From: Armatimonadota bacterium | Lineage (GTDB): Bacteria > Armatimonadota > Fimbriimonadia > Fimbriimonadales > GBS-DC | Assembly: GCA_013359125.1 (NCBI GenBank) | Contig: JABWCR010000015.1 | Location: 1-64,000, forward strand | Length of the DNA stretch: 64,000 nt | Direction: 5' to 3' | Part shown: positions 1 through 64,000 of the stretch, piece after piece | Layout of the letters: every line of letters starts with the position of its first letter | Position numbering within the stretch: the stretch's first letter is position 1 | Notes under the pieces: generated by a model | What the model was told of the DNA's origin: nothing | What the model saw: only the letters and a program-made list of their open reading frames with translations | The model's database searches: none | Made by a program: the position numbers and the translations under genes

Positions 1-3
1 CGC

Positions 4-30
4 TCCAGATTTTTGCGGGGTTTCCGATAA
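4..30 (+). promoter_or_regulatory. Sigma-28-type flagellar promoter
   Basis: TCCAGATT at 4-11, an 11-nt spacer and TCCGATAA at 23-30 match the FliA/SigD consensus TAAAGTTT-N11-GCCGATAA in spacing and most positions. It lies about 50 nt upstream of the flagellin start, the expected place for a late flagellar gene. The -10 half is the stronger match. Confidence 0.6.
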
Positions 31-81
31 TCGTTTCTGGCACAATCGCCAGGGTTGGCGAGACGCCGAGGCGGTGGTCGG

Positions 82-1536
82 ATGAGTTTAAGGATCAATA
101 CGAACGTCGCGGGGATGAACGCCCTGCGCAATCTAGGCATAGCGGGCGAGTCGGTGGGGCGCACCATCGAGCGCCTCTCGTCGGGCTTGCGGGTGGTGCG
201 CGCGGGCGACGATCCCGCGGGGCTCATCATCTCCGAGAACCTGCGCAGCTACATCGGCTCCATCACCCAGGCCGTCAACAACAATCAGGACGCGGCCAAT
301 CTGGTCAAGACCGCAGAGGCCGCCCTCGACGAGACCCATAACGCTTTGCGCGCCATTCGGCAACTGGTCATCCATGCCGGAAACACCGGCGTCAACGATT
401 CCACCGCCCTCCAGGCCGACCAGACCCAGGTCCGATCCCTTATCGAGAGCATCGACCGAATCGCCACCCAGTCCAGCTTCGGCGGCAAAAAGCTGCTGGA
501 CGGAACCGGAGGCATCGCGGCCCAGGTAACCGATCCCTCTCGATTGGCCGGAGCCTACATCGGCGGCACCTTCGCCGGAGCCGCCACCGCCTCGGGCTAT
601 GTCAGCGTCAGCGTCGTTACGCCCGCCGCCCGTGCCGTCTACACCGGCACCGTCGCCTATGGCAGCCTGGCCTCCACCATCAATCAGACCGGCAGCATCG
701 TGCTGAACGGGCAGACGATCGCCTTCTCTGCCGGAGACACCGTGCAGACCCTCATGGACAAGATCAACGCCGCGGGCGCCGTTACCGGCGTCTCCGCCCA
801 GTTCTCCACCACCACGGGCACGGCCGGAATGATCAAACTGACCCATCGAGAGTTCGGATCCCAGCACGCCATCTCCTTCCACGACGCCTTCGGCGCGATC
901 TCCGCGGCGGGCACCGGCGTCAACAACGCCGGCACGGACGGCGTCGCCAACGTCCAGGCCATGACCGCCAACGGCCCGGCCGCCACCCTCTTTACCGGAG
1001 GACGAGCCACCGGAGACAGCGGACTCCGGCTCCGAGACGCCTACGGCAACTCCCTGCTGCTGACCGAACAGGGCAATCTGACCACAGGCACCGTCAACCT
1101 GGCCGTCGTTACCGCGGGCAATCTGCAGTTCCAGGTCGGACCCAGCGCCGGAAACTGGGTGCGCTTCAGCCTCTTCGACGCGCGCGCCAACCGATTGGGC
1201 ACCACCGTCGCCGCCGGACGAAGCGTGGCGACCATCGATGTGACGAACGTGAACCAGCTGGACCAGGCGCTGGCGATACTGGACGAGGCGATCATGCAGG
1301 TGTCGAGCCTGCGAGGCGACCTGGGTTCGTTCCAGCGCAACATTGTGGAGACCAACATCCGAAGCCTGAACATCGCCAAGGAGAACCTGGCCGCCAGCGA
1401 AAGCCAGATCCGAGACGCCGATTTTGCCGCCGAGGTTACGGCGCTGACCAAGCAGCAGATATTGATGCAGAGCGGGCTGAGCGTGCTGGCCCAGGCCAAC
1501 AGCATCCCCCAACAAGTGCTGAGCCTGCTGAGATAA
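82..1536 (+). CDS. fliC: Flagellin
   Basis: This is the structural subunit of the flagellar filament, secreted by the flagellar type III apparatus and polymerised outside the cell. The 484-residue product has the conserved N-terminal D0/D1 helices (MSLRINTNVAGMNALRNL, then RLSSGLRVVRAGDDPAGL near residue 45) and the C-terminal D1/D0 end (residues about 400-484, finishing QANSIPQQVLSLLR). A variable, Thr/Gly/Ala-rich outer domain occupies about residues 155-395. ATG 82 is chosen over an in-frame TTG at 55 because flagellin homology begins there and a GAGG lies about 10 nt upstream. It has its own sigma-28-like promoter and a 3' hairpin, so it is probably monocistronic. No other flagellar gene is in the window. 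Confidence 0.97.
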   Translation: MSLRINTNVAGMNALRNLGIAGESVGRTIERLSSGLRVVRAGDDPAGLIISENLRSYIGSITQAVNNNQDAANLVKTAEAALDETHNALRAIRQLVIHAGNTGVNDSTALQADQTQVRSLIESIDRIATQSSFGGKKLLDGTGGIAAQVTDPSRLAGAYIGGTFAGAATASGYVSVSVVTPAARAVYTGTVAYGSLASTINQTGSIVLNGQTIAFSAGDTVQTLMDKINAAGAVTGVSAQFSTTTGTAGMIKLTHREFGSQHAISFHDAFGAISAAGTGVNNAGTDGVANVQAMTANGPAATLFTGGRATGDSGLRLRDAYGNSLLLTEQGNLTTGTVNLAVVTAGNLQFQVGPSAGNWVRFSLFDARANRLGTTVAAGRSVATIDVTNVNQLDQALAILDEAIMQVSSLRGDLGSFQRNIVETNIRSLNIAKENLAASESQIRDADFAAEVTALTKQQILMQSGLSVLAQANSIPQQVLSLLR

Positions 1537-1549
1537 CGGCTCCCTTTTC

Positions 1550-1580
1550 GAACCCTGAACAGGTCGCCTGTTCAGGGTTC
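1550..1580 (+). terminator. Perfect 14-bp hairpin 3' of flagellin gene
   Basis: Positions 1550-1563 pair perfectly with 1567-1580 around a 3-nt TCG loop, starting 13 nt after the flagellin stop. The following T-rich stretch (TTTTTG near 1594) is not immediately adjacent, so this may be a terminator or an mRNA 3'-stabilising hairpin. Its right arm overlaps the start of the intergenic repeat described at 1571-1659. Confidence 0.55.
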
Positions 1581-1659
1581 CGATTCGTACTCATTTTTGT
1601 GCTACATTTCGATAGATTCCCGTTCGCGCAATGGTCGCGAGAGAGGCCGGCGGGGACGC
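1571..1659 (+). repeat. Intergenic repeat, copy A
   Basis: This stretch matches the reverse complement of 20227-20305. Shared blocks, in order, are TTCAG-GTTC, GATTCG-ACTCA, TTGTGCTACATTT, TCCCGTTCG-CGC and GGCGGGGACGC. It also contains a 7-bp inverted repeat GCCGGCG/CGCCGGC at 1646-1663. It lies directly 3' of the flagellin gene. Confidence 0.6.
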
Positions 1660-1706
1660 CGGCGGTACTTAAACTTCAAAACAGGCGGGGGAGTTCCGTT
1701 AACTTA

Positions 1707-1714
1707 GGTAACAT
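1707..1714 (+). promoter_or_regulatory. Putative -10 box GGTAACAT
   Basis: GGTAACAT ends 6 nt before the GTG start at 1721, and no Shine-Dalgarno sequence is present. It fits the leaderless promoter pattern seen at several other genes in the window, although the hexamer is a weaker match. Confidence 0.35.
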
Positions 1715-1720
1715 TTATTG

Positions 1721-2452
1721 GTGAAGCGGTACACAGAATCGGACGCGGAGAAGATTCTACGGCGGGCGGCGGAGCTTCAGGCCGCATCGGAGGCGCCCCT
1801 GTCCGGATCGGCAGGCGCGACGGAAGACAATCTGCTGGAGATTGCGCAAGAGGCCGGCATTGATCCCGCCTTCGTCCATCAAGCCTTGCAGGAGCAAGAC
1901 CAGCGCGCAACCAAAGGCCAAGAAAAGTGGCTCGGCGCGCCGCCCGAGCACAGCATCGAACGCGTGGTCGGGGCGCCGATGACGCCAAAGGCCTGGGATG
2001 CCATCCGCGCCGCGCTCAACCACACTTATCGTCAAAGCAACGCGGGCGAGCAGATCGGCGATGTCTACACGTGGCATCACAAGCACGAATTAGGCTCGGT
2101 GCACTTTTCGGCGTCCCCTGTCAAGGGCGGCAAGTTTCGTTTGCGACTATCGCACTACATCGACGACGCAGTCTCCGTCGGTCTGGTGGTTACGATCTTC
2201 GCCATGATCGCATCGGGCGGCGCGATTGCAACGCTGACCGACTTTCTCGGCGTGTTCAAGGCTGTGCTGGCGGCGCTCACGGCTCTCTTGGTTTATGGCG
2301 TTTATTGGAGAAGCGCCCGAAGCCAGTATTTGCACGACAAGCGAAAGATTCGAGAGATGATGTCGCGCATTGTGCAATCGATCGAAGAGGCCGAGGCTGC
2401 CGAGCCAATCGTGGAGCAAGCAGCCGAAGAAGTCGTCCGGCTGATGGAGTAG
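1721..2452 (+). CDS. Membrane protein of unknown function, two TM segments
   Basis: A 243-residue protein I do not recognise. The N-terminal ~70 residues are charged and helical (YTESDAEKILRRAAELQ, then EDNLLEIAQEAGID), resembling small regulatory helical modules. A middle region (about 75-145) is soluble. Two hydrophobic helices follow at about 148-190 (SVGLVVTIFAMIASGGAIA and FLGVFKAVLAALTALLVYG), and the C-terminal ~45 residues are charged and likely coiled. GTG 1721 is preferred to the adjacent TTG 1718 because it sits 6 nt after a -10-like box; both give nearly the same protein. The next gene begins 19 nt after the stop but has its own promoter-like box. Confidence 0.75.
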   Translation: MKRYTESDAEKILRRAAELQAASEAPLSGSAGATEDNLLEIAQEAGIDPAFVHQALQEQDQRATKGQEKWLGAPPEHSIERVVGAPMTPKAWDAIRAALNHTYRQSNAGEQIGDVYTWHHKHELGSVHFSASPVKGGKFRLRLSHYIDDAVSVGLVVTIFAMIASGGAIATLTDFLGVFKAVLAALTALLVYGVYWRSARSQYLHDKRKIREMMSRIVQSIEEAEAAEPIVEQAAEEVVRLME

Positions 2453-2456
2453 GGTC

Positions 2457-2464
2457 GGTATACT
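2457..2464 (+). promoter_or_regulatory. Putative -10 box GGTATACT
   Basis: GGTATACT lies exactly 7 nt before GTG 2472. No Shine-Dalgarno sequence is present, so transcription would begin at or next to the start codon of the XdhC-like gene. Confidence 0.55.
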
Positions 2465-2471
2465 CTCTCTT

Positions 2472-3494
2472 GTGAAGGCGCGGGACAATCTTTATCGCCA
2501 GGCGGTCGATCTCATTCAGGATCAAAAGCCCTTTGTGATGGCGGTGGTCGTGGCCAAGTCGGGCTCGACGCCGCAGGCGCCCGGCGCAAAGGGGCTGTTC
2601 GCTCTTGACGGGCGCGTGTTCGGCACCATTGGCGGCGGATGCCTGGAGGCCGAATGCCGGCGCATCGGGCTGGAGCTTTCTTCAGACGATCCGCCGAGAC
2701 AAATCGAGCTTCAGTTGGACGGCGACTTTGGTTGGGACGACGGCCTGATCTGCGGCGGACGCGCGCACATCTTGATCGATCCAGCCCCGCAGAAGCATCT
2801 TGAAGCCTTCACCAAGGCGGTCGAGGCGACCCATCCCGGCGCATTGATTTGGCGGATGGAAGAGGGCGAACTCACAGTCGAGTGGCTCCAGCAGCCCGAA
2901 GCGGGCATCGCATTCGATGCGCTTTTCGACCGACGAGAGCGGTACGAGGCGCGCCCCGACGGCTTCGTCTATGCCGAGCCCGTTTTGCCGCGAGAGAGGC
3001 TCGTTATCTTTGGCGCCGGGCATGTGGGCGCGGCCATTGCTCGGTTCGCTTCCCTGCTCGATTTTGAGGTGATCATCACGGACGACCGACCAACGTTCGC
3101 CTCTTCGGAGCGTCTGCCGTTCGCCGACCGAGTGATCTTAGGCGATCCGGTCGAGACGGCAAAGTCGCTTCAGTACGACCCGGATACCTTCGTAACGCTG
3201 GTTACACGAGGACACCGGAACGATGCGCAAGTACTGCGAGAGCTCATTCACCACCCGGTCGCCTATTTGGGCATGATCGGCAGTCGGCGCAAAGCCGAGG
3301 TGATGAAACGGAGGTTCTTGGAAGAGGGGGTCTGCGACGAAGCGGCTTTTGACCGGGTGCGCTCCCCGATGGGACTGGACATTGGATCAGAAACCGTTGA
3401 AGAGATCGCGCTTTCGATAGTCGCCGAATTGGCTCAAGTAAGGGCCTCGCGCCGCTCGCCGCGCCGCGCCTATGCCAGGCCGATCAAACCATGA
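2472..3494 (+). CDS. XdhC/CoxI family protein (molybdenum hydroxylase maturation factor-like)
   Basis: The 340-residue protein has both XdhC-family modules. An N-terminal XdhC/CoxI domain (about 10-90; SGSTPQAPGAKG, then GTIGGGCLEAE) is followed by a C-terminal Rossmann domain (about 175-320; VIFGAGHVGAAIARF, then GMIGSRRKAEVMKRR). Family members bind or sulfurate molybdenum cofactor for xanthine or CO dehydrogenase-type enzymes in the cytoplasm. No molybdenum hydroxylase subunits are adjacent, so the partner is elsewhere or the role differs. The GTG start fits a leaderless arrangement. The stop overlaps the next start in ATGA, indicating co-translation with an unrelated sugar permease. Confidence 0.85.
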   Translation: MKARDNLYRQAVDLIQDQKPFVMAVVVAKSGSTPQAPGAKGLFALDGRVFGTIGGGCLEAECRRIGLELSSDDPPRQIELQLDGDFGWDDGLICGGRAHILIDPAPQKHLEAFTKAVEATHPGALIWRMEEGELTVEWLQQPEAGIAFDALFDRRERYEARPDGFVYAEPVLPRERLVIFGAGHVGAAIARFASLLDFEVIITDDRPTFASSERLPFADRVILGDPVETAKSLQYDPDTFVTLVTRGHRNDAQVLRELIHHPVAYLGMIGSRRKAEVMKRRFLEEGVCDEAAFDRVRSPMGLDIGSETVEEIALSIVAELAQVRASRRSPRRAYARPIKP

Positions 3495-4306
3495 AGATTG
3501 TCAAAAGCGCGGCTTCCTACATTGTCGCATTCACTATTCTGGCGCTGTTCATGCTCCCCTTAGTCTGGGTCGTGCTGACTTCGTTTAAGACTCGCGTGCA
3601 GGTTTTCGACAACCCTCTCAAGGTGTTCTTTACGCCGACGCTGGACAACTATCGCGCTGTGTTCGCCTCGGAGTTCATGAGCAACATGGCCAATAGCTTC
3701 GTCATCGCGGGGCTCAGCGCGCTGTTCTCGCTGGCGGTGGCGGCGCCCTGCGCGTTTGCGTTCAGCCGTTATCCTCGAGCATTGCCACGGTCTGACAACG
3801 CGCTTTTTTGGGTGCTTTCGTTGCGCATGTTGCCGCCCATCGCGGTCGTCGTGCCTTACTATCTTGCGCTACGATCGTTGGGGTTGTTGGACACTCATTT
3901 GGCGCTGATCGTGATCTATTCGGTCTTCAACATTTCCTTTGCGGTGTGGCTTCTGAAGGGTTTTTTCGATGAAATACCGCCCGAGATCGAGGAAGCGGCG
4001 AAGGTGGAGGGTTGGCGGCCGTTGCAGGTTTTTTTGCGCGTCAGTTTGCCCTTGGCACGCAGCGGTTTGGTGGCAGCTGGGCTATTTTGTTTGATACAGA
4101 GCCTCAACGAGTTTCTCTTGGCGCTCTTGCTCACATCGAGCAAGGCGGCCACGGGGCCGGTGGCCATCAGCAACTTTCAGCGCTTTTTTGGGGTCGATTG
4201 GGGTCAGATGTCGGCCGCGGCGGTGATCTTTATGGCGCCGCCGCTGATCTTTGCGTTCTTGGTGCGCAATCACTTGGTGCGCGGCATGAGCTTTGGCGCC
4301 CGTTAG
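3491..4306 (+). CDS. Carbohydrate ABC transporter permease (MalG/UgpE-like)
   Basis: An inner-membrane permease of 271 residues with about six TM helices, the first at about 9-30. It carries the cytoplasmic EAA loop typical of MalG-type permeases (EEAAKVEGWRPLQVF near residue 163), which contacts the ATPase. The usual neighbours (a MalF-like permease, a solute-binding protein and a MalK-like ATPase) are not adjacent. A MalK-type ATPase is encoded at 27143-28198 but no binding protein was seen in the window. It overlaps the XdhC-like gene by 4 nt at the start and the trpS stop by 4 nt at the end. The substrate cannot be read from sequence. Confidence 0.88.
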   Translation: MKIVKSAASYIVAFTILALFMLPLVWVVLTSFKTRVQVFDNPLKVFFTPTLDNYRAVFASEFMSNMANSFVIAGLSALFSLAVAAPCAFAFSRYPRALPRSDNALFWVLSLRMLPPIAVVVPYYLALRSLGLLDTHLALIVIYSVFNISFAVWLLKGFFDEIPPEIEEAAKVEGWRPLQVFLRVSLPLARSGLVAAGLFCLIQSLNEFLLALLLTSSKAATGPVAISNFQRFFGVDWGQMSAAAVIFMAPPLIFAFLVRNHLVRGMSFGAR

Positions 4307-5286
4307 CGCAGTCCGATGGCCGCACGCGCTAAGTCCATCGTTTCTTGCGCGACTTTGCGCGCCTTTGCCGCGCCTTGCTCCAGTATGGCTTCGACCTTTT
4401 CGGGATGGGCTTCGTATTCGGCGCGTCGCTGGCGAATAGGCTCTAGCGCACGATTGATCGCCTCGGCCAGTTCTCGCTTGCAGGCCACGCATCCCCTATC
4501 GCCTCCGCGACACTCTCTTTCCACGATCGGCGCGGCTTCAGCGTTGTAAATCTGATGGAGCGCGAAAACGGGACAGCGTTCGGGGTGGCCGGGGTCTTTC
4601 AGTTTGATCTTTTCGGGATCGGTGAACATCTGGCGAACGCGCTCGTTGACCGTCTCCTCGCTATCGATCAGATAGATCGCGTTGTCGTACGATTTGCTCA
4701 TTTTGCGCCCATCGATGCCGGGCAGGATCGGCACCTCGGTCAGGATGGTCTCTGGCTCTGGGAACACTTCACCATAAAGATGGTTAAATCGGCGGCATAT
4801 CTCGCGGGTCAACTCCAAATGAGCCGACTGGTCTTTTCCGACCGGCACGCCTTTTGGACGATAAAGGAGAATGTCGGCGGCTTGAAGCACCGGATAACCG
4901 AGCAAACCGTAGGAAGGGCTTACGATGTGAAGCTGCTCGCGCTTCTCTTTCCATGTCGGTACGCGCTCCAGCCAGCCCAGAGGCGTAACCATTGAGAGCA
5001 GAAGATGCAGTTCGGCGTGCTCTTTGACGTGAGATTGGATGAAGATCGCGCACTTGTCGGGGTCTAAGCCTGCAGATAGGTAGTCGATCGCTATTTGGCG
5101 GCTGTCGTCTGCGATAGAGGCAGTCTCTTCCGCCATCGTCGTCAAGGCGTGCCAATCGACGATGCAGCAGAACAGTTCGTACTCGTCTTGCAGGCGCACC
5201 CAGTTCTTCAGCGCCCCTTCGTAATTGCCCAGATGGAGCGCTCTGCCTGTGGGTTGCATGCCGCTTAGAAGGCGCGGTTTAGACAT
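4303..5286 (-). CDS. trpS: Tryptophanyl-tRNA synthetase
   Basis: Charges tRNA-Trp with tryptophan in the cytoplasm. The 327-residue length is normal for bacterial TrpRS. Class I signatures are visible: the HIGH-equivalent HLGN near residue 18 and KMSKS near residue 194 (GRKMSKSYDN). A Cys-containing loop (CRGGDRGCVACKREL, about 258-272) is typical of one TrpRS subgroup. ATG 5286 lies 8 nt after a GGTATAAT box with no Shine-Dalgarno site, suggesting a leaderless mRNA. It converges with the upstream permease gene with a 4-nt overlap. Confidence 0.96.
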   Translation of the reverse strand: MSKPRLLSGMQPTGRALHLGNYEGALKNWVRLQDEYELFCCIVDWHALTTMAEETASIADDSRQIAIDYLSAGLDPDKCAIFIQSHVKEHAELHLLLSMVTPLGWLERVPTWKEKREQLHIVSPSYGLLGYPVLQAADILLYRPKGVPVGKDQSAHLELTREICRRFNHLYGEVFPEPETILTEVPILPGIDGRKMSKSYDNAIYLIDSEETVNERVRQMFTDPEKIKLKDPGHPERCPVFALHQIYNAEAAPIVERECRGGDRGCVACKRELAEAINRALEPIRQRRAEYEAHPEKVEAILEQGAAKARKVAQETMDLARAAIGLR

Positions 5287-5294
5287 GGGCGGCG

Positions 5295-5302
5295 ATTATA
5301 CC
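5295..5302 (-). promoter_or_regulatory. -10 box GGTATAAT of trpS
   Basis: On the minus strand GGTATAAT is followed by 8 nt and then the trpS ATG at 5286. There is no room for a Shine-Dalgarno leader. Confidence 0.65.
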
Positions 5303-5308
5303 CCTTGC

Positions 5309-5950
5309 CTATAGCCCAACGCCAAAGAGAAACTTGGCGATCGCGGTAACTGCCGGTCGGATGATCATGCGGATAGGGCTTATTCCGGTTACAATGGGCA
5401 AGATAGCGATCGAGGCCATCAGTAGCAACGGTCCGAACTGCCGTTGCCAGTTCCAATATCGAAAGTCGGTCCAATCGCGAAGGAACAGCCCGGCAAAGAT
5501 GTGCGAGCCGTCCAGTGGAAAGAGGGGGATCAGGTTGAAGACGCAGAGGCTTAGATTGATATAGACCGCAACGACCAGCGCCGTTTCTATGGCAAGCGAT
5601 CCTGACGGAAAAGCGCGAAAAACCAAGGCGCAGACGATGGCGATGAGCAGATTGGAGAACGGCCCCCATGCGGTTACAACGATGTTGTCCGTTCGAGGGT
5701 TCTTCATGCGCCCAGGGTTGACGGGCACCGGTTTACCCCAGCCAAAGCCGAAGCCGGCAAAACTGGTCATCAGAATCATCATAAATCCAAGCGGGTCGAA
5801 GTGAGAAACTGGATTCAGCGTTACTCGTCCGTGCGCTCGCGGCGTCGGGTCGCCCGCGGCATCGGCCGATTTGGCATGGGCATACTCGTGGATTGTGATG
5901 CTGAGGATCACGACGGCAAAATTGATGACAAAGTAGGTCAACTCGCTCAT
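5309..5950 (-). CDS. Site-2 protease family (M50) metalloprotease
   Basis: A 213-residue integral membrane protease of the compact M50 type. The zinc motif HEYAH is near residue 22 in the first TM helix. The second conserved element FNLIPLFPLDGSH near residue 140 supplies the Asp ligand. About five to six hydrophobic segments are visible. Members cut membrane-embedded substrates, but the substrate here is unknown. No Shine-Dalgarno sequence precedes the ATG at 5950. The start overlaps in ATGA with the stop of a 39-codon ORF that runs antisense through tRNA-Thr (see 5947-6066). Confidence 0.9.
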   Translation of the reverse strand: MSELTYFVINFAVVILSITIHEYAHAKSADAAGDPTPRAHGRVTLNPVSHFDPLGFMMILMTSFAGFGFGWGKPVPVNPGRMKNPRTDNIVVTAWGPFSNLLIAIVCALVFRAFPSGSLAIETALVVAVYINLSLCVFNLIPLFPLDGSHIFAGLFLRDWTDFRYWNWQRQFGPLLLMASIAILPIVTGISPIRMIIRPAVTAIAKFLFGVGL

Positions 5951-5953
5951 CGG

Positions 5954-5961
5954 GGTAAAAT
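5954..5961 (+). promoter_or_regulatory. Putative -10 box GGTAAAAT of tRNA-Thr
   Basis: GGTAAAAT ends 8 nt before the first base of the tRNA at 5970, so transcription would begin at or very near the mature 5' end. Confidence 0.45.
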
Positions 5962-5969
5962 CGCGTCGC

Positions 5970-6044
5970 GCCGGCGTAGCTCAGTGGTAGAGCATCCGCC
6001 TTGTAAGCGGGAGGTCAGGGGTTCGAATCCCCTCGCCGGCTCCA
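5970..6044 (+). tRNA. tRNA-Thr (anticodon TGT)
   Basis: The cloverleaf is complete. The acceptor stem GCCGGCG pairs with CGCCGGC, the D arm is GCTC-AGTGGTA-GAGC, the anticodon stem is TCCGC/GCGGG with loop CTTGTAA, and the T arm is AGGGG-TTCGAAT-CCCCT. The discriminator T is followed by an encoded CCA. Loop positions 34-36 read TGT, which decodes ACA and other ACN threonine codons. Confidence 0.97.
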
Positions 6045-6073
6045 TGCTGCTCCTCCCCCAAAACATCACGGCG

Positions 6074-6081
6074 ATTATACC
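6074..6081 (-). promoter_or_regulatory. -10 box GGTATAAT reading towards the M50 protease gene
   Basis: A minus-strand box followed by 7 nt and ATG 6066. A transcript from here crosses tRNA-Thr in antisense before reaching the M50 start at 5950. Confidence 0.5.
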
Positions 6082-6296
6082 TGCGACGCGGCTACATCGA
6101 GCCTGATTTGGGCATCCATAGAAGCATGAGCGAGGAATTGCTGAAAATCCCGAAAATCTGCGGAACCTTTCGGCACGATCGTCGCTCTAAGTATTATGCG
6201 AGACGCAACCGACCGTAACGGTCGGAAGCAAACGGCAAGCCTTCCGCCTCCTGGAAGAGCAAAAACGTAAGCAAGCGATAGGATCACACCTCCCTC

Positions 6297-6338
6297 GGGG
6301 GGCGTCGGATGCGAGACCGGCGCTCCCCTTTTTTCTTT
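6297..6338 (+). terminator. Rho-independent terminator
   Basis: Positions 6297-6308 (GGGGGGCGTCGG) pair over 12 bp, with two G-U pairs, with 6317-6328 (CCGGCGCTCCCC) around an 8-nt loop. TTTTTTCTTT follows at 6329-6338. It ends 16 nt before the apgM start, so it either ends an upstream small transcript or attenuates apgM. Confidence 0.8.
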
Positions 6339-6339
6339 G

Positions 6340-6347
6340 GGTATCTT
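6340..6347 (+). promoter_or_regulatory. Putative -10 box GGTATCTT of apgM
   Basis: GGTATCTT is followed by 7 nt and ATG 6355, matching the spacing of the leaderless genes, with a weaker hexamer. The corresponding -35 region would fall inside the terminator stem. Confidence 0.35.
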
Positions 6348-6354
6348 TGTAGCC

Positions 6355-7590
6355 ATGACCGCGATCAAGCGCAAAGGACTGCTCCTTATCGGCGACGGAA
6401 TGAGCGACCGCCCCATCGAATCCCTTGGCGGCAAGACACCGCTCGAAGCCGCTATCGCTCCCCACATGGATCGATTGGCACGGGAAGGCGAATGCGGATT
6501 GATGGATCCCATTTCGCCGGGCATTCGGGTCGGATCGGACACTGGGCACCTGGCGCTCTTGGGTTACGATGCCCGAGCCGTCTACACAGGTCGGGGCCCG
6601 TTCGAGGCGTTGGGGATCGGATTGGACGTGAAGGGCGGCGACGTGGCCTTTCGATGCAATTTCAGCACGATCGACGAGAACGGCATTGTGATCGATCGGC
6701 GCGCCGGACGGATCGAGGAAGGGACTGCGGAACTGGCGGCCGCCATGGACGGATTGACGATCGAGGGCGTCGAGTGCTTCTTCAAAGAGTCGGTCGCGCA
6801 CAGGGGCGCGCTGGCTTTGCGCGGCGAGGGTCTCAGTCCGGCAGTCAGCGATGCCGACCCGCACCAAGAGGGATTGGCGGTCAGTTCTTGCGAACCTCTT
6901 GCGCCGGGGGCTGACAAAACTGCCCGAGTCATCAATGCCTTTGTGCAGGCATCTATCGAACGGTTAAGAGATCATCCCGTAAACAGAAAGAGAATTGAGG
7001 CTGGATTGCGACCGGCCAACGTGATTTTGCCGAGGGGGGCGGGCGTCGCGCCGAGCATTCAGGATTTCGGACAATTGCACGGCGTCAAGGCGGCGGCTGT
7101 GGTCGAAACCGGTCTCATCCGTGGCATTGCGCGGTTTGTAGGGATGGAGACGTATCACGCACCGGGCACGACAGGCGGGCTCGATTCCGACCTTATGAGC
7201 ATGGCGACCGCAGTCAACGACGCGCTGGATCGGCACGACTTTGTGCTGTGCAACGTGAAGGGCCCCGACTTGTGCGGACACGACAACCAACCCGAAAAGA
7301 AAGTTGAGATGATTGAGCGCATGGATGCGATGTTGAAGGCGATCATGGAGCGGTCAAAGGGTCGGATTTACATCTGTCTGACGGCCGATCACTCGACCCC
7401 GTGCAGCGTGGGCGACCATTCGGGCGATCCGGTGGCGTTTGCGCTTTGGGGGCCCGATTTGCGCGGCGACGATTGCACGGCCTATCACGAGCGAGCCTGT
7501 GCGAAAGGGTCTATCGGTCGGATTCGGGGCGCGGACATTGTGCCCATGATGATGCAGCTGATGGGCTTTGCGGAGAAGTTTGGCGCATGA
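6355..7590 (+). CDS. apgM: 2,3-bisphosphoglycerate-independent phosphoglycerate mutase, archaeal type
   Basis: Interconverts 3- and 2-phosphoglycerate in glycolysis and gluconeogenesis. The 411-residue length fits the archaeal-type (ApgM) group of the alkaline phosphatase superfamily, not the longer GpmI type. Visible family motifs are LLIGDGMSDRP (N-terminal metal site), GSDTGHLALLGYD near residue 63 with the phospho-acceptor residue, GRGPFEALG, and C-terminal TADHSTPC and VGDHSGDPV metal ligands. ATG 6355 is preferred to TTG 6337, which lies in the terminator T-run. It heads a tightly overlapping run with the C39-like, NlpC/P60 and prfA genes. Confidence 0.93.
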   Translation: MTAIKRKGLLLIGDGMSDRPIESLGGKTPLEAAIAPHMDRLAREGECGLMDPISPGIRVGSDTGHLALLGYDARAVYTGRGPFEALGIGLDVKGGDVAFRCNFSTIDENGIVIDRRAGRIEEGTAELAAAMDGLTIEGVECFFKESVAHRGALALRGEGLSPAVSDADPHQEGLAVSSCEPLAPGADKTARVINAFVQASIERLRDHPVNRKRIEAGLRPANVILPRGAGVAPSIQDFGQLHGVKAAAVVETGLIRGIARFVGMETYHAPGTTGGLDSDLMSMATAVNDALDRHDFVLCNVKGPDLCGHDNQPEKKVEMIERMDAMLKAIMERSKGRIYICLTADHSTPCSVGDHSGDPVAFALWGPDLRGDDCTAYHERACAKGSIGRIRGADIVPMMMQLMGFAEKFGA

Positions 7591-8567
7591 TCTTCGTCCT
7601 GGCGATGATTTTGGAGCTCGCGCAGCCTATCCGCTCGATGCTGGCGCATGTGCCGGACGCCAAAGCGAATTGGACTTCGAACGAGATCGACGCAGGCATC
7701 GAGTGGGACGAACTGATCGTCTCGTGGAATGCGACTCTGGGCGATGGCGCCGGTCTGTCGATAGAAGTTGCGCCGCACATCGACGGACAAGAGCCTCGCT
7801 GGTTTGTAATGGGCCGCTGGTCGCACGATCCCTTGCAACATCCGCGCGAGAGCGTCAAGAATCAGGATAACGAGATGGGCCGGGTCGATACGGATGTCTT
7901 AGTCCTTAAACGCCCCGCTCGCAAGGCGCGGGTACGGATTACGGCGACCGGCGAGGCGAGCATCAAGGGTCTTTGGCTTTCGTTCTTCAATAGTCGGGCG
8001 GCTTTTGACGCCGAATCTTCGAATCGAGAAGCGTGGGGAAAGGTTATCGAGGCCCCGATCAAACGTCAGACCGATTATGAGGGCGGACGGGTGTGGTGCA
8101 GTCCAACCTGCGTCTCGATGGCGCTGGGCTACTGGGCAAAGAAGCTGGATCGGCCCGCGCTCAATATCGATGTGCCGGAGATCGCCAAGGCCGTGCACGA
8201 TCCCGTTTGGGACGGCACGGGCAACTGGCCTTTCAATACGGCCTTTGCCGGTTCCCTGCCTGGAATGAGCGCCTACGTGCATCGTCTCAGCAGCATCAAA
8301 GAGTTGGAAGATTCCATCTTGCAAGGCCGGCCGATTGTTCTATCGGTCAATTATCGGCTCTTGAAGGGTGGAGACGCGCCGGATCAGAGCGGCCATTTAG
8401 TAATGCTGGTGGGTTTTGACGAAAAAGGCGATGCGATCATACACGATCCCTGGTTTGACCGCGACAAGGGCGAAAACGGTCGGCGAACAATCCCTCGAAA
8501 AGCGCTTTTGTCGGGTTGGGGCGCAAGCAAGCACACGGTCTACGCGATCCGGCCCGATGTGCAATAA
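7587..8567 (+). CDS. C39-like cysteine peptidase family protein, probably exported
   Basis: A 326-residue protein with a hydrophobic N-terminus (MIFVLAMILELAQP) that could be a signal or anchor. A beta-rich region (about 20-150) precedes a C39-type papain-fold domain (about 160-320). The likely catalytic Cys is in CSPTCVSMALGYW near residue 172, with His in GHLVMLVGFD near 272 and Asp in IHDPWFD near 288. It resembles the Peptidase_C39_2 group, many members of which have unknown substrates. The start overlaps the apgM stop (ATGA) and its stop overlaps the next start (TAATG), so translation is coupled. A cell-wall or protein-processing role is inference. Confidence 0.82.
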   Translation: MIFVLAMILELAQPIRSMLAHVPDAKANWTSNEIDAGIEWDELIVSWNATLGDGAGLSIEVAPHIDGQEPRWFVMGRWSHDPLQHPRESVKNQDNEMGRVDTDVLVLKRPARKARVRITATGEASIKGLWLSFFNSRAAFDAESSNREAWGKVIEAPIKRQTDYEGGRVWCSPTCVSMALGYWAKKLDRPALNIDVPEIAKAVHDPVWDGTGNWPFNTAFAGSLPGMSAYVHRLSSIKELEDSILQGRPIVLSVNYRLLKGGDAPDQSGHLVMLVGFDEKGDAIIHDPWFDRDKGENGRRTIPRKALLSGWGASKHTVYAIRPDVQ

Positions 8568-9292
8568 TGAATCTTAGGATCATGCAGCAAAATCGGCAGG
8601 AAAATTATCGCTTTGGCGCAGGCGCCAACCCATCCTCGCGCTCGGCAGACCGCACTTCGTTGAACGTTCCAAGCAACAACAGCGGCTATACGACGCATGT
8701 GATCGGTCGGCTGGGCGAAACGGTTCGGGAGACGCCGATCTTAGCCAAGCGAAACCCCGGTTCGCGAGTCTATTGCCGGGTTGCCAAGAACTACAATCTC
8801 TTTATCAAGCAAACGGTTTCGGGCTGGCATGGCGTGGTGATGGCTGACGGACGCCTGGGCTGGACGCCGACTTCGCACCTTCGGATGACCGGATACGAAG
8901 TTACCTACAATTTGCCAAGAGGCGTCGATCCGAACCACATCACCCGATTGGCCAATCAATACGCCGGGGTCAAGTATCGCTGGGGCGGCAACAATCCGGC
9001 CACCGGGCTTGATTGCTCTGGGTTTGTTAAGCTTATTTTCGAACAACAGGGGATCCAACTTCCGCGCAAGGCCTCTCAGCAGGCATTGAAAGGCACGACG
9101 ATCCATCGCTTCGAAGACATGCGCCCAGGCGACCGAGTTTACTTTGCGGTCAAGCGCGGCGAGATCGATCACACGGGCATCTACATTGGGGACGGTTATT
9201 TTGTGCACAGCGCTCGAAGCCGAGGCGGCGTTTCGGTCGATCACTTGAGCCACCCCACCTATCGTCGGTCGTTGGTGGTCGTTAAGCGTTGA
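8567..9292 (+). CDS. NlpC/P60 family peptidoglycan hydrolase with SH3-like domain
   Basis: The 241-residue protein pairs an SH3-like region (about 50-115; VYCRVAKNYNLFI, then GWTPTSHLRMTGYE) with a C-terminal NlpC/P60 domain (about 120-240). The catalytic Cys lies in GLDCSGFVKLIF near residue 149 and His in IDHTGIYIGDGYFVHS near 204. Such enzymes usually cleave gamma-D-Glu-diamino acid bonds in peptidoglycan stems. No clear signal peptide is visible from ATG 8567 or from the alternative ATG 8582, so export is unclear. It is sandwiched by overlap between the C39-like gene and prfA. Confidence 0.85.
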   Translation: MNLRIMQQNRQENYRFGAGANPSSRSADRTSLNVPSNNSGYTTHVIGRLGETVRETPILAKRNPGSRVYCRVAKNYNLFIKQTVSGWHGVVMADGRLGWTPTSHLRMTGYEVTYNLPRGVDPNHITRLANQYAGVKYRWGGNNPATGLDCSGFVKLIFEQQGIQLPRKASQQALKGTTIHRFEDMRPGDRVYFAVKRGEIDHTGIYIGDGYFVHSARSRGGVSVDHLSHPTYRRSLVVVKR

Positions 9293-10371
9293 AGGCGGAG
9301 AAACTCGAACAGAAGCTCCGGGAAACGGTCGATCGATTCTATGCGATAGAAAAGGAGCTCGGCACGCCGGAGGTCGCTACTAATCCCGCCGAACTTCAGC
9401 GTTTGGGCAAGTTGCATTCAGAGCTTGCGCCGATCGTACAGAAGTTTTCGGAGTACCAAACCGCCCAAAAAAGCATCGAAGAAGCGAAAGCGCTGGTCGA
9501 ATCGGGCAGCGACCCGGACCTAACTGCGCTCGCCGAAGAGGAGCTAGAGCGGTTGGCGCCGCGAGCCGAAGAGCTAATGCGCGAGCTTCAGCTAATGCTT
9601 CTGCCTAAGGACCCGAACGACGACAAGAACGTTCTGATCGAGATTCGCGCCGGCACAGGCGGCGAAGAAGCGGGCATCTTTGCGGGAGATTTGCTGAGGA
9701 TGTACATGCGCTATGCCGAGCGGCGCGGATGGAAACCCGAGGTGTTGGAGGCCGTCGCGAGCGACCTGAACGGCTTCAAAGAGGTTATCTTAGGCGTTGC
9801 GGGCCAGGGCGCCTATAGCGAATTGAAGCATGAATCGGGCGTGCATCGCGTCCAGAGAGTGCCGGCCACAGAGAGCAGCGGGCGCATTCACACGTCTGCT
9901 GCGACGGTCGCCGTACTGCCCGAAGCAGAAGAGGTGGACGTTACGATTCACCCGGACGATCTGGAGATCGATACCTACCGCTCTTCGGGCGCTGGCGGAC
10001 AGAGCGTGCAGAAGAACGAGACGGCCATTCGCATTCTCCATAAGCCAACTGGCCTGGTCGTAACGTGCCAAGACGAGCGCAGTCAGCTTCAGAACCGCGA
10101 GCGGGCGATGCGGATGCTGCGATCTCGCCTATACGAGATGCAACAGCGCCAGCAGCAAGAGGAGCGAGCCGCCTCAAGAAAAAGCCAAGTGGGGAGCGGC
10201 GACCGGAGCGAAAAGATTCGGACGTACAACTTTCCCGACCGTCGCGTTACCGATCATCGAGTTGGCGTTACGCTCCACGACCTGGACGGCGTGATGGACG
10301 GCGCGATTCAGCCTTTGTTGGACGCGCTTCGTCAGGACGAGCAGGCCAAGCGGCTGGACGAGATCGCGTAA
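9289..10371 (+). CDS. prfA: Peptide chain release factor 1
   Basis: Recognises UAA and UAG stop codons and triggers peptide release. The 360-residue length is standard. The codon-recognition PxT element is present (VPATESSGRIHTS, near residue 183) and the catalytic GGQ is in SSGAGGQSVQKNE near residue 235. The TTG start at 9289 overlaps the NlpC/P60 stop (TTGA). RF1 homology begins at once (KAEKLEQKLRETVDRF), so this start is credible. It ends 6 nt from the convergent prfB stop, placing both release factor genes tail to tail. Confidence 0.96.
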   Translation: MKAEKLEQKLRETVDRFYAIEKELGTPEVATNPAELQRLGKLHSELAPIVQKFSEYQTAQKSIEEAKALVESGSDPDLTALAEEELERLAPRAEELMRELQLMLLPKDPNDDKNVLIEIRAGTGGEEAGIFAGDLLRMYMRYAERRGWKPEVLEAVASDLNGFKEVILGVAGQGAYSELKHESGVHRVQRVPATESSGRIHTSAATVAVLPEAEEVDVTIHPDDLEIDTYRSSGAGGQSVQKNETAIRILHKPTGLVVTCQDERSQLQNRERAMRMLRSRLYEMQQRQQQEERAASRKSQVGSGDRSEKIRTYNFPDRRVTDHRVGVTLHDLDGVMDGAIQPLLDALRQDEQAKRLDEIA

Positions 10372-10377
10372 ATCGGC

Positions 10378-11482
10378 CTACTTTCGCGCGCTCCAGCGCA
10401 GATAGCTCTCGATAAAGTCGTCGATCTCGCCATCAAGCACGGCCAACACATTGCCTGTCTCGTAGTCGGTACGATGATCTTTTACCAGCGTGTAAGGCTG
10501 CATGACGTAAGATCGAATCTGGTGTCCCCATTCGGCCGATACGTTCTCGCCCTTGATCTGCGCCATCTTGGCTTCCTGTTCGCGACGCTGATGCTCGGCC
10601 AGCCTAGAGGCCAACACGCGCATGGCGACGACCTTATTCTGATGCTGGCTGCGCTCGCTCTGAGAGGTCGCGATGATGCCGGTCGGCACGTGCGTGATTC
10701 GGACCGCCGAATCGGTCTTGTTGACGTGCTGGCCGCCCGCGCCGCCCGCTCGGTAGGTATCGATCTTCAAGTCGTCGGGGTTGATCGCAACGTCGCTCTC
10801 TTCGACCTGCGGCATCACCTCGACCTTGACGAAAGAGGTATGGCGACGGCTATTGGCGTCGTAAGGCGAAATGCGGACTAAACGGTGTACGCCGTGCTCC
10901 GACTTCAGATAGCCATAGGCCAAGTTGCCTTCTATCAGGATGCCGACGCTGCGGTACCCGGTTACGTCGCCCGGCGATTCGTCCACGATCTCGGCGCGAT
11001 AACCGTTGCGCTGCGCCCATCGAAGGTAGATGCGCAACAGCATCTGCGCCCAGTCGCAGGCCTCCGTGCCGCCTGCGCCCGCGTTGATCTCGACCAATGC
11101 GTTCGATCGGTCGTACTCTCCGCTCAGCAACGTCAGGGCGTCCACTCGATCGACTTCCCTGCTAAAGGCCTGGGCCTGCTCGGCGACTTCTTGAGCCATC
11201 TCGGGCTGGTCTTCGGCTTGGAGCAGTTCGATCCAGTCCGTCAGTTCTTGCCCCTGTGCGGATAGGCGCTCCCACGGCTCCAAGATCGCCCTGAGCCGGG
11301 AAAGCTCCTGCATTTTCTTCTGGGCATCGGCGGCATCGGACCAAAAGTCTGCGGACTGCGATTCGGCTTCGAGTCGCTCGATTTCGGCTTTCAGGCGGGG
11401 GACGTCAAAGATGCTCCCCGATCGCGCTCAGGCGTCGGCGAGCCTCCGAAAGGGGTTCTGCAAGGGATGCGACTTCGATCAT
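10378..11482 (-). CDS. prfB: Peptide chain release factor 2, programmed +1 frameshift
   Basis: Recognises UAA and UGA stops. It must be read in two pieces: codons 1-25 from ATG 11482 to 11408, then +1 past base 11407, then 11406 to 10378, giving 367 residues. The shift site on the minus strand reads GGGGAG-CAT-CTT-TGA-C at 11419-11404. This has the internal Shine-Dalgarno-like stretch, the slippery CTT and an in-frame UGA, as in the classical autoregulated prfB. After the shift, RF2 sequence continues (LDVPRLKAEIERLEAES). The GGQ motif is in AGGAGGQHVNKTD; the stop-recognition tripeptide reads SPY rather than the usual SPF. The ATG lies 10 nt after a GGTATAAT box. Confidence 0.95.
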
Positions 11483-11492
11483 GCTGTTCAAA

Positions 11493-11500
11493 ATTATACC
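11493..11500 (-). promoter_or_regulatory. -10 box GGTATAAT of prfB
   Basis: A minus-strand box 10 nt upstream of ATG 11482, predicting a leader of only about 3-4 nt. It faces the mqnC box 12 nt away. Confidence 0.6.
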
Positions 11501-11512
11501 AAATCGAGCGCG

Positions 11513-11520
11513 GGTATAAT
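11513..11520 (+). promoter_or_regulatory. -10 box GGTATAAT of mqnC
   Basis: A plus-strand box only 6 nt before GTG 11527, consistent with a leaderless mRNA. The prfB and mqnC boxes face away from each other within 28 nt, so the two promoters overlap and their RNA polymerases probably compete. Confidence 0.65.
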
Positions 11521-11526
11521 CTCGGC

Positions 11527-12615
11527 GTGTCCGCAACCCTGTCGCCGCCCTCGCAGATAGAAGCCATCGCCGAGAAGGTCCTAGCCGGCCAGCGCCTGTC
11601 TTTTGACGATGGTTTGGCACTGTTTAGCCATCCGAATCTGATCGATTTGTCGTCGCTGGCGCACCACCGGCGAATGGCGCTCAACCCCCAGCCGGTCGTT
11701 ACCTATGTCATCGGGCGAATCATCAACTATACCAACGTTTGCTGGGTGCGCTGCAAGTTTTGCTCGTTCTATCGACCGCCCAAGCATGGCGAAGGCTATA
11801 CGCTGAGCAATGAGGAGATTCTGGCCAAGATCGGCGAACTGGTCGAGCGAAACGGCACCGAGTGCCTGATTCAAGGCGGGCTGAACCCGAAGCTGAAGAT
11901 CGACTACTATGAAGACCTCTTCAGTCAGATTAAATCTGCCTATCCGTCTGTGCTCATTCATGGACTTTCGCCCGCTGAGATTCTCTACGTCGCCCACATC
12001 TCCAAATTGAGCGTGCCCGAGGCCCTCCAACGGCTGAAGGCAGCCGGCATGAACTCGGTTCCGGGCGCCGGAGGCGAGATTCTGGTCGATCGGGTTCGGC
12101 AGCAGATCGCCCCGTACAAGGACACCGCGCAAGAGTGGCTGGACTTTATGGAGGAGTGCCATGACCAAGGGATGAAGAGCACGGCCAGCATGATGTTCGG
12201 CCATGTGGAGACGATCGAAGATCGCCTGGAGCATCTGATCAAGGTGCGCGAACTTCAGGATAAGACAGGCGGCTTCACGGCGTTCGTGTGCTGGAACTTT
12301 CAGCCTGAGGGCACCGATCTACCTATCGAAAAGAAGGCGACTTCCTTTGACTATCTGAGGACAGTGGCCGTTGCGCGATTGATGTTGGACAATGTGCCCC
12401 ATCTTCAGGCCAGCATCTTGACGCAGGGGCCGAAAATCGCCCAACTGTCGCTCCGTTATGGCGTGGATGACCTGGGTTCGACCATGATCGAAGAGAACGT
12501 CGTTTCGGCGCAAGGGAGCAAGTTCATCTTGACCGAGCAGGAGATTGAGCGGCTGGTTCGAGACGCAGGCTTCGAGCCGCGCTGTCGAAACACTCGATAC
12601 GAGCTGCTCGACTGA
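11527..12615 (+). CDS. mqnC: Cyclic dehypoxanthinyl futalosine synthase (radical SAM)
   Basis: Cyclises dehypoxanthinyl futalosine in the futalosine route to menaquinone. The 362-residue protein has the radical SAM CX3CX2C cluster motif in VCWVRCKFCSFYRPP near residue 78. MqnC-typical stretches include LSPAEILYVAHISKLSVPEA, PGAGGEILVDRVR and MMFGHVETIEDRLEHL. GTG 11527 is chosen because it follows the -10 box by 6 nt; extending upstream would run through the promoter. Other mqn genes are not in the window. It is followed after 6 nt by an ABC ATPase gene, so the three plus-strand genes to 14576 are probably one operon. Confidence 0.93.
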   Translation: MSATLSPPSQIEAIAEKVLAGQRLSFDDGLALFSHPNLIDLSSLAHHRRMALNPQPVVTYVIGRIINYTNVCWVRCKFCSFYRPPKHGEGYTLSNEEILAKIGELVERNGTECLIQGGLNPKLKIDYYEDLFSQIKSAYPSVLIHGLSPAEILYVAHISKLSVPEALQRLKAAGMNSVPGAGGEILVDRVRQQIAPYKDTAQEWLDFMEECHDQGMKSTASMMFGHVETIEDRLEHLIKVRELQDKTGGFTAFVCWNFQPEGTDLPIEKKATSFDYLRTVAVARLMLDNVPHLQASILTQGPKIAQLSLRYGVDDLGSTMIEENVVSAQGSKFILTEQEIERLVRDAGFEPRCRNTRYELLD

Positions 12616-12621
12616 TCGCCC

Positions 12622-13617
12622 ATGGCCGTTATACGGGTCGAGAACCTCAGCAAGACCTATTTCACCCACAAGCGCCAACCGGGGGTCGGCGGCGCCATCG
12701 TCAGCCTTTTCAAAAGGGAGAAAGAGGCAAAGCCTGCGGTCAAAAGCATCAACTTTAGCATCGAAGAGGGGGAACTGGTCGGGTTCTTGGGTCCCAACGG
12801 CGCAGGCAAGACCACGACGCTGAAGATGCTGGCAGGCATCATCTTTCCAACCGAGGGCCGCGCAGAAGTCCTCGGCTATGTGCCGTGGGATCACCGGCCC
12901 GAGATGCAAAGGCAGATCTCTTTGGTCGTCGGGCAAAAGATGCAACTCTGGTGGGATCTGCCGGCCTACGAATCGTTTGTCTTGCTGAAGGCGCTGTACG
13001 ACGTGCCGGACGACGTGTTTGAGAAGCGCGTGAACGAAATGGCCGAGATGTTAGAGGTCGAGAAGCTTATTCATACGCAGGTGCGGCGCATGTCATTGGG
13101 CGAGCGGATGAAGTGCGAGCTGATCGCCGCGCTCATTCACATGCCCAAAGTCGTTTTTTTGGACGAACCGACCATTGGGTTGGACGTGGTCTCGCAGAAG
13201 CGCATTCGAGACTTTCTGAAAGAGCACAATCGGCGCAACAACGCGACCATCCTGCTGACGAGCCACTATATGCAGGACGTGCAGGAGCTTTCCGAGCGGG
13301 TGATCATCATCGATCACGGCGAGTTGATCTTTGACGACACGCTGACCAAGTTGGCAGAGCGATTCAGCCCGAACAGGGCGCTCAATCTCACTTTTACAGA
13401 AGCCGTGGATCGCGCCGATTTGGAGCCCTACGGCCAGGTAATCAGATTCGAGGGCTTGCAGGCCTGCATCGAGGCGCCGAGAGAGCAGATCACGCAGACC
13501 GCGGCCCGACTGCTGGCCCAATTCCCCATCGCCGACATCGCTATCTCCGAGATAGACATCGAAGAGATCGTGCGGGACGTGTTCTCGCGCAGTTCGGCCG
13601 AGAGGGCACCGGCATGA
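12622..13617 (+). CDS. ABC transporter ATP-binding protein (ABC-2 exporter type)
   Basis: A 331-residue cytoplasmic ATPase. Walker A is GPNGAGKTTTLKML near residue 59, the signature is MSLGERMKCEL near 158, Walker B is VVFLDEPTIGLD near 178 and the H-loop is LLTSHYMQDV. The extended N-terminus and C-terminal ~80-residue domain resemble the ATPase group that partners with ABC-2 type permeases in export or resistance. No permease gene follows; pfkA overlaps its stop instead (ATGA), so the membrane partner must lie elsewhere. The substrate is unknown. Confidence 0.88.
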   Translation: MAVIRVENLSKTYFTHKRQPGVGGAIVSLFKREKEAKPAVKSINFSIEEGELVGFLGPNGAGKTTTLKMLAGIIFPTEGRAEVLGYVPWDHRPEMQRQISLVVGQKMQLWWDLPAYESFVLLKALYDVPDDVFEKRVNEMAEMLEVEKLIHTQVRRMSLGERMKCELIAALIHMPKVVFLDEPTIGLDVVSQKRIRDFLKEHNRRNNATILLTSHYMQDVQELSERVIIIDHGELIFDDTLTKLAERFSPNRALNLTFTEAVDRADLEPYGQVIRFEGLQACIEAPREQITQTAARLLAQFPIADIAISEIDIEEIVRDVFSRSSAERAPA

Positions 13618-14576
13618 AGCGGTTGGCCATCCTGACATCGGGCGGAGACGCGCCCGGCATGAATGCGGCGATTCGGGCAGTGGCGCGCACAGCGCTCGGT
13701 AACGATATCGCTCCCTATGCCGTCTATCGCGGCTACGAGGGCTTGATCAACGGCGAGATCGAACCGATGAGCACGCTCAGCGTCAGCGGCATCATCAATC
13801 GGGGCGGGACCATTCTGAGGACTTCGCGCTGCGAACGGTTCAAGACGCCGGAAGGTCAGAAGGCCGCTGCTGAGATTTTGACGAAACACGAAATCGACGC
13901 CCTGATCGTCATTGGGGGCGACGGCTCGATGCGAGGGGCTTGCGCGTTAAACGAACTGACCGGAATCAAAGTGGCGGGCCTGCCTGGCACGATCGACAAC
14001 GACATACCGGGCACGGACTACAGCATCGGCTTTGACACTGCGATCAACACCGCATTGGGCGCGATCGACCGAATTAGAGATACGGCCCACTCCCACGAGC
14101 GCGTCTTTGTGATCGAGGTGATGGGACGCAACAACGGACACATCGCGATCGAGGTGGCGATCTCGGGCGGCGCCGAAGCCGCTCTCATCCCCGAAATAGA
14201 ATTGGATATGGCGGGCCTTTCGGTCAAGCTGGACGAGTGGCAGAAGAGGGGCAAACGATCTTGTATCGTTGTCGTTGCCGAAGGCGCGCATCGAGCGACC
14301 GACGTTGAGAAGTTCTTGCGCTCCACAACGGGGTGCGACGTCCGCGCCGTGGTATTGGGATATACGCAAAGAGGCGGCAGTCCGACCGCGTTCGACCGCT
14401 CGCTGGCTACTCGCCTCGGCGCTTACGCCGTTTCAAGGCTTATCGAAGGCCATTCGAACGAGATGGCCGGCATCGCTGGCTCGCATCTCTGTTCGGTTCC
14501 CATCAGCTATGTGCAGTCGGGCTCGAAACCGGTCGATCCAGATCGGGTCAGGTTGGTCGAATCGATGGCGCTCTGA
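13614..14576 (+). CDS. pfkA: ATP-dependent 6-phosphofructokinase
   Basis: Phosphorylates fructose 6-phosphate in glycolysis. The 320 residues match the short bacterial PfkA form. The nucleotide loop SGGDAPGMNAAIR is at the N-terminus, IGGDGSMRGA near residue 102 favours ATP over pyrophosphate as donor, PGTIDNDIPGTD near 125 holds the catalytic Asp, and MGRNNGHIA near 170 replaces the common MGRxxG-A version. It starts within the ABC ATPase stop (ATGA). A gene-order link to apgM is only regional, since the two are in separate transcripts. Confidence 0.95.
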   Translation: MKRLAILTSGGDAPGMNAAIRAVARTALGNDIAPYAVYRGYEGLINGEIEPMSTLSVSGIINRGGTILRTSRCERFKTPEGQKAAAEILTKHEIDALIVIGGDGSMRGACALNELTGIKVAGLPGTIDNDIPGTDYSIGFDTAINTALGAIDRIRDTAHSHERVFVIEVMGRNNGHIAIEVAISGGAEAALIPEIELDMAGLSVKLDEWQKRGKRSCIVVVAEGAHRATDVEKFLRSTTGCDVRAVVLGYTQRGGSPTAFDRSLATRLGAYAVSRLIEGHSNEMAGIAGSHLCSVPISYVQSGSKPVDPDRVRLVESMAL

Positions 14577-14654
14577 GGGTCTTAACGGCGCGTTAATCGA
14601 ATCGCTGGTAAACTTAAGAGCCAATAAAATAAAAGCAAAGGAGGAGACGTCCCA

Positions 14655-15776
14655 ATGAAGCGACCGTTTCTTGTTGCGCTTGCCGCCGTCTTGGCGTCAG
14701 GCGTTTTCGCAGACACTACCCAGCTCTTAGGCGGCGGCGCCGGCAATGTCCGAGCCGTTAATGCCCTTTCCGAGGTCGGACTTAGCGAGCTCGAGATGCA
14801 GTGGAGCCGCCGAGACTTTCAAGACGCTACGACCGGCATGGTGTTCGGCTTCTGGCCCAGCTACACAATCTCCAACACCATCGACGACCCGTTCGGTTGG
14901 GGCTGGTTCGATTTTCCCAACGATCCGGTAACGATTACGACCGTTGATTCTCTCGTTTCTCGCGGTTGGCCGGCCACATTTCAGGTGCCCAACTACCTTT
15001 TCCGTCAGGGCGGCGTCTATAGCAATCGCAGCGCCAACGGCGACCATTCGGTGCTGGGCCCGACCTGGATCAAGTACGATCTGGCACCCAACGCAAACGG
15101 ATGGGCCGTGCATCAGGTCAAGATCTTTGCCTGGGACATTCGCGATGTGATCCACAAGGCGTCGGGGACCAAAGTCGCATCGTTCTCCGACACGGCGGCC
15201 CCGCAGACCATTCAAGTCTATGTCGCCTCGGACGATCCGAACATGGCCAACGACCCCAACGGCGATGCCAACTGGACGCTGGTCGGCACGCTCTCGAAGG
15301 CCAACGGCACCATCCCGAACACTTGCGAGTGGAATCCTGGCACGAACAACACGTTTGGCGAGTGCAGCGCAGCGCTGCTGGACCACCTGACCAACACGCA
15401 GTTCTGGCTCGATCCGACCAACGACCGCTACTACTCGATCGTCGATCTGACCGCAATGGCCGTACGCGGAGTGAAGCATGTCGCTCTTCGCTTTCCGCAC
15501 GGCAACCAGTATGGGGCAGATGCCACATTAGCCGCCAGCAACCGCACGAGCAGTTCGCTCCGATACACCAACTACACCGATGTAGTGGTGATCGGCGGCA
15601 GCCGGGTTCTAGGCGACATCGACGGCGACGGTTGCGTTGACGACACCGACCTGGCTCGAGTGCTTACGGCGTTTGGCGCGGTTTGCGTCGATTGCCCAGA
15701 GGACATCAACAAGGACGGCATCATAGACGATATCGACCTGGCGATCGTGCTGACACAGTTCGGCGCGGGCTGTTAA
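14655..15776 (+). CDS. Secreted protein with C-terminal dockerin-like repeats (Cys-containing type)
   Basis: A 373-residue exported protein. It has a signal peptide (MKRPFLVALAAVLASGVFA) and a beta-rich body (about 20-315) of no recognised family. Two EF-hand repeats follow at about 318-373: GDIDGDGCVDDTDLARVL, then DINKDGIIDDIDLAIVL. The product ends FGAGC. The Asp/Asn pattern fits calcium-binding dockerin loops. The first loop has a Cys and the chain ends with Cys, as in the giant protein at 42235. A strong Shine-Dalgarno (AAAGGAGGAG) precedes the ATG, in contrast to the leaderless housekeeping genes. A convergent terminator hairpin follows. Confidence 0.88.
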   Translation: MKRPFLVALAAVLASGVFADTTQLLGGGAGNVRAVNALSEVGLSELEMQWSRRDFQDATTGMVFGFWPSYTISNTIDDPFGWGWFDFPNDPVTITTVDSLVSRGWPATFQVPNYLFRQGGVYSNRSANGDHSVLGPTWIKYDLAPNANGWAVHQVKIFAWDIRDVIHKASGTKVASFSDTAAPQTIQVYVASDDPNMANDPNGDANWTLVGTLSKANGTIPNTCEWNPGTNNTFGECSAALLDHLTNTQFWLDPTNDRYYSIVDLTAMAVRGVKHVALRFPHGNQYGADATLAASNRTSSSLRYTNYTDVVVIGGSRVLGDIDGDGCVDDTDLARVLTAFGAVCVDCPEDINKDGIIDDIDLAIVLTQFGAGC

Positions 15777-15788
15777 TTCCCATCAATT

Positions 15789-15813
15789 GGAGGCGCGAGA
15801 CTTTCGCGCCTCC
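15789..15813. terminator. Bidirectional terminator hairpin
   Basis: GGAGGCGCGA at 15789-15798 pairs perfectly over 10 bp with TCGCGCCTCC at 15804-15813, loop GACTT, followed by TTACTTT. It sits between the convergent dockerin-protein and TauE-like genes. Confidence 0.7.
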
Positions 15814-16578
15814 TTACTTTGCTATCAAGTAGACCGACGCGATCGCCGCAAATCCCAAAGCCAAGTTCTCAAACATCTTCTTCGGAATCCGCGGAAAGAG
15901 CTGCCTGCCCAACAGCGCGCCGACCACGATCACCGGCGCCATGTAGAGATTGAACAAGATCGAGAAACTCGAGAACAAAGGCTGATTGGGCGTCAACAGA
16001 GTGATCGCGCCGTAGATCGGCAGTTTGACTAGGTTGAAGATTAAGAAATACCAGGCGTGTGTGCCCATAAACTGCTCTTTGGGCAACCGCTGAGCCGTCA
16101 AGTAGATGGTCATTACGGGCCCGGCGGCGTTAGCGACCGTGGTGGCAAACCCTGCGGTGGCGCCCAAGATCGCCACGCTGAGCTTTGAAAGCTGACCTGG
16201 GCTGATACGGCTGCGAACGAGGTGCGCCGCCACCATCAACAGGGCCAGCCAGCCAATCGCCTTGGCCATAATATCGACCTCGCCGGGCATCGCTCCAAAC
16301 GCCCAAAGCGCCGCAGCGCCCAAACCCAATCCAAGCACGACGCCGGGCGAGATGCGCCGAAGCTCGTCCCACCGCGCATGGCGCCGATACCATCCCGCTG
16401 CGAACAAGTCCGCAAAAACTAACATCGGGAGCATAACGCCGACGGATGTGCGACCGCCAAACGCCGCGGCTAGCAACGGCACGGTCATGATTCCAAGGCC
16501 CGGCACGGCGGTCTTGGAGAAACCTATCAGAAACGCCGCTCCAGCGCCCAGACCCCACTGAAGCGGCGTCAGTTCCAA
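15814..16578 (-). CDS. TauE/SafE family membrane transporter
   Basis: A 254-residue polytopic membrane protein with about eight hydrophobic segments. The N-terminal GAGAAFLIGFSKTAVPGLG (about 12-30) and a second internal GATAGFATTVANAAGPVMT (about 140-158) are the duplicated half-motifs of the TauE/SafE (DUF81) family, proposed exporters of sulfite or organosulfur anions. The TTG start lies 3 nt after the stop of the M28 peptidase gene, so it is the third gene of that minus-strand operon. The substrate is unknown and the link to the two hydrolases upstream is not obvious. Confidence 0.85.
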   Translation of the reverse strand: MELTPLQWGLGAGAAFLIGFSKTAVPGLGIMTVPLLAAAFGGRTSVGVMLPMLVFADLFAAGWYRRHARWDELRRISPGVVLGLGLGAAALWAFGAMPGEVDIMAKAIGWLALLMVAAHLVRSRISPGQLSKLSVAILGATAGFATTVANAAGPVMTIYLTAQRLPKEQFMGTHAWYFLIFNLVKLPIYGAITLLTPNQPLFSSFSILFNLYMAPVIVVGALLGRQLFPRIPKKMFENLALGFAAIASVYLIAK

Positions 16579-16581
16579 CGA

Positions 16582-18162
16582 CTATTTACCCTGCGCGATC
16601 GACTCCTTGCGCGCCTTCTCAAACTCGTCGCCCTCGTTCCACGATGCCAGTTTCGTATCGCGATTGATGCTCTGCCCGATGATGAACGCCGCATCGGCAA
16701 CCTTGCGAAACGCCTGATAGTCCCAATGGGGCAGCATCTCGTCGCCCACCTGATGATAGCGCGCGCGCTCCCATTCTTCAAACTCGTCCATAGCGGCCTT
16801 TTCGGCCATTCCGACCCATTTGAAGCCCGGCTCCATGTAGAACGCGGGCACGCCTGCGCGGGCAAAGACGATCTGATCGGAACGATAAAAATAACGCTTG
16901 CTGGGCCAAGGATCCTTATCGACGACCAAATCGACCGCCTGCAAACCCAGTTCGACCGGCGCTTTGAGAGACGAGCGCTCCGAGCCGTTGACGATCATGC
17001 TGCGCGACATCTTCCAAGCAGCGGGCATGTCGATATTGATGTTGGCGGTCGTCTTAGACAAGGGGAAAATGGGGTTGCGAACGTAGTGATTGCTGCCCCA
17101 AAAGCCCCTCTCTTCGCCCATCACCAGCAAAAAGACCATCGTGCGTTTGGGCGCGGGCTTGAGTTTGGCGTAAGCCTCGGCGACAGAAAGCAAGACCGCC
17201 GTTCCGGACGCATTGTCCAATGCGCCGTTGCAGATGTGATCGCCGTCGACCGGGGTCGAGAGGCCGATGTGATCCAAGTGCGCCGTGTAAATCACATACT
17301 CGTTCTTCAGTTTAGGATCGCTGCCTTCCACCTTGGCGATGACGTTGGGACTGTCGATCTCCTCCACAACGCCCGGCAGCAGATCGATCTCGATCTTGGC
17401 GGAACTTCCGGCCTTTGCAATTGGGGCGGCAGATTGTGCGTTCGCGATAATCGTGGGCAACGAACCGGTGCGCCCGGTCTGCGGCGGCTCGCCGCGCTTC
17501 AACGCCGCTCTCGGACGAGAATAGTACTCCGACCAAGCCGTCCAATCCTTGCTATCGACCACCACGACGATCCCCACCGCGCCTGCGTCTCGAGCCGCTC
17601 GAGTCTTCGACATCATGCGGCCAGCCGTAGCGGGCATACCCTCGGGAGCACCGTCCAGCATCACCACGACTTTCGCTTTGGCATCGATGCCTTCGTAGTC
17701 GTCTCGATCGTTGCTCTTGATGCCGTAGCCTACGAAAACGGTTTCGGCCGAAATGAGGGGCGCTGTGTTGGCCGCGGCAGCGCAGGCAAAATCTTTGCCA
17801 AAAACCCACTGCCCTTCCTGATCGCCCGCCGTCAATTTAACGCTGGAACGAGGATTGGCGCTGGTTCGATAGACCCAGACGCTCTGAAAGTACGTGCCGT
17901 TCTCGCCGGCAGGCTTCGCGCCGACGCGCTCGAACTGTGCGGCGGCATAGCGGGCGGCAATGTGATAGCCGTCCGAGCCGGTATCCCGACCTCTCAACGA
18001 GTCGTCGGACAAGAAACGAATGTGCGCCCGAATGGTCTCCGCGCTTATGGCGCTCAGCGCAGTTCGATTCGAGGGGGTCAAGAGCACGGCCTTGGCGTTC
18101 TCGCCAGAACCGGCCAGGTTGAAAGCGACGATAAAGACAACAAGGGATAGCGAGAGTCTCAT
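16582..18162 (-). CDS. Exported M28 family zinc peptidase with PA domain
   Basis: A 526-residue secreted peptidase. The signal peptide is MRLSLSLVVFIVAFNLAGSG. A protease-associated (PA) insert lies around 115-255. The M28 catalytic domain carries zinc ligands in YTAHLDHIG (near 292), NGALDNASGT (near 311), GEERGFWGS (near 346) and a later His. Family members are aminopeptidases or carboxypeptidases acting outside the cytoplasm. ATG 18162 is chosen because the signal peptide starts there and AAAGGAG lies 11 nt upstream. It begins 2 nt after the phosphodiesterase stop, so the two are co-transcribed. Confidence 0.92.
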   Translation of the reverse strand: MRLSLSLVVFIVAFNLAGSGENAKAVLLTPSNRTALSAISAETIRAHIRFLSDDSLRGRDTGSDGYHIAARYAAAQFERVGAKPAGENGTYFQSVWVYRTSANPRSSVKLTAGDQEGQWVFGKDFACAAAANTAPLISAETVFVGYGIKSNDRDDYEGIDAKAKVVVMLDGAPEGMPATAGRMMSKTRAARDAGAVGIVVVVDSKDWTAWSEYYSRPRAALKRGEPPQTGRTGSLPTIIANAQSAAPIAKAGSSAKIEIDLLPGVVEEIDSPNVIAKVEGSDPKLKNEYVIYTAHLDHIGLSTPVDGDHICNGALDNASGTAVLLSVAEAYAKLKPAPKRTMVFLLVMGEERGFWGSNHYVRNPIFPLSKTTANINIDMPAAWKMSRSMIVNGSERSSLKAPVELGLQAVDLVVDKDPWPSKRYFYRSDQIVFARAGVPAFYMEPGFKWVGMAEKAAMDEFEEWERARYHQVGDEMLPHWDYQAFRKVADAAFIIGQSINRDTKLASWNEGDEFEKARKESIAQGK

Positions 18163-18164
18163 GG

Positions 18165-20072
18165 TTAGGGTCTCCTTTCGACGGCCTCTAAGATTGCCCT
18201 GCCCTGCGATTGAGCAGGCAGGCGAATGCCCATCAGATAACAAAGCGTCGGCGCGATATCGATCTGACGAACGCCCGGCAGGCGAGTTCCTTTGGCAACG
18301 CCCGTACCGCCCAGATAGAAAATCGCCTGTAGCTTGGGTCGGAAAGGGTTGCCGCCATGATCGCCGCAGCCTAATTTGGATCGCGCCGTCTCGATGGTGC
18401 CGGTGGCCAAGTTGCCATAAGCCTTGTATCCGGCGCGAGTCTCGAAATACAAGTCGCCGCCTGCCGGGCCGCCCATGCCAAGGCCGACCTGCGTCTCGGG
18501 CCGCTTGACGCCAATAACGACGGGCAAACCTGTTTCAGAATCGCGCACGGCCAGAAGCGCGGCTTCGACGGCTTTCAATACGCTCTCGCGCTCATTCGTT
18601 GGCACAATTCCGCCCTTGCGTTCGACGCCGTTGACGATCACGAATCGGCCGCCCCAAGGCGGCTGCATCGCCTTGGTGCGAGCCAGATCGATCCGCCCCT
18701 GCCGATCGCGAAACAACAAGCCCGCCTCCTCCAGCGCTTTGTTGGCCGAGAACGACTTGCGCGCTGCCTCCATCCCATGATCGCTGACCAGCGCAACGAC
18801 CGTATTGCGCCGCGAGGCGTCCAAAATCGTGCCCAGCCATTCATCTTGAAGCTGATAAACCTGAGTGTAGAACGGCCATATCTTGGCCGCCAACGCGGGA
18901 TCGTAATCGTGCGCATCGGGATCCAGAACGCCCATCCAGCAATGACCCGCGCTGTCCGATGCGGGCGTGTAGCTCATCAGCAAGTCCGGTCGCCATTGCT
19001 CGATGGCATAAGTCGAGCCTCGCTTGAGAAGTTCCATGTCGAACCGGATCAGCTCCATCAATCGCCTCTCGGCCAGACCGTCGCCCCCGTCTACCAGAGT
19101 CTTGCCGAACGAACCTCGCTCATACTCGTTAAAAGGCAGATCGTGAAAGCCGCCCACCATATCGACGTACTTTTCGACCTCGCCCGGCGGCCCCCAGCCC
19201 TGGATCGCATTCGCCTCGCGCATGTACAGCAGCATTTGGGAGCCATCGGGACTTAGGCGAAACAGCCGAAAGTAGACGAAACCGTACCGCCCCTCCTTGC
19301 CAACCTTAAACGGACCGCTAAAGTGGTCTACGTTGTCTTGCGCATCCGCAGCACGGATGATGTTGGCCGGCCCAGAGCGCGAGCCTTGCCGAATCAGCAT
19401 CGAATCGAGCCCTTGCGCGGGATGCTGAGGATCGTCGAACGCCAGTAAATAGAAAGTGGCTTCGCCTGCTTTGATCTCAGCTTCTAGCCTTTTGCCAACG
19501 AACGGCGGCGCGTCCGGCCAATCGCCCGCCGGTTTCAATGCGCGCTCAGTAACAACTTGCCGAGGCGAAACGGTGTACTCAAAGCCGCTCAATAGCGTTG
19601 TGTTGTTCGGATCGACGCCTGCTTGCTTGAGCGCGTCCACATGCGGTTCGGGCGGGTAGGCGTGCGTGCCCGATAGGACGACGACCTTCTTGCCCTGCTT
19701 GGCAGCGGTCATGTAGATCGGCTCCGCCAGTAGCGCGAGCGAACTGAAACCGCTCTGATTATCGAGCGCCGTGTGCTCCGATTGGGGCAGCAAAGGCGCT
19801 CGATTGCCCGTGATGCCGTGGATGTCGGGCCATGCGCCGGTCCAGATGGAGGCGTGTCCGGTGGCGGTAACGGAGGGATCGGCCGGGATGCAGTACTCGG
19901 CCTGCGCTCCCATTTGCAGCAAACGGGCGACATTGGGCAGTTTGCCTTCCTTAAGAAGGCGATCCATTACCCAATCAGCCGCGCCGTCCCATGAGACAAT
20001 GACGACTCGTGGCGGCTGAGCGTGAGCAGTAAATGAAAAGATGAGAACGAGGGCAATTGCGAGGCGTTTCAT
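18165..20072 (-). CDS. Exported alkaline phosphatase superfamily protein (phosphodiesterase/nucleotide pyrophosphatase-like)
   Basis: A 635-residue secreted hydrolase. It has the signal peptide MKRLAIALVLIFSFTAHA, a first metal Asp in VVIVSWDGAADWVM, and the Thr nucleophile in SVTATGHASIWTGAWP near residue 70. A C-terminal metal site SDHGMEA is near 430. This pattern is type I phosphodiesterase/nucleotide pyrophosphatase; the true substrate is not readable. Homology and the signal peptide fix ATG 20072. A TAATAT-like -10 lies 10 nt upstream. It heads a three-gene run with M28 and the TauE-like exporter. Confidence 0.9.
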   Translation of the reverse strand: MKRLAIALVLIFSFTAHAQPPRVVIVSWDGAADWVMDRLLKEGKLPNVARLLQMGAQAEYCIPADPSVTATGHASIWTGAWPDIHGITGNRAPLLPQSEHTALDNQSGFSSLALLAEPIYMTAAKQGKKVVVLSGTHAYPPEPHVDALKQAGVDPNNTTLLSGFEYTVSPRQVVTERALKPAGDWPDAPPFVGKRLEAEIKAGEATFYLLAFDDPQHPAQGLDSMLIRQGSRSGPANIIRAADAQDNVDHFSGPFKVGKEGRYGFVYFRLFRLSPDGSQMLLYMREANAIQGWGPPGEVEKYVDMVGGFHDLPFNEYERGSFGKTLVDGGDGLAERRLMELIRFDMELLKRGSTYAIEQWRPDLLMSYTPASDSAGHCWMGVLDPDAHDYDPALAAKIWPFYTQVYQLQDEWLGTILDASRRNTVVALVSDHGMEAARKSFSANKALEEAGLLFRDRQGRIDLARTKAMQPPWGGRFVIVNGVERKGGIVPTNERESVLKAVEAALLAVRDSETGLPVVIGVKRPETQVGLGMGGPAGGDLYFETRAGYKAYGNLATGTIETARSKLGCGDHGGNPFRPKLQAIFYLGGTGVAKGTRLPGVRQIDIAPTLCYLMGIRLPAQSQGRAILEAVERRP

Positions 20073-20105
20073 ATTGCCCAAGATATTACACGACGCCGGT
20101 TGGAA

Positions 20106-20226
20106 CGCCTTTGGAACGCGCTTAGAGTCCCTCTGGAACGCCAGGCTTCTGCCTGGCACAGCCACCTCTCCGCCTACGGAGAGGCCGGAGGGGGCAAACC
20201 GCCGCGAGCGACAATCGGGAGGGCGA
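20106..20226. repeat. Hairpin-rich intergenic segment
   Basis: A non-coding stretch with short direct repeats of TGGAACGC, a GCCAGGC-TTCT-GCCTGGC hairpin near 20141-20158, and a CTCTCCG-CCTA-CGGAGAG hairpin near 20166-20183. It resembles REP-like or other mobile small-repeat DNA. No gene is seen in it. Confidence 0.35.
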
Positions 20227-20305
20227 GCGTCCCCGCCTGGCCTGTCGCGCCGAACGGGATTTTTTCAAAATGTAGCACAATTTTGAGTTCGAATCGAACT
20301 CTGAA
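20227..20305 (-). repeat. Intergenic repeat, copy B
   Basis: The inverted counterpart of 1571-1659, sharing the exact 13-mer TTGTGCTACATTT and flanking blocks TCCCGTTCG and GGCGGGGACGC. It begins 9 nt after the stop of the metal ATPase gene. It also contains a near-perfect palindrome GAGTTCGA-A-TCGAACTC at 20285-20301. Confidence 0.6.
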
Positions 20306-20313
20306 ACGCAACG

Positions 20314-22572
20314 CTATCGCGGGGTTCGAAGCAGGCGGGCGGCGTTCAGCGTTACCAACAGAGAGACGCCCGTATCGCCCAGAACCGCCGCCCAAAGGCC
20401 GATCGGCATCGCAATGCCCAAGCCGATCAACAAAGCCTTGGTAACGACCGAGATGAGGATGTTCTGACGGATCACGGACGAAGTCCGGCGCGCCAGCCGG
20501 ATCAACTTGGGCACGGCTCGCAGGTCGTCCCGCATGAGCGCGGCGTCGGCTGCCTCGACAGCGGCGTCCGAGCCGGCTGCTCCCATCGCGATACCGACCG
20601 ATGCCGATTGAAGCGCCAGCACGTCGTTGATCCCATCGCCGATCATGGCGACATGGGGCGACTGCTCGATCAGTTCCCGCTTCTGTTGCGGCGTTAGACC
20701 TGCGCGCCAGTCGGTTACGCTCATCTCTTTGGCAACCCTCTCCACGGCTTCGGGCTGATCGCCGCTGAGCGCGGTTACGCGGACGCCCATGTCGAGCAGC
20801 TCCGTTACGGCATCTTTCGCGTCTGGCCGGACGGTATCGGCGAAGGCGAATGCGGCGATCACGCTCGTCCGATCGGATAGCGCGGCGACCGAGGCGCCCT
20901 TGTTCGTCTCGATGAACTGCGCGATGGCCGCCGGGACTTGCCTCTCATTGGTTGCAAATTCGAGCGAACCGAAGCGATAGGATTGGCCATTGACCGATCC
21001 TTCGACGCCTTGACCCGAGTAGAGCGCGTACGATTCGACAGGAAGGCGATCGGTCAATCGCAAGGCCGTCGCGCGAGAGAGAGGATGGTCGTTCAGCGCC
21101 GCTAGCGACCCCGCAATAGCGGAAGCGGCGTCGTTTACAAAGCAATGATCGGCTAGTTGAACCGAGGAGTAAGTGAGCGTGCCGGTCTTGTCCAGCGCAA
21201 CGCGGTCGATTTTGGCGAGACGCTCTAACACATCGCCGCCCTTCACCATCGCTCCCTGTTTGGATGCCGAACCCAAGGCGGCGACAATGGCGACCGGCGT
21301 CGCAATCACCAATGCGCACGGGCAAGCGACGACCAGCAGCCAGAGCGCGCGATGCAAAGCATCCGGCATGGGGAGACCAAAAATCTGCGAACCTCCCAAC
21401 GCCACCAAAGCGGCCAATCCGATCACGGCAGGGGTATACCAAGCGGCGAATCGGTCGATGGCTTGGTGCGTTTCGCTCTTGCTCGATCCTGAACCTTGCG
21501 CCGCCTCGATCATCTTGGCGAGAGTAGTATCGGCGTACGGTTTGGCGACCTCGACGCGGATGATGCCTTGCCCATTAAGGCTGCCGGCTAGTACCAGGGA
21601 GCCCAATCGCTTGTCCACAGGCAGGCTTTCGCCGGTCAGCGCGGACTCGTTCATGCTGGTTTCGCCGCTGATCACGGTTCCGTCGATGGGGCATCGCTCG
21701 CCGGGGCGAACTTCAATCAGCATGCCGATTTCGAGTTCGGACACGGGGATCTCCCGTTCTTGCCCGTCGATGATGGCTCGGGCGACGGGCGGCGCCAACT
21801 CGAGCAGCGAGGCTAATGCGCTGCGGGTTTTGAGCAGCGCGCGGTTCTGAACCGCCGAACCCAGCGCAAAGAGCCAGACGAGCATCGCGGCTTCCAAATG
21901 CTCGCCGATGCTGAGCGCGCCGATGATCGCGAGGGTCATCAGCGTGTGCATGGTGATGCGGCGCAGAGCCAGACTTCGGACAGCGGCCAAGACGATCGGC
22001 GCTCCGTATCCGGCAACGATCAGCCAAGCCAGCCAGGGCCCAACCGTCGCCAAGAACGATAGAAGCAGACCGGCTCCGCCCAAAGCCAGCAGACCCCAGG
22101 TAGCCAAGTCTCGGCTTTTTTGAACTTGTCCGGGCACAATCGCACGGTAGCCTGCGTGGCGCACCGCGCTGGTTACGCGATTGAGCGCGAGCGCCTTTGG
22201 ATCGTATTCCATGCTAAGGCGGCTGGCGGCAAAATCGACATCCACCCACAATGCGCCCGGCAAGTTGGAGACGGCCCTTTGAACCGTGATCGCGCAATCC
22301 GGGCAGTCCATGCCTGCAATTTCATAGGTCTGGTGGTCAAACTCGCGCTCTAGGGCGTCGCAAGCCTCTTGTACGATGGCCTCAAGTCGTTCGGCCGATT
22401 GCGAGGCCGGATCGTAAATCAGGCGCACGCGAGCGCGGCCCGGATCGATCTGGATGTCTTGAATGCCTTCGCGCTTGGTCAGCCGGTCGCAAAATCGCTC
22501 GCTGCACGGGGCGCAACGGAGCAAGATGGGAGATCGGACCCTCAAGTCGAGGATCTGGGACGGCGCCTCCAC
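20314..22572 (-). CDS. Heavy-metal translocating P-type ATPase (P1B-2, Zn/Cd/Pb-like)
   Basis: A 752-residue inner-membrane metal exporter. It has two N-terminal ferredoxin-like regions: the first with an unusual CAPCSERFC cluster (near 20), the second with a standard CxxC (GMDCPDCAIT near 88). Catalytic elements are TGES in the A domain, CPC in the membrane (VVACPCALVIATP near 417), DKTGT phosphorylation site, a DHP nucleotide element and GDGIND. The last TM helices (N-x7-K, then LGDTGVSLLVTLN) match the Zn/Cd/Pb subgroup rather than copper pumps. The GTG start follows the TPR-like gene stop by 2 nt, so the two are coupled. Confidence 0.92.
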   Translation of the reverse strand: MEAPSQILDLRVRSPILLRCAPCSERFCDRLTKREGIQDIQIDPGRARVRLIYDPASQSAERLEAIVQEACDALEREFDHQTYEIAGMDCPDCAITVQRAVSNLPGALWVDVDFAASRLSMEYDPKALALNRVTSAVRHAGYRAIVPGQVQKSRDLATWGLLALGGAGLLLSFLATVGPWLAWLIVAGYGAPIVLAAVRSLALRRITMHTLMTLAIIGALSIGEHLEAAMLVWLFALGSAVQNRALLKTRSALASLLELAPPVARAIIDGQEREIPVSELEIGMLIEVRPGERCPIDGTVISGETSMNESALTGESLPVDKRLGSLVLAGSLNGQGIIRVEVAKPYADTTLAKMIEAAQGSGSSKSETHQAIDRFAAWYTPAVIGLAALVALGGSQIFGLPMPDALHRALWLLVVACPCALVIATPVAIVAALGSASKQGAMVKGGDVLERLAKIDRVALDKTGTLTYSSVQLADHCFVNDAASAIAGSLAALNDHPLSRATALRLTDRLPVESYALYSGQGVEGSVNGQSYRFGSLEFATNERQVPAAIAQFIETNKGASVAALSDRTSVIAAFAFADTVRPDAKDAVTELLDMGVRVTALSGDQPEAVERVAKEMSVTDWRAGLTPQQKRELIEQSPHVAMIGDGINDVLALQSASVGIAMGAAGSDAAVEAADAALMRDDLRAVPKLIRLARRTSSVIRQNILISVVTKALLIGLGIAMPIGLWAAVLGDTGVSLLVTLNAARLLRTPR

Positions 22573-22574
22573 GT

Positions 22575-23159
22575 TTAGTCGGCCTCTTCAAAGCGCTCAA
22601 GCGCTGTCAAGACCGCTTGATCCGCCTCCAATTCGAGATCGACGAGCGCGATGCTGGCGCGGGCTTCCTTGCGCGCCTTGCTGAGCAGGTTGACGCCCGT
22701 TACCAGGTCGCCTTCCTGCGCATGCATCTGTCCCCACCGCAAAAGGGCTTCTATTCGCCGGCGCGGCTCGTTGGCGTCGCCAAAGTCGTGGCAGGCGTCG
22801 TGGTAGTTAAAATCCGCTTCATCGAAATCCTCGCGCATTTGCTCGGCCTGGGCCAGCGCGTAGGTGCATTCTGCACGAAGACGCAGTCGCTCATCGTGCG
22901 GAGATCGCTTGTCCTTGGCCATGATCTCGAGGGCGGTTTCGAACTGCTCGGCGGCATTGCTGGCCATGTTCATGCGAAGGTAGGAAGCGCCAATATTGAA
23001 GAGGCAGAGCGCATAGGGCAAGCGGCCAACGGCGCGGCGATCCAGGTCGCTCAGCACATCGTTCCATGCGGCGATAGCGCCCGAAAAGTCGCCGGAACGA
23101 AAGCGCTCCACGGCCTGAGCCTGCTTCGTGTCTAAGGCGAAGCGTTCTCTATTTAGCAT
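22575..23159 (-). CDS. TPR-like repeat protein of unknown function
   Basis: A 194-residue soluble, helical protein. Helical pairs such as [32 protein letters not shown] with [13 protein letters not shown], and [15 protein letters not shown] have the small/large residue pattern of tetratricopeptide repeats, so it probably binds a partner protein. ATG 23159 is chosen over an in-frame TTG at 23165; both are weakly supported. A GGTATAAT box about 45 nt upstream would give a normal leader. It is immediately upstream of the metal ATPase; a functional link is only suggested by the 2-nt spacing. Confidence 0.75.
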
Positions 23160-23203
23160 TTTCAAAGGGCAGGCGCCACAACATCCGGCGCTTGGCCGAA
23201 CTG

Positions 23204-23211
23204 ATTATACC
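23204..23211 (-). promoter_or_regulatory. -10 box GGTATAAT of the TPR/metal-ATPase operon
   Basis: A minus-strand box about 45 nt upstream of ATG 23159. It is divergent from the aroQ box 25 nt away. Confidence 0.55.
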
Positions 23212-23216
23212 ACGAA

Positions 23217-23244
23217 TTGATCGCGCGCGCTTGCTTGGTATAAT
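23217..23244 (+). promoter_or_regulatory. aroQ promoter (TTGATC, GGTATAAT)
   Basis: TTGATC at 23217-23222 and TATAAT at 23239-23244 are separated by 16 nt, and the -10 is preceded by GG. GTG 23252 follows after 7 nt, leaving no ribosome-binding site, so the aroQ mRNA is predicted to be leaderless. Confidence 0.65.
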
Positions 23245-23251
23245 TATCGGC

Positions 23252-23698
23252 GTGTCTGGCAGCGTTCTGGTATTGCACGGTCCCAATCTCGCTTCGTTGG
23301 GCCGCCGAGAGCCTGAAATCTACGGCTCGCTCTCTCTCGCCGACATCGACAGCCTTATCTACCACCGCGCAAACGAACTGAAGTTAGACGTCCGCATTCA
23401 TCAATCCAATCACGAGGGTGCTTTGATCGACCTGATCGAGGAGCATCAAGCGTGGGCCGAGGGGATTATCATCAATGCGGGCGCGCTGACGCACACCAGC
23501 ATTGCGCTGCGCGACGCGATCGCGGGCGCAAGGTTGCCAACGATCGAGGTTCATCTGAGCAATACGCAAGCGCGGGAGCGATTCCGGAAAGTCTCGATGA
23601 TTGCGCCGGTGTGCGTCGGCAGCATCGCAGGGTTTGGGGCTCAAAGCTACCTGTTAGCCTTGCAGGCCATGAGCGATCTATTTGCTATAAAGGAGTAA
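23252..23698 (+). CDS. aroQ: 3-dehydroquinate dehydratase, type II
   Basis: Converts 3-dehydroquinate to 3-dehydroshikimate in the shikimate pathway. The 148 residues match the small dodecameric type II enzyme. [17 protein letters not shown] (8-24) holds the N-terminal loop and the catalytic Tyr; [16 protein letters not shown] (near 75) and IEVHLSN (near 100) carry the substrate-binding Asn and His. The common HGPNLNLLG motif has Ala where Asn is usual. GTG 23252 is set by the promoter and by homology. It is 3 nt from the next gene. Confidence 0.95.
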
Positions 23699-23701
23699 GC
23701 C

Positions 23702-24790
23702 ATGCACGCAGAACGCCGCGCCAAACTGATGCCGACGCTGGAAAAGCACGGCATCGATGCCCTGCTCATCACAAACACGGTCAACGCTCGATATCTGACC
23801 GGATTCACAGGCTCGTACGTTCAGTTGGTGTTGACTTCTGCCGGTCCGTTTGCACTGACCAGCGGCATCTACACGAACCAGATCTCGCAGGAAGCGCCCG
23901 ACTTGCCCGTCCGTCAAGTTTCACTGACCGATCCGATGGAGACGTTGAAAGAGGCGCTCAACGAGCACGGCATCAAGAGGCTCGGGTTTGAGAACGGCTC
24001 TGTATTGGCCAAAACTCTTCAAACATGGCGAGACAAGTTGGAAGGGATCGAACTGGTTCCTGTAGACGACGCCGTGGAATCGCTTCGTTTGATTAAGGAC
24101 GCAAACGAGATTGCTATCCTGCGCAAGGCCTGCGCTCTAGCGGATGCTTGCTTCGAGCACATTCAACGGTTGCTTCGGCCCGAGGCGGTCGAGTGGGACA
24201 TTGCGATGGAGATCGATTTCTTCTTTCGCCGCAACGGCGCGTTCAACGCATTTGATACGATCGCGGTTTCGGGAGAAAACAGCGCCAAGCCACACGGCAA
24301 ACCGGGCGAGAGGCGGTTTCAGTTAGGCGATTTTGTAACGATGGACTTTGGCGCACGGGTGGACGGCTATTGCTCGGATATCACGCGCACGGTGGTCATT
24401 GGAAAGGCGAGCGATCGGCACAAGGAGATTTATTTCACTGTCCTGAAAGCTTTGGAGAGCGCGATCGACGGCATCAAGCCCGGTCGTTCGGGCAAAGAGA
24501 TCGACGGCATTGCGCGAGGCGCGATTGAGGAAGCCGGTTTTGGCGATTACTTTGGCCACGGCTTGGGACACTCCATCGGGCTGACGGTGCATGACGGACC
24601 GGGGTTCTCGCGCAGAGAGGAGAACGTGCTTCAAGCAGGCATGGTCGTAACGGTCGAGCCGGGCATCTATCTGCCCGGATTTGGCGGGGTAAGGATCGAA
24701 GAGGACGTTTTAATCACAGAAACGGGCTGCGAGCAACTGACCCGGTCCGAGCGCGGCCTGTTAGAGATGGACTGGACGGGAAAACTGTAA
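23702..24790 (+). CDS. M24 family aminopeptidase (Xaa-Pro type)
   Basis: A 362-residue cytoplasmic metallopeptidase of the creatinase/prolidase fold. The N-terminal domain (about 1-125) precedes the pita-bread catalytic domain. Metal ligands are in MDFGARVDGYCSDITRT (near 215-231), GHGLGHSIG (near 287), VEPGIY (near 319) and RIEEDV (near 333). AAGGAG precedes ATG 23702. It is probably co-transcribed with aroQ and the following CocE-like hydrolase. This pairing of aroQ with an Xaa-Pro aminopeptidase gene is common among bacteria (often with efp next, absent here). Confidence 0.93.
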   Translation: MHAERRAKLMPTLEKHGIDALLITNTVNARYLTGFTGSYVQLVLTSAGPFALTSGIYTNQISQEAPDLPVRQVSLTDPMETLKEALNEHGIKRLGFENGSVLAKTLQTWRDKLEGIELVPVDDAVESLRLIKDANEIAILRKACALADACFEHIQRLLRPEAVEWDIAMEIDFFFRRNGAFNAFDTIAVSGENSAKPHGKPGERRFQLGDFVTMDFGARVDGYCSDITRTVVIGKASDRHKEIYFTVLKALESAIDGIKPGRSGKEIDGIARGAIEEAGFGDYFGHGLGHSIGLTVHDGPGFSRREENVLQAGMVVTVEPGIYLPGFGGVRIEEDVLITETGCEQLTRSERGLLEMDWTGKL

Positions 24791-24806
24791 CACCAAGGGG
24801 GAACAG

Positions 24807-27146
24807 ATGAAGAAGTTACTGATCGGGGCGCTCTTGCTCATCGCTCTTGCGCCGGTCAGCGCACAGAAGCGCGAGGCCAAGATCACCTTTGCAGGCAACG
24901 ACGCTGGATTCTGTCGCTACGAACTGAAGCGAGACGGTTCGTTCGCTTCTAGCGGGATGCTCCAAATTGCGAACATCAAGATGGAGAGCTCGGCATCCGG
25001 CAAGATCAAAGACGGCAAGCTGATTGAATACAAGCAGGTCGAGAAAAGCCAAGACGGCGAGGCGACTTTGACCGCTAAAGGCAAAAAGCTGACGATCCAG
25101 GTAAAGGGCAAGAAAGACGCGACGACCCGCGACTATGATGCGCCTGCTGCGTATATGGCCAACCTTCATCCGTGGATGGTCAGTTCGATCATCAAGCAGT
25201 ACGACAAGCAGGGACCCGAGACGCAGGAACTCGACATTTTTGTAACCGACGGCGCCGTCAAGACAAAGGTCAAGCTTTCGCGTCGTCCGGTCAAGACGTT
25301 TGAAGGGCCGAAAGGCCGTCAGACCGCGGAACATTACTTAGCGCGGTTTAGCTCGGGCGTAGAGATCGACTTCTACGCCGACGAGAAGGGCGAGGTATTG
25401 GCTTGGGACGTGCCCAGCCAGCGCGTGCAGTACGTGTTTGCAGGCTACGAAGACCTCATGGTCGACCCAACGACCAAGTTCAAAGAGCTTAGCCAGCCCC
25501 AACACCCAGTCAAGACGGAGACTCTGGTCAAGATCAAGATGCGGGATGGGGTAGAGCTGGCGGCGACAGTCGCTCGACCCGATTCGGAAGGCAAGTTTCC
25601 GGCCATTCTCGTCAGAACGCCCTACAATCGAAAGATGTCAGCTTTGGAAGGCGATTGGTGGGCTAAGCGCGGGTTTGTATACATTACACAGGACGTGCGC
25701 GGTCGGGACGACAGCGACGGCGAGTGGGAGCCGTTCCTCAACGAGCGCGAGGACGGATACGACACGCTGAACTGGATCGTCGCTCAACCCTGGTGCGATG
25801 GAAACATTGGGATGATCGGCGGCAGCTACCTAGGATTCGTTCAATGGCAAGTTGCCGTTACCGGCCATCCTGCGCTCAAGGCGATCATCCCTCAAGTTTC
25901 GCCGCCCGATCTCTTTTTCAACATTCCGTGGGATCATGGCGTCTTCATGATGTACGGCGCGGTTTGGTGGGCCAATTACGTCAAGGGCAAATCGGTGCCA
26001 GAGGGCGGCCCGAAGCTACTGAGCGACAAGATGGATAAGTTCTACACATTGCCGCTCAGCAAGTTGGACGACGAAATGCTAGAAGAGGACGTGCCGTTTT
26101 ACAACAAGTGGCTGGAGATGGACCGTCACTCTTCGTTCGGCAAGGCCAACTTTCTTGACCTCATGGACAAGGTGAAGATTCCTGTGCTTCATATCAGCGG
26201 TTGGTGGGACGGGGACGGCATCGGAACCAAACTCAACTGGGAGAGGCTGCGATCGTTGGGCCACAAGGATCAGTGGGTCATCTATGGTCCTTGGTCGCAC
26301 GCGTTCAACACCTCCACTCAAACGGGCGACGTGGATTACGGCCCAGAGGCCGTGCTAGAGCTGAACAGCGTCTATCTGCGCTTTTTTGACCAGCATCTGA
26401 AAGGCAAAGACGTTGCCTGGAAGGAGCAGCCAAAGGCGAGGATCTTTGTAACAGGCGCCAACGAGTGGCGAGAGTTTTCTGATTGGCCGCCCGGCCCTCA
26501 AAAGACGCTCTACTTGAGCAGCGACGCTCCGGCGAATGGCATAAAGGGTCAAGGACGCCTAGTCGAAGCCAAACCAGGCAACGAAGAGCCGAGCCGCTAC
26601 ACTTACAACCCTGCGAGCGCGACCATACCAGAAGAACTGAAGGAGATGAAGGACTATCAAACTTCGACCAAGCTCAATTTGAGCAAGGAAAAGGACGACT
26701 TCCTGATCTTTAAGACTCCCGTGCTTGAGGAAGACTTGGAGATCAGCGGCTCGGCCGAACTCGAACTTTACTTCTCAAGCTCGGCCAAGGATACGGACTT
26801 CTTTTGGGTGCTGGCGGACTTTGATGAGAAAGACGAGCCCCGCTTGATCGGCCTTCCGGGCAAGATCAGCGCCCGATTTGTATCGAGTTGGGACGAGCCG
26901 AAGCTGATAGAACCGGGCAAGGTTTACAAGGCGGTCATTCCGCACTGGGACGTGGCGCATCGCTTCAAGAAAGGGCACCGATTGGGCGTCGTGATCATGA
27001 GCGACATGTTCCCGATGTATGCAAGGAACCTCAACACGGGCGAGCCGTTAAAGGATGCGGTGAAGATGATCGCGGCGCACCAGACGATCTATCACGATGC
27101 TGAGCGGCCCAGCCAAATCCGGTTTCACCTGTTGCCCAAGCGTTAG
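24807..27146 (+). CDS. Exported CocE/NonD family hydrolase with extra N-terminal domain
   Basis: A 779-residue secreted alpha/beta hydrolase. A signal peptide (MKKLLIGALLLIALAPVSAQ) and a beta-rich domain (about 25-225) precede the CocE/X-Pro dipeptidyl peptidase fold. The Ser nucleophile is in GGSYLGF near residue 339, Asp in SGWWDGDGIG near 467 and His in GPWSHAF near 498. The C-terminal jelly-roll (about 550-779) is the XPP C-domain. Family substrates include acyl esters and X-Pro peptides; none can be assigned here. AAGGGGG lies upstream of the ATG. It overlaps the convergent ABC ATPase stop by 4 nt. Confidence 0.9.
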   Translation: MKKLLIGALLLIALAPVSAQKREAKITFAGNDAGFCRYELKRDGSFASSGMLQIANIKMESSASGKIKDGKLIEYKQVEKSQDGEATLTAKGKKLTIQVKGKKDATTRDYDAPAAYMANLHPWMVSSIIKQYDKQGPETQELDIFVTDGAVKTKVKLSRRPVKTFEGPKGRQTAEHYLARFSSGVEIDFYADEKGEVLAWDVPSQRVQYVFAGYEDLMVDPTTKFKELSQPQHPVKTETLVKIKMRDGVELAATVARPDSEGKFPAILVRTPYNRKMSALEGDWWAKRGFVYITQDVRGRDDSDGEWEPFLNEREDGYDTLNWIVAQPWCDGNIGMIGGSYLGFVQWQVAVTGHPALKAIIPQVSPPDLFFNIPWDHGVFMMYGAVWWANYVKGKSVPEGGPKLLSDKMDKFYTLPLSKLDDEMLEEDVPFYNKWLEMDRHSSFGKANFLDLMDKVKIPVLHISGWWDGDGIGTKLNWERLRSLGHKDQWVIYGPWSHAFNTSTQTGDVDYGPEAVLELNSVYLRFFDQHLKGKDVAWKEQPKARIFVTGANEWREFSDWPPGPQKTLYLSSDAPANGIKGQGRLVEAKPGNEEPSRYTYNPASATIPEELKEMKDYQTSTKLNLSKEKDDFLIFKTPVLEEDLEISGSAELELYFSSSAKDTDFFWVLADFDEKDEPRLIGLPGKISARFVSSWDEPKLIEPGKVYKAVIPHWDVAHRFKKGHRLGVVIMSDMFPMYARNLNTGEPLKDAVKMIAAHQTIYHDAERPSQIRFHLLPKR

Positions 27147-28198
27147 GCAATCAGGCGGCCCGTCTGTGCGTCGAAGAGGCGCGCGCGCTCCATATTGGCG
27201 CTGACGCGCGTCTCTTGGCCCACGCCCGGAGGATTGGGCATAGCGTCTCGACCCTTGCGCAGATGCAACGACAGGCCGCCGGCATTTAGCTTCAGAATCC
27301 ATTCGCTGCCTTGAGGCTCGACAACCGAGACGGTCGCTTTGATCGGTCCCTGCTCGTCGATGGTCAGGTCCTCTGGGCGAATGCCTAAGAGAAGTTCGCC
27401 GCTCGCGCTTGGGCTTGGGTTGGGGAGGACGGCCAATTCGGTAACGAGCGATCCGTTTTCTACTTTGGCCGGCAGGAGGTTAATAGCGGGCGTGCCGATG
27501 AACTTGGCCACAAAGAGCGTCTCAGGTTTTGAATAGATCTCTACGGGCGAGCCGACTTGGCAGACTTGACCCACATCCATCACAACGATCCGGTCGGCCA
27601 CTGCCTGCGCCTCCAACTGGTCGTGCGTTACGTGCACAGTAGTGATCTTCCGGGACTGTTGCAACTCGCGCAGAAGCTCCCGCATCTCGATTCTCAGAGC
27701 GGCGTCCAGATTGCCCAGCGGCTCGTCCAAAAGAAGAACTCGAGGCTGGCGGATGAGCGCCCTGCCGACCGCGACGCGCTGTTGTTGGCCGCCCGATAAT
27801 TGGCGCGGCAGCCTATCCAAGAACGGGTCCAAGTGCAACAGCGCAGCGACTTCTTGCACTTGCTTCTCGATTTCGCTGGCCGGTCGTTTGGCGGCTCTCA
27901 GAGGAAAAGCCAGGTTGCCTCGAACGGTATGGTGCGGATAGAGCGCATAGTTTTGAAACACCAGCGCTACGCCTCGGTCGCCCGGATAAAGATCGGTTAC
28001 ATCTTTCTCTCCGACATAGATGCGACCCTGACTGGGATTGACTAATCCAGCGATGGAGCGCAAGAGCGAGGTCTTGCCGCAGCCCGACGGACCGAGCAGA
28101 ACGCAATACTCGCCGTCGGCTATCTCGAGCGAAACATCGGACACCGCGACCGACTTTCCATAGGTAATGGACACGCTCCGAATGCTGACGCCGGCCAT
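27143..28198 (-). CDS. Sugar-type ABC transporter ATP-binding protein (MalK/UgpC family)
   Basis: A 351-residue cytoplasmic ATPase that energises a carbohydrate importer. Walker A is GPSGCGKTSLL near residue 37, the signature is LSGGQQQRVAVGRAL near 135, Walker B is VLLLDEPLGNLD near 158 and the switch His is in VHVTHDQ. The C-terminal ~110 residues form the TOBE/OB regulatory domain (LLGIRPEDLTI). No permease or binding protein is adjacent. Such shared MalK-type ATPases often serve several importers, possibly including the MalG-like permease at 3491. Its ATG overlaps the glmU stop by 1 nt (TAATG). Confidence 0.93.
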   Translation of the reverse strand: MAGVSIRSVSITYGKSVAVSDVSLEIADGEYCVLLGPSGCGKTSLLRSIAGLVNPSQGRIYVGEKDVTDLYPGDRGVALVFQNYALYPHHTVRGNLAFPLRAAKRPASEIEKQVQEVAALLHLDPFLDRLPRQLSGGQQQRVAVGRALIRQPRVLLLDEPLGNLDAALRIEMRELLRELQQSRKITTVHVTHDQLEAQAVADRIVVMDVGQVCQVGSPVEIYSKPETLFVAKFIGTPAINLLPAKVENGSLVTELAVLPNPSPSASGELLLGIRPEDLTIDEQGPIKATVSVVEPQGSEWILKLNAGGLSLHLRKGRDAMPNPPGVGQETRVSANMERARLFDAQTGRLIA

Positions 28199-29562
28199 TA
28201 CTCGTCGCTCCTATTGCGCTTCTGCACCCAGCCCTCTTTGTTCACCTGCCGGCCTCGGCCGATACCGAGCGCGCCCTCGGGCACATCGTCGGTGATCGCG
28301 CTGCCCGCCGCGATGTAGGAATTAGGGGCGATGTTGACCGGCGCGATTAAAGTCGAGTTGGAACCGACAAAAGCGTCGTCGCCAATGTGCGTTTGATTCT
28401 TATGCTTGCCGTCAAAGTTGCAGGTAATCGTGCCCGCGCCGATGTTAACGCCTTCGCCCAAGATCGCATCGCCCAAATAAGCCAAGTGCACGGCCTTTGC
28501 GCCACGACCGATCACAGAACGATTGACTTCGACAAACGCGCCTATTCTAGAACCGGATTTGAGCAGACAGCCCGGCCGGACGTTGGAAAACGGCCCGACC
28601 CAAACGTCCGATTCCAGCTCGCTATCGATCACGTTCGACCGCTGAACGCGGCAGTCGTCGCCGATGCGCGCTTTGGCGATCACCACGTCCGGCCCGATCT
28701 CGCATCGAGCGCCGATCCGAACGCCTTGGCGCAGGTGCGAGTTGGGATAGATAACGGTGTCCGCGCCGATCTCGATGTCATCTTCTATGTAGGCCGTATC
28801 TGGATCGATGATCGTAGCGCCGTTGATCGCATGGCGCTTGGCAATGCGGCGATAGAGGGTCTTGGTCGCTTGTGCTAGTTCCCATCGGTCGTTGACGCCC
28901 ATCAGCAACTCTGGATGGCGGCAGTCCCATGTTACAACTTTTTCTCCCATTTGGGACAGAATGGCAACGATGTCGGTCAGATAGAACTCTCGCGCCGCGT
29001 TGTCATCGCTCAGCTTGGACAAGCCGACCCTGAGCGCCGATGCCTCGACCGCATAGAACGATGCCGCGCAATGGGTAATCTGCCGTTCCTCCGGGGTAGC
29101 GTCCTTTTCTTCAACAATTCTCAGTCGGCCTGGTTCTTGAACGACTCGCCCATATCCGGTCGGATTCTCCAAAGTTACGGCAGCCAACGTCAACGATGCG
29201 TTTTCCGTCCGGTGCTTGCCCAGCATTTCTTGGATCGCTTCGCTAGTGATGAGCGGCGCATCGCCCGGAGCGATCAAGACTGTGCCCGATTCGGGCAAGT
29301 GCGGGACGGCCTGGCGCGCGGCATCGCCGGTGCCCAATTGCTGTTCTTGTCGCGCATAGAAATATTGGTCGCCGAACGCCGATCGGACGAGTTCCTCTTT
29401 GTGCCCGACGACGATGATGCAAGGGGCTGCTCCGGCGCCTTCGAGCGCTTTGAGAACATATCCGAGCATGGGGCGTCCGCAAACAGAATGAAGGGCTTTA
29501 GGAAGGTCTGACTTCATGCGTGTGCCTTTGCCCGCGGCCATCACTATGCCAATCGTCGCCAT
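28198..29562 (-). CDS. glmU: Bifunctional UDP-GlcNAc pyrophosphorylase / GlcN-1-P acetyltransferase
   Basis: Makes UDP-GlcNAc for peptidoglycan from glucosamine-1-phosphate. The 454-residue protein has the nucleotidyltransferase signature MAAGKGTRMKSDLPK near residue 8 and substrate element GTGDAARQA. The C-terminal left-handed beta-helix acetyltransferase begins near 250, with the NRSVIGRGAKAVHLAYLGD site (near 350) and NIGAGTITCNFDG. ATG 29562 is preferred to GTG 29574 because GGAGGG lies 7 nt upstream. A GGTATAAT box at 29588-29595 gives a leader of about 20 nt. Confidence 0.96.
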   Translation of the reverse strand: MATIGIVMAAGKGTRMKSDLPKALHSVCGRPMLGYVLKALEGAGAAPCIIVVGHKEELVRSAFGDQYFYARQEQQLGTGDAARQAVPHLPESGTVLIAPGDAPLITSEAIQEMLGKHRTENASLTLAAVTLENPTGYGRVVQEPGRLRIVEEKDATPEERQITHCAASFYAVEASALRVGLSKLSDDNAAREFYLTDIVAILSQMGEKVVTWDCRHPELLMGVNDRWELAQATKTLYRRIAKRHAINGATIIDPDTAYIEDDIEIGADTVIYPNSHLRQGVRIGARCEIGPDVVIAKARIGDDCRVQRSNVIDSELESDVWVGPFSNVRPGCLLKSGSRIGAFVEVNRSVIGRGAKAVHLAYLGDAILGEGVNIGAGTITCNFDGKHKNQTHIGDDAFVGSNSTLIAPVNIAPNSYIAAGSAITDDVPEGALGIGRGRQVNKEGWVQKRNRSDE

Positions 29563-29587
29563 GTCGCCCTCCACGTTTGAGGCTCAA

Positions 29588-29595
29588 ATTATACC
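29588..29595 (-). promoter_or_regulatory. -10 box GGTATAAT of glmU
   Basis: A minus-strand box 25 nt upstream of ATG 29562, with GGAGGG between the two. This is a leadered example of the same -10 motif. Confidence 0.6.
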
Positions 29596-29623
29596 TACGG
29601 CTTCAAAAATGGCTGAAGCGCTC

Positions 29624-29640
29624 TATAATATCTCGGGAGG
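29624..29640 (+). promoter_or_regulatory. -10 TATAAT and Shine-Dalgarno of the galactose-oxidase-fold gene
   Basis: TATAAT at 29624-29629 and GGGAGG at 29635-29640, 5 nt before ATG 29646. This fixes the start far downstream of the longest open frame. Confidence 0.6.
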
Positions 29641-29645
29641 CAACT

Positions 29646-32057
29646 ATGGGATTTCGATTCTTCTCTTTGGGCATTGTCTTGTCTCTATTTACTATCGATT
29701 CGATGGCCCAGCCGCAGGTCCAAGGCGACTGGCATTTCCTATGGTCAGGGTTGGAAAACCGTCCGGTGCGCTGGCGAGACTTTCGCGTCGGCGGCGCCTC
29801 GCATCCCTTTGGCGAGCCAGATTTTCTAACCCCATACGATGGTTCGGGCAACAACCTTCGCAACTCATATGGCATCAACACGACCCTATTACCGATCGAA
29901 TGGCAGCTCAACGCCAACGAACGTCTGCCGAGAGGCGTAATACTCACCTGGGGATTGGGCATGCAGCCCAACAACTCGCTCAACTACGTTACGACCTTGA
30001 TGTGGCACCCTTCCTTCAACCCTAGCGATGCGCCCGCAGGCCGACGCTCTTACGGATTCACCAGTTTTGTGCCCGATCCCGATCCGTTGACCACCGATTT
30101 TCGAAAGCTTCGCGACAGCAACCTCTTTGGCTCGGGCATGTGCGTTTTAGAGGACGGCAAACTAGTCGCCATGGGCGGAAGCTACTCCATTGGCGGCGCT
30201 CTCGTCGATGCCTTGCGCGGCTCTTATCTGTTCAATCCAGAGCGCTGGAACCAAGGCCCAGACTATGGCTGGGCGGGGCCATTGGGCGAAAACGGCTCCG
30301 GAATGAACGAGTTTCGCCGCTACGTTACAACCCTGATGCTACCCAACGGCAAGATTCTGGCCGCAGGAGGCACCAAGACCGACTACGGCCCCTATGCCTG
30401 CAACGACGATTACAATTTGCACACCTACACCCACAAGTACGAAATTTTCGATCCCGCTACTATGCTCTTCACGCCCTACGATCTGGTCGTGCTGCCCTGC
30501 GTAAACGGCAACTTCCAATCGGCCGATCAGCGGCCCGATTTGGGAAAGCAGTACCCGCGAATGTCCTTGATCAGTTGGCCGAACGGCAGCGAAGCGGTCG
30601 GACAGATCGCGCGGGTCGGGCCGGATTACCGTGTTTATTTGCTCGACCCCGACAGACCTGAGTTGGGCTGGTCGCGACAAACCACGCCTGCAATTCAGTT
30701 TCGCACTTATCGCGGTCATGGCAATGCGGTGTTGCTGCCTCGAAACGATAGCGACGCGCTCAATCCGTCCGGCATTGCGGACCAAACCCTTAACCAGATG
30801 ATCGTGCACGGTGGATCGAACGGGTGTCATCTCTACTCCGGTTCGGATTACTCGACCTTGCTCACTTTTGGCCCATCGGGCGTTAACTTTCAGCATGGTC
30901 CTTCGCTCACGCCTGGTCGCCGATATATCAACAGCACGATCTTGCCCGATGGATCGGTCTTGCTGACCGGCGGCATGAATGCCAGCGAAAACGGCTGCCC
31001 TTGGAGCATCAACGACATGCTCTTTTCTGCTTATCTGCTGAAGCCGGATGCCGCCGGAAACTACCAGTTTGGCCATTGGGCGCCGGCCAAGTCGCTTCCA
31101 AATGTGGAGCACGACCTGCCGGGCGACCCGGGCTATGGCACGCCTGATGGGGTGCGGATCGAGCATTCGTCCGCCATTCTATTGCCCGACGCACGGGTGC
31201 TCTCCGTCGGAACCGACCTTTTCGGCCCGCCCGGCGGGCCGTCCAAGATCATCAACCGCCACCCGCTCGTCTACAATCCGCCCTACCTGTACAACGACAA
31301 GGGCAAGTTGCGCGATGCATCGGACCGCCCGGCGATCGTCGGTCAAACCGAGTTCGATCCGATCGATTACGGCGAGGTTTTCGAGGTCGGCTATTATGCG
31401 CCGCCCGCACGAAAAATCAAGTCGGTCATCTTGATGCGTCCCGGCGCCGGCACGCACTCGAGCAACTTCGAACAGCGATTGGTGCGATGTTCCTTCAAAC
31501 AAGCGGGCGAACGGCTGGACGTTACAGCGCCCTGGTCGAACTATATCGCGCCTCCGGGCTGGTACATGATGTTCTTGATCGACACGGACAACGTTCCATC
31601 CACCGCCGGTTGGGTCCGACTAGCCAATTCATCGCTCATGTCGATCAATCTAGATGTGCCCGGACTGCGCGAGGGCGCGGAGTTGAAAGGGATCGAACTC
31701 GCACTGTTTGAAAAGGGTTCTGATAAACCCTTACATCGAACCAAACTGCCCGCCCTGCTCTTCTCCAACGGCAACGCTCGGGCGAAGGTCCAAATTGGAT
31801 TGCCGACCGGCGAGATTGAAGTTCGCGCAACGGCTTTTGGCGCGTATGCAGGCACGGGAACGATCCACGGGGATCAGATCGATGTCGAACTGATACCGGG
31901 CGACGTCAATAAGGACGGCCAGATCGACGACCTCGATTTAGCGATGGTTCTGGAGGCGTATGGGCTGGTCGGCCAAGACTTGATAGAAGACTTGGACCGC
32001 GACGGTTCGGTCAACGACGGCGATGTGCAGCTCATGTTAAATCAGATTGGGAGGTAA
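29646..32057 (+). CDS. Secreted galactose-oxidase-fold (kelch, DUF1929) protein with dockerin-like tail
   Basis: An exported 803-residue protein. The signal peptide (MGFRFFSLGIVLSLFTIDSM) is followed by kelch-type beta-propeller repeats (LPNGKILAAGGT, LPDGSVLLTGGM, LLPDARVLSVGT). An early-set DUF1929 domain lies at about 540-655 (PGAGTHSSNFEQR, then PPGWYMMFLIDTD), as in galactose/glyoxal oxidases. A beta domain (about 670-745) and two EF-hand repeats (GDVNKDGQIDDLDLAMVL, then DLDRDGSVNDGDV) follow. By eye, a His and one Tyr of the copper site align, but the crosslinking Cys position reads Gly (NLFGSGMC) and the second Tyr before His reads Glu (RIEHSSAIL). Radical copper oxidase activity is therefore doubtful. 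Confidence 0.88.
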   Translation: MGFRFFSLGIVLSLFTIDSMAQPQVQGDWHFLWSGLENRPVRWRDFRVGGASHPFGEPDFLTPYDGSGNNLRNSYGINTTLLPIEWQLNANERLPRGVILTWGLGMQPNNSLNYVTTLMWHPSFNPSDAPAGRRSYGFTSFVPDPDPLTTDFRKLRDSNLFGSGMCVLEDGKLVAMGGSYSIGGALVDALRGSYLFNPERWNQGPDYGWAGPLGENGSGMNEFRRYVTTLMLPNGKILAAGGTKTDYGPYACNDDYNLHTYTHKYEIFDPATMLFTPYDLVVLPCVNGNFQSADQRPDLGKQYPRMSLISWPNGSEAVGQIARVGPDYRVYLLDPDRPELGWSRQTTPAIQFRTYRGHGNAVLLPRNDSDALNPSGIADQTLNQMIVHGGSNGCHLYSGSDYSTLLTFGPSGVNFQHGPSLTPGRRYINSTILPDGSVLLTGGMNASENGCPWSINDMLFSAYLLKPDAAGNYQFGHWAPAKSLPNVEHDLPGDPGYGTPDGVRIEHSSAILLPDARVLSVGTDLFGPPGGPSKIINRHPLVYNPPYLYNDKGKLRDASDRPAIVGQTEFDPIDYGEVFEVGYYAPPARKIKSVILMRPGAGTHSSNFEQRLVRCSFKQAGERLDVTAPWSNYIAPPGWYMMFLIDTDNVPSTAGWVRLANSSLMSINLDVPGLREGAELKGIELALFEKGSDKPLHRTKLPALLFSNGNARAKVQIGLPTGEIEVRATAFGAYAGTGTIHGDQIDVELIPGDVNKDGQIDDLDLAMVLEAYGLVGQDLIEDLDRDGSVNDGDVQLMLNQIGR

Positions 32058-32106
32058 CTAAGATTGCCGCCGCGCGTCAGAATCTTAAGCACAGGGAGGC
32101 AAATCA

Positions 32107-32922
32107 ATGAGGCTAATCGCGCTCACAACGTTGCTCGCCGTCATGGCGGGCATTGCGACCATGCAAAATGAACGGCTGACGATCAGAGGCCAGTTGACCG
32201 ACGGCGGGCGACCCGCGAACGGGACGTTCGACTTTCGACTGCGACTTTTTGCATTGAAGACCGGCGGCGAGATGCTGGCCGAGAGTTTCAAGCCGGGCAT
32301 GCGGGTTGCCAACGGGCAATATTCGTTCGACTGGCCGGAAGAGTTTAGTCGATATAGACCTCGCGGCCAATGGATCGAGGTGGCGGTGCGGCCCAGCGGC
32401 AGCAATCAGGCCTATACAGCCTTGCCCGACCGGATCAAGCCGACGATCTTGGCAAATAGCGACGGGTTCACGACTAGGCACGAGGTTGTCGATAAAGACG
32501 GCAACATCCAAATCGTGGAGACGACCACTTCGAAAACCGGTAGCGGACAAACCAGCGGGTCGATCTCTGTTTCTGGACGCGCCAGCGGAGGCGTTCAGAC
32601 AAGCGGATCGGCCTCCAGCCAGGCGGGCGGCGCAGTGGCAGTCGGTGGGATGATTAGCTCGGGCATGACCGTGGAGGCGGGCGAAGATGCGCTGGTCGGC
32701 GGTACCGCGCGCATCCAGTTCGACAGTCGCAAGCCTCAGTATGTCGATCCGAACAAGACCTACCACGTGTTTCTACAATCTCAAGACCCGGACTGCAACG
32801 GCTTGGCCGTTACTGAAACGGGCACGAGCGGATTTACCGTCGTTGAGTTAGGCAAAGGCAAGTCGAACGGCAAGTTCAGCTACCTAATCGTCGGCTGGCC
32901 GAAGTCGAATCACATTCAATAG
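32107..32922 (+). CDS. Secreted protein of unknown function with Gly/Ser-rich linker
   Basis: A 271-residue protein I do not recognise. It has a signal-like N-terminus (MRLIALTTLLAVMAGIATM). A beta-rich first domain (about 20-115; LTIRGQLTDGGRPANGTFDF) resembles extracellular carboxypeptidase-regulatory or fibre-assembly modules. A Gly/Ser/Thr-rich low-complexity stretch spans about 140-195, and a C-terminal beta domain ends the protein (YHVFLQSQDPDCNG, then FSYLIVGWPK). GGGAGG precedes the ATG. A short inverted repeat, TAAGATT/AATCTTA at 32059-32087, lies between it and the preceding gene. It overlaps the convergent pntB stop by 7 nt. Confidence 0.75.
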   Translation: MRLIALTTLLAVMAGIATMQNERLTIRGQLTDGGRPANGTFDFRLRLFALKTGGEMLAESFKPGMRVANGQYSFDWPEEFSRYRPRGQWIEVAVRPSGSNQAYTALPDRIKPTILANSDGFTTRHEVVDKDGNIQIVETTTSKTGSGQTSGSISVSGRASGGVQTSGSASSQAGGAVAVGGMISSGMTVEAGEDALVGGTARIQFDSRKPQYVDPNKTYHVFLQSQDPDCNGLAVTETGTSGFTVVELGKGKSNGKFSYLIVGWPKSNHIQ

Positions 32923-34295
32923 TCGTCGATGGCCGAGGCCAGCGCCGTAATGCTGGCCTTGGCATCCCCAAACAGCATGATCGTGTTGGGCGCGTAGTAG
33001 AGTTCGTTATCGACGCCCGCATAGCCCGTGCCCATGCCGCGCTTGCAGATCACGCACGCTCGCGCTTTGTCGGCATCCAAGATTGGCATCCCGTAGAGCG
33101 GGCTGCTCTGGTCGTGCCGCGCGGCCGGGTTGACCACGTCGTTGGCGCCGATCACCAGCGCGACATCGGTTTCGGGAAACTCGGGGTTGATCTCTTCCAA
33201 GTCGGCCAATTGCTCGTATGGGGTTCCTGCTTCGGCCAACAGTACGTTCATATGTCCTGGCATTCGCCCGGCAACGGGATGAATGGCGTACTTGACAACC
33301 ACGCCCCGCTTTGCCAGTTTGTTGGCCAGCTCTTTTACAGCATGTTGCGCTTGCGCCGTCGCCATGCCGTAGCCTGGGATGACGATCACTTTGTTGGCGT
33401 TCGCAAGCATCAAGGCCACGTCTTCGGCGCCGTAACTGCGCACGGCTCGCTCGACCGCCTTGGCTTGCTCGGCAGCGGGGCCAGCACCCAAAGCGCCAAA
33501 AAAGACGTTCTCCAGAGAGCGATTCATTGCGGCGCACATCTGAAGGGTTAGGATCAGTCCGCTCGCGCCAACCAGCGCGCCGCCGATGAGCAAGGCGTTG
33601 TTCTCTAACATGAAGCCCGCCAGGCCTGCTGCCAAACCGGTGAAGGAATTGAGCAAGGAGATGACGACCGGCATGTCTGCGCCGCCCACCGGCAGCACAA
33701 ACGTAACGCCCATCGCCAGCGCGGCTCCTGTTAGCCAAAGAAAGAGTGGAAGATTGCCTATACCGACCGCGATCTGGACGGCGATAGCCCCGGTGGCCAT
33801 CAACAACCCAAGATTGATCAGTTTTTGGCCCGGCAGGAAGATGGGGCGACCGGTCATCAGCTCTTGAAGTTTGGCAAACGCGACCAAATTGCCCGAGAAC
33901 GAGACCCCGCCAATGATGGCGCTGAGGACGCCCGTAACGGTGTGCAGGGCGCTGGCTTCGACCGCAGACGCAAACTCCATAATGGCCACCAAGGCCACCG
34001 CGCCGCCGCCCACGCCGTTAAACAAGGCGACCATTTGCGGCATAGCGGTCATTTGCACGCGCCTGGCCGAGATCCAACCGACCGCGGCGCCTGCTCCCAG
34101 AGCCGCTCCGATCCAGGCATAGGTTTCGATTCTCGGATGGAATATCGTGGCCACGACCGCCGCCGTCATGCCAAAGGCCGCCACTTGGTTGCCCAGTCGC
34201 GCCCGTTTAGGCGCGTTAAGAAACTTGATGCCGAGGATGAAGCAAACGGCCGATAGGAGATAGGTCAAATCGATCCAGATCGGGACTTGCGGCAT
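32916..34295 (-). CDS. pntB: NAD(P) transhydrogenase subunit beta
   Basis: Forms the membrane and NADP(H)-binding part (domains II and III) of the proton-translocating transhydrogenase, which uses the proton gradient to make NADPH from NADH. The 459 residues contain eight or so TM helices up to about residue 260, then the dIII Rossmann domain with VIPGYGMATAQAQHAVKEL near 310, VAGRMPGHMNVLLAEA and VIGANDVVNPAA. ATG 34295 is chosen over longer in-frame starts because it is 1 nt from the pntAB stop. Last gene of the minus-strand run. Confidence 0.95.
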   Translation of the reverse strand: MPQVPIWIDLTYLLSAVCFILGIKFLNAPKRARLGNQVAAFGMTAAVVATIFHPRIETYAWIGAALGAGAAVGWISARRVQMTAMPQMVALFNGVGGGAVALVAIMEFASAVEASALHTVTGVLSAIIGGVSFSGNLVAFAKLQELMTGRPIFLPGQKLINLGLLMATGAIAVQIAVGIGNLPLFLWLTGAALAMGVTFVLPVGGADMPVVISLLNSFTGLAAGLAGFMLENNALLIGGALVGASGLILTLQMCAAMNRSLENVFFGALGAGPAAEQAKAVERAVRSYGAEDVALMLANANKVIVIPGYGMATAQAQHAVKELANKLAKRGVVVKYAIHPVAGRMPGHMNVLLAEAGTPYEQLADLEEINPEFPETDVALVIGANDVVNPAARHDQSSPLYGMPILDADKARACVICKRGMGTGYAGVDNELYYAPNTIMLFGDAKASITALASAIDDY

Positions 34296-34296
34296 C

Positions 34297-34581
34297 CTAT
34301 TTACCCGGCCCCTTTTTGAACATTTCGAGCATCCGGTCGGTAACTGCAAAGCCGCCGACCACGTTCAATGCGCCGAAGAAGACCGCAACCGCGCCGACCG
34401 CGATCCAGACAGGCTCTTTCGCCTCTCCCAGCACGATCATTGCACCGACCAAAATCACGCCATGAATGGCGTTCGTGGCCGACATCAACGGCGTGTGCAG
34501 GGTGGGCGGCACTTTGGAGATCAACTCCAGTCCTACAGCCACCGCCAAAATGAAAATAGCAAGGATCGCGATCAGGCTCAC
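34297..34581 (-). CDS. pntAB: NAD(P) transhydrogenase subunit alpha, membrane part
   Basis: The small 94-residue membrane subunit found in three-gene transhydrogenases, equivalent to the C-terminal TM part of E. coli PntA. It has three hydrophobic helices and the family stretch TLHTPLMSATNAIHGVILVGA (positions about 27-47). It overlaps the pntAA stop by 4 nt and is followed at once by pntB. Confidence 0.93.
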   Translation of the reverse strand: MSLIAILAIFILAVAVGLELISKVPPTLHTPLMSATNAIHGVILVGAMIVLGEAKEPVWIAVGAVAVFFGALNVVGGFAVTDRMLEMFKKGPGK

Positions 34582-35714
34582 GCTCTGCCTCCTCTTTCTA
34601 ACGCGATGCGTGTGGCCTCGTGCACGGGCTTGCCCTGGCGGATGGCCATCGAATCGCGCACGATCGGGTCCTCTAAATCAAGCTCGGAAGCGTCCAATTT
34701 GAACACGTGCAGTACAAAACTGACCACGTTTCGCGAGTACATTTGAGTCGAATGGTGTGCCAGTTCGCTCGGGAGGTTGGTCGGCCCCAGGATGCTGACG
34801 CCCTCCGCAACGATGCTCTCTCCCGGCCTTGTCAACTCGCAATTGCCTCCGTTCACCGCCGCTACGTCGACGATCAGGCTGCCCTTTGGCATCAGCTTCA
34901 CCATCTCGGCCGTTATCAGCACCGGCGCGGGCCTGTCCGGCACCAGCGCCGTCGTAATGAGGGCGTCGGTCTTGGGCAGTCGTTGCGCGATCGCCTCCAA
35001 CTCGCGACGATGCGTGTCCGTAGAGACCTCCTTTGCGTAGCCGCCTGCGTCTTCGGACTCTTCGGGCGACAAACCCAAATCGACAAACCTGGCGCCCAAA
35101 CTCTCGACCTGTTCCTTCACTATCGGACGAACGTCGAACGCCTCGACAACCGCGCCCAATCTGCGGCAGGTCGCGATGGCTTGGAGCCCGGCCACTCCCG
35201 CGCCTATCACGAACACCCTTGCCGGGGCGATGCTGCCCGCCGCCGTCATCAGCATCGGAAAGAACTTGGGCAGGTGGTTGGCCGCCAACAGCGCCGCGCG
35301 ATAGCCCGCCGCACTGCTCATCGAACTGAGCGCGTCCATGCTCTGCGCGCGAGAGATGCGCGGCACCAAAGACATCGAGAAGACCGTGGCGCCCGCATCG
35401 GCCAGCGCCTTGATCGAACTGAGGTTGGACAAAGGCAGTTGAAACGAAACCGTCGAGGCTCTCGGTTTGAGCAGCTGCGCTTCTTCCGGCGTCGGCTCGT
35501 TGACTTTGAGCGCCAAGTCGGCAATGGGCCAGATCGAATCGGCCAGATTGGCGCCGGCCCCGATGTATAGTTCATCTTCAAATCCGGCTTCTTCGCCCAA
35601 TCCAGGCTCTATGACGACTTCGAAGCCCTTGCCGACGAGCGAGCGAACCCCTTCTGGCGTTAGCGCGGCTCGCCGCTCGCCAGGACGGTTCTCCTTCGCT
35701 GCGCCGACGATCAC
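34578..35714 (-). CDS. pntAA: NAD(P) transhydrogenase subunit alpha, NAD-binding part
   Basis: A 378-residue cytoplasmic domain I that binds NAD(H). The alanine dehydrogenase/PNT N-domain starts IVGAAKENRPGERRAALTP, and the Rossmann NAD site FVIGAGVAGLQAIATCRRLGA sits near residue 171. SGYAKE-type loop residues (GGYAKEVS near 227) are present. GTG 35714 follows the stop of the small secreted-protein gene by 3 nt. The split pntAA/pntAB/pntB form matches that of Rhodospirillum and Thermus rather than E. coli. Confidence 0.94.
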   Translation of the reverse strand: MIVGAAKENRPGERRAALTPEGVRSLVGKGFEVVIEPGLGEEAGFEDELYIGAGANLADSIWPIADLALKVNEPTPEEAQLLKPRASTVSFQLPLSNLSSIKALADAGATVFSMSLVPRISRAQSMDALSSMSSAAGYRAALLAANHLPKFFPMLMTAAGSIAPARVFVIGAGVAGLQAIATCRRLGAVVEAFDVRPIVKEQVESLGARFVDLGLSPEESEDAGGYAKEVSTDTHRRELEAIAQRLPKTDALITTALVPDRPAPVLITAEMVKLMPKGSLIVDVAAVNGGNCELTRPGESIVAEGVSILGPTNLPSELAHHSTQMYSRNVVSFVLHVFKLDASELDLEDPIVRDSMAIRQGKPVHEATRIALERGGRA

Positions 35715-35717
35715 TCT

Positions 35718-36038
35718 TTAAGGCGCCTTCCAGGTCGGCTTGTCGTACGGATCGACGAACACGATATGCGGCTCGCCTTTCTCGTTCAGCGTCCACCAGG
35801 CGCGGGCTTTCTTTTCCTTATCAAAGAAAAAGAGGATGGGATCGCCAAACGAGTTGCTCAACTCGGCGCGAACAGCGCCATCCTTGTCTTCCAAGACAAA
35901 CTTGTTGGCGCTGACGATCTTCTCGCGCTTGCCTTGCGCGTCCACCGCCGAGGGCGCCAAACGAACGGCTGCAAAACCGCCCAAGAATGCAAAGAGCGAG
36001 GTCAGCGCCGCCAACGTTACAAACTGTATCCGGCTCAT
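35718..36038 (-). CDS. Small exported protein of unknown function
   Basis: A 106-residue protein with an N-terminal signal or anchor (FVTLAALTSLFAFLGGFAAV). A short beta-rich body follows with the repeating pattern KFVLEDKDGAVRAELS and ILFFFDKEKKARAWWTL, the A-x-L/G-x-L-x-L-x-D rhythm seen in small secreted proteins of several environmental phyla. It sits between the DUF1080 and pntAA genes with 3-nt gaps on both sides, so it is co-transcribed, but no role in either pathway is evident. Confidence 0.75.
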   Translation of the reverse strand: MSRIQFVTLAALTSLFAFLGGFAAVRLAPSAVDAQGKREKIVSANKFVLEDKDGAVRAELSNSFGDPILFFFDKEKKARAWWTLNEKGEPHIVFVDPYDKPTWKAP

Positions 36039-36041
36039 AGC

Positions 36042-36704
36042 TTAGTTCCTGATGGGTCGAATCTCGATGTTGCGGAAGTGGATCTCGGCGCCTTCGGACT
36101 GGAGCGCAATTTTGCCCGGGATGACTTCGGCGCCCTTGCCTTCGTTCACCAGTTCGCCGTTCACCTTCAGCGTTACCTTGTCGCCGTCTACGATGATTTC
36201 GTAGTGGTTCCACTCGCCCGCCGCCTTTTCGTTGGTCTTCATGCGGACTCGATTGTTGGGCGCGCCTTTGTTGATGCGGCCTTCGTCGGTCTCCAGTTTC
36301 GCCCCGTCAATGAGCCAGAAATCGCCCGCGTGCTTGCTATAGAGCTGAGCCTCGATGCTTTTCGGCCAGATCTTGTGCGGTTCTTGAACCCTCAGCAACA
36401 CGCCGCTATTGCCTTCGTGCTTGGTAACCGGGCTCCAGCGCCACTCCAGAGTCAAGATAAAACTCGTGTAGTTTTGGTTGGTGTAGATGTAGCCTGCCGG
36501 CGTACCCTTGCAGACAATGATGCCCTGCTGTGGATCGACCGACCAGACATCTTCCATCTTCAAGTTCTTGTCTGACAGGAGGAAGTTCCATCCGGCCATG
36601 TCCTTTCCGTTGAACAGTTTCGTCTTGGGGCCAACGCGCGGGTCTGTTTGCGCCATAGAGCCAACGGCCAACAGTGCCACGACTGCCCATATCGCCTTTT
36701 TCAT
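36042..36704 (-). CDS. Exported DUF1080 (3-keto-disaccharide hydrolase-like) protein
   Basis: A 220-residue secreted concanavalin-like domain. It has the signal peptide MKKAIWAVVALLAVGSMAQ and DUF1080 hallmarks: KLFNGKDMAGWNFLL, FILTLEWRWSP, NSGVLLRV, WNHYEIIVDGDKVTLKVNG and the C-terminal GAEIHFRNIEIRPI. The family is now linked to hydrolysis of 3-keto-glycosides. Two Gfo/Idh/MocA oxidoreductase genes lie directly upstream with 16-nt gaps, the typical partners for oxidising a sugar to the 3-keto form. GGAGGGAAA precedes the ATG. Confidence 0.9.
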   Translation of the reverse strand: MKKAIWAVVALLAVGSMAQTDPRVGPKTKLFNGKDMAGWNFLLSDKNLKMEDVWSVDPQQGIIVCKGTPAGYIYTNQNYTSFILTLEWRWSPVTKHEGNSGVLLRVQEPHKIWPKSIEAQLYSKHAGDFWLIDGAKLETDEGRINKGAPNNRVRMKTNEKAAGEWNHYEIIVDGDKVTLKVNGELVNEGKGAEVIPGKIALQSEGAEIHFRNIEIRPIRN

Positions 36705-36720
36705 CGCCTTTCCCTCCGGG

Positions 36721-37968
36721 TTAGGTCAATTGAGTTACGCCAGGTATCGCAACGGCCTCGACAGGCATCGGGCCAAACGCTAAACCGTTCTTGGTGAGAT
36801 CGAGCTTCGAGTTAAGCGCCTGTTCCCAAGCGATCTCTTTGCCGGTATAGGCCGCCATTCTTCCCATGATCGCGGTCAGAGTGCTTTCGGCCACCGTTCG
36901 ACCTTCGTTGAGCGGACTGCCCGAACGGATGCTGGCGACCAAGTCCTTGTGCTCTTGAACGTAAGGGTTGGGGTTGTCGCCCTGGAACCGCCACGAGTTT
37001 TCGCCGCGAATCGAGCCGCCCGGATCGCAAACGCCCTTGTCGCCGATCAGAAACTCGCTGACGCGGCTGGCACAGTTATCGATCTGCCGGCACGTGCTCA
37101 ACATCCTCATGCCATCGGCATATTCGTACTCTATGGTGAAGTGATCGTAGATATGGCCGTACTTTTCGTCCGTTCTGGCCTGTCGGCCTCCCGAGCCGAT
37201 GCACTTGACCGGGTGGCCGTTCATCGCCCAGTTGATCACGTCGATGTTGTGGATGTGCTGCTCGACGATATGGTCTCCCGAAAGCCAAGCGAAGTAGAGC
37301 CAGTTTCGGATTTGATACTCCGTGTCGCTCCATTCGGGCTTGCGGCCATGATGCCAAAGTCCGCCCTGGTTCCAATAGCATTGAGCGGATGCGATCTTTC
37401 CGATTGCGCCGTCGTGCACGCGCTTCATCGTCTCAAGGTAGGAGCGTTGGTGCCGTCGCTGAGTGCCGGCCACCACGCCCAACTTCTTCTGAGCGGCCAT
37501 CTCTGACGCCGCCAAAACCATCCGCACGCCGGTTGGACAGACCGCTACAGGCTTCTCCATGAACACGTGCTTTCCGGCCTCGACCGCAGCCTTAAAATGC
37601 TCCGGTCGGAATCCAGGAGGAGCGGCCAAGATCACAATGTCTACGCCCGAGTTGATCACCTGTTTATAGGCATCGAACCCGACGAACTGACGGCTGGCAG
37701 GCACATTGACCCGTGCGCCCAAGTCGGCCAGATTGCCCAGCGCGCCGCGCATTCGGTCGGCAAACAGGTCGCCGACCGACCAGATGATCGTGCCCGAATC
37801 GGCCTCGATAATGTCTCTCGCGGCGCCGGTTCCGCGCCCGCCCGATCCAATCAAGCCTACTTTGAGCTGCGAGGTCGGCTGGGCATGAACCCCCAAAGGA
37901 ATAACCGACAAGGCGGCAACGGTCGCAGCGCCCCGGACAAACTCTCGACGACTGATCTCTCTGTTCAT
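36721..37968 (-). CDS. Gfo/Idh/MocA family oxidoreductase with Tat signal
   Basis: A 415-residue NAD(P)-dependent sugar oxidoreductase. The twin-arginine signal is MNREISRREFVRGAATVAA, so it is probably exported folded with its cofactor. The Rossmann motif VGLIGSGGRGTGAARDI is near residue 37. Catalytic EKPVAVCPTGVRM (near 138) contains the conserved Glu-Lys-Pro, and WWD-like and His-rich elements follow (GDHIVEQHIHNIDVINW near 231). It is a clear paralogue of the next upstream gene. Signal and context point to oxidation of a sugar outside the cytoplasm. Confidence 0.92.
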   Translation of the reverse strand: MNREISRREFVRGAATVAALSVIPLGVHAQPTSQLKVGLIGSGGRGTGAARDIIEADSGTIIWSVGDLFADRMRGALGNLADLGARVNVPASRQFVGFDAYKQVINSGVDIVILAAPPGFRPEHFKAAVEAGKHVFMEKPVAVCPTGVRMVLAASEMAAQKKLGVVAGTQRRHQRSYLETMKRVHDGAIGKIASAQCYWNQGGLWHHGRKPEWSDTEYQIRNWLYFAWLSGDHIVEQHIHNIDVINWAMNGHPVKCIGSGGRQARTDEKYGHIYDHFTIEYEYADGMRMLSTCRQIDNCASRVSEFLIGDKGVCDPGGSIRGENSWRFQGDNPNPYVQEHKDLVASIRSGSPLNEGRTVAESTLTAIMGRMAAYTGKEIAWEQALNSKLDLTKNGLAFGPMPVEAVAIPGVTQLT

Positions 37969-37984
37969 CTTCTCACCTCTCCGC

Positions 37985-39193
37985 CTATACCAGCGCCGTC
38001 TTGCCAGGGATGGCTATCGGCTCGGAATCGATCGGACCAAATGCGTTTACGTCTCTCATCAGGTTCAGTTGGGAGTTCATCGCCTGCTCCCAAGTTACTT
38101 CTTGGCCGGTATAGGCCGACATTCGGCCCATGATGCCGGTCAGCGTGCTCTCGGCCACTTGGACGCCCTCGTTCAGGGGTTTGCCCGCTCGAAGGCTTGC
38201 GATAAAGTCGGCATGTTCTTGGACGTACATGTTGTGCGGGCCTTGGAACCGCCAGTTTGTTTCGCCTCGTATCCATCCCCACGGACAGGACGTGCCCTTT
38301 GTACCGACCACATGGTCGGTAACGCGGGATTGGGTATTGTCCATCTGTCGGCACATGCTGACCCACTTCACATTGTTTGGATAGTCGTACAGAGTTGTAA
38401 AGTGGTCGTAGATATGACCGTACTTGGGATCGACGCGCTTTTGCCGACCGCCCATAGCCAGGGCTTTTTCGGGATGGCCGTTCATCACCCAGCACATCAC
38501 GTCGATGTTGTGCACGTGCTGTTCGATGATGTGGTCGCCCGCCAGCCAATTGAAGTAGAGCCAGTTTCGAATCTGGAACTCGGCGTCCGTCCAGTCGGGC
38601 TTGCGGCCATGGTGCCAAAGCTCCCCTGTCAGGTAGTAGATCTGTCCCGCCAGAATGTCGCCGATCGCGCCGTCGTGAATCCGCTTGATCGTTTCGACAA
38701 ACCTAGGATCGTGGCGATATTGAGTGCCCGCCAAGACGCCTAAGCCCTTGGCCGAGGCCATCTTCGAGGTCTCGATAAAGTGGCGGATGCCAGTGGGACA
38801 GACGGCTACCGGCTTTTCGACAAAGATGTGCTTGCCGGCCTCGATCGCTGCTCTTGCTTGGATCGGTCGGAACCCGGGCGGGGTGGCGAACAAGACATAG
38901 TGCACGTCGGACGCGATGACCTTTTTGTAGGCGTCAAAGCCGACAAAGCATCGGTCGTCGGTAACGTTGAATCGCGCTCCTAGTCCCTTCAGATTCTCTC
39001 GGCTGGAATCGAGCCGATCTTTGAACAGATCGCCCATCGCATAGATTTCGACGCCCTCTGCCGCTTCGACCGCGTTGGACGCTGCGCCTGTGCCCCTTCC
39101 GCCGCAGCCCACCAGCCCGACGCGAATCACATCGGAGCCAAAAACGTGCGCATTAGAGGGCAAGGCCATGTTGCTTTTCGTTTCATTGCTCAT
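37985..39193 (-). CDS. Gfo/Idh/MocA family oxidoreductase, no Tat signal
   Basis: A 402-residue paralogue of the adjacent gene, with the same core: VGLVGCGGRGTGAASNAVE (near 26), FVEKPVAVCPTGI (near 124) and GDHIIEQHVHNIDVMCW (near 217). It lacks the twin-arginine leader (it starts MSNETKSNMALPSNAHVFG), so it is predicted cytoplasmic unless the true start differs. GGAG precedes the ATG by about 9 nt. This is the first gene of a seven-gene minus-strand run ending at pntB. Tandem duplication followed by relocation of one copy is the simplest history. Confidence 0.9.
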   Translation of the reverse strand: MSNETKSNMALPSNAHVFGSDVIRVGLVGCGGRGTGAASNAVEAAEGVEIYAMGDLFKDRLDSSRENLKGLGARFNVTDDRCFVGFDAYKKVIASDVHYVLFATPPGFRPIQARAAIEAGKHIFVEKPVAVCPTGIRHFIETSKMASAKGLGVLAGTQYRHDPRFVETIKRIHDGAIGDILAGQIYYLTGELWHHGRKPDWTDAEFQIRNWLYFNWLAGDHIIEQHVHNIDVMCWVMNGHPEKALAMGGRQKRVDPKYGHIYDHFTTLYDYPNNVKWVSMCRQMDNTQSRVTDHVVGTKGTSCPWGWIRGETNWRFQGPHNMYVQEHADFIASLRAGKPLNEGVQVAESTLTGIMGRMSAYTGQEVTWEQAMNSQLNLMRDVNAFGPIDSEPIAIPGKTALV

Positions 39194-39250
39194 CGGATCA
39201 GTCTCCTGTGCCGCCTTATTTCTACGTCGGGCGCCGCAATCCCTGCATGG

Positions 39251-40906
39251 TTAGGCAGATTTTGGAAAATCAAGAGAGGCTCGAGTCTTTCCGTTCTCTG
39301 CAGTCAGCAAGAATCGCCCGCCCAGGGTGCCTCGGGCAAGGTTGTCCACTATTCGCAGTCCCAGCGTTTTTAACTCCGTCGGATCGACCTGCCCCACTTC
39401 TCGACCATCATTGACCACGTCGATCACGATGCGGCCTCCGCTGTTTTTGATCGCCACTTCGATCGATCCTGTCGATGCATCGCCAAACCCATGCTCCATA
39501 GCGTTCTGGATCAACTCGTTCAGTATCAGGGCCACTGCAGTGGCCTGTTGAGTGGGCAACAGCGCATCGTCGCCCACAACGCTCGTTTTAAACTGGCTGC
39601 CTTCGGACGCAAGCGCCTGATGAACGTTGTAGAGGATGCTCGATGCGACCTTGCGCGCGCTGACGGTATCCAGGTCCTCTCTCGACAAGAGTTCGTGCAC
39701 CGACGCGATGGCCAAGATGCGGCGCAGGCAATCGTTGATCACCTCTTCGGCGTTCTTAGCGGACATTGAACCTAATTGCAGGCGCAAAAGGCTCGCGATC
39801 TGCTGAAGGTTGTTCTTGACGCGATGATGCATCTCTTGCAGGATCGCGCTCCGCATCATCAGTTTGGCGTGCTCGATGGCCAATGCTGCCTGATTGGCGA
39901 CGGCCTCCAAAGTCGCAATTTCGTCCTCGCCAAAGACGTGAGGGCGCTCGGTATAACAGCTCAGCACCCCGACCGCCGACTCTCTGCCTCGGATCGGAAC
40001 GCAGGCTACGGAGACCAATCCCTCGCGCCTTGCGATCTCCGGAAAACGGTACTCAGGGTGCTCGCGCACGTCCAGCACGGTTATTGCCCGGTTCTCGGCG
40101 ACCGCTTGCCCAGCGATGCTCTCGCCCAGTTTGCCCGGCGGCTTGGCGCGATATTCAGGGCTGACCGCCTGAGTCGCCTTTAGGATCAGTTCGCGGCTCT
40201 CCTCATCGACGATCCGAACGTTGACGACCTTGTAACCCATCGTCTGGGCGGTCATGTTGACCAAAAGCTGCAGAATCTCTTCCAGATAGACCTGAGAAGT
40301 GATGCTGCGGCTCACTTCAGACAGGGTTACGATCTGCATGGCCTGTTGTCGCAATCGGCGCATTTGCCGCAAGTGGTCGATCGCTCCGGCTAGATGGTTT
40401 GCAATGCCGGACAGCAACCGCACATGATTCATGCTGTATTCGTGAGGCTCTCGCGTGCGGACGTTGATGACGCCGATGGCCTCGCCTTTGGCTTCCAACG
40501 GCACCGAGAGCATGCTGCGATAGTTCTGTTCTTGCAGATAGGGGTTCTCTTTGAACCTCGGATCGGTGTTGGCTTGATCGGGCACGGCAACGTGCTGCCG
40601 TTTCTCCGCCACCCAGCCGGTAATGCCCTCGCCCACCTTGAGGCGCACATTGTCGACGAACACTTGATCGTCCCCGGTCGCCGCCCGCAGCACGAGTTCG
40701 TCCTTGGTTTCGTTGAATAGAAAGACGTGGCAAACCTCGGTATCGGTGATGCGCATAGCGATCTCTGCGATGGATTGCAGTATCTGAGGCGTGGCGAGCG
40801 CCGAACCGGTCGCCTCCGAAATGCGCCTCAAAGCCTCGATCTCGGCCTCCTGATCGGCGATCTGAGCCTTAAGCTGCGCTATAGTGGCTTCTTGGCTTTC
40901 GGCCAT
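39251..40906 (-). CDS. GAF-domain sensor histidine kinase (HisKA_2 type)
   Basis: A 551-residue cytoplasmic kinase without TM helices. A short N-terminal coiled coil (about 1-30) precedes GAF domain 1 (about 35-175), GAF domain 2 (about 200-345), a HisKA_2 dimerisation region with phospho-acceptor His in EMHHRVKNNLQQIASLL near residue 358, and an HATPase domain (about 445-548; LILNELIQNAMEHGF N-box). This kinase type is common in light, redox or stress signalling. No response regulator is adjacent, so it is an orphan here. Its ATG follows the HEAT-like gene stop directly (TAAATG). Confidence 0.92.
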   Translation of the reverse strand: MAESQEATIAQLKAQIADQEAEIEALRRISEATGSALATPQILQSIAEIAMRITDTEVCHVFLFNETKDELVLRAATGDDQVFVDNVRLKVGEGITGWVAEKRQHVAVPDQANTDPRFKENPYLQEQNYRSMLSVPLEAKGEAIGVINVRTREPHEYSMNHVRLLSGIANHLAGAIDHLRQMRRLRQQAMQIVTLSEVSRSITSQVYLEEILQLLVNMTAQTMGYKVVNVRIVDEESRELILKATQAVSPEYRAKPPGKLGESIAGQAVAENRAITVLDVREHPEYRFPEIARREGLVSVACVPIRGRESAVGVLSCYTERPHVFGEDEIATLEAVANQAALAIEHAKLMMRSAILQEMHHRVKNNLQQIASLLRLQLGSMSAKNAEEVINDCLRRILAIASVHELLSREDLDTVSARKVASSILYNVHQALASEGSQFKTSVVGDDALLPTQQATAVALILNELIQNAMEHGFGDASTGSIEVAIKNSGGRIVIDVVNDGREVGQVDPTELKTLGLRIVDNLARGTLGGRFLLTAENGKTRASLDFPKSA

Positions 40907-42130
40907 TTAGGACTCCGGGTTGGCCTGGCGCAGAAGTTGATCCGATGGAAACTCATAGTCGCCGTCGGCGCTGCGCAATAGCGTTTCCTGCTCGTGCTCC
41001 GGGTCGGTCGCGCGCAGAAGCACCCGCTCGTCGGATCGGCCCGAAAGCCTCAATTGAAGCGCCGCCGCCGCCTGAGCGGCCAACTCTTTCATCCCTTCGG
41101 GGCGGCGCTTGTCCTTGGCAAACCGCTTGAGGGCTGCCAACGACTGCTCGTCGCCGATGAATGCCAGCGCATTGATCAGCGCGCGACGAAAGCCGTCGTT
41201 CTCGACATCCAATAGTTTCGATAGCGCTTTTGACTGTTCCGCGGTCAAGGCCGCGTCCTCGGGGCGCTTGACTCTAGTCAACAGCGGCTCCAACGACGCA
41301 ATAGCCATCTCGCGCAAGGCGGTTTGCTCGGTACAAAGCGCCAAAGGACCGATGGCCAGAGTCGTATCGAGCGAAAGCAGCGCCGAGGTGAACTTGGTGC
41401 GAGTGTTGGGCCATTGGCGAACGCTGGAGTGCCCCCAAGATTTGATAAGATTTCGCGCGATCCAAGCGATCAGCAGGCAGAAGGCCGCGTTTCTAAAAAT
41501 GATGGCGGCGGGATCGTCGACGCTGTTGCCCGCCGCATTTTGGGGGGACCACTGAATGCCGCTGAACAGCAGATAAATCCCGCCGATCGACAACAAGATA
41601 GGCCACATCGACCGCCTCCAGGGCTGTTCGGCCGCCTTTTCCCAATCGATCAGCGTCGAACCGATAGCGTTTGCCGCGCGGGTTTCTTTCAATGCCGCCA
41701 GTTGTGCGGCGGCACTGGCCGCGAGCGCCGCGCTCGGCCCTTCCAGGTGCTCGTATAGTATCGGCCTTGCGCGATAATCGTTCATCGCGGCCAAAAGTTC
41801 AGCGCCCTCCGCTAAGGCGAACAATCGCGGGCTGTGAGGCGGCTCGGCGCGACCGACCTTAAGCGAGGCCATTTTCTGCACTATCATGTCGCAAATCGCT
41901 TCCTGATTCGTCTCGACTTCGGCAAAACGCTGCAATGAGCGCAACGCGGCTTGGCGAACTTTCGCCCGGCTATGGTCTAGCCAATCGACCAGCCAGGGCA
42001 GACAGACGCGACCGACCGCGATCGCGTGATCGCTCGCATCCTCGGCGTTCCTCGAATCGAGAAACGCCTTGCGCAACATCCTGCGCTCGGAAGGATGCTT
42101 GAGCTTCCATTCCCACTTCTGCAAGTCCAA
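40907..42130 (-). CDS. HEAT-like repeat membrane protein of unknown function
   Basis: A 407-residue protein with HEAT-type helical repeats on both sides of a membrane region. N-terminal repeats (about 45-165) include LPWLVDWLDHSRAKVRQAALRSLQRFAE. Two TM helices lie at about 175-195 (MWPILLSIGGIYLLFSGIQW) and 212-230 (IIFRNAAFCLLIAWIARNL). More repeats follow to about 365, then a charged tail. The TTG start at 42130 follows AGGGGGG by about 9 nt and a -10 TATAAT at 42152-42157. It is co-transcribed with the GAF kinase, so it may be part of the same signalling route. Confidence 0.75.
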   Translation of the reverse strand: MDLQKWEWKLKHPSERRMLRKAFLDSRNAEDASDHAIAVGRVCLPWLVDWLDHSRAKVRQAALRSLQRFAEVETNQEAICDMIVQKMASLKVGRAEPPHSPRLFALAEGAELLAAMNDYRARPILYEHLEGPSAALAASAAAQLAALKETRAANAIGSTLIDWEKAAEQPWRRSMWPILLSIGGIYLLFSGIQWSPQNAAGNSVDDPAAIIFRNAAFCLLIAWIARNLIKSWGHSSVRQWPNTRTKFTSALLSLDTTLAIGPLALCTEQTALREMAIASLEPLLTRVKRPEDAALTAEQSKALSKLLDVENDGFRRALINALAFIGDEQSLAALKRFAKDKRRPEGMKELAAQAAAALQLRLSGRSDERVLLRATDPEHEQETLLRSADGDYEFPSDQLLRQANPES

Positions 42131-42151
42131 ATCCTGTTCCCCCCTAAAATA

Positions 42152-42157
42152 ATTATA
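42152..42157 (-). promoter_or_regulatory. -10 TATAAT upstream of the HEAT/kinase operon
   Basis: Minus-strand TATAAT 21 nt before the TTG start, with a G-rich ribosome site between them. The hexamer is preceded by GC instead of the usual GG. Confidence 0.45.
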
Positions 42158-42234
42158 GCCCTCTCGGGAAGGAATCTGTCTGACTAAAGGCGTATTTACA
42201 TTCAGTACTACTGTTTTGGGGAGGTCTTTGGACC

Positions 42235-45200
42235 ATGCTCTATCGCTCAGCCGTGTTTGTTGCCCTGCTCGTTTTCGTCGTCGCTTCGTTCTCGCAACGC
42301 ACCTACCATCAGTTCAGCTACGAGCTGAAGGCCACCAACCAAAGCTTATGGGCGCCCGGCACCGGCCGTATCGACTACACCAAGTTTCTTGGCACCTCGT
42401 TTAGCAGTTCCGACAGCTACAACGGCTACTTCAACTTCTTTGGCGAGACGGGCGTCGCCGGCAACGCATCGATCACAGGACAGACCGGGCTTCGCTTCTC
42501 TGCTTTTGCCGACGGCGGATCGGTCGATATCGCTTACCCCGTCAAGATAGAAATCGGCATTCCCGAAAGAGACTTCCTAGTGCCGGGCGGTCCGGTCGTC
42601 ATCACCACAAGCTACGTTCGGAGCGGTACCGCGTCCATGGTTACGCGCTCTCCCGATGCGAACGTCATTGCCGAGGGCTTCTTCAAAGCTCAGCCCAGCG
42701 TAACCATGACTGGAAAACTGAGCGGCGAGACCCTCTTTAGCGGTCAAGCGCTCTCCAACTCGGTTCGAAACATCGACCTAAACGTTCAACTCTTTAATCT
42801 TCGCAATTACGTCTTCCCCGGTTCCAGCGACGTCAGCATCGACATCTTCCCGACCTATCCGAACTTGCTTCGCGCCGACCTCCACTGGCCGGTGATCAAC
42901 ATCACACAGTCGCTAACCGACTCCAACGGTCTAATTCGGGACCTGAGGGGCAAGGCTCGCGACCGTATTTTCACGCTGACGGGCAATATCACCGCTGCAG
43001 TGATCTACCTTCTCCAAACAGCGGTCGGTTCTCCGCCGTTCAACTTCCTGGATCAGTCGGTCAGTTTTCCGCCAAAATCCCCCGCGTACACCTTTGCAGC
43101 AGGCTACAGTTTGTTGCGCGCGGAGGCTCGCGGCGTGGTAGGTTTTCAGAAGGACGTGGAGTTTTTGCCCAGGCCCAGGATTCGATTGGAGCTGGCGAGC
43201 GGCACATTTTTGGCGGAGGGGCCCATAGGTCAAAATCTCACGTTCACGATGCCGACTTCCGGCGCTGCGGACATCCGAGCGATTATCTACTTCGACAACG
43301 ACTTTAAGACGACCATGTCTCTCACTCTGGGTGGGGGCCTCTACTTTATCCCCATGGAGTTCTACGCCGGCGGATCGATCGGTCCCTTTTCATTGGGCGG
43401 CTTCAACCTACAGCCGCTCGACCCCTATGCGTTAGAGTCGTCCATACCGTTCAAACTTTTTGACAGGCAGTTCATGCTGGCAGGCTTCAACACTCCCCAG
43501 ACGACGGCGATGCCCGTCCGTGCGAACACCAGCCCAGACCCGGCCGTATTCTATAGCGTCAACTTTCCAGGCGATACCTTTGCTCGATTCGGCGACAACA
43601 GCGCGACGATCCGGCTGGAAGGCCGTCCATTGGGCTACCTCGGCTCCAACTCGGTCATCTATGTCAACAACACCGCCATAGCCACAACGTTCAATTCAAC
43701 GAACAATTACGTAGAGTGCACGCTCACGAGACCGACCCACAATGCGATTCTGAACACGCTGAACCTCAGCGGCTTCGACGTGCAGGTCAAGAGGCCCGGT
43801 TTCCCTGATTCGAACATACTCAAGTTCGAAGTGGGTTATAAGCTTCCGATCATCGATCAACTGAAAAACGGCGGAATCGAGTTCACGACGTACGACATCG
43901 GCTCAACGAACGTCGATCTGCAGCTAGAGGTCAGTAGCCCTGGAAACACTTACTCAGATGGCTTATCAGTCGTCTATTGGAACGAGCAGCCAATACCGAC
44001 GACCTATCCCCAGCCCTTTACCGGCTCGGTTTTGCACGCAACGGTGCCTAAGGAGATTCTGAACATTGGCGGCCAAATATGGGTTACTGTGCGCACGCCT
44101 CTGCCGGGCGGCGGAGTATCGAACCCCAAGCAAGTATTTGTCCGCTATCCCAGCCCGCAATGGCACGAAAGCGCCAGCAACCGCCTCAATCCGACATCCG
44201 GGCGCAGCGTTGGGGACGACGGCCTTACGATTACGGTCCAAGGCAACGGATTCGTCAACGGCCATACGCCGGAAACGCGGACAACGGTGATGTTCAAAAA
44301 GCCCGGCGCCGGATCGTTCGTGGCGCTGGAAACCGTCTTTGAACATGCGGGCAAGCTCCATGCCGTAATTCCTGCCAGTCAATTGGACGTCATCGGCGAC
44401 GCGGAAGTCGTTATCCGTGGGCCAAACCTGCTTGGCGATGGGTTCATATTCACTTCTGGCCAGACCTTCCGAGTTCTCAAAGGCATACCGTTCCTCAACC
44501 GTTGCGATCCGTCGATCGTGCCTCGCGGCACGTCTGGCCCGCTGACTGTTAGAGTGTATGGAAAGGGATTCCGCAACGACACGACCCTCTTCTTCAACAA
44601 CTTCTCGCACGCCTACCAGTTTATTTCGCCTAACGAAATTCGGTTTACCGCCAACACCTCCCACATGACTAACGGCGCGGTGCTGCCCGTTGTCATCCAA
44701 GTCTTGCAACCGACAGGCGCGGTCGAATGGTCGAACGAAGAGTGGTTCACCGTGCGCAACCCTAAGCCAACTATATCAACCCTGACCCCGAACACTCGGC
44801 AAGCCTACAGTAGCGCATTCACCCTGATCGTAACGGGAAGCGGCTTCGAAAGCAGCGCCCGAGTCTATTGGAACGGCCAGCCGCGCAACACGACCTTTGT
44901 CAACAGTACAAGAGTCGACGCCAGCATCCCGGCAGCCGATCTCAACTACCCCGGAATGGCCAATGTTCAAGTTCAGAACTACCCGAGCGAGTATTCGAAC
45001 GGGTTGCCGTTTACCATCTCCGAAGCGACGACGATCTACGTCTCGCCGACGGGAAACGATGCCTTTTCCGGCAATACTTGGCAGAACGCAAAGCGCACCG
45101 TCCAAGCCGGGATTAACACAGCCGTTGCCGGGCAGCAAGTCTGGGTGCGGCACGGCACCTACAACGAGCGCATCACGCTCAAATCGGGCGTTCGAGTCTT

Positions 45201-48200
45201 CGGCGGCTTCGCGGGCAACGAGACGAGCCTGTGGCAGCGCAATCTCGTCTCCAACGTCTCGATTCTGGACGGACAAGCGGGCGGATCGGTCGTTACCTCG
45301 CCGTCCGGAGCAACGCCCGAAACGATGATCGACGGCTTTACGATTCGCAACGGATTGGCGGCTAACGGCTCGGGCATCAACATCACTATCGGATCGCCCG
45401 TCATCTCGAACAACGTCATCCGCAACAATGGCACGACCGGGGCGACGATCGGCGCCGCCATCTACGTCAACACCGGCAACCCCAAGGTGCTGAACAACAT
45501 CATCCATGCCAACACCAGCACGCACTCTGTGATCTATAACGTCAGTTCGGGCGCGCAGTACATCAATAACACCATACACGGCAACACGAGCACGAATGCC
45601 CCGACGGGAGCCGCGATCTTCGCATCCGACAACACCAATATCTTGCTTGCCAACAACATCTTCACCAACCACTCGGGCGGGCCGAACATCGATCGCAAAA
45701 ATGTTGGTACGGCCGCGTTCGTCTTGCGCAACAATCTGGTGCGAGGCGCCTCGCCCAACTATCGAAACCAAGCCGCCGGAGCCTCTGACTTTGCCGACGA
45801 CCCGCTGTACGTCAACGTATCTTTGGGCGACTTTAGAATCCAGCCTGGATCGCCCTGTTTCGATCGCGGATTCAGCCCAGACGCGCTGATCATTCCTGTA
45901 GACGCCGAGGGCAACGATCGCTTCTTTGGGCTTGCGGTCGATGTCGGCGCGGACGAGATCAACGCCTTCGCCGCGACTCAGCTCAGCGCTGGCAATAATT
46001 CCGTGTACATTGGCGGTACGGCGGCGCTGTCCGCGTTTCTATACGGTCCGCTCCAGACTCCAATCGCCAACCAGCCTGTTCACTTCTTTGTGAACGGCCA
46101 ATCCATCGATTCGGGTACGACCAACGTTATCGGCCAGGCGACAGTTCAATACACCGCCCCCATGAACATGAACGTCGGAAACTACCCGCTCGACATGGAA
46201 TTTCCGGGATTTAGAGGCTATGCGGGCACGACGCTGGCTCGAACCCTCACCGTTCTGCGCACTCAACCGACCGTTACGCCTCAATCGGTGGCCACCGAAT
46301 CGGGGCTTCCTGTCCAACTAAGAGCGAGGCTGACGCTGAACACCAACAATGCGCCGATGCCTGGCCATTCGATCTCGTTTAAGATTGCCGATACGATCGT
46401 CGGCAGCGGCGTTACCGATGCGGATGGCTGGGCGACGCTCAACTATACAGTTCCCCCGGGCGTGGCTGCAGCCACCTACTCGCTAAAGGCCGAATTCGCG
46501 GGCACTGCGAACTTCCATGCGGCAACGAGCCAAACAACCTTCATCGTCAACAACACGCCGCCTATCGCTCGCCTGGCCGGAAAATCTTTTCGGTCGCCGG
46601 GGATCAACGACCGGGCAGAAGTTGCTGGTTTCGGGACGGTCGTACCCACGACCGAAATGACCATCGAGTTCTGGCAATTGGCCGACTCCGTGCGCCAGCA
46701 AGCGCCAATCACCTTGAACGGCGGATCGAACACCAACCGCATCGTCATCCACTCGCCTTGGAGCGATGGCGTCGTCTATTGGGACTTCGGCAACATCTTC
46801 ACCGGCGGGCGGCTCGCTTATACCCCGCCCCAAAGCGTCGTCGGCACGTGGCAGCACTTTGCCATGGTCGTCAGCCAAAACGGCAACTTCATGCGCATCT
46901 ACCGCAACGGGGTTCTTGAGGCCCAGAAGGTCGGTATGACGCCTTTTGCAAACCTCAATATGCCGCTGCTCATCGGCGGTTCGGGATTCTTGGGTGAATT
47001 GGACGACGTTCGCGTTTGGAACTATGCGCGCGAACAGTTCGAAATCCAGCGAGGCTACCGACAGCCCTTGAAGGGCACAGAACCTGGCTTGATCGGCTAC
47101 TGGCGGATGGACGATTCTCTGAACGGCAATACGCTGACCGACTCCAGCGGCAACGGACGCACGGCGATGTTCGTCGGTTCGCCCAGGTTCCAACTCTCCG
47201 GTGCGACTATCAATCGCGCGGTCGCCCATGCCAACGCGCCGCGCTCGGTCAAGTTTGCCGGCTTCGATGTGAACGACGACCCCCTGTCCTTTGGCATCGC
47301 ATCGCCGCCAGGCCTTGGATCAGTCTACGGCGGACCGACCTCGTTTACGTTTACTCCGCCGGACGGCGTATCCGGCACTTCGCCGTTCCAGTTCAAGGCC
47401 AACGATGGCATGAACGAAAGCCCCGCGGCAGGCGCCATCTTCGACTTTGACGGCGGCGTGCCTTCCGCAACGTTGGCCGGATTGAGCATCGACCTCGCCG
47501 CAGGAGCCTACGCGAACGTCGGCTCTTCCAATGCGCTAAAAATGACGAACGCCTTAACCATAGAGGCTTGGATCAACCCACAGCCTCTATTGAATATCAA
47601 CGAGTACGGCATTATCGTCAATCGAGAAGGCGAGTACGAGATTGCTCGGTTCTGGGATGGAACGATCCGATATGCTCTGGCCAACTCCAACCCGGGATGG
47701 GCATGGATCTCGACCGGTTACTTCGCACCCGCTGGAGAGTGGACGCACATCGCGCTGACGTACGATGTCGCTGCCGGCCAGATACGGTTCTATGCAAACG
47801 GCCAACTCGTGCACACGCGCCTGGGTGTTGGCAACATCGGCGACATTGCCCCAGCCCAGAACGACTTCCGCATCGGCTGGCGACAGACTTTGGACGCGCT
47901 AGGCCGCTATCGAGGTCAAATCGACGAAGTCAGAATCTGGAATCGCGCTCGAACCGCGCAGGAGATCGCCCGCGACTGGCGAGCCGTACTGCGCGGCAAC
48001 GAACCAGGTCTTAAGGGGCTTTGGCGGATGGAAGATCGAGGCGATGGGACGCTGATCGATGGTTCGGGAAACAATCCCGAAGCCTTGCTCCTTGGCACAT
48101 TCGTATGGCGAGTGTCGGGCGCTAACATCGACACGGTCAATTGCTGGGTCGGCCAGTCCGCCAACGTCTTGCTCAAAGGATTCACCGCCATCAGCCCGCC

Positions 48201-48531
48201 GCTTACATTCGATATTATGCGATTGCCAAGCGGCGGCGCATTGGGCGGCACGCCGCCCAACTTGACCTTTACGCCGTCGGTGCGAGGCACGACCGAACTT
48301 TGGTATCGCACTCGCAACGCGCTCAACTTCATCAGCGACATGGCTAAAGTCAGGCTTGTGTCGAGATTCCAGGGCGATGCTAACGGAGACGGCTGCGTGG
48401 ACGACATCGATCTGGCCATCGTCTTAGGCGAGTTTGGAGGAACGACTCCAAGCGGCGACCTCAATCAGGACGGCATTGTGGACGATACCGACCTGGCCAT
48501 CGTGCTCGGCCAATTCGGCATGGGATGCTAA
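42235..48531 (+). CDS. Giant secreted multidomain protein (IPT/TIG, beta-helix, Ig-like, two LamG, dockerin)
   Basis: A 2098-residue exported protein. A signal peptide (1-21) is followed by a beta-rich region without assigned family (to about 430) and several IPT/TIG-like Ig repeats (about 435-930; PTISTLTPNTRQ, then LIVTGSGFESSARVYWNG). A right-handed parallel beta-helix lies at about 935-1240 (TIYVSPTGND start, with SPVISNNVIRNN and PKVLNNIIHAN rungs). Two Ig-like domains (about 1245-1445) and two LamG/concanavalin-type domains (about 1456-1640 and 1742-1950; WQHFAMVV, GELDDVRVWN and GQIDEVRIWN) follow. Dockerin-like repeats end it (GDANGDGCVDDIDLAIVL, then FGMGC). GGGGAGG precedes the ATG. 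The likely role is surface adhesion or glycan binding. Confidence 0.92.
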   Translation: MLYRSAVFVALLVFVVASFSQRTYHQFSYELKATNQSLWAPGTGRIDYTKFLGTSFSSSDSYNGYFNFFGETGVAGNASITGQTGLRFSAFADGGSVDIAYPVKIEIGIPERDFLVPGGPVVITTSYVRSGTASMVTRSPDANVIAEGFFKAQPSVTMTGKLSGETLFSGQALSNSVRNIDLNVQLFNLRNYVFPGSSDVSIDIFPTYPNLLRADLHWPVINITQSLTDSNGLIRDLRGKARDRIFTLTGNITAAVIYLLQTAVGSPPFNFLDQSVSFPPKSPAYTFAAGYSLLRAEARGVVGFQKDVEFLPRPRIRLELASGTFLAEGPIGQNLTFTMPTSGAADIRAIIYFDNDFKTTMSLTLGGGLYFIPMEFYAGGSIGPFSLGGFNLQPLDPYALESSIPFKLFDRQFMLAGFNTPQTTAMPVRANTSPDPAVFYSVNFPGDTFARFGDNSATIRLEGRPLGYLGSNSVIYVNNTAIATTFNSTNNYVECTLTRPTHNAILNTLNLSGFDVQVKRPGFPDSNILKFEVGYKLPIIDQLKNGGIEFTTYDIGSTNVDLQLEVSSPGNTYSDGLSVVYWNEQPIPTTYPQPFTGSVLHATVPKEILNIGGQIWVTVRTPLPGGGVSNPKQVFVRYPSPQWHESASNRLNPTSGRSVGDDGLTITVQGNGFVNGHTPETRTTVMFKKPGAGSFVALETVFEHAGKLHAVIPASQLDVIGDAEVVIRGPNLLGDGFIFTSGQTFRVLKGIPFLNRCDPSIVPRGTSGPLTVRVYGKGFRNDTTLFFNNFSHAYQFISPNEIRFTANTSHMTNGAVLPVVIQVLQPTGAVEWSNEEWFTVRNPKPTISTLTPNTRQAYSSAFTLIVTGSGFESSARVYWNGQPRNTTFVNSTRVDASIPAADLNYPGMANVQVQNYPSEYSNGLPFTISEATTIYVSPTGNDAFSGNTWQNAKRTVQAGINTAVAGQQVWVRHGTYNERITLKSGVRVFGGFAGNETSLWQRNLVSNVSILDGQAGGSVVTSPSGATPETMIDGFTIRNGLAANGSGINITIGSPVISNNVIRNNGTTGATIGAAIYVNTGNPKVLNNIIHANTSTHSVIYNVSSGAQYINNTIHGNTSTNAPTGAAIFASDNTNILLANNIFTNHSGGPNIDRKNVGTAAFVLRNNLVRGASPNYRNQAAGASDFADDPLYVNVSLGDFRIQPGSPCFDRGFSPDALIIPVDAEGNDRFFGLAVDVGADEINAFAATQLSAGNNSVYIGGTAALSAFLYGPLQTPIANQPVHFFVNGQSIDSGTTNVIGQATVQYTAPMNMNVGNYPLDMEFPGFRGYAGTTLARTLTVLRTQPTVTPQSVATESGLPVQLRARLTLNTNNAPMPGHSISFKIADTIVGSGVTDADGWATLNYTVPPGVAAATYSLKAEFAGTANFHAATSQTTFIVNNTPPIARLAGKSFRSPGINDRAEVAGFGTVVPTTEMTIEFWQLADSVRQQAPITLNGGSNTNRIVIHSPWSDGVVYWDFGNIFTGGRLAYTPPQSVVGTWQHFAMVVSQNGNFMRIYRNGVLEAQKVGMTPFANLNMPLLIGGSGFLGELDDVRVWNYAREQFEIQRGYRQPLKGTEPGLIGYWRMDDSLNGNTLTDSSGNGRTAMFVGSPRFQLSGATINRAVAHANAPRSVKFAGFDVNDDPLSFGIASPPGLGSVYGGPTSFTFTPPDGVSGTSPFQFKANDGMNESPAAGAIFDFDGGVPSATLAGLSIDLAAGAYANVGSSNALKMTNALTIEAWINPQPLLNINEYGIIVNREGEYEIARFWDGTIRYALANSNPGWAWISTGYFAPAGEWTHIALTYDVAAGQIRFYANGQLVHTRLGVGNIGDIAPAQNDFRIGWRQTLDALGRYRGQIDEVRIWNRARTAQEIARDWRAVLRGNEPGLKGLWRMEDRGDGTLIDGSGNNPEALLLGTFVWRVSGANIDTVNCWVGQSANVLLKGFTAISPPLTFDIMRLPSGGALGGTPPNLTFTPSVRGTTELWYRTRNALNFISDMAKVRLVSRFQGDANGDGCVDDIDLAIVLGEFGGTTPSGDLNQDGIVDDTDLAIVLGQFGMGC

Positions 48532-48543
48532 CGAAGTTTGCCT

Positions 48544-48585
48544 TCCGTTCGCCGGTAGGGAATAATATCTAACCTGGCGAACGGA
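48544..48585 (+). promoter_or_regulatory. Inverted repeat around the methyltransferase promoter
   Basis: TCCGTTCGCC at 48544-48553 and GGCGAACGGA at 48576-48585 are perfect 10-bp complements flanking a -10-like TAATAT at 48562-48567. The right arm overlaps the Shine-Dalgarno region of the methyltransferase gene. It could be an operator or, in read-through RNA, a hairpin hiding the ribosome site. Confidence 0.4.
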
Positions 48586-48592
48586 GGAACCC

Positions 48593-49438
48593 ATGCCCTG
48601 GCCTGTGCCCGCGTCCGAAAAGCGGACGCCCGAACAACTGAGAGAGCATTACGAGGTCGAGAAGGAGCTCGCGGATCGATTGCGCGCAGCGCCCAAGCAG
48701 GACCGTGCTCGGCTTTACAGCGAACTGTACGACGAACTGTTTCGCCGACTGCCCCACCATCCGCAGCTCTCTCGAAAGGCCGACAGCGACGAACAGGGCA
48801 AGGTCGTAGCGTTTCAAATGCAGCTGCTCCGACACTTTATTACGCCTGAAACCGTTTTCCTAGAGATCGGCGCGGGCGATTGCGCCTTGACGTTCGAGGT
48901 CGCCAAGACCGCCAAGAAAGCGATCGCCGTCGAGGTTTCCGCCGAGGTAACGCAGAACAAACAGACGCCGGAGAACTTTGAACTCGCGCTTTCGGACGGC
49001 AGCAGCATTCCCGTGCCCAACGGCACGGCCACGCTCGCCTATAGCAATCAGCTGATCGAGCATCTCCATGTAGAAGACGCAAAAGATCATCTGAAGCAGG
49101 TGTGCGATGCGCTGGCGCCAGGCGGCCAGTATGTCTGTATCACGCCCAACGGCATCTCGGGCCCATACGACGTCTCCATGTACTTTGACGAGACGCCGAC
49201 AGGCTTCCACATGAAGGAGTACTCCATGACCGAGTTAGGCCGAATGATGCGGCAAGCCGGTTTTAGCAAGGTGCAGCCCGTCGTCGGCGCTAAAGGTCGG
49301 CTGATCCTCGCGCCGCTCTGGGTCTACTCGATTCTCGAAGGCTTCTTGTTGGCGCTGCCGCTCAAACTTCGAAAAAAGGTCTCTCGATGGGAACCAATCC
49401 GCAAGCGAATCAGCGTTAAGTTAGTAGCGACTAAGTGA
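48593..49438 (+). CDS. Class I SAM-dependent methyltransferase
   Basis: A 281-residue protein. Motif I is VFLEIGAGDCALTFEVA near residue 88; later motifs are IPVPNGTATLAYSNQLIEHL near 140 and LAPGGQYVCITPN near 172, all typical of the Methyltransf_11/25 group. A hydrophobic C-terminal stretch (LWVYSILEGFLLALPL, about 243-258) suggests membrane contact. The substrate is unknown. GGAGGAA precedes the ATG. The next gene starts 13 nt downstream, so it is probably co-transcribed with the first of the five beta-propeller genes, and modification of a secreted or surface glycan is a reasonable guess. Confidence 0.88.
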   Translation: MPWPVPASEKRTPEQLREHYEVEKELADRLRAAPKQDRARLYSELYDELFRRLPHHPQLSRKADSDEQGKVVAFQMQLLRHFITPETVFLEIGAGDCALTFEVAKTAKKAIAVEVSAEVTQNKQTPENFELALSDGSSIPVPNGTATLAYSNQLIEHLHVEDAKDHLKQVCDALAPGGQYVCITPNGISGPYDVSMYFDETPTGFHMKEYSMTELGRMMRQAGFSKVQPVVGAKGRLILAPLWVYSILEGFLLALPLKLRKKVSRWEPIRKRISVKLVATK

Positions 49439-49451
49439 AAGGAGAGACCCT

Positions 49452-51131
49452 ATGAAGAAAGCCCTGCTCGCCGCAACGCTGCTCTTTGCCGTCCCACTAT
49501 CCCCCGCACAAACCGTGGTCGATCCTAATTTAACGGTCGATGTGGTCATTAGAAACCTCGCGCTCCCTATCGCGATGGAGTTTCTTCGAAACGATTCGGT
49601 CAGCGAGTTCTTTGTAACCGAGCGATTTTCAGGCCGCGTAAAACTCGTTCGCAACGGCGCGGTCGCGGGCATTGTGCTGGATTTGGCGGTGAACACCGAG
49701 ACCGAGCGGGGGCTTCTAGGCATGACCAAGCACCCAGACTTTGAAACGAACGGCTTCATCTACCTCTTTTATTCTCCTTCGACGCACGATGGCGGCCCAT
49801 GGATGGGCAACCGGGTCTCGCGCTTTCGATGGAACGGCACGGCGCTGGTAGACGAACTGATCATTTTGGACGTGTTGCCCGATCCCAATCAAGCCAACGG
49901 TCCGATCCATCATGGCGGCATCTTGCTTTTTGGACCAGACCGCAAACTTTATGGGGTTACGGGCGATCTGAACCGCGGCAAGTTCTCCAATCCTCGAATA
50001 GAACAAAACTCCGACCCGAACAACCCGTCCGGCGTCGGAGGCATTTTTCGCTATAACGACGACGGCTCCATCCCGGGCGACAACCCGTTCGTCGATCATT
50101 CCTCGCCGCACATACAAAGACTGTTTGCGTACGGAATTCGCAATAGCTTCGGTCTTGCGTTCGATCCGCTCACAGGGCGCCTCTGGCAGACGGAAAACAG
50201 CCCCGTCAACTACGACGAAATTAATCTGATCGACAAGGGCTTTAACAGCGGGTGGATTAAAATCATGGGGCCGGACGCGCGCAACGCGGCCTACAGCGAA
50301 AACGGACAGCGAAACTGGGACGCGCACGAACTTGTCCACCTTCCGGGAAGCTATTACGGCGACCCGAAGTTCTCTTGGACCAACCCCGTGCCGGCCGTAA
50401 CTTCCATCGCCTTTGCGCGCAGCGCCCGATACGATCCGGGAGTAATCGACGAAGCCATCGTGGGAGACTGGAACAACAGCGCGCTTTATCTGTTCCCTAT
50501 GAACGCCCAGCGCAACGGCTTCAATCTGACCGGCCCATTGGCCGATCTGGTGGCCGACGGGGCTGCCGAACGCGACTTGTCGCTTTGGGGCACGGGATGG
50601 CGCACTTCGACCGACATGGACATCGGCGCAGACGGTTATATCTACTGCGTCAATTATATCAACGGGCTGGTCGTTCGCATTCGACCGGTCAATTCGCCGA
50701 CCGTCATCAACGGAGAGGCATCCTTGGCAGACTTTGGCGCCCATCCGCTCAACGTGCCCTTGCGCCTCGACATTTATCAGAACGATGCCTTGGTCGAAAC
50801 CATCGATACGCAGCTAGACGCCTTCGGAAAGTTCTCGGTGCGGGCTCAAACGACCGGCGCTATCAAGGTCGTTGCCAAACCGTCTCACTGGCTATCGGTA
50901 GCGCGCGATTCGCTCGCGCTTTCTAGCGGCGGACACATCTACTTGAAGCTTAACTTTGCCTATAACGGCGATGTCAACGGCGACAATACAATCGACGACA
51001 CCGACCTGAGCTTAATTCTTACCGCTTTCGGAGTCCAGGACGACGACATCGATCAAAATGGCGACGGTCTCGTTGACGACGTCGACCTGAGCATCGTTTT
51101 GACCAACTTCGGCCAGGCTGGCCAGGAGTAA
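49452..51131 (+). CDS. PQQ-type sugar dehydrogenase-like secreted beta-propeller with dockerin tail, paralogue 1
   Basis: A 559-residue exported protein. The signal peptide (MKKALLAATLLFAVPLSPAQ) precedes a six-bladed propeller of the glucose/sorbosone dehydrogenase family (about 25-415): ERGLLGMTKHPDF, the active-site His in HHGGILLFGPDRKLYGVTGD near 155, GIRNSFGLAFDPLTGRLW near 227 and NYDEINLIDKGFNSGW. A beta-sandwich linker (about 416-498) and two EF-hand repeats follow (GDVNGDNTIDDTDLSLIL, then DQNGDGLVDDVDLSIVL). The residues expected to bind PQQ cannot all be confirmed by eye, so catalytic activity is not assured. GGAGAG precedes the ATG. First of five tandem copies. Confidence 0.88.
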   Translation: MKKALLAATLLFAVPLSPAQTVVDPNLTVDVVIRNLALPIAMEFLRNDSVSEFFVTERFSGRVKLVRNGAVAGIVLDLAVNTETERGLLGMTKHPDFETNGFIYLFYSPSTHDGGPWMGNRVSRFRWNGTALVDELIILDVLPDPNQANGPIHHGGILLFGPDRKLYGVTGDLNRGKFSNPRIEQNSDPNNPSGVGGIFRYNDDGSIPGDNPFVDHSSPHIQRLFAYGIRNSFGLAFDPLTGRLWQTENSPVNYDEINLIDKGFNSGWIKIMGPDARNAAYSENGQRNWDAHELVHLPGSYYGDPKFSWTNPVPAVTSIAFARSARYDPGVIDEAIVGDWNNSALYLFPMNAQRNGFNLTGPLADLVADGAAERDLSLWGTGWRTSTDMDIGADGYIYCVNYINGLVVRIRPVNSPTVINGEASLADFGAHPLNVPLRLDIYQNDALVETIDTQLDAFGKFSVRAQTTGAIKVVAKPSHWLSVARDSLALSSGGHIYLKLNFAYNGDVNGDNTIDDTDLSLILTAFGVQDDDIDQNGDGLVDDVDLSIVLTNFGQAGQE

Positions 51132-51140
51132 GCCCCGTGT

Positions 51141-51146
51141 TATACT
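51141..51146 (+). promoter_or_regulatory. -10 TATACT upstream of paralogue 2
   Basis: TATACT 53 nt before the start of the second beta-propeller gene, which also has a good ribosome site (GGAGG). It suggests that copies 2 and 3 can be transcribed separately from copy 1. Confidence 0.4.
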
Positions 51147-51199
51147 ATAGCGTTGCTCGCGGAATAGATAAGCGGGCGTCTATCGCCGGAGGTTAAAGG

Positions 51200-52897
51200 A
51201 TGAGTTATCTGAAACGAGCCTTTGTTGCCGCGTTGTGCGCAGTTACTTTTGCCTGGTCGCAGACCACTACCGACCCCAACTTAACGGTCGATATCGTGAT
51301 AACCGGTCTCAGCCAGCCGACCTGCCTTCTGTTTCACGTCCGAGGCAATCCCAACGAATTTCTGGTAGGAGAAAAGGCATCCGGCCAAGTCAAGCTCGTT
51401 CGAAACGGCAGCGTCGAAGCCATCGCGCTCGATCTGCCCGTAGCCAACAACAGCGAGCGGGGCCTGCTCGGCATTGCCATGGACCCAGCCTTCGATACCA
51501 ATCGATACGTATACATTTACTACTCGCGCTCTACGTCGGACGGTGGAACCTGGCTCGACAATCGAGTGTCTAGATTCACTTGGAATCCGAGCGCCTCAAC
51601 GCTGACCGGCGAGACCTTGATTATCAGTTTCCCTAGCGATACGACCCAAAACAACGGTCCCAATCACGACGGCGGTATCATCCAGTTCGGCCCGGATGGC
51701 AAACTGTACGGCATCACCGGCGATCTCAATCGAGGATTTTTGACCAACACCCGCATCGAACAGAACACGGCCTCTGCCACCAGCGGACGGTATGCCAACG
51801 TGGGCGGGATCTTTCGAATCAATACCAACTCGACGATACCTGCCGACAACCCGTTTTTTGCTCAAACAGCGTCGCAGTTGCGGCGCCTCTGGGCCTACGG
51901 TATCCGCAACAGCTTCGGCATGATGTTCGATTCGCTGACTGGCCGGCTCTGGTTTACCGAGAACGGGCCCAATCTGTTCGACGAGATCAATATCGCGCAC
52001 AAAGGCATGAACAGCGGTTGGCTCAAGATCATGGGCCCGGACAGCCGCAACGCGACCTATACCGAAAACGGAAACGTTGCCTACAACGCCGACCAACTGA
52101 CCATCCTGCCCAACTCCCAATACTACGATCCTCTCTATTCCTGGCGATCGCCGATCGGGGTAACGTCCATCAACTTTCTGCGCAGCGCGCGATACGAGAC
52201 CAACATTCGTGACGCTGCCCTGGCAGGGGACGCCAACCTGGGCAACCTTTACAAGTTCGACGTCAACGCGAACCGAGACGATCTGATTCTGACGGGCGGC
52301 GTGGCCGATCGAGTGGCCGATAGCTCGACCGAGCGCAACCTGAACCGATGGGGCACGGGCTGGGGCGTCATCACCGACATGGACATCGGCGCAGACGGAT
52401 ACATGTACATGACTTCGCTCTCGAATGGAGCGGTCTATCGGCTTCGACCGATCAATCCGCCAACCGTGTTAAACGGAGAATGCAGGTGGCTCGGCTACCT
52501 GGGAGAACGACTCGGCATTCCCGTTACACTAGACCTCTTTAACGGCACAACGCTGGTAGAGACGATCGTTGTCGAGGCGGATGCGTTCGGAAAGTTCTCT
52601 ACTCGTCCAGCCGCGCCCGGCAACTACACAATCGTCGCTAAGTCTCCACAAGCCCTTTCAAAGCGGTTGACGGGCGTAACGCTGCCCAGCGGCGGCTATG
52701 CCTATGTGCTGATCGATTTCGATATCCTGGGAGATGCCAACAACGACAATCTGATCGACGACAGCGACCTTGCCATGCTTCTTGAAGCGTTTGGCACCAA
52801 TCTGCCAACGACAGACTTCAACGGCGATGGAATCGTAGACGACGTTGACCTGAGCGTATTGCTCATGAATTTCGGTCTATCGGGCGAATCGCCCTAA
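51200..52897 (+). CDS. PQQ-type dehydrogenase-like secreted beta-propeller with dockerin tail, paralogue 2
   Basis: A 565-residue exported paralogue of the flanking genes. It has the signal peptide MSYLKRAFVAALCAVTFAWS and opens DPNLTVDIVITGLSQP, very like copy 1. Propeller signatures are ERGLLGIAMDPAFD, NHDGGIIQFGPDGKLYGITGD with the expected His, and GIRNSFGMMFDSLTGRLWFTE. The linker domain (about 420-505) ends SGGYAYVLIDFD and the EF-hand repeats read GDANNDNLIDDSDLAMLL and DFNGDGIVDDVDLSVLL. It is followed after 12 nt by copy 3. Confidence 0.88.
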   Translation: MSYLKRAFVAALCAVTFAWSQTTTDPNLTVDIVITGLSQPTCLLFHVRGNPNEFLVGEKASGQVKLVRNGSVEAIALDLPVANNSERGLLGIAMDPAFDTNRYVYIYYSRSTSDGGTWLDNRVSRFTWNPSASTLTGETLIISFPSDTTQNNGPNHDGGIIQFGPDGKLYGITGDLNRGFLTNTRIEQNTASATSGRYANVGGIFRINTNSTIPADNPFFAQTASQLRRLWAYGIRNSFGMMFDSLTGRLWFTENGPNLFDEINIAHKGMNSGWLKIMGPDSRNATYTENGNVAYNADQLTILPNSQYYDPLYSWRSPIGVTSINFLRSARYETNIRDAALAGDANLGNLYKFDVNANRDDLILTGGVADRVADSSTERNLNRWGTGWGVITDMDIGADGYMYMTSLSNGAVYRLRPINPPTVLNGECRWLGYLGERLGIPVTLDLFNGTTLVETIVVEADAFGKFSTRPAAPGNYTIVAKSPQALSKRLTGVTLPSGGYAYVLIDFDILGDANNDNLIDDSDLAMLLEAFGTNLPTTDFNGDGIVDDVDLSVLLMNFGLSGESP

Positions 52898-52909
52898 CAG
52901 AGGGAAACT

Positions 52910-54589
52910 ATGACTAAACTTCTATCCTTAACACTCGGCGCGCTGATCGCCTTAAGCGCCCATGCGCAAACTTTTACCGAATCGGGCTTTGTGATCGAAT
53001 CCCACTTCGTGGGAGGCGTTCAAAGACCGATCTGTTTCGAGTTCCTGCACGAAGACCGCATCTCCGACGTTCTAGTGGGAGAGTGGCTGACCGGAAAGGT
53101 CAAATGGGTGCAGAACGGCACGGTCGTGGCGACTGTTCTGGACGTAAACGTCTCTAACGTCGCCGAGCGCGGCTTTCTCGGCATGGTCAAATCGCCCGAT
53201 TTCGACGAGACCGGCCACCTCTACGTCTACTACTCTCATGCGGACGTAGACGGAGGCACATGGACCGACAACCGGGTGGAGCGGTACACCTGGAACGGCG
53301 CTCAACTGGTGAATCCAACCCTCATTCTATCGTTCCCCCTCGATCCGAGCCAGATTCTGGCCGACCGGCACAACTCCGGCCCGATGGTCTTTGGACCGGA
53401 CGGCAAACTGTACGGTATGTGCGGCGATATGCATCGAGGCCGATTCAGTAACCCGCGCATCGAGCAAAATACCAGCACGACCGCCGTGGCCGGCACGGGC
53501 GGCATCTTCCGTCTAAACCCGGACGGAAGCATCCCAGCCGATAATCCATGGGTCAGCCATCCCCATCCATCGATCCAGCGCTTGTATGCCTATGGATTGC
53601 GCAATACCTTTGGCATCCAGTTCGATCCTTTGACCGGACATCTCTGGATGACCGACAACGGTCCCTCTGTCTACGACGAGGTCAATCTAGTGCGCAAGGG
53701 CTACAACGGCGGATGGCTCAAGATCATGGGGCCCGACAGCCGCGACGCCTCCTATGGAGAGAACAATCTGCGCGTTTTCAACGCCTCGGATCTGACCTAT
53801 CTGCCAGGTGCCTACTACGAAGACCCAAAGTTCAGCTTCCTGATCCCTATCGGCATCACAACCATCTGTTTCGTGCGCTCGGCCCGGTTCGAGCCGAATC
53901 TGCGCGATCATACGCTAATTGGCCAAAGCAACGGCAATGGAAGGCAATACAAACTGTTGATGAACGAAGCGAGGGACGGCTTCGTACTGTCCGGCGTCTT
54001 GGAAGACACCGTCGCCGACACCAATGCAGAGGGCGACACGATAGCGTTTCTAAACTCAGGCAGCGCGCCGACCGATTGCAAGATCGGACCAGACGGCAAC
54101 ATCTACACGACGGCGCTTTGGATCGAACGCATCTGGAGAATACGGCCGCAAAATCCGCCCACCGTGCTCAACGGTCGGGCCAAACTTTCCAACTGGACCC
54201 CCTACCCTCTGGGCGTGCCGCTGACCCTAAAGTTGATGAACGGAAATACGACCGTCGAAACGATCGACACGACGCTCGACGCCTATGGCAAGTTCTCGGT
54301 TCGCGTACAGACTCCAGGTTCTTACTCCGTAGTCGCCAAAGCAGGCACGTGGCTATCCAAGAGACAAAACAGCGTCTCGCTCTCCAACGGGGGCTGGGCC
54401 TATCTGCGCTTCAACATGGATGTAAACGGAGACGTTAACGGCGACAACATCATTGACGATAGCGATTTGGCCCAACTTCTTACCGACTTCGGTACAGAAG
54501 AATCCGCCTCAGACCTCAACGGCGACGGGATCGTGGACGACACAGACTTGGCGTTGTTGCTGGAGAACTTTGGACTTTCGGGCGAATGA
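52910..54589 (+). CDS. PQQ-type dehydrogenase-like secreted beta-propeller with dockerin tail, paralogue 3 (divergent)
   Basis: A 559-residue exported paralogue and the most divergent of the five. After the signal peptide (MTKLLSLTLGALIALSAHAQ) the opening differs (FTESGFVIESHFVGGVQRP). The active-site block reads HNSGPMVFGPDGKLYGMCGD: the His is kept but the following Gly pair has become Ser-Gly. It retains GLRNTFGIQFDPLTGHLWMT. The linker domain (LSNWTPYPLGVPLTLKLMNG) and EF-hands (GDVNGDNIIDDSDLAQLL, then DLNGDGIVDDTDLALLL) are standard. GAGGGA lies before the ATG, so it is probably co-transcribed with copy 2. Confidence 0.87.
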   Translation: MTKLLSLTLGALIALSAHAQTFTESGFVIESHFVGGVQRPICFEFLHEDRISDVLVGEWLTGKVKWVQNGTVVATVLDVNVSNVAERGFLGMVKSPDFDETGHLYVYYSHADVDGGTWTDNRVERYTWNGAQLVNPTLILSFPLDPSQILADRHNSGPMVFGPDGKLYGMCGDMHRGRFSNPRIEQNTSTTAVAGTGGIFRLNPDGSIPADNPWVSHPHPSIQRLYAYGLRNTFGIQFDPLTGHLWMTDNGPSVYDEVNLVRKGYNGGWLKIMGPDSRDASYGENNLRVFNASDLTYLPGAYYEDPKFSFLIPIGITTICFVRSARFEPNLRDHTLIGQSNGNGRQYKLLMNEARDGFVLSGVLEDTVADTNAEGDTIAFLNSGSAPTDCKIGPDGNIYTTALWIERIWRIRPQNPPTVLNGRAKLSNWTPYPLGVPLTLKLMNGNTTVETIDTTLDAYGKFSVRVQTPGSYSVVAKAGTWLSKRQNSVSLSNGGWAYLRFNMDVNGDVNGDNIIDDSDLAQLLTDFGTEESASDLNGDGIVDDTDLALLLENFGLSGE

Positions 54590-54618
54590 GCGGGGATTTC
54601 GTGGAACGAAACTTGCTG

Positions 54619-54624
54619 TATAAT
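54619..54624 (+). promoter_or_regulatory. -10 TATAAT upstream of paralogue 4
   Basis: TATAAT 39 nt before ATG 54664, with AAGGAGAG as ribosome site. It indicates an independent promoter for the fourth beta-propeller gene. Confidence 0.5.
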
Positions 54625-54663
54625 CTGTTCAACGAGGGAACGATTGATCTTTAAGGAGAGCCT

Positions 54664-56340
54664 ATGAAAACGACCTGCGCGGCAGTTCTATCGGCTTTGA
54701 TCTGCCTGACGGCAGTCGCCCAAACACTAGACGACGCCACGATGACGTGGGAGAACGTCGTTACGGGCCTCAGTTTGCCGACCTCCTTCGAGTTCATCGA
54801 CGAAAGCAACCCTAACGAGTTTTGGGTTACCGAAAAGAACACCGGCAGGGTTCGACACGTTCGCAACGGCGTTATAGGAAACACCGTGCTCGACCTTCCC
54901 GTTGCAACCGCCGCAGACCGCGGTCTGCTGAGCTTGGTCAAATCGCCCGACTTTAACCAGACCGGACACGTCTTCGTCTTCTACTCCTTCGCGATCGCCG
55001 ATGGCGGCGCCTGGATCGAAAACCGCATCGAACGATATACGTGGAACGGGACAGCAATGGTCGACCCGGTTATCATCTGGTCGACTCCGTTCGACCCCAG
55101 CCAGCCGAATGGCGATTGGCATCAGGGCGGCGTGCTTTTGTTCGGCCCCGACAGAAAACTGTACTTCCCCACCGGCGACCTGCATCGCGGTCGGCTTGAC
55201 AACGGTCGAATCGAGCAAAACACGCACGGTTCGGCAGTTGCGGGCGTAGGCGGCATCTTGCGCCTTAACCCGGACGGCACGACGCCGGACGACAACCCGT
55301 TCGCCGACCACGCCAACGAAGCGATCCGACGCATGTGGGTCTATGGGCTTAGAAACTGCTTCGGCATGGCGTTTGATTCGCTTACCGGCTTGCTCTGGTT
55401 TACTGAAAACGGCCCAGACAAGTACGACGAGATCAATATCGCGCGCAAGGGGCTTAACAGCGGATGGCTCAAAATCGTCGGCCCCGACAGCCGTAACGCG
55501 ATATACTTTGAAAATAACAACACCGCCTACAACGCTGCCGACCTGACCATGCTGCCCGGAGCGATCTATCGCGATCCAGAGTTCAGCTGGGTTGAGCCGA
55601 TCGGCCCGATCACTATGCTCTTTCTAAGAAGCCAGCGATTCGACGCCAACTGGCGGGACCATGCGATCTTTGACGACAGCAACCACAGCGAGCTCTATCG
55701 GCTCCTGATGAACAATGAGCGCGACGGCTTTGCGCTAACTGGCGGCTTGGCCGACAAGGTGGCCGACCATGGGGGAGAAAGGCTCCTGCTCAAAGTCGGT
55801 ACGGGTTTCTGGACGTGCACCGATAGCGAGATTGGGGCGGATGGATACGCCTACTTGCTCTCGTTAGCGCACGGTCGCGTTATCCGCCTGCGCCCTGTCA
55901 ATCCGCCAACGGTTATCAATGGCCGCATCGAATTAACTAACTACGTCGGCTCGATGATCGGCGTACCCTTGACGATCGAACTGCGCCAAGGGCAGACGGT
56001 CGTCGAAACGCTCAATACAACCCTCGATGTCTGGGGCAAGTTTTCTGTGCGAGTGGCAGCGCCGGGCAACTACACGGCCTATGTGAAGCCATCCAAATGG
56101 CTCGCCAACAAGATTCTCGGCGTTAGCCTCACATCCGGCGGCTATGCTTACCTCAAGTTTGCCAGCGGCTCCAACGGCGACGTCAACGGAGACAACATCG
56201 TGGACGATAGCGACCTGGGGGCTGTGTTGGAGGCCTTTGGCACAGACAACGCCGCGGCAGACCTAAACGGCGACGGTATCGTGGACGACACGGACTTGAG
56301 CATCGTGCTCGAAGCCTTCGGACTGCAAGGCGAGGACTGA
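54664..56340 (+). CDS. PQQ-type dehydrogenase-like secreted beta-propeller with dockerin tail, paralogue 4
   Basis: A 558-residue exported paralogue. The signal peptide is MKTTCAAVLSALICLTAVAQ. The mature start TWENVVTGLSLPTSFEF and WVTEKNTGRVRHVRNG are closest to copy 5, so these two form a subgroup. The active-site block HQGGVLLFGPDRKLYFPTGD and GLRNCFGMAFDSLTGLLWFT are intact. Linker domain about 420-500, then GDVNGDNIVDDSDLGAVL and DLNGDGIVDDTDLSIVL. It has its own -10 box and Shine-Dalgarno sequence. Confidence 0.88.
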   Translation: MKTTCAAVLSALICLTAVAQTLDDATMTWENVVTGLSLPTSFEFIDESNPNEFWVTEKNTGRVRHVRNGVIGNTVLDLPVATAADRGLLSLVKSPDFNQTGHVFVFYSFAIADGGAWIENRIERYTWNGTAMVDPVIIWSTPFDPSQPNGDWHQGGVLLFGPDRKLYFPTGDLHRGRLDNGRIEQNTHGSAVAGVGGILRLNPDGTTPDDNPFADHANEAIRRMWVYGLRNCFGMAFDSLTGLLWFTENGPDKYDEINIARKGLNSGWLKIVGPDSRNAIYFENNNTAYNAADLTMLPGAIYRDPEFSWVEPIGPITMLFLRSQRFDANWRDHAIFDDSNHSELYRLLMNNERDGFALTGGLADKVADHGGERLLLKVGTGFWTCTDSEIGADGYAYLLSLAHGRVIRLRPVNPPTVINGRIELTNYVGSMIGVPLTIELRQGQTVVETLNTTLDVWGKFSVRVAAPGNYTAYVKPSKWLANKILGVSLTSGGYAYLKFASGSNGDVNGDNIVDDSDLGAVLEAFGTDNAAADLNGDGIVDDTDLSIVLEAFGLQGED

Positions 56341-56342
56341 TT

Positions 56343-56398
56343 TCCCGCAACGGCGGGATTGAGTAAAGTCGGACGGCGGGCTCTGCCCCTGGTCCGAT
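56343..56398 (+). other. Two-hairpin intergenic leader before paralogue 5
   Basis: A TCCCGC-AACG-GCGGGA hairpin at 56343-56358 is followed by a nested inverted repeat at about 56371-56398, TCGGAC and GTCCGA outside with GGGC-TCT-GCCC inside. No T-run follows, so termination is uncertain. It could be a processing or attenuation site between copies 4 and 5. Confidence 0.35.
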
Positions 56399-56427
56399 GA
56401 TGTTGAAAAAAGGAGGTCGTGCTGATT

Positions 56428-58143
56428 ATGGGTGCATCAACAGCCCGTGCTTGGATTGCTCTACGCCGAATGTCGGCGCTCGCTTTGCTAACTGGCGCAT
56501 TGCTCGCAAATTCTCAAACCCTTGTCGATACATCGATGACTTGGGAAAACGTTGTAACCGGCCTATCCAACCCCATCAACTTTGAGTTCGTCAGCGACAA
56601 GAACCCGACCGAAATGTGGGTAACGGAAAAGAACACCGGGCGCGTAAAGCACATCTTCAACGGAACCGTCCGGATTGTGCTAGACCTGCAAGTCTCAAAC
56701 AGCACCGACCGCGGGCTGCTCGGTATCGTCAAGCATCCCGACTTTGAGCAGAATCGTTGGGTCTATCTCTACTATTCGACATCGCCCTCAGGCGAAGGCG
56801 CCGATTGGCTCTCTAATCGAGTCGTGCGATTTGAGTGGACCGGAGACGAGTTCATCAACCCCCTGCTCATCTGGGAGACCTTTACCGATCCCAACCAGCC
56901 CAACGGCAACTGGCACCAGGGCGGCGTCATGGCGTTCGGCCCCGATCGCAAACTCTATATCGTAACAGGCGACCTCCACCGAGGACGCATCTGGGCCGGT
57001 CGAATCGAGCAGAATACTCACGCAACCCTTCCATCGGGCGTTGGCGGCATCCTTAGGCTTAACGACGACGGCACAACCCCAAGCGACAACCCGTTTGTCA
57101 GCCACTCAGCGGAGTCTATTCGCCGCATGTGGACATACGGTCTGCGCAACTCCTTTGGCATCGAATTTGATCCGCGCACTGGCATCCTCTGGTACACGGA
57201 GAACGGCCCCGACTTTTGGGACGAGATCAATTATGTGGAGCGCGGCGGCATGAACAGCGGCTGGCTCCTGATCATGGGGCCCGATAGCCGCGATGCCCGA
57301 TACCCCGAGAACAACCAGACCGCATTTAACGCCTCGAACCTGGTCAACTTGCCAAACAGTTACTACCAAGACCCTGTGTTCAGCTGGTATAACACGATCG
57401 GCCCCATTGCATGTAAATTCATCACGAGCGCCCGCTTCTCGGGCGATTGGTCGGAAAACCTCTTCATGACCGATACCAACACAGCTGGCCTTTATCTCTT
57501 CAAGATGAGGCCAGACCGCAAGGGTTTTCTGCTTGACGGCCCTCTTAGCGACCAAGTTGCCGACAACCTGGCAGAACGCGAGATGAATCGCATAGGATCG
57601 ACGTTCTGGACGATCACCGACGTCAAGTTTGGAGCGGACGGCTTCATGTACCTGCTAGGACATGCGCACGGTCGAATTCTCCGAATCCGACCCGTCAGTC
57701 CGCCGCCCGTTCTGAATGGCAAGGCAGTGCTCGAGAACTATGCCGCTTTGCCTCTCAACATGCCGATCACGATCAGACTTCGAAACGAAACGACCAACGA
57801 ACTCCACGATCCGATCAACAGCGTCTTGGACTGGAAGGGCAACTTCAGCGTTCGGGCTCCATCAGGCGGTACGTTCTCGGGTTCGATCAAGGTGGGAACT
57901 TATCTCAGTCAGAGCATCGAAGAGTTCACTTTGGCGGCCAACGGGTACATCTATCTCGATCCTGCCTTTGGCGCCAACGGCGATGTGAACGGCGACGACA
58001 TCGTGGACGACGCGGACCTGCTCATAGTGCTTGAATCGTTCGGCACAGATGGTTTGGGCGATGTCAACGGAGACGGCATCGTTGACGATCTCGATCTCGC
58101 CATTGTCCTTGAGTCCTTTGGTCTGGCCGGACACCAACCCTAA
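56428..58143 (+). CDS. PQQ-type dehydrogenase-like secreted beta-propeller with dockerin tail, paralogue 5
   Basis: A 571-residue exported paralogue. ATG 56428 is chosen over the in-frame GTG 56419 because the strong AAAGGAGGT at 56409-56417 would be almost touching the GTG but is 10-11 nt from the ATG. The signal region is MSALALLTGALLANS, possibly after an Arg-rich start. TWENVVTGLSNPINFEF groups it with copy 4. It carries HQGGVMAFGPDRKLYIVTGD, GLRNSFGIEFDPRTGILWYT, the linker domain and two EF-hands (GDVNGDDIVDDADLLIVL, then DVNGDGIVDDLDLAIVL). Its stop overlaps the convergent phosphoesterase stop by 4 nt. Confidence 0.88.
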   Translation: MGASTARAWIALRRMSALALLTGALLANSQTLVDTSMTWENVVTGLSNPINFEFVSDKNPTEMWVTEKNTGRVKHIFNGTVRIVLDLQVSNSTDRGLLGIVKHPDFEQNRWVYLYYSTSPSGEGADWLSNRVVRFEWTGDEFINPLLIWETFTDPNQPNGNWHQGGVMAFGPDRKLYIVTGDLHRGRIWAGRIEQNTHATLPSGVGGILRLNDDGTTPSDNPFVSHSAESIRRMWTYGLRNSFGIEFDPRTGILWYTENGPDFWDEINYVERGGMNSGWLLIMGPDSRDARYPENNQTAFNASNLVNLPNSYYQDPVFSWYNTIGPIACKFITSARFSGDWSENLFMTDTNTAGLYLFKMRPDRKGFLLDGPLSDQVADNLAEREMNRIGSTFWTITDVKFGADGFMYLLGHAHGRILRIRPVSPPPVLNGKAVLENYAALPLNMPITIRLRNETTNELHDPINSVLDWKGNFSVRAPSGGTFSGSIKVGTYLSQSIEEFTLAANGYIYLDPAFGANGDVNGDDIVDDADLLIVLESFGTDGLGDVNGDGIVDDLDLAIVLESFGLAGHQP

Positions 58144-58625
58144 ATCTGAACGATCTCGATCTCTAACTCGGGCAGCCTGACAAGCGCCATCGTCGGGTTG
58201 CCCGTTTGCCATCCGCCCAGTTCGCCCGGGTTCAAAATCTGGCAGCCCCCCTCTTGCCGAACATCGACCTTATGGGTGTGGCCATAGACGACCAGGTCGA
58301 ACAATCCGCTGAGGGCAACCGCCTGCACCGGTTCTGGCTCGTGAAACATCGCTATCCTCACACCCGCGATCTCGCCCTGCCACGGTTGCTGTCGAATCTC
58401 GCCGAAAGGGCTCATAAAGCGATGAAGGCCTAACCGCTCGCCGTCGTTATTGCCAAAGATCGCCGTAACCGGCTTGCCCAGCCGCTCCAATCGCTTGGCG
58501 GCAAAGGGAGCGATGATGTCTCCCGCATGGAGCAGCCGCTCGACGCCCCGTTCGAGCGCCAGATCGACCGCGCGATCCAAGGTTGTCAGATTGTCGTGGC
58601 TGTCCGAGATCACCGCAATCAGCAT
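58140..58625 (-). CDS. YfcE/MJ0936-family metallophosphoesterase
   Basis: A 161-residue cytoplasmic calcineurin-fold phosphoesterase. The metal-binding motifs are DSHDN (near residue 8), HAGD (near 37), GNND (near 58), a His in AMFHEP and GHTHK (near 113). Members cleave phosphodiesters in vitro; the natural substrate is generally unknown. AAGGAG precedes the ATG. It lies after the hairpin that ends the 2-oxo acid dehydrogenase genes and may be transcribed by read-through or from an unseen promoter. Confidence 0.9.
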   Translation of the reverse strand: MLIAVISDSHDNLTTLDRAVDLALERGVERLLHAGDIIAPFAAKRLERLGKPVTAIFGNNDGERLGLHRFMSPFGEIRQQPWQGEIAGVRIAMFHEPEPVQAVALSGLFDLVVYGHTHKVDVRQEGGCQILNPGELGGWQTGNPTMALVRLPELEIEIVQI

Positions 58626-58643
58626 GGGCGCTCCTTACATGTG

Positions 58644-58677
58644 GAAACCGCCCCGAGGGGGAATTCGGGGCGGTTTC
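58644..58677 (-). terminator. Terminator-like hairpin after E2 gene
   Basis: GAAACCGCCCCGA at 58644-58656 pairs perfectly over 13 bp with TCGGGGCGGTTTC at 58665-58677 around an 8-nt loop. It lies between the E2 stop at 58707 and the phosphoesterase start. No T-run follows, so its strength is uncertain. Confidence 0.6.
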
Positions 58678-58706
58678 TCGGGGGACGGGGTTTGGATAGA
58701 AGACTC

Positions 58707-59957
58707 CTATTTGAAAAAGTCGAATTCTTCGATAAGGGATTTTACCCGTTTTAGGAACTGTCCCGCATACATGCCGTCGATCAAGCGGTGATCGTAGCTC
58801 ATGCAGAGGTTCATCATCGACCGGATTGCAATCATATCGTCGATAGCCACCGGCTGCTTGACGATCGCATATGTGCCCATAACCGCCGATTGCGGCGCGT
58901 TGATAATGGGAGTCCCGATCAATGCGCCATAAGTGCCTGTGTTCGTAACGGTAAACGTGCCGCCCATCAGGTCGTTGGTCGTAATCCGGCTCTCCCGCGC
59001 CTTCTTCGCCAACTCTTCCAAATCTTTCGCCAAATCGATCAAACTCTTCTTGTGAGCGTCTCGAATGACCGGCACGACCAAGCCGCCCTCGCCTTTGGCG
59101 CCCAAGGCCACAGCAACGCCTAAGTTCACGTACTTATGGACAATGATCTTGTCGCCCTCGATAGAAGCGTTCATCATGGGATACTCGACCAGCGCCTCGG
59201 TAACCGCCTTAAGGAAGAAGGGCGAATAGGTGAGCCGAACGCCGAACTGAGCTTGAAAACTCTCTTTGTTGCGGTCGCGGAACTCGACCAGCTTCGTTAC
59301 GTCCGCCTGCATCACCGTCGTAACGTGCACAAGCGTCTGGTAGCTATGGGTCAGTTTGTCCGCAATGACCTTTCGCAAGCCCGTAAAGGGGATGATCTCG
59401 TCGCCCTCGCCCACAACGACCGGACGAGGCGCCTCAAAACTGGGCGCCTTTCGACCCTCCAGATAGGCCACTAAATCGCGCTTGGAGACTCGACCGCCGC
59501 TCCCTGTTCCCGATAGGCCGCTCAATTCAGCCTCGGACAACCCATGGTCCTTTGCCATTCGCGACACCAACGGCGAGTAGCGTCGCGAGCCCTTGTTCGC
59601 CGCAGGCGCAGCGACAACCGGCGCGGCGGCGGGCGTTGGAGCCGGGGCCGGAGCCGAGTCGGCATAGAATCCCTCGCTCTCTTGAATGGGGGGCGGACCG
59701 CTCTTCTTGGCGACGACGCCGTCCTCGGAGATCACCGCTAACTCTTGTCCTACTAATACGGTCTCGCCTTCCTTGGCCAAAATCTGCTGCATAATGCCGG
59801 TGGCGGGCGCCGGAAGCTCGGTGTTCACTTTGTCGGTCATGATCTCGACGATCGGCTCGTCTTCGGCGACCGATTCGCCGACGTTCTTAAGCCATCGCAC
59901 AATGGTGCCCTCGACTATGCTTTCCCCCAGTTCAGGCATGACGACCGACGTTGGCAT
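58707..59957 (-). CDS. Dihydrolipoamide acyltransferase (E2) of a 2-oxo acid dehydrogenase complex
   Basis: A 416-residue core subunit that transfers the acyl group from lipoyl to CoA. The lipoyl domain (about 1-78) has the lipoylated Lys in IMTDKVNTELPAP near residue 43. An Ala/Pro-rich hinge and E3-binding domain (about 125-165; SPLVSRMAKDHGLSEAEL) precede the catalytic domain (about 190-416), with YDHRLIDGMYAGQFL near the end. ATG 59957 is chosen because GAGGAGAG lies upstream and homology starts there. Third gene after E1alpha and E1beta; no E3 gene is in the window. Confidence 0.94.
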   Translation of the reverse strand: MPTSVVMPELGESIVEGTIVRWLKNVGESVAEDEPIVEIMTDKVNTELPAPATGIMQQILAKEGETVLVGQELAVISEDGVVAKKSGPPPIQESEGFYADSAPAPAPTPAAAPVVAAPAANKGSRRYSPLVSRMAKDHGLSEAELSGLSGTGSGGRVSKRDLVAYLEGRKAPSFEAPRPVVVGEGDEIIPFTGLRKVIADKLTHSYQTLVHVTTVMQADVTKLVEFRDRNKESFQAQFGVRLTYSPFFLKAVTEALVEYPMMNASIEGDKIIVHKYVNLGVAVALGAKGEGGLVVPVIRDAHKKSLIDLAKDLEELAKKARESRITTNDLMGGTFTVTNTGTYGALIGTPIINAPQSAVMGTYAIVKQPVAIDDMIAIRSMMNLCMSYDHRLIDGMYAGQFLKRVKSLIEEFDFFK

Positions 59958-59987
59958 CAAACTCTCCTCATCCCGAATCTTACCCAA

Positions 59988-60974
59988 TCAATAACGGTGA
60001 AGCGTCCTCGCAGCCTCGATAATCTCCTCGACGCTCGGTAGCACGTACTTCTCTAACGGCTCGGCAAACGGGACGAACGAATCGCGCGCCGCCACCCGCA
60101 TGACCGGTCCGTCCAAGAGGTCGAATCCAGCCTCGGCGATCTGTGCGGCGATTTCGGCGCCCACGCCGCCCGTCTTAGGCGATTCGTACACGATCAGCGC
60201 CTTGTTCGTCTTGGCCAGCGAGCCAAGCACCGTCTCCATGTCCAACGGTTTGACCGTGCGCAGATCGATCACCTCGCAAGAGATGCCTTCGCCAGCAAGA
60301 ACTTCAGCGGCCTCTAAAGAAAAGTGCACCATCGCGCCGTATGCAACGATCGTGATGTGATCGCCGGGGCGGCGGATGGCCGCCTCGCCCAATCGGACGA
60401 TGAAATCTTGATCCGGGCCAGGAATCTGGCCCTTGATTCGCCGATAGAGCCACTTGTGTTCGTAGAATAACACTGGATTGTTGTCCCTAATCGACGCCTT
60501 CATCAATCCATAAGCATCCTCGGCAAATGCAGGCTGAACGACCTTAAGACCCGGCACGTGGAAGAACCAAGACTCGAACTGCTGGCTGTGATAAAGGCTG
60601 CCGCCCACATAGCCGCCCGAAGGACCGCGGATGACGATCGGCATCGAAACCGTACCGCCCGAACGATAACGAAAAGTCGCCGCGACATTGACCACTTGAT
60701 CGAAGCCGCACGAGATAAAGTCCATAAACTGCATCTCGGCGACAGGTCGCTTCCCCATGGCCGCCGCGCCGACCGCCGTGCCCACGATCAGCGCCTCTGA
60801 AATCGGCGTGTCGATCACTCGATCGGATCCAAACTCGTTTAAGAATCCGTCGGTTACCAGAAACGCGCCGCCCAGACGACCGATGTCCTCGCCCAAAACA
60901 AAGACGCTCGAATCGCGCTGCATCTCCTCCCAGATCGCTTGCCGAATGCCTTGTAGAAAGGTCATTTCGACCAT
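59988..60974 (-). CDS. 2-oxo acid dehydrogenase E1 beta subunit
   Basis: A 328-residue partner of E1alpha in the thiamine diphosphate-dependent decarboxylation step. Typical beta-subunit stretches are FVLGEDIGRLGGAF (near 25), MQFMDFISCGFDQVVN (near 80), SGGYVGGSLYHSQ (near 120) and IDLRTVKPLDMETV (near 236). ATG 60974 lies inside the E1alpha end. An alternative ATG 60965 makes a classical ATGA overlap with the E1alpha stop and gives MTFLQGIRQ. Pyruvate and branched-chain types cannot be separated by eye. Confidence 0.94.
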   Translation of the reverse strand: MVEMTFLQGIRQAIWEEMQRDSSVFVLGEDIGRLGGAFLVTDGFLNEFGSDRVIDTPISEALIVGTAVGAAAMGKRPVAEMQFMDFISCGFDQVVNVAATFRYRSGGTVSMPIVIRGPSGGYVGGSLYHSQQFESWFFHVPGLKVVQPAFAEDAYGLMKASIRDNNPVLFYEHKWLYRRIKGQIPGPDQDFIVRLGEAAIRRPGDHITIVAYGAMVHFSLEAAEVLAGEGISCEVIDLRTVKPLDMETVLGSLAKTNKALIVYESPKTGGVGAEIAAQIAEAGFDLLDGPVMRVAARDSFVPFAEPLEKYVLPSVEEIIEAARTLHRY

Positions 60975-62023
60975 TTGGTCACCCCCGCGCTCTCGTCGTA
61001 GATGTCCTCCATCGCGGTGTGCGCTTCCGGCTCTGGGGCATTGATGGCATATTCAGCCGCGTCCAACACCTGTTTCTGAACGTCTGGCGGCGGACTGGGC
61101 AGCTCAGAGGCCTTGAAAATCTTGTTCTTGATCAAATACTCGCGATATCGCGGTATCGGGTCTTCCTTCTGCCACCGTTCGATTTCTTCCACAGGCCGAT
61201 ATCCCATAGCCCGAGTGTCGTCATGGTCGGCATGGCCGCGAACTCTATAAGTCATGCACTCGACGATGCTCGGGCCATCCCCTGCCCTCGCTCTCGCCAG
61301 CGCAAGGCTGGTATGCTCGTACACCTCCAGCACGTCGTTGCCATCGATCGACCAACCTGGAATGCCGTAGCCCGACGCGCGCGCGGCCGTGTTCTCCGTC
61401 GCATAGCCCAGGTGCGTCGGCGTCGAGTAAGCGTACTGATTGTTCTCCACAATCAGCACAAGCGGAAGCTTATGCACGGCCGCGAAGTTCATCCCCTCGT
61501 GAAACACGCCCTGAGCCGTGGCGCCCTCGCCCGTATAGGCGACCACGCAACTGTCCGTCTTGCCGTCCAGCCTCAACGCCCACGCCACGCCGCACGCCAC
61601 GGGAATCGTGCTGCCCAACATCGAGGTGGAATGGATGACGCCTGCGCTCAAATCGCCCATATGGCTCCAGCTGTCCTTGCCCCGAGTGGGCGCTTCCGCT
61701 TTGCCCCATACCTGGCACATAATGCTCTCTAACGACATGCCCTTGAAATGAAAGATGGGCATATCGCGATGGATGGGCGAAATATAATCATGAGGCTTGA
61801 GAGGCAACGAAGTGCCCGCATTGATGGCCTCTTGGCCGATAGACGCATACAAATTGCCGCGCTTTAGTCGCGCCTTCTTCTTAAAATCTAAGAGCGTCTC
61901 GTCGAACAGCCGCGAAAGCCACATGCGGCGATAAAGCTCGTAATGGTCGGCCTTGGTCAAATGGTCTCGATAGCGTTGTTCGGCGGTCTGGCTGTTCGTG
62001 CGGTTCTTCGTTCTGGTTGCCAA
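60962..62023 (-). CDS. 2-oxo acid dehydrogenase E1 alpha subunit
   Basis: The thiamine diphosphate-binding alpha subunit, 353 residues from the chosen start. The cofactor motif is YTGEGATAQGVFHEGMNFAA near 165, ending in the NNQYAYSTP element; the substrate loop RVRGHADHDD is near 270. The frame stays open to 62098, but that extension runs through a GGTATACT box. TTG 62023 has AAGGAGG 11 nt upstream and gives a normal N-terminus, so it is preferred. First gene of the E1alpha/E1beta/E2 operon. Sequence leans slightly to the branched-chain/acetoin type over classical PDH, but this is uncertain. Confidence 0.92.
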   Translation of the reverse strand: MATRTKNRTNSQTAEQRYRDHLTKADHYELYRRMWLSRLFDETLLDFKKKARLKRGNLYASIGQEAINAGTSLPLKPHDYISPIHRDMPIFHFKGMSLESIMCQVWGKAEAPTRGKDSWSHMGDLSAGVIHSTSMLGSTIPVACGVAWALRLDGKTDSCVVAYTGEGATAQGVFHEGMNFAAVHKLPLVLIVENNQYAYSTPTHLGYATENTAARASGYGIPGWSIDGNDVLEVYEHTSLALARARAGDGPSIVECMTYRVRGHADHDDTRAMGYRPVEEIERWQKEDPIPRYREYLIKNKIFKASELPSPPPDVQKQVLDAAEYAINAPEPEAHTAMEDIYDESAGVTKWSK

Positions 62024-62081
62024 TGGAGCGGACGCCTCCTTCGGGTGCGAATTCGTATTCGCTAAGCTGACGGCGAACCAG

Positions 62082-62089
62082 AGTATACC
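62082..62089 (-). promoter_or_regulatory. -10 box GGTATACT of the 2-oxo acid dehydrogenase operon
   Basis: Minus-strand GGTATACT about 58 nt upstream of the preferred TTG start, giving a leader that contains AAGGAGG. It is a leadered use of the same -10 motif. Confidence 0.5.
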
Positions 62090-62101
62090 ACGCCACAACC
62101 C

Positions 62102-62740
62102 CTACTTGCCGATGCCCAGCCAATCGTGCATCAGGAACCAAATGCGCCCGATCAGCAGCGCGATTCGAGCCATTACCGTATTCCCAAAGATGGCGCCCAA
62201 CGCGATCATCAGCATCCATCGTCCAAAGATGGCTGTCCGCTTGACTCCGCCCTTCTGTTCAAACGAAAACAGGAAGTAGGTCATTACCGACAGAAGGATG
62301 ACTAGAAAGATGATGTTGTTAATGACCCCCGAAGCTAACAGGTCGGGGTTGGCATCGCTCGTCCATAGCGGTTTGAAACTGGAGCGCACTTGCGGCAGGT
62401 AGACCGACGAGAACTCCTGAAAGTAGAGCCCCGCGTACGCCCCGATCAATGTGCCGATAACGATGCGGCTGATCCAAGAGTACTTTTCGGTATAGATCGT
62501 AAAGAGCCACATGGCGTAAGGCAGAGCAAAGGCCCACCACCACTTGCCATCGTGAAAGACGTTGGTCCACCAGATTCGATGCATGATGTCGGCCACCATG
62601 ACGCCAATGCCATAGCCCGCGGCAACGCCGATGAAAAGGTGCTCGACAAAGCGATAGATCGGGTTCTCTCGATAAAGAATCGTGTATGCGCCCAAGGTCA
62701 GCAGCGCAGCGATCCACAAACCGACAATCTCTAAGTTCAT
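62102..62740 (-). CDS. Polytopic membrane protein of unknown function
   Basis: A 212-residue protein with about six hydrophobic helices (for example IVGLWIAALLTLGAYTILY, HLFIGVAAGYGIGVMVAD, VINNIIFLVILLSVMTYFLF). Aromatic-rich loops (RIWWTNVFHDGKWWWAFALP near 55-75) face either side. I recognise no family. It is the last of three consecutive membrane-protein genes separated by 3-nt gaps, so they probably form one complex or pathway. The adjacent 2-oxo acid dehydrogenase operon has its own promoter and is probably unrelated. Confidence 0.7.
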   Translation of the reverse strand: MNLEIVGLWIAALLTLGAYTILYRENPIYRFVEHLFIGVAAGYGIGVMVADIMHRIWWTNVFHDGKWWWAFALPYAMWLFTIYTEKYSWISRIVIGTLIGAYAGLYFQEFSSVYLPQVRSSFKPLWTSDANPDLLASGVINNIIFLVILLSVMTYFLFSFEQKGGVKRTAIFGRWMLMIALGAIFGNTVMARIALLIGRIWFLMHDWLGIGK

Positions 62741-62743
62741 CGC

Positions 62744-63580
62744 CTATCCTCCCGCCTGCCGTCGCGCCATGGCCATCGCCACATTGCCGATGATGATAAA
62801 GATGATGATCAAAACGTGAGAGAATGAGATCGCATTGGCGAACTTTGCGCCCAGTCCGCCTTCGATTCCCATCAGTTCCTCGTACTCCTGAGCGCCCTTC
62901 GCTCCTGTGATCATCCCTACGATCTGCTTGGAGTCGAGATAGGTGTAGGCGTCGGCAGCCATGACCGAGGTCGGGCAGTAGCCCATCGTTAGACTCTGAG
63001 GCTTGAAAGCCAGCCAGGCTAGCTTGAGCGTGGCCGAGGCTGTAATGTCCAGGCCGAACTTGAAGTCATTCAAATTCCGAACCCCTTGCATCAAGGGCAG
63101 TTCGACCACAGGCGTGCCGTTCACATCGGTCTTCACCGTCGCAGCGATGTCGTTCGAAAGGCCGCGAACCGCAATTGCGGCGCCCGGCAAGAATCCAAAG
63201 TGCACCCAATCCTCGCCGTATCGATAGCCCTCCTCTGCCGCAATCTCCTTGGCCATCTTGAGCGATATGTCCCTCGCTTGGGCCTCGAACGAGATGATCG
63301 CAAATCGGAGACGCTTGCGCATCAGATGTCGGATAACAGCTTGGAATTGCGGGCCGTTCTCTGCAATGGTCGAAGGCCCCCAAGGGGACGAGACCATCAC
63401 CAAATCGCCTTCCTGCAGGTTGTTTTCAATGTGGTCGTATAGCGCCTGCGCCGGAGGCGTGATCTGCGCCGGCATTTGGACGTTCATCAACAAGAAGAAC
63501 ACGATGTTGGCGAACAACAACAAGTAAAGCCATCGACGGTCTATAGCCAGCAATCGGTCCCAAACTGAACGCTTTTCCAT
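62744..63580 (-). CDS. Bitopic membrane protein with large non-cytoplasmic domain, unknown function
   Basis: A 278-residue protein. An N-terminal TM helix (about 17-35, WLYLLLFANIVFFLLMNV) and a C-terminal TM helix (about 253-271, VLIIIFIIIGNVAMAMA) bracket a ~215-residue soluble domain. That domain contains QEGDLVMVSSPWGPSTIAEN and GEDWVHFGFLPGAAIAVRG and an alpha/beta pattern, but I know no family for it. It lies between two multi-pass membrane protein genes with 3-nt gaps. Confidence 0.7.
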   Translation of the reverse strand: MEKRSVWDRLLAIDRRWLYLLLFANIVFFLLMNVQMPAQITPPAQALYDHIENNLQEGDLVMVSSPWGPSTIAENGPQFQAVIRHLMRKRLRFAIISFEAQARDISLKMAKEIAAEEGYRYGEDWVHFGFLPGAAIAVRGLSNDIAATVKTDVNGTPVVELPLMQGVRNLNDFKFGLDITASATLKLAWLAFKPQSLTMGYCPTSVMAADAYTYLDSKQIVGMITGAKGAQEYEELMGIEGGLGAKFANAISFSHVLIIIFIIIGNVAMAMARRQAGG

Positions 63581-63583
63581 GGG

Positions 63584-64000
63584 TTACCTCTCTACTCCGA
63601 TACCGCGCTCCAAACTGAGCCAAAGCCTTAAGGCCATCGCAAGCCCTCCGATTCCGACCCCAAACTCGATCGCGCGCTGCGCCGGCCCGTTCAGCGCCTT
63701 CAATATCCAGTCCGATACGCGATCGCCTCGCAACGAATACAAGATCGCATCCATAGAAAAAGGTTTCTTGGATGCTTCTTCAGATAGTTCCGTCGGTAGC
63801 CCAAAGGCGTTTGAAATCACTCCAGCCAGAGGAATGACTCCCAACATCACAATCATCGCCGTCGCCATCAGGATAGACGCTTCGATCGAACGAATTCGAA
63901 ACGCTCGATAAGCGGCTGAAAAGATGTAGAATGCGATCAGCGAAAACATGACGGCCTCAAGGCTGATGAACACGCGCTGAAACGCTAAGGTATAGGCCGT
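63584..64000 (-). CDS. Membrane protein of unknown function, 5' end outside the window
   Basis: The frame is open to the window edge, so this is the C-terminal part (at least 138 residues). A GTG at 63973 could start a 129-residue form, but hydrophobic sequence continues upstream of it without a stop, so a longer protein is likely. TM helices are visible (VMFSLIAFYIFSAAYRAF, ILMATAMIVMLGVIPLAGVI, FGVGIGGLAMALRLWL). First visible gene of the three-gene membrane cluster. Confidence 0.65.
   Translation of the reverse strand, partial: TAYTLAFQRVFISLEAVMFSLIAFYIFSAAYRAFRIRSIEASILMATAMIVMLGVIPLAGVISNAFGLPTELSEEASKKPFSMDAILYSLRGDRVSDWILKALNGPAQRAIEFGVGIGGLAMALRLWLSLERGIGVER

Follow-up and report, generated by a model that had tools for sequence, protein, structure and literature searches.

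A tandem array of five propeller genes

The window, a 64,000-nucleotide stretch of DNA from a bacterium belonging to a hot-spring-associated group, contains five tandem open reading frames on the same strand between positions 49452 and 58143. A methyltransferase gene precedes them, possibly on a transcript shared with copy 1. The features of the region are as follows.

48593..49438, + strand: gene for a class I methyltransferase; its end lies 13 nt upstream of copy 1
49452..51131, + strand: copy 1; signal peptide, GSDH propeller (~49521-50687), X-like beta domain (50688-50966), dockerin (50967-51128); motif IHHGG; Ser at the Gly247 equivalent
51119..51146, + strand: promoter-like site before copy 2; TGGCCA, 16 nt spacer, TATACT, with TG ahead of the -10
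51200..52897, + strand: copy 2; signal peptide, GSDH propeller, X-like domain (52451-52729), dockerin (52730-52894); motif NHDGG
52910..54589, + strand: copy 3; signal peptide, GSDH propeller, X-like domain (54149-54427), dockerin (54428-54586); motif RHNSG; R373G
54619..54624, + strand: TATAAT, a possible -10 before copy 4; perfect hexamer, no -35 passing the scan
54664..56340, + strand: copy 4; signal peptide, GSDH propeller, X-like domain (55897-56175), dockerin (56176-56337); motif WHQGG
56419..58143, + strand: copy 5; signal peptide, GSDH propeller, X-like domain (57694-57978), dockerin (57979-58140); motif WHQGG

All five products match the GSDH (glucose/sorbosone dehydrogenase) profile PF07995 at 130–174 bits, far above the curated cut-off of 25 and thus beyond chance, and copies 2–5 are 48–52% identical to copy 1. 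Against the NCBIfam model for glucose/sorbosone family PQQ-dependent dehydrogenases (TIGR03606) they reach 97–120 bits, under its cut-off of 434.55. As an earlier note on this DNA had described, each copy begins with a signal peptide (a hydrophobic N-terminus followed by an invariant Q-T) and carries two EF-hand-type repeats in a tail of 53–55 residues, with all ten loops across the array intact and showing the conserved D, N, D, D spacing. The shared beta domain is likewise present in every copy, measuring ~93 residues rather than the ~85 first given. The listed start of copy 5 is a GTG at 56419 (574 aa); an alternative ATG at 56428 (571 aa) is better placed after an AGGAGG and is the more likely true start. 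The separate promoters proposed for copies 2 and 4 are weak: a scan of the region found three sites compared with 4.4 ± 1.9 in shuffled sequence, so that the single site before copy 2 is not above chance, and copy 4 is preceded by a -10 only.

Structure prediction, which the earlier note had suggested as a check, was run on copy 4, and copies 1, 2, 3 and 5 were compared with it by alignment. The model (pLDDT 94.3) has the six-bladed quinoprotein propeller fold of the GSDH family, and the PDB entries closest to it are PQQ-dependent sugar dehydrogenases (3a9g, TM 0.85; 7cdy, 0.83; 2ism, 0.83), with 0.66 for the soluble enzyme sGDH (1qbi); the values for 3a9g and 1qbi are normalised by target length. 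The array thus has the same fold as sGDH (Acinetobacter GdhB, 1qbi/1c9u/1cq1) and the Asd enzymes (E. coli YliI 2g8s, Pyrobaculum 3a9g, Thermus 2ism and Streptomyces 3das), from which it differs in its low identity (20–25%), in long insertions that contain the motifs DxVADxxxER and GPDSR, and in the fused tail.

Catalytic core and cofactor pocket

The equivalents of His144, Arg228 and Asn229, shared with sGDH and the Asd enzymes, are invariant in 40 of 40 family members, the five copies and 34 relatives among them, and are retained with few exceptions across 93 wider relatives. Every copy also has Asp163 and the Asp252/Glu253 pair, which those enzymes share, as they do the Gly247-Pro248 calcium loop, a feature kept in nearly all family members. 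That loop reads GP in copies 2–5 and SP in copy 1, where the serine is tolerable because the calcium ligands at this position are main-chain carbonyls. The sequence HNSG in copy 3, in place of HxGG, had been taken as divergence of the active site; this does not hold, as the catalytic His is retained and the reference sGDH itself has HQSG, ruling out a dead active site in this copy.

The pocket is altered where PQQ carboxylates are held. A GRLR motif is universal among the solved Asd enzymes aligned, and its two arginines, which we take to be residues 406 and 408 of sGDH, are found in each of the solved bacterial PQQ sugar dehydrogenases that were aligned. In a gap-free alignment to the GRLR of 2ism they are replaced by V/T/A and T in all five copies. 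The final R-x-R-P sequence (residues 408–410 of copy 4) was considered as their counterpart and dropped, since the anchors align gap-free to the GRLR motif before GPDG. No copy has Lys or Arg at the site of Lys377, which binds the C-7 carboxylate; this lysine is also absent from AA12 enzymes and apparently from 7cdy, and hence is not universal. The loss of PQQ and calcium site residues in all copies, which the earlier note had held would count against an enzymatic array, is therefore partial: the core His, Arg and Asn, Asp163, the DE pair and the calcium loop are kept, whereas Arg406, Arg408 and Lys377 are gone from all five.

The Arg406/Arg408 pair is absent not only here but across a whole subfamily defined by a VADN motif, and being common to so wide a group, its loss is not decay. 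Proteins of this type, annotated as PQQ-dependent sugar dehydrogenases (VADN...ESES; Acidobacteriota, Planctomycetota, Verrucomicrobiota, Schlegelella, Methylococcaceae), share with the array the lost arginines, the VADN motif and the catalytic core; the dockerin tail and tandem arrangement are specific to the lineage of the array. Our literature search found no member of the subfamily with measured activity. As for cofactor supply, a search for PQQ biosynthesis genes, proposed in the earlier note, found neither PqqC nor PqqE in the host genome, whose completeness is rated at 100%, and positive controls gave matches in the same search; PQQ would therefore need to be scavenged.

These observations bear on two alternatives to PQQ-dependent catalysis. 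The propellers might be catalytically silent, forming a surface ligand-binding or adhesion module like animal Hedgehog-interacting protein (HHIP), with changes beside the catalytic His reflecting diversification of a binding site. Loss of the carboxylate anchors in all copies and a host genome without PqqC and PqqE would suit this reading, as would the match of the copy 4 model to the non-enzymatic HHIP propeller (TM 0.56–0.62). We nonetheless consider it rather unlikely: the enzymes outscore HHIP in fold similarity, and catalytic His, Arg and Asn residues invariant over order-wide divergence, with a calcium loop nearly so, are unexpected in a protein that only binds.

Alternatively, and with distinctly lower probability, the proteins could be redox enzymes in which the pocket is occupied by a non-PQQ cofactor or a relative of PQQ; its reshaped carboxylate end would then suit a different molecule. 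The core around the quinone carbonyls is kept and the carboxylate grip is lost in a subfamily spanning Acidobacteriota, Planctomycetota, Verrucomicrobiota, Actinomycetota and Pseudomonadota, and the missing PqqC and PqqE would fit here as well. No alternative cofactor is known for the GSDH propeller fold. Several hosts of the subfamily make PQQ, among them Methylococcaceae (protein L056), which argues against a different cofactor, and the fungal AA12 enzymes show that another set of residues can hold PQQ: lacking Lys377, they still bind it through other groups, retaining one bacterial arginine as Arg621 and adding histidines of their own (PMC6881789). AA12 (CcPDH, TrAA12) resembles the array in fold (TM ~0.6, normalised by target length), in the core His/Arg/Asx and in the absence of Lys377; the array has no cytochrome or CBM. 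Identity is 13–15%, at which residue alignment of the AA12-specific PQQ ligands (Arg273, His539 and His560 of CcPDH) to the array is unreliable.

Divergence and constraint among the copies

The residue before the catalytic His is N in copy 2 and I, R, W and W in copies 1, 3, 4 and 5, respectively. The NHDGG motif of copy 2 is that of single-copy relatives, the N being kept in the single-copy genomes examined, and the change beside the His recurs where relatives carry extra copies. The best reading of these sequences is that copy 2 is of ancestral type and that copies 1, 3, 4 and 5 are specialised. Each copy retains 88–91 of 94 conserved positions, and relatives show 0–11 changes at the same positions, with one outlier at 21; by this comparison the five copies are under purifying constraint. 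We disfavour, as very improbable, the reading in which tandem duplication has left some copies redundant or decaying and without a role of their own. Spare copies are common in tandem arrays, and copy 3 shows the most departures (6/94, R373G among them); set against this are five intact frames, 3–6 departures per copy that lie within the range of relatives, and an identity to copy 1 that implies long retention.

Phylogenetic analysis placed copies 4 and 5 as sisters in both trees (support 100/100 and 100/99). The proposed pairing of copies 1 and 2 appears in neither tree, the two trees differing in where they place these copies, and an AU test does not reject it (p 0.39). The sister of copy 3 is an off-array copy of the same genome (L159, on contig C24). 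A clade of the five array copies alone is rejected (AU test, p 0.0003); one that adds the off-array copy is not (p 0.18), so that the expansion may be recent or old. In a rooted tree with VADN-motif proteins of other phyla as outgroup, the Fimbriimonadales sequences group in a clade of their own (100/100). No gene among ten window neighbours adjoins an orthologue in relatives with single copies, the sole synteny matches being branched-chain dehydrogenase-type subunits at two unrelated loci. From the earlier description, then, the genes, the domains and the pairing of copies 4 and 5 stand; the subgroup of copies 1 and 2 is not supported, and neither is an active-site loss in copy 3.

A dockerin-like tail and the proposed role of the array

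The beta domain and tail together match X-module-dockerin (XDoc) as a single unit: each of the top ten PDB hits is an XDoc entry (TM 0.67–0.73 by query length), at 18–24% identity, and there are weak sequence hits as well. They fold like the type II XDoc of scaffoldins (A. cellulolyticus ScaA, C. thermocellum CipA/CipB), but here they sit on an oxidase-like propeller and not on a scaffoldin. Pfam Dockerin_1 (cut-off 22.9 bits) scores copies 4, 5, 3 and 2 at 23.3, 23.0, 20.4 and 19.5 bits, copy 1 being unlisted. The best NCBIfam name for the tail is dockerin_GC (NF041540; 17–25 bits for the propeller copies where listed, cut-off 29), although the five array tails lack its cysteines and terminal GC. 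Other tails in the host genome, including that of a 2098-aa neighbour, end in GC.

Anchoring specific to the array is not supported, the tail having 133–146 matches in the host genome and 29–118 in family relatives; on these matches the tail is a family-wide export tag. Cohesin PF00963 had no match in the host genome even at E 10 and none above cut-off in 20 relatives, with a positive Methanosarcina control; for lack of a cohesin, a cellulosome was rejected. Our literature search found no report of a GSDH joined to a dockerin. What survives of the suggested diversified extracellular system for sugar or aldose oxidation is a set of secreted, diversified and constrained GSDH-type propellers that diverge next to the catalytic His.

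We lean towards the view that the array specifies five exported, calcium-dependent dehydrogenases of the GSDH superfamily (VADN/ER-motif subfamily), probably of PQQ type and held at the surface or in the matrix by the XDoc-like tail, with copy 2 of ancestral type and altered pockets in the others. The GSDH profile scores, the fold and the conserved core speak for this view; the missing Arg406/Arg408 pair and the host genome's lack of PqqC and PqqE tell against it. E. coli YliI is a PQQ enzyme (PMC13088180) and, as E. coli does for YliI, the host would take up PQQ from outside and seat it in the rebuilt pocket. The catalytic His would draw a proton from a sugar or aldehyde, with hydride passing to PQQ C5 and electrons to an external acceptor, while the tail would keep the propellers at the cell surface or in the extracellular matrix. 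Substrate pockets may be altered in copies 1, 3, 4 and 5, and the array would therefore allow more kinds of substrate to be oxidised extracellularly. A broader proposal, which we regard as unlikely, is that the Fimbriimonadales family concerned (f1) displays exported enzymes by a cohesin-independent dockerin/XDoc system (tens to ~146 tails per genome, with a receptor that is not a recognisable cohesin), bearing an amplified GSDH subfamily whose pocket, having lost the PQQ-carboxylate grip, takes another cofactor or accommodates PQQ in a novel manner.

The enzyme family is already known; the altered cofactor grip and the missing docking partner are what differ here. If the enzymes work, PQQ-type sugar dehydrogenases would extend to a widespread subfamily that is annotated as PQQ-dependent and lacks the known carboxylate anchors, and establishing the ligand of the VADN-motif subfamily would allow many genome annotations to be corrected. 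The array offers a naturally occurring variant series built on a single catalytic His, one member being of ancestral type and four changed, and a bacterial family that has dozens of dockerins and in which no cohesin is recognisable gives a concrete setting in which to search for a new dockerin receptor.

Architecture and history of the array

Our computational analysis established the architecture of the array, which consists of five glucose/sorbosone dehydrogenase (GSDH) genes arranged in tandem:

49452-51131, forward strand: copy 1 ORF, GSDH
51200-52897, forward strand: copy 2 ORF, GSDH
52910-54589, forward strand: copy 3 ORF, GSDH
54664-56340, forward strand: copy 4 ORF, GSDH
56419-58143, forward strand: copy 5 ORF, GSDH

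The gaps between successive copies are 68, 12, 74 and 78 nt. Upstream, a methyltransferase gene stops 13 nt short of copy 1, and on the opposite strand a phosphoesterase-like ORF shares 4 nt with the end of copy 5. Each copy opens with a hydrophobic stretch and then an invariant Gln-Thr, much as a signal peptide would. The Pfam GSDH scores of copies 1-5 (130-174 bits against a cut-off of 25), the 48-52% identity of the array copies to copy 1, and the varied residue before the catalytic histidine (described below) bear out the diversified five-copy array proposed in the earlier note. The host genome (2.82 Mb in 47 contigs, completeness rated 100%) contains seven GSDH genes: besides the array, contig C24 carries a further long-type copy like those of the array, and contig C40 a short copy. 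Relatives mostly have one or two long-type genes, sometimes as tandem pairs, and the closest named loci are from the Fimbriimonadales (Armatimonadota) metagenome-assembled genomes SKYB70 and SKW30.

A tree rooted on a wider subfamily marked by a VADN motif recovered the Fimbriimonadales set as a single clade (100/100), paired copy 3 with the C24 copy (100/98), and placed copy 2 outside the remaining dockerin-tailed members (98/92, 96/88). When the distant group was left out, an unrooted tree returned the same pairs with copy 2 in a different position; the previously noted subgroup of copies 4 and 5 is thus a pair in both trees (100/99 in the rooted one). AU tests rejected a clade of the five copies without the C24 copy (p 0.0003), and did not reject a clade of the five plus the C24 copy (p 0.18) or a grouping of copies 1 and 2 (p 0.39). 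The identity of about 50% argues that the array was not recently amplified, and the pairs and test outcomes that one member of the array family has moved out or in.

Fold, active site and cofactor

An AlphaFold2 model of copy 4, with 39 relatives in the input, reached a pLDDT of 94.3 and a pTM of 0.91. Foldseek placed PQQ-dependent sugar dehydrogenases on top, with 3a9g (TM 0.85 by target length) followed by 7cdy, 2ism, 2g8s and the soluble PQQ glucose dehydrogenase (sGDH) of Acinetobacter (0.64-0.66). HHIP, a non-enzymatic animal propeller (TM 0.56-0.62), and the fungal family AA12 (0.59-0.63) both matched below the PQQ dehydrogenases.

We mapped the active site by aligning the copies to sGDH, to aldose sugar dehydrogenase (Asd) sequences and to canonical paralogues. 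In sGDH, His144, Arg228 and Asn229 surround the quinone carbonyls (PMC6881810), and their equivalents are invariant in copies 1-5 and in 34 relatives. Asp163, Asp252 and Glu253 are retained in the array copies, as is the calcium loop Gly247-Pro248, which reads Ser-Pro in copy 1. The HNSG of copy 3, once taken as active-site divergence, is no lesion, as the catalytic histidine is present and sGDH itself has HQSG.

All solved Asd enzymes carry a GRLR or RIR motif before GPDG, whereas this position reads V/T/A-x-T in copies 1-5 (gap-free alignment to 2ism); the Lys377 position holds no Lys or Arg in the array copies. We take the GRLR arginines to be Arg406 and Arg408 of sGDH, and the loss relative to 2ism, 3a9g, 2g8s, 7cdy and 3das holds whatever the sGDH numbering. 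The earlier note had regarded loss of the PQQ and calcium residues in all copies as evidence against an enzymatic array: the core and the calcium loop are kept, but the carboxylate anchors are absent from all five. Among 93 wider relatives, loss of the arginine pair was common to the VADN subfamily with the His, Arg and Asn all intact, and is therefore ancient and subfamily-wide rather than a decay of the array. Members without the pair occur in Acidobacteriota, Planctomycetota, Verrucomicrobiota, Actinomycetota and Pseudomonadota; this large subfamily, spanning several phyla, belongs to the same Pfam family as the solved enzymes despite the missing PQQ-carboxylate arginines. AA12 also lacks Lys377 and holds PQQ by other groups, with one arginine retained (PMC6881789). 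PQQ binding by the array copies is plausible.

Neither PqqC nor PqqE was found in the host genome with NCBIfam models, the best match being a 48-bit radical-SAM hit against a cut-off of 381; two Methylococcaceae genomes, serving as positive controls, gave 353 and 527-532 bits. E. coli does not synthesise PQQ of its own. Its Asd, YliI, is a precedent for PQQ use (PMC13088180), and by analogy the cofactor could possibly be scavenged from outside.

At 94 conserved positions, each shared by at least 90% of relatives, array copies depart at 3-6 and relatives at 0-11, with one outlier at 21. Divergence is seen beside the catalytic histidine, where the preceding residue reads I, N, R, W and W in copies 1-5 and R in the C24 copy, against Asn for 23 of the 34 relatives. 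Every family member with a single long-type copy keeps this Asn. Six relatives (G002, G003, G005, G018, G020, G021) have NHDGG or NHNGG in one copy and an altered second copy, and in G031 both are altered, a pattern spotted post hoc among non-independent sequences. Copy 2 is probably the ancestral-type member of the array.

The X-module-dockerin-like tail

Modelled alone, the last ~147 residues gave a pLDDT of 95.9, and each of the best 10 PDB matches was an X-module-dockerin unit from a type II cellulosomal complex, at 18-24% identity and a TM of 0.67-0.73 by query; the same entries also match the tail weakly by sequence. The "linker" beta domain and EF hands described previously are therefore present, and are now read as an X-module-like domain and a dockerin. 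All ten calcium loops across the five tails are intact.

The tail is not array-specific. The host genome has 133 matches to an X-module-dockerin profile and 146 to a dockerin profile; dockerin matches number 29-118 in twelve family relatives (within G001-G013), 69 in a sister family (f2) and 0-9 in the order's other families. Propellers of family f5, in contrast, share the catalytic domain and have an unrelated C-terminus. At three f5 loci (L130, L141, L147) the same propeller subfamily is joined to another, unnamed C-terminal domain that finishes in RVDQ..WTVRVQ or similar, and tandem pairs occur here too; from one family to the other, the domain used for export or anchoring has been exchanged. 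Among host loci L189-L208 the tails fall into two types: some have paired cysteines and end in GC or SC, and others are cysteine-free, as in the array. In G003, the single orthologue has neighbouring ORFs (L131:6943-11229) that also carry this dockerin tail and no other Pfam domain. Two other tailed proteins lie in the window:

29520-32057, forward strand: galactose-oxidase-like protein (GO-like_E_set; radical copper oxidase GlxA-like, below family cut-off), another exported oxidase-like product, bearing the array's dockerin tail
42235-48531, forward strand, upstream of the array: exported protein of 2098 residues that combines choice-of-anchor Z repeats and a beta-helix with two LamG domains; its dockerin tail ends in GC

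The former fits, without proving, a theme of extracellular carbohydrate oxidation.

No cohesin was recognisable in the host genome, and none scored above cut-off in relatives. Dockerins outside cellulosomes are known in other systems (PMC9012536, PMC10066038), and this tail most likely serves to hold exported proteins to a putative surface or matrix partner.

Proposed role

We envisage that the array proteins would be exported and docked at the surface, where the propellers would bind calcium and PQQ and oxidise sugars or aldehydes via His-assisted hydride transfer, with different copies perhaps taking different substrates. The array is real, constrained and diversified, and belongs to a known enzyme superfamily; its altered cofactor site is common to its subfamily and its X-module-dockerin-like tail to the host's family. 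The main interest lies in the cofactor question and in a dockerin system that is cohesin-less.
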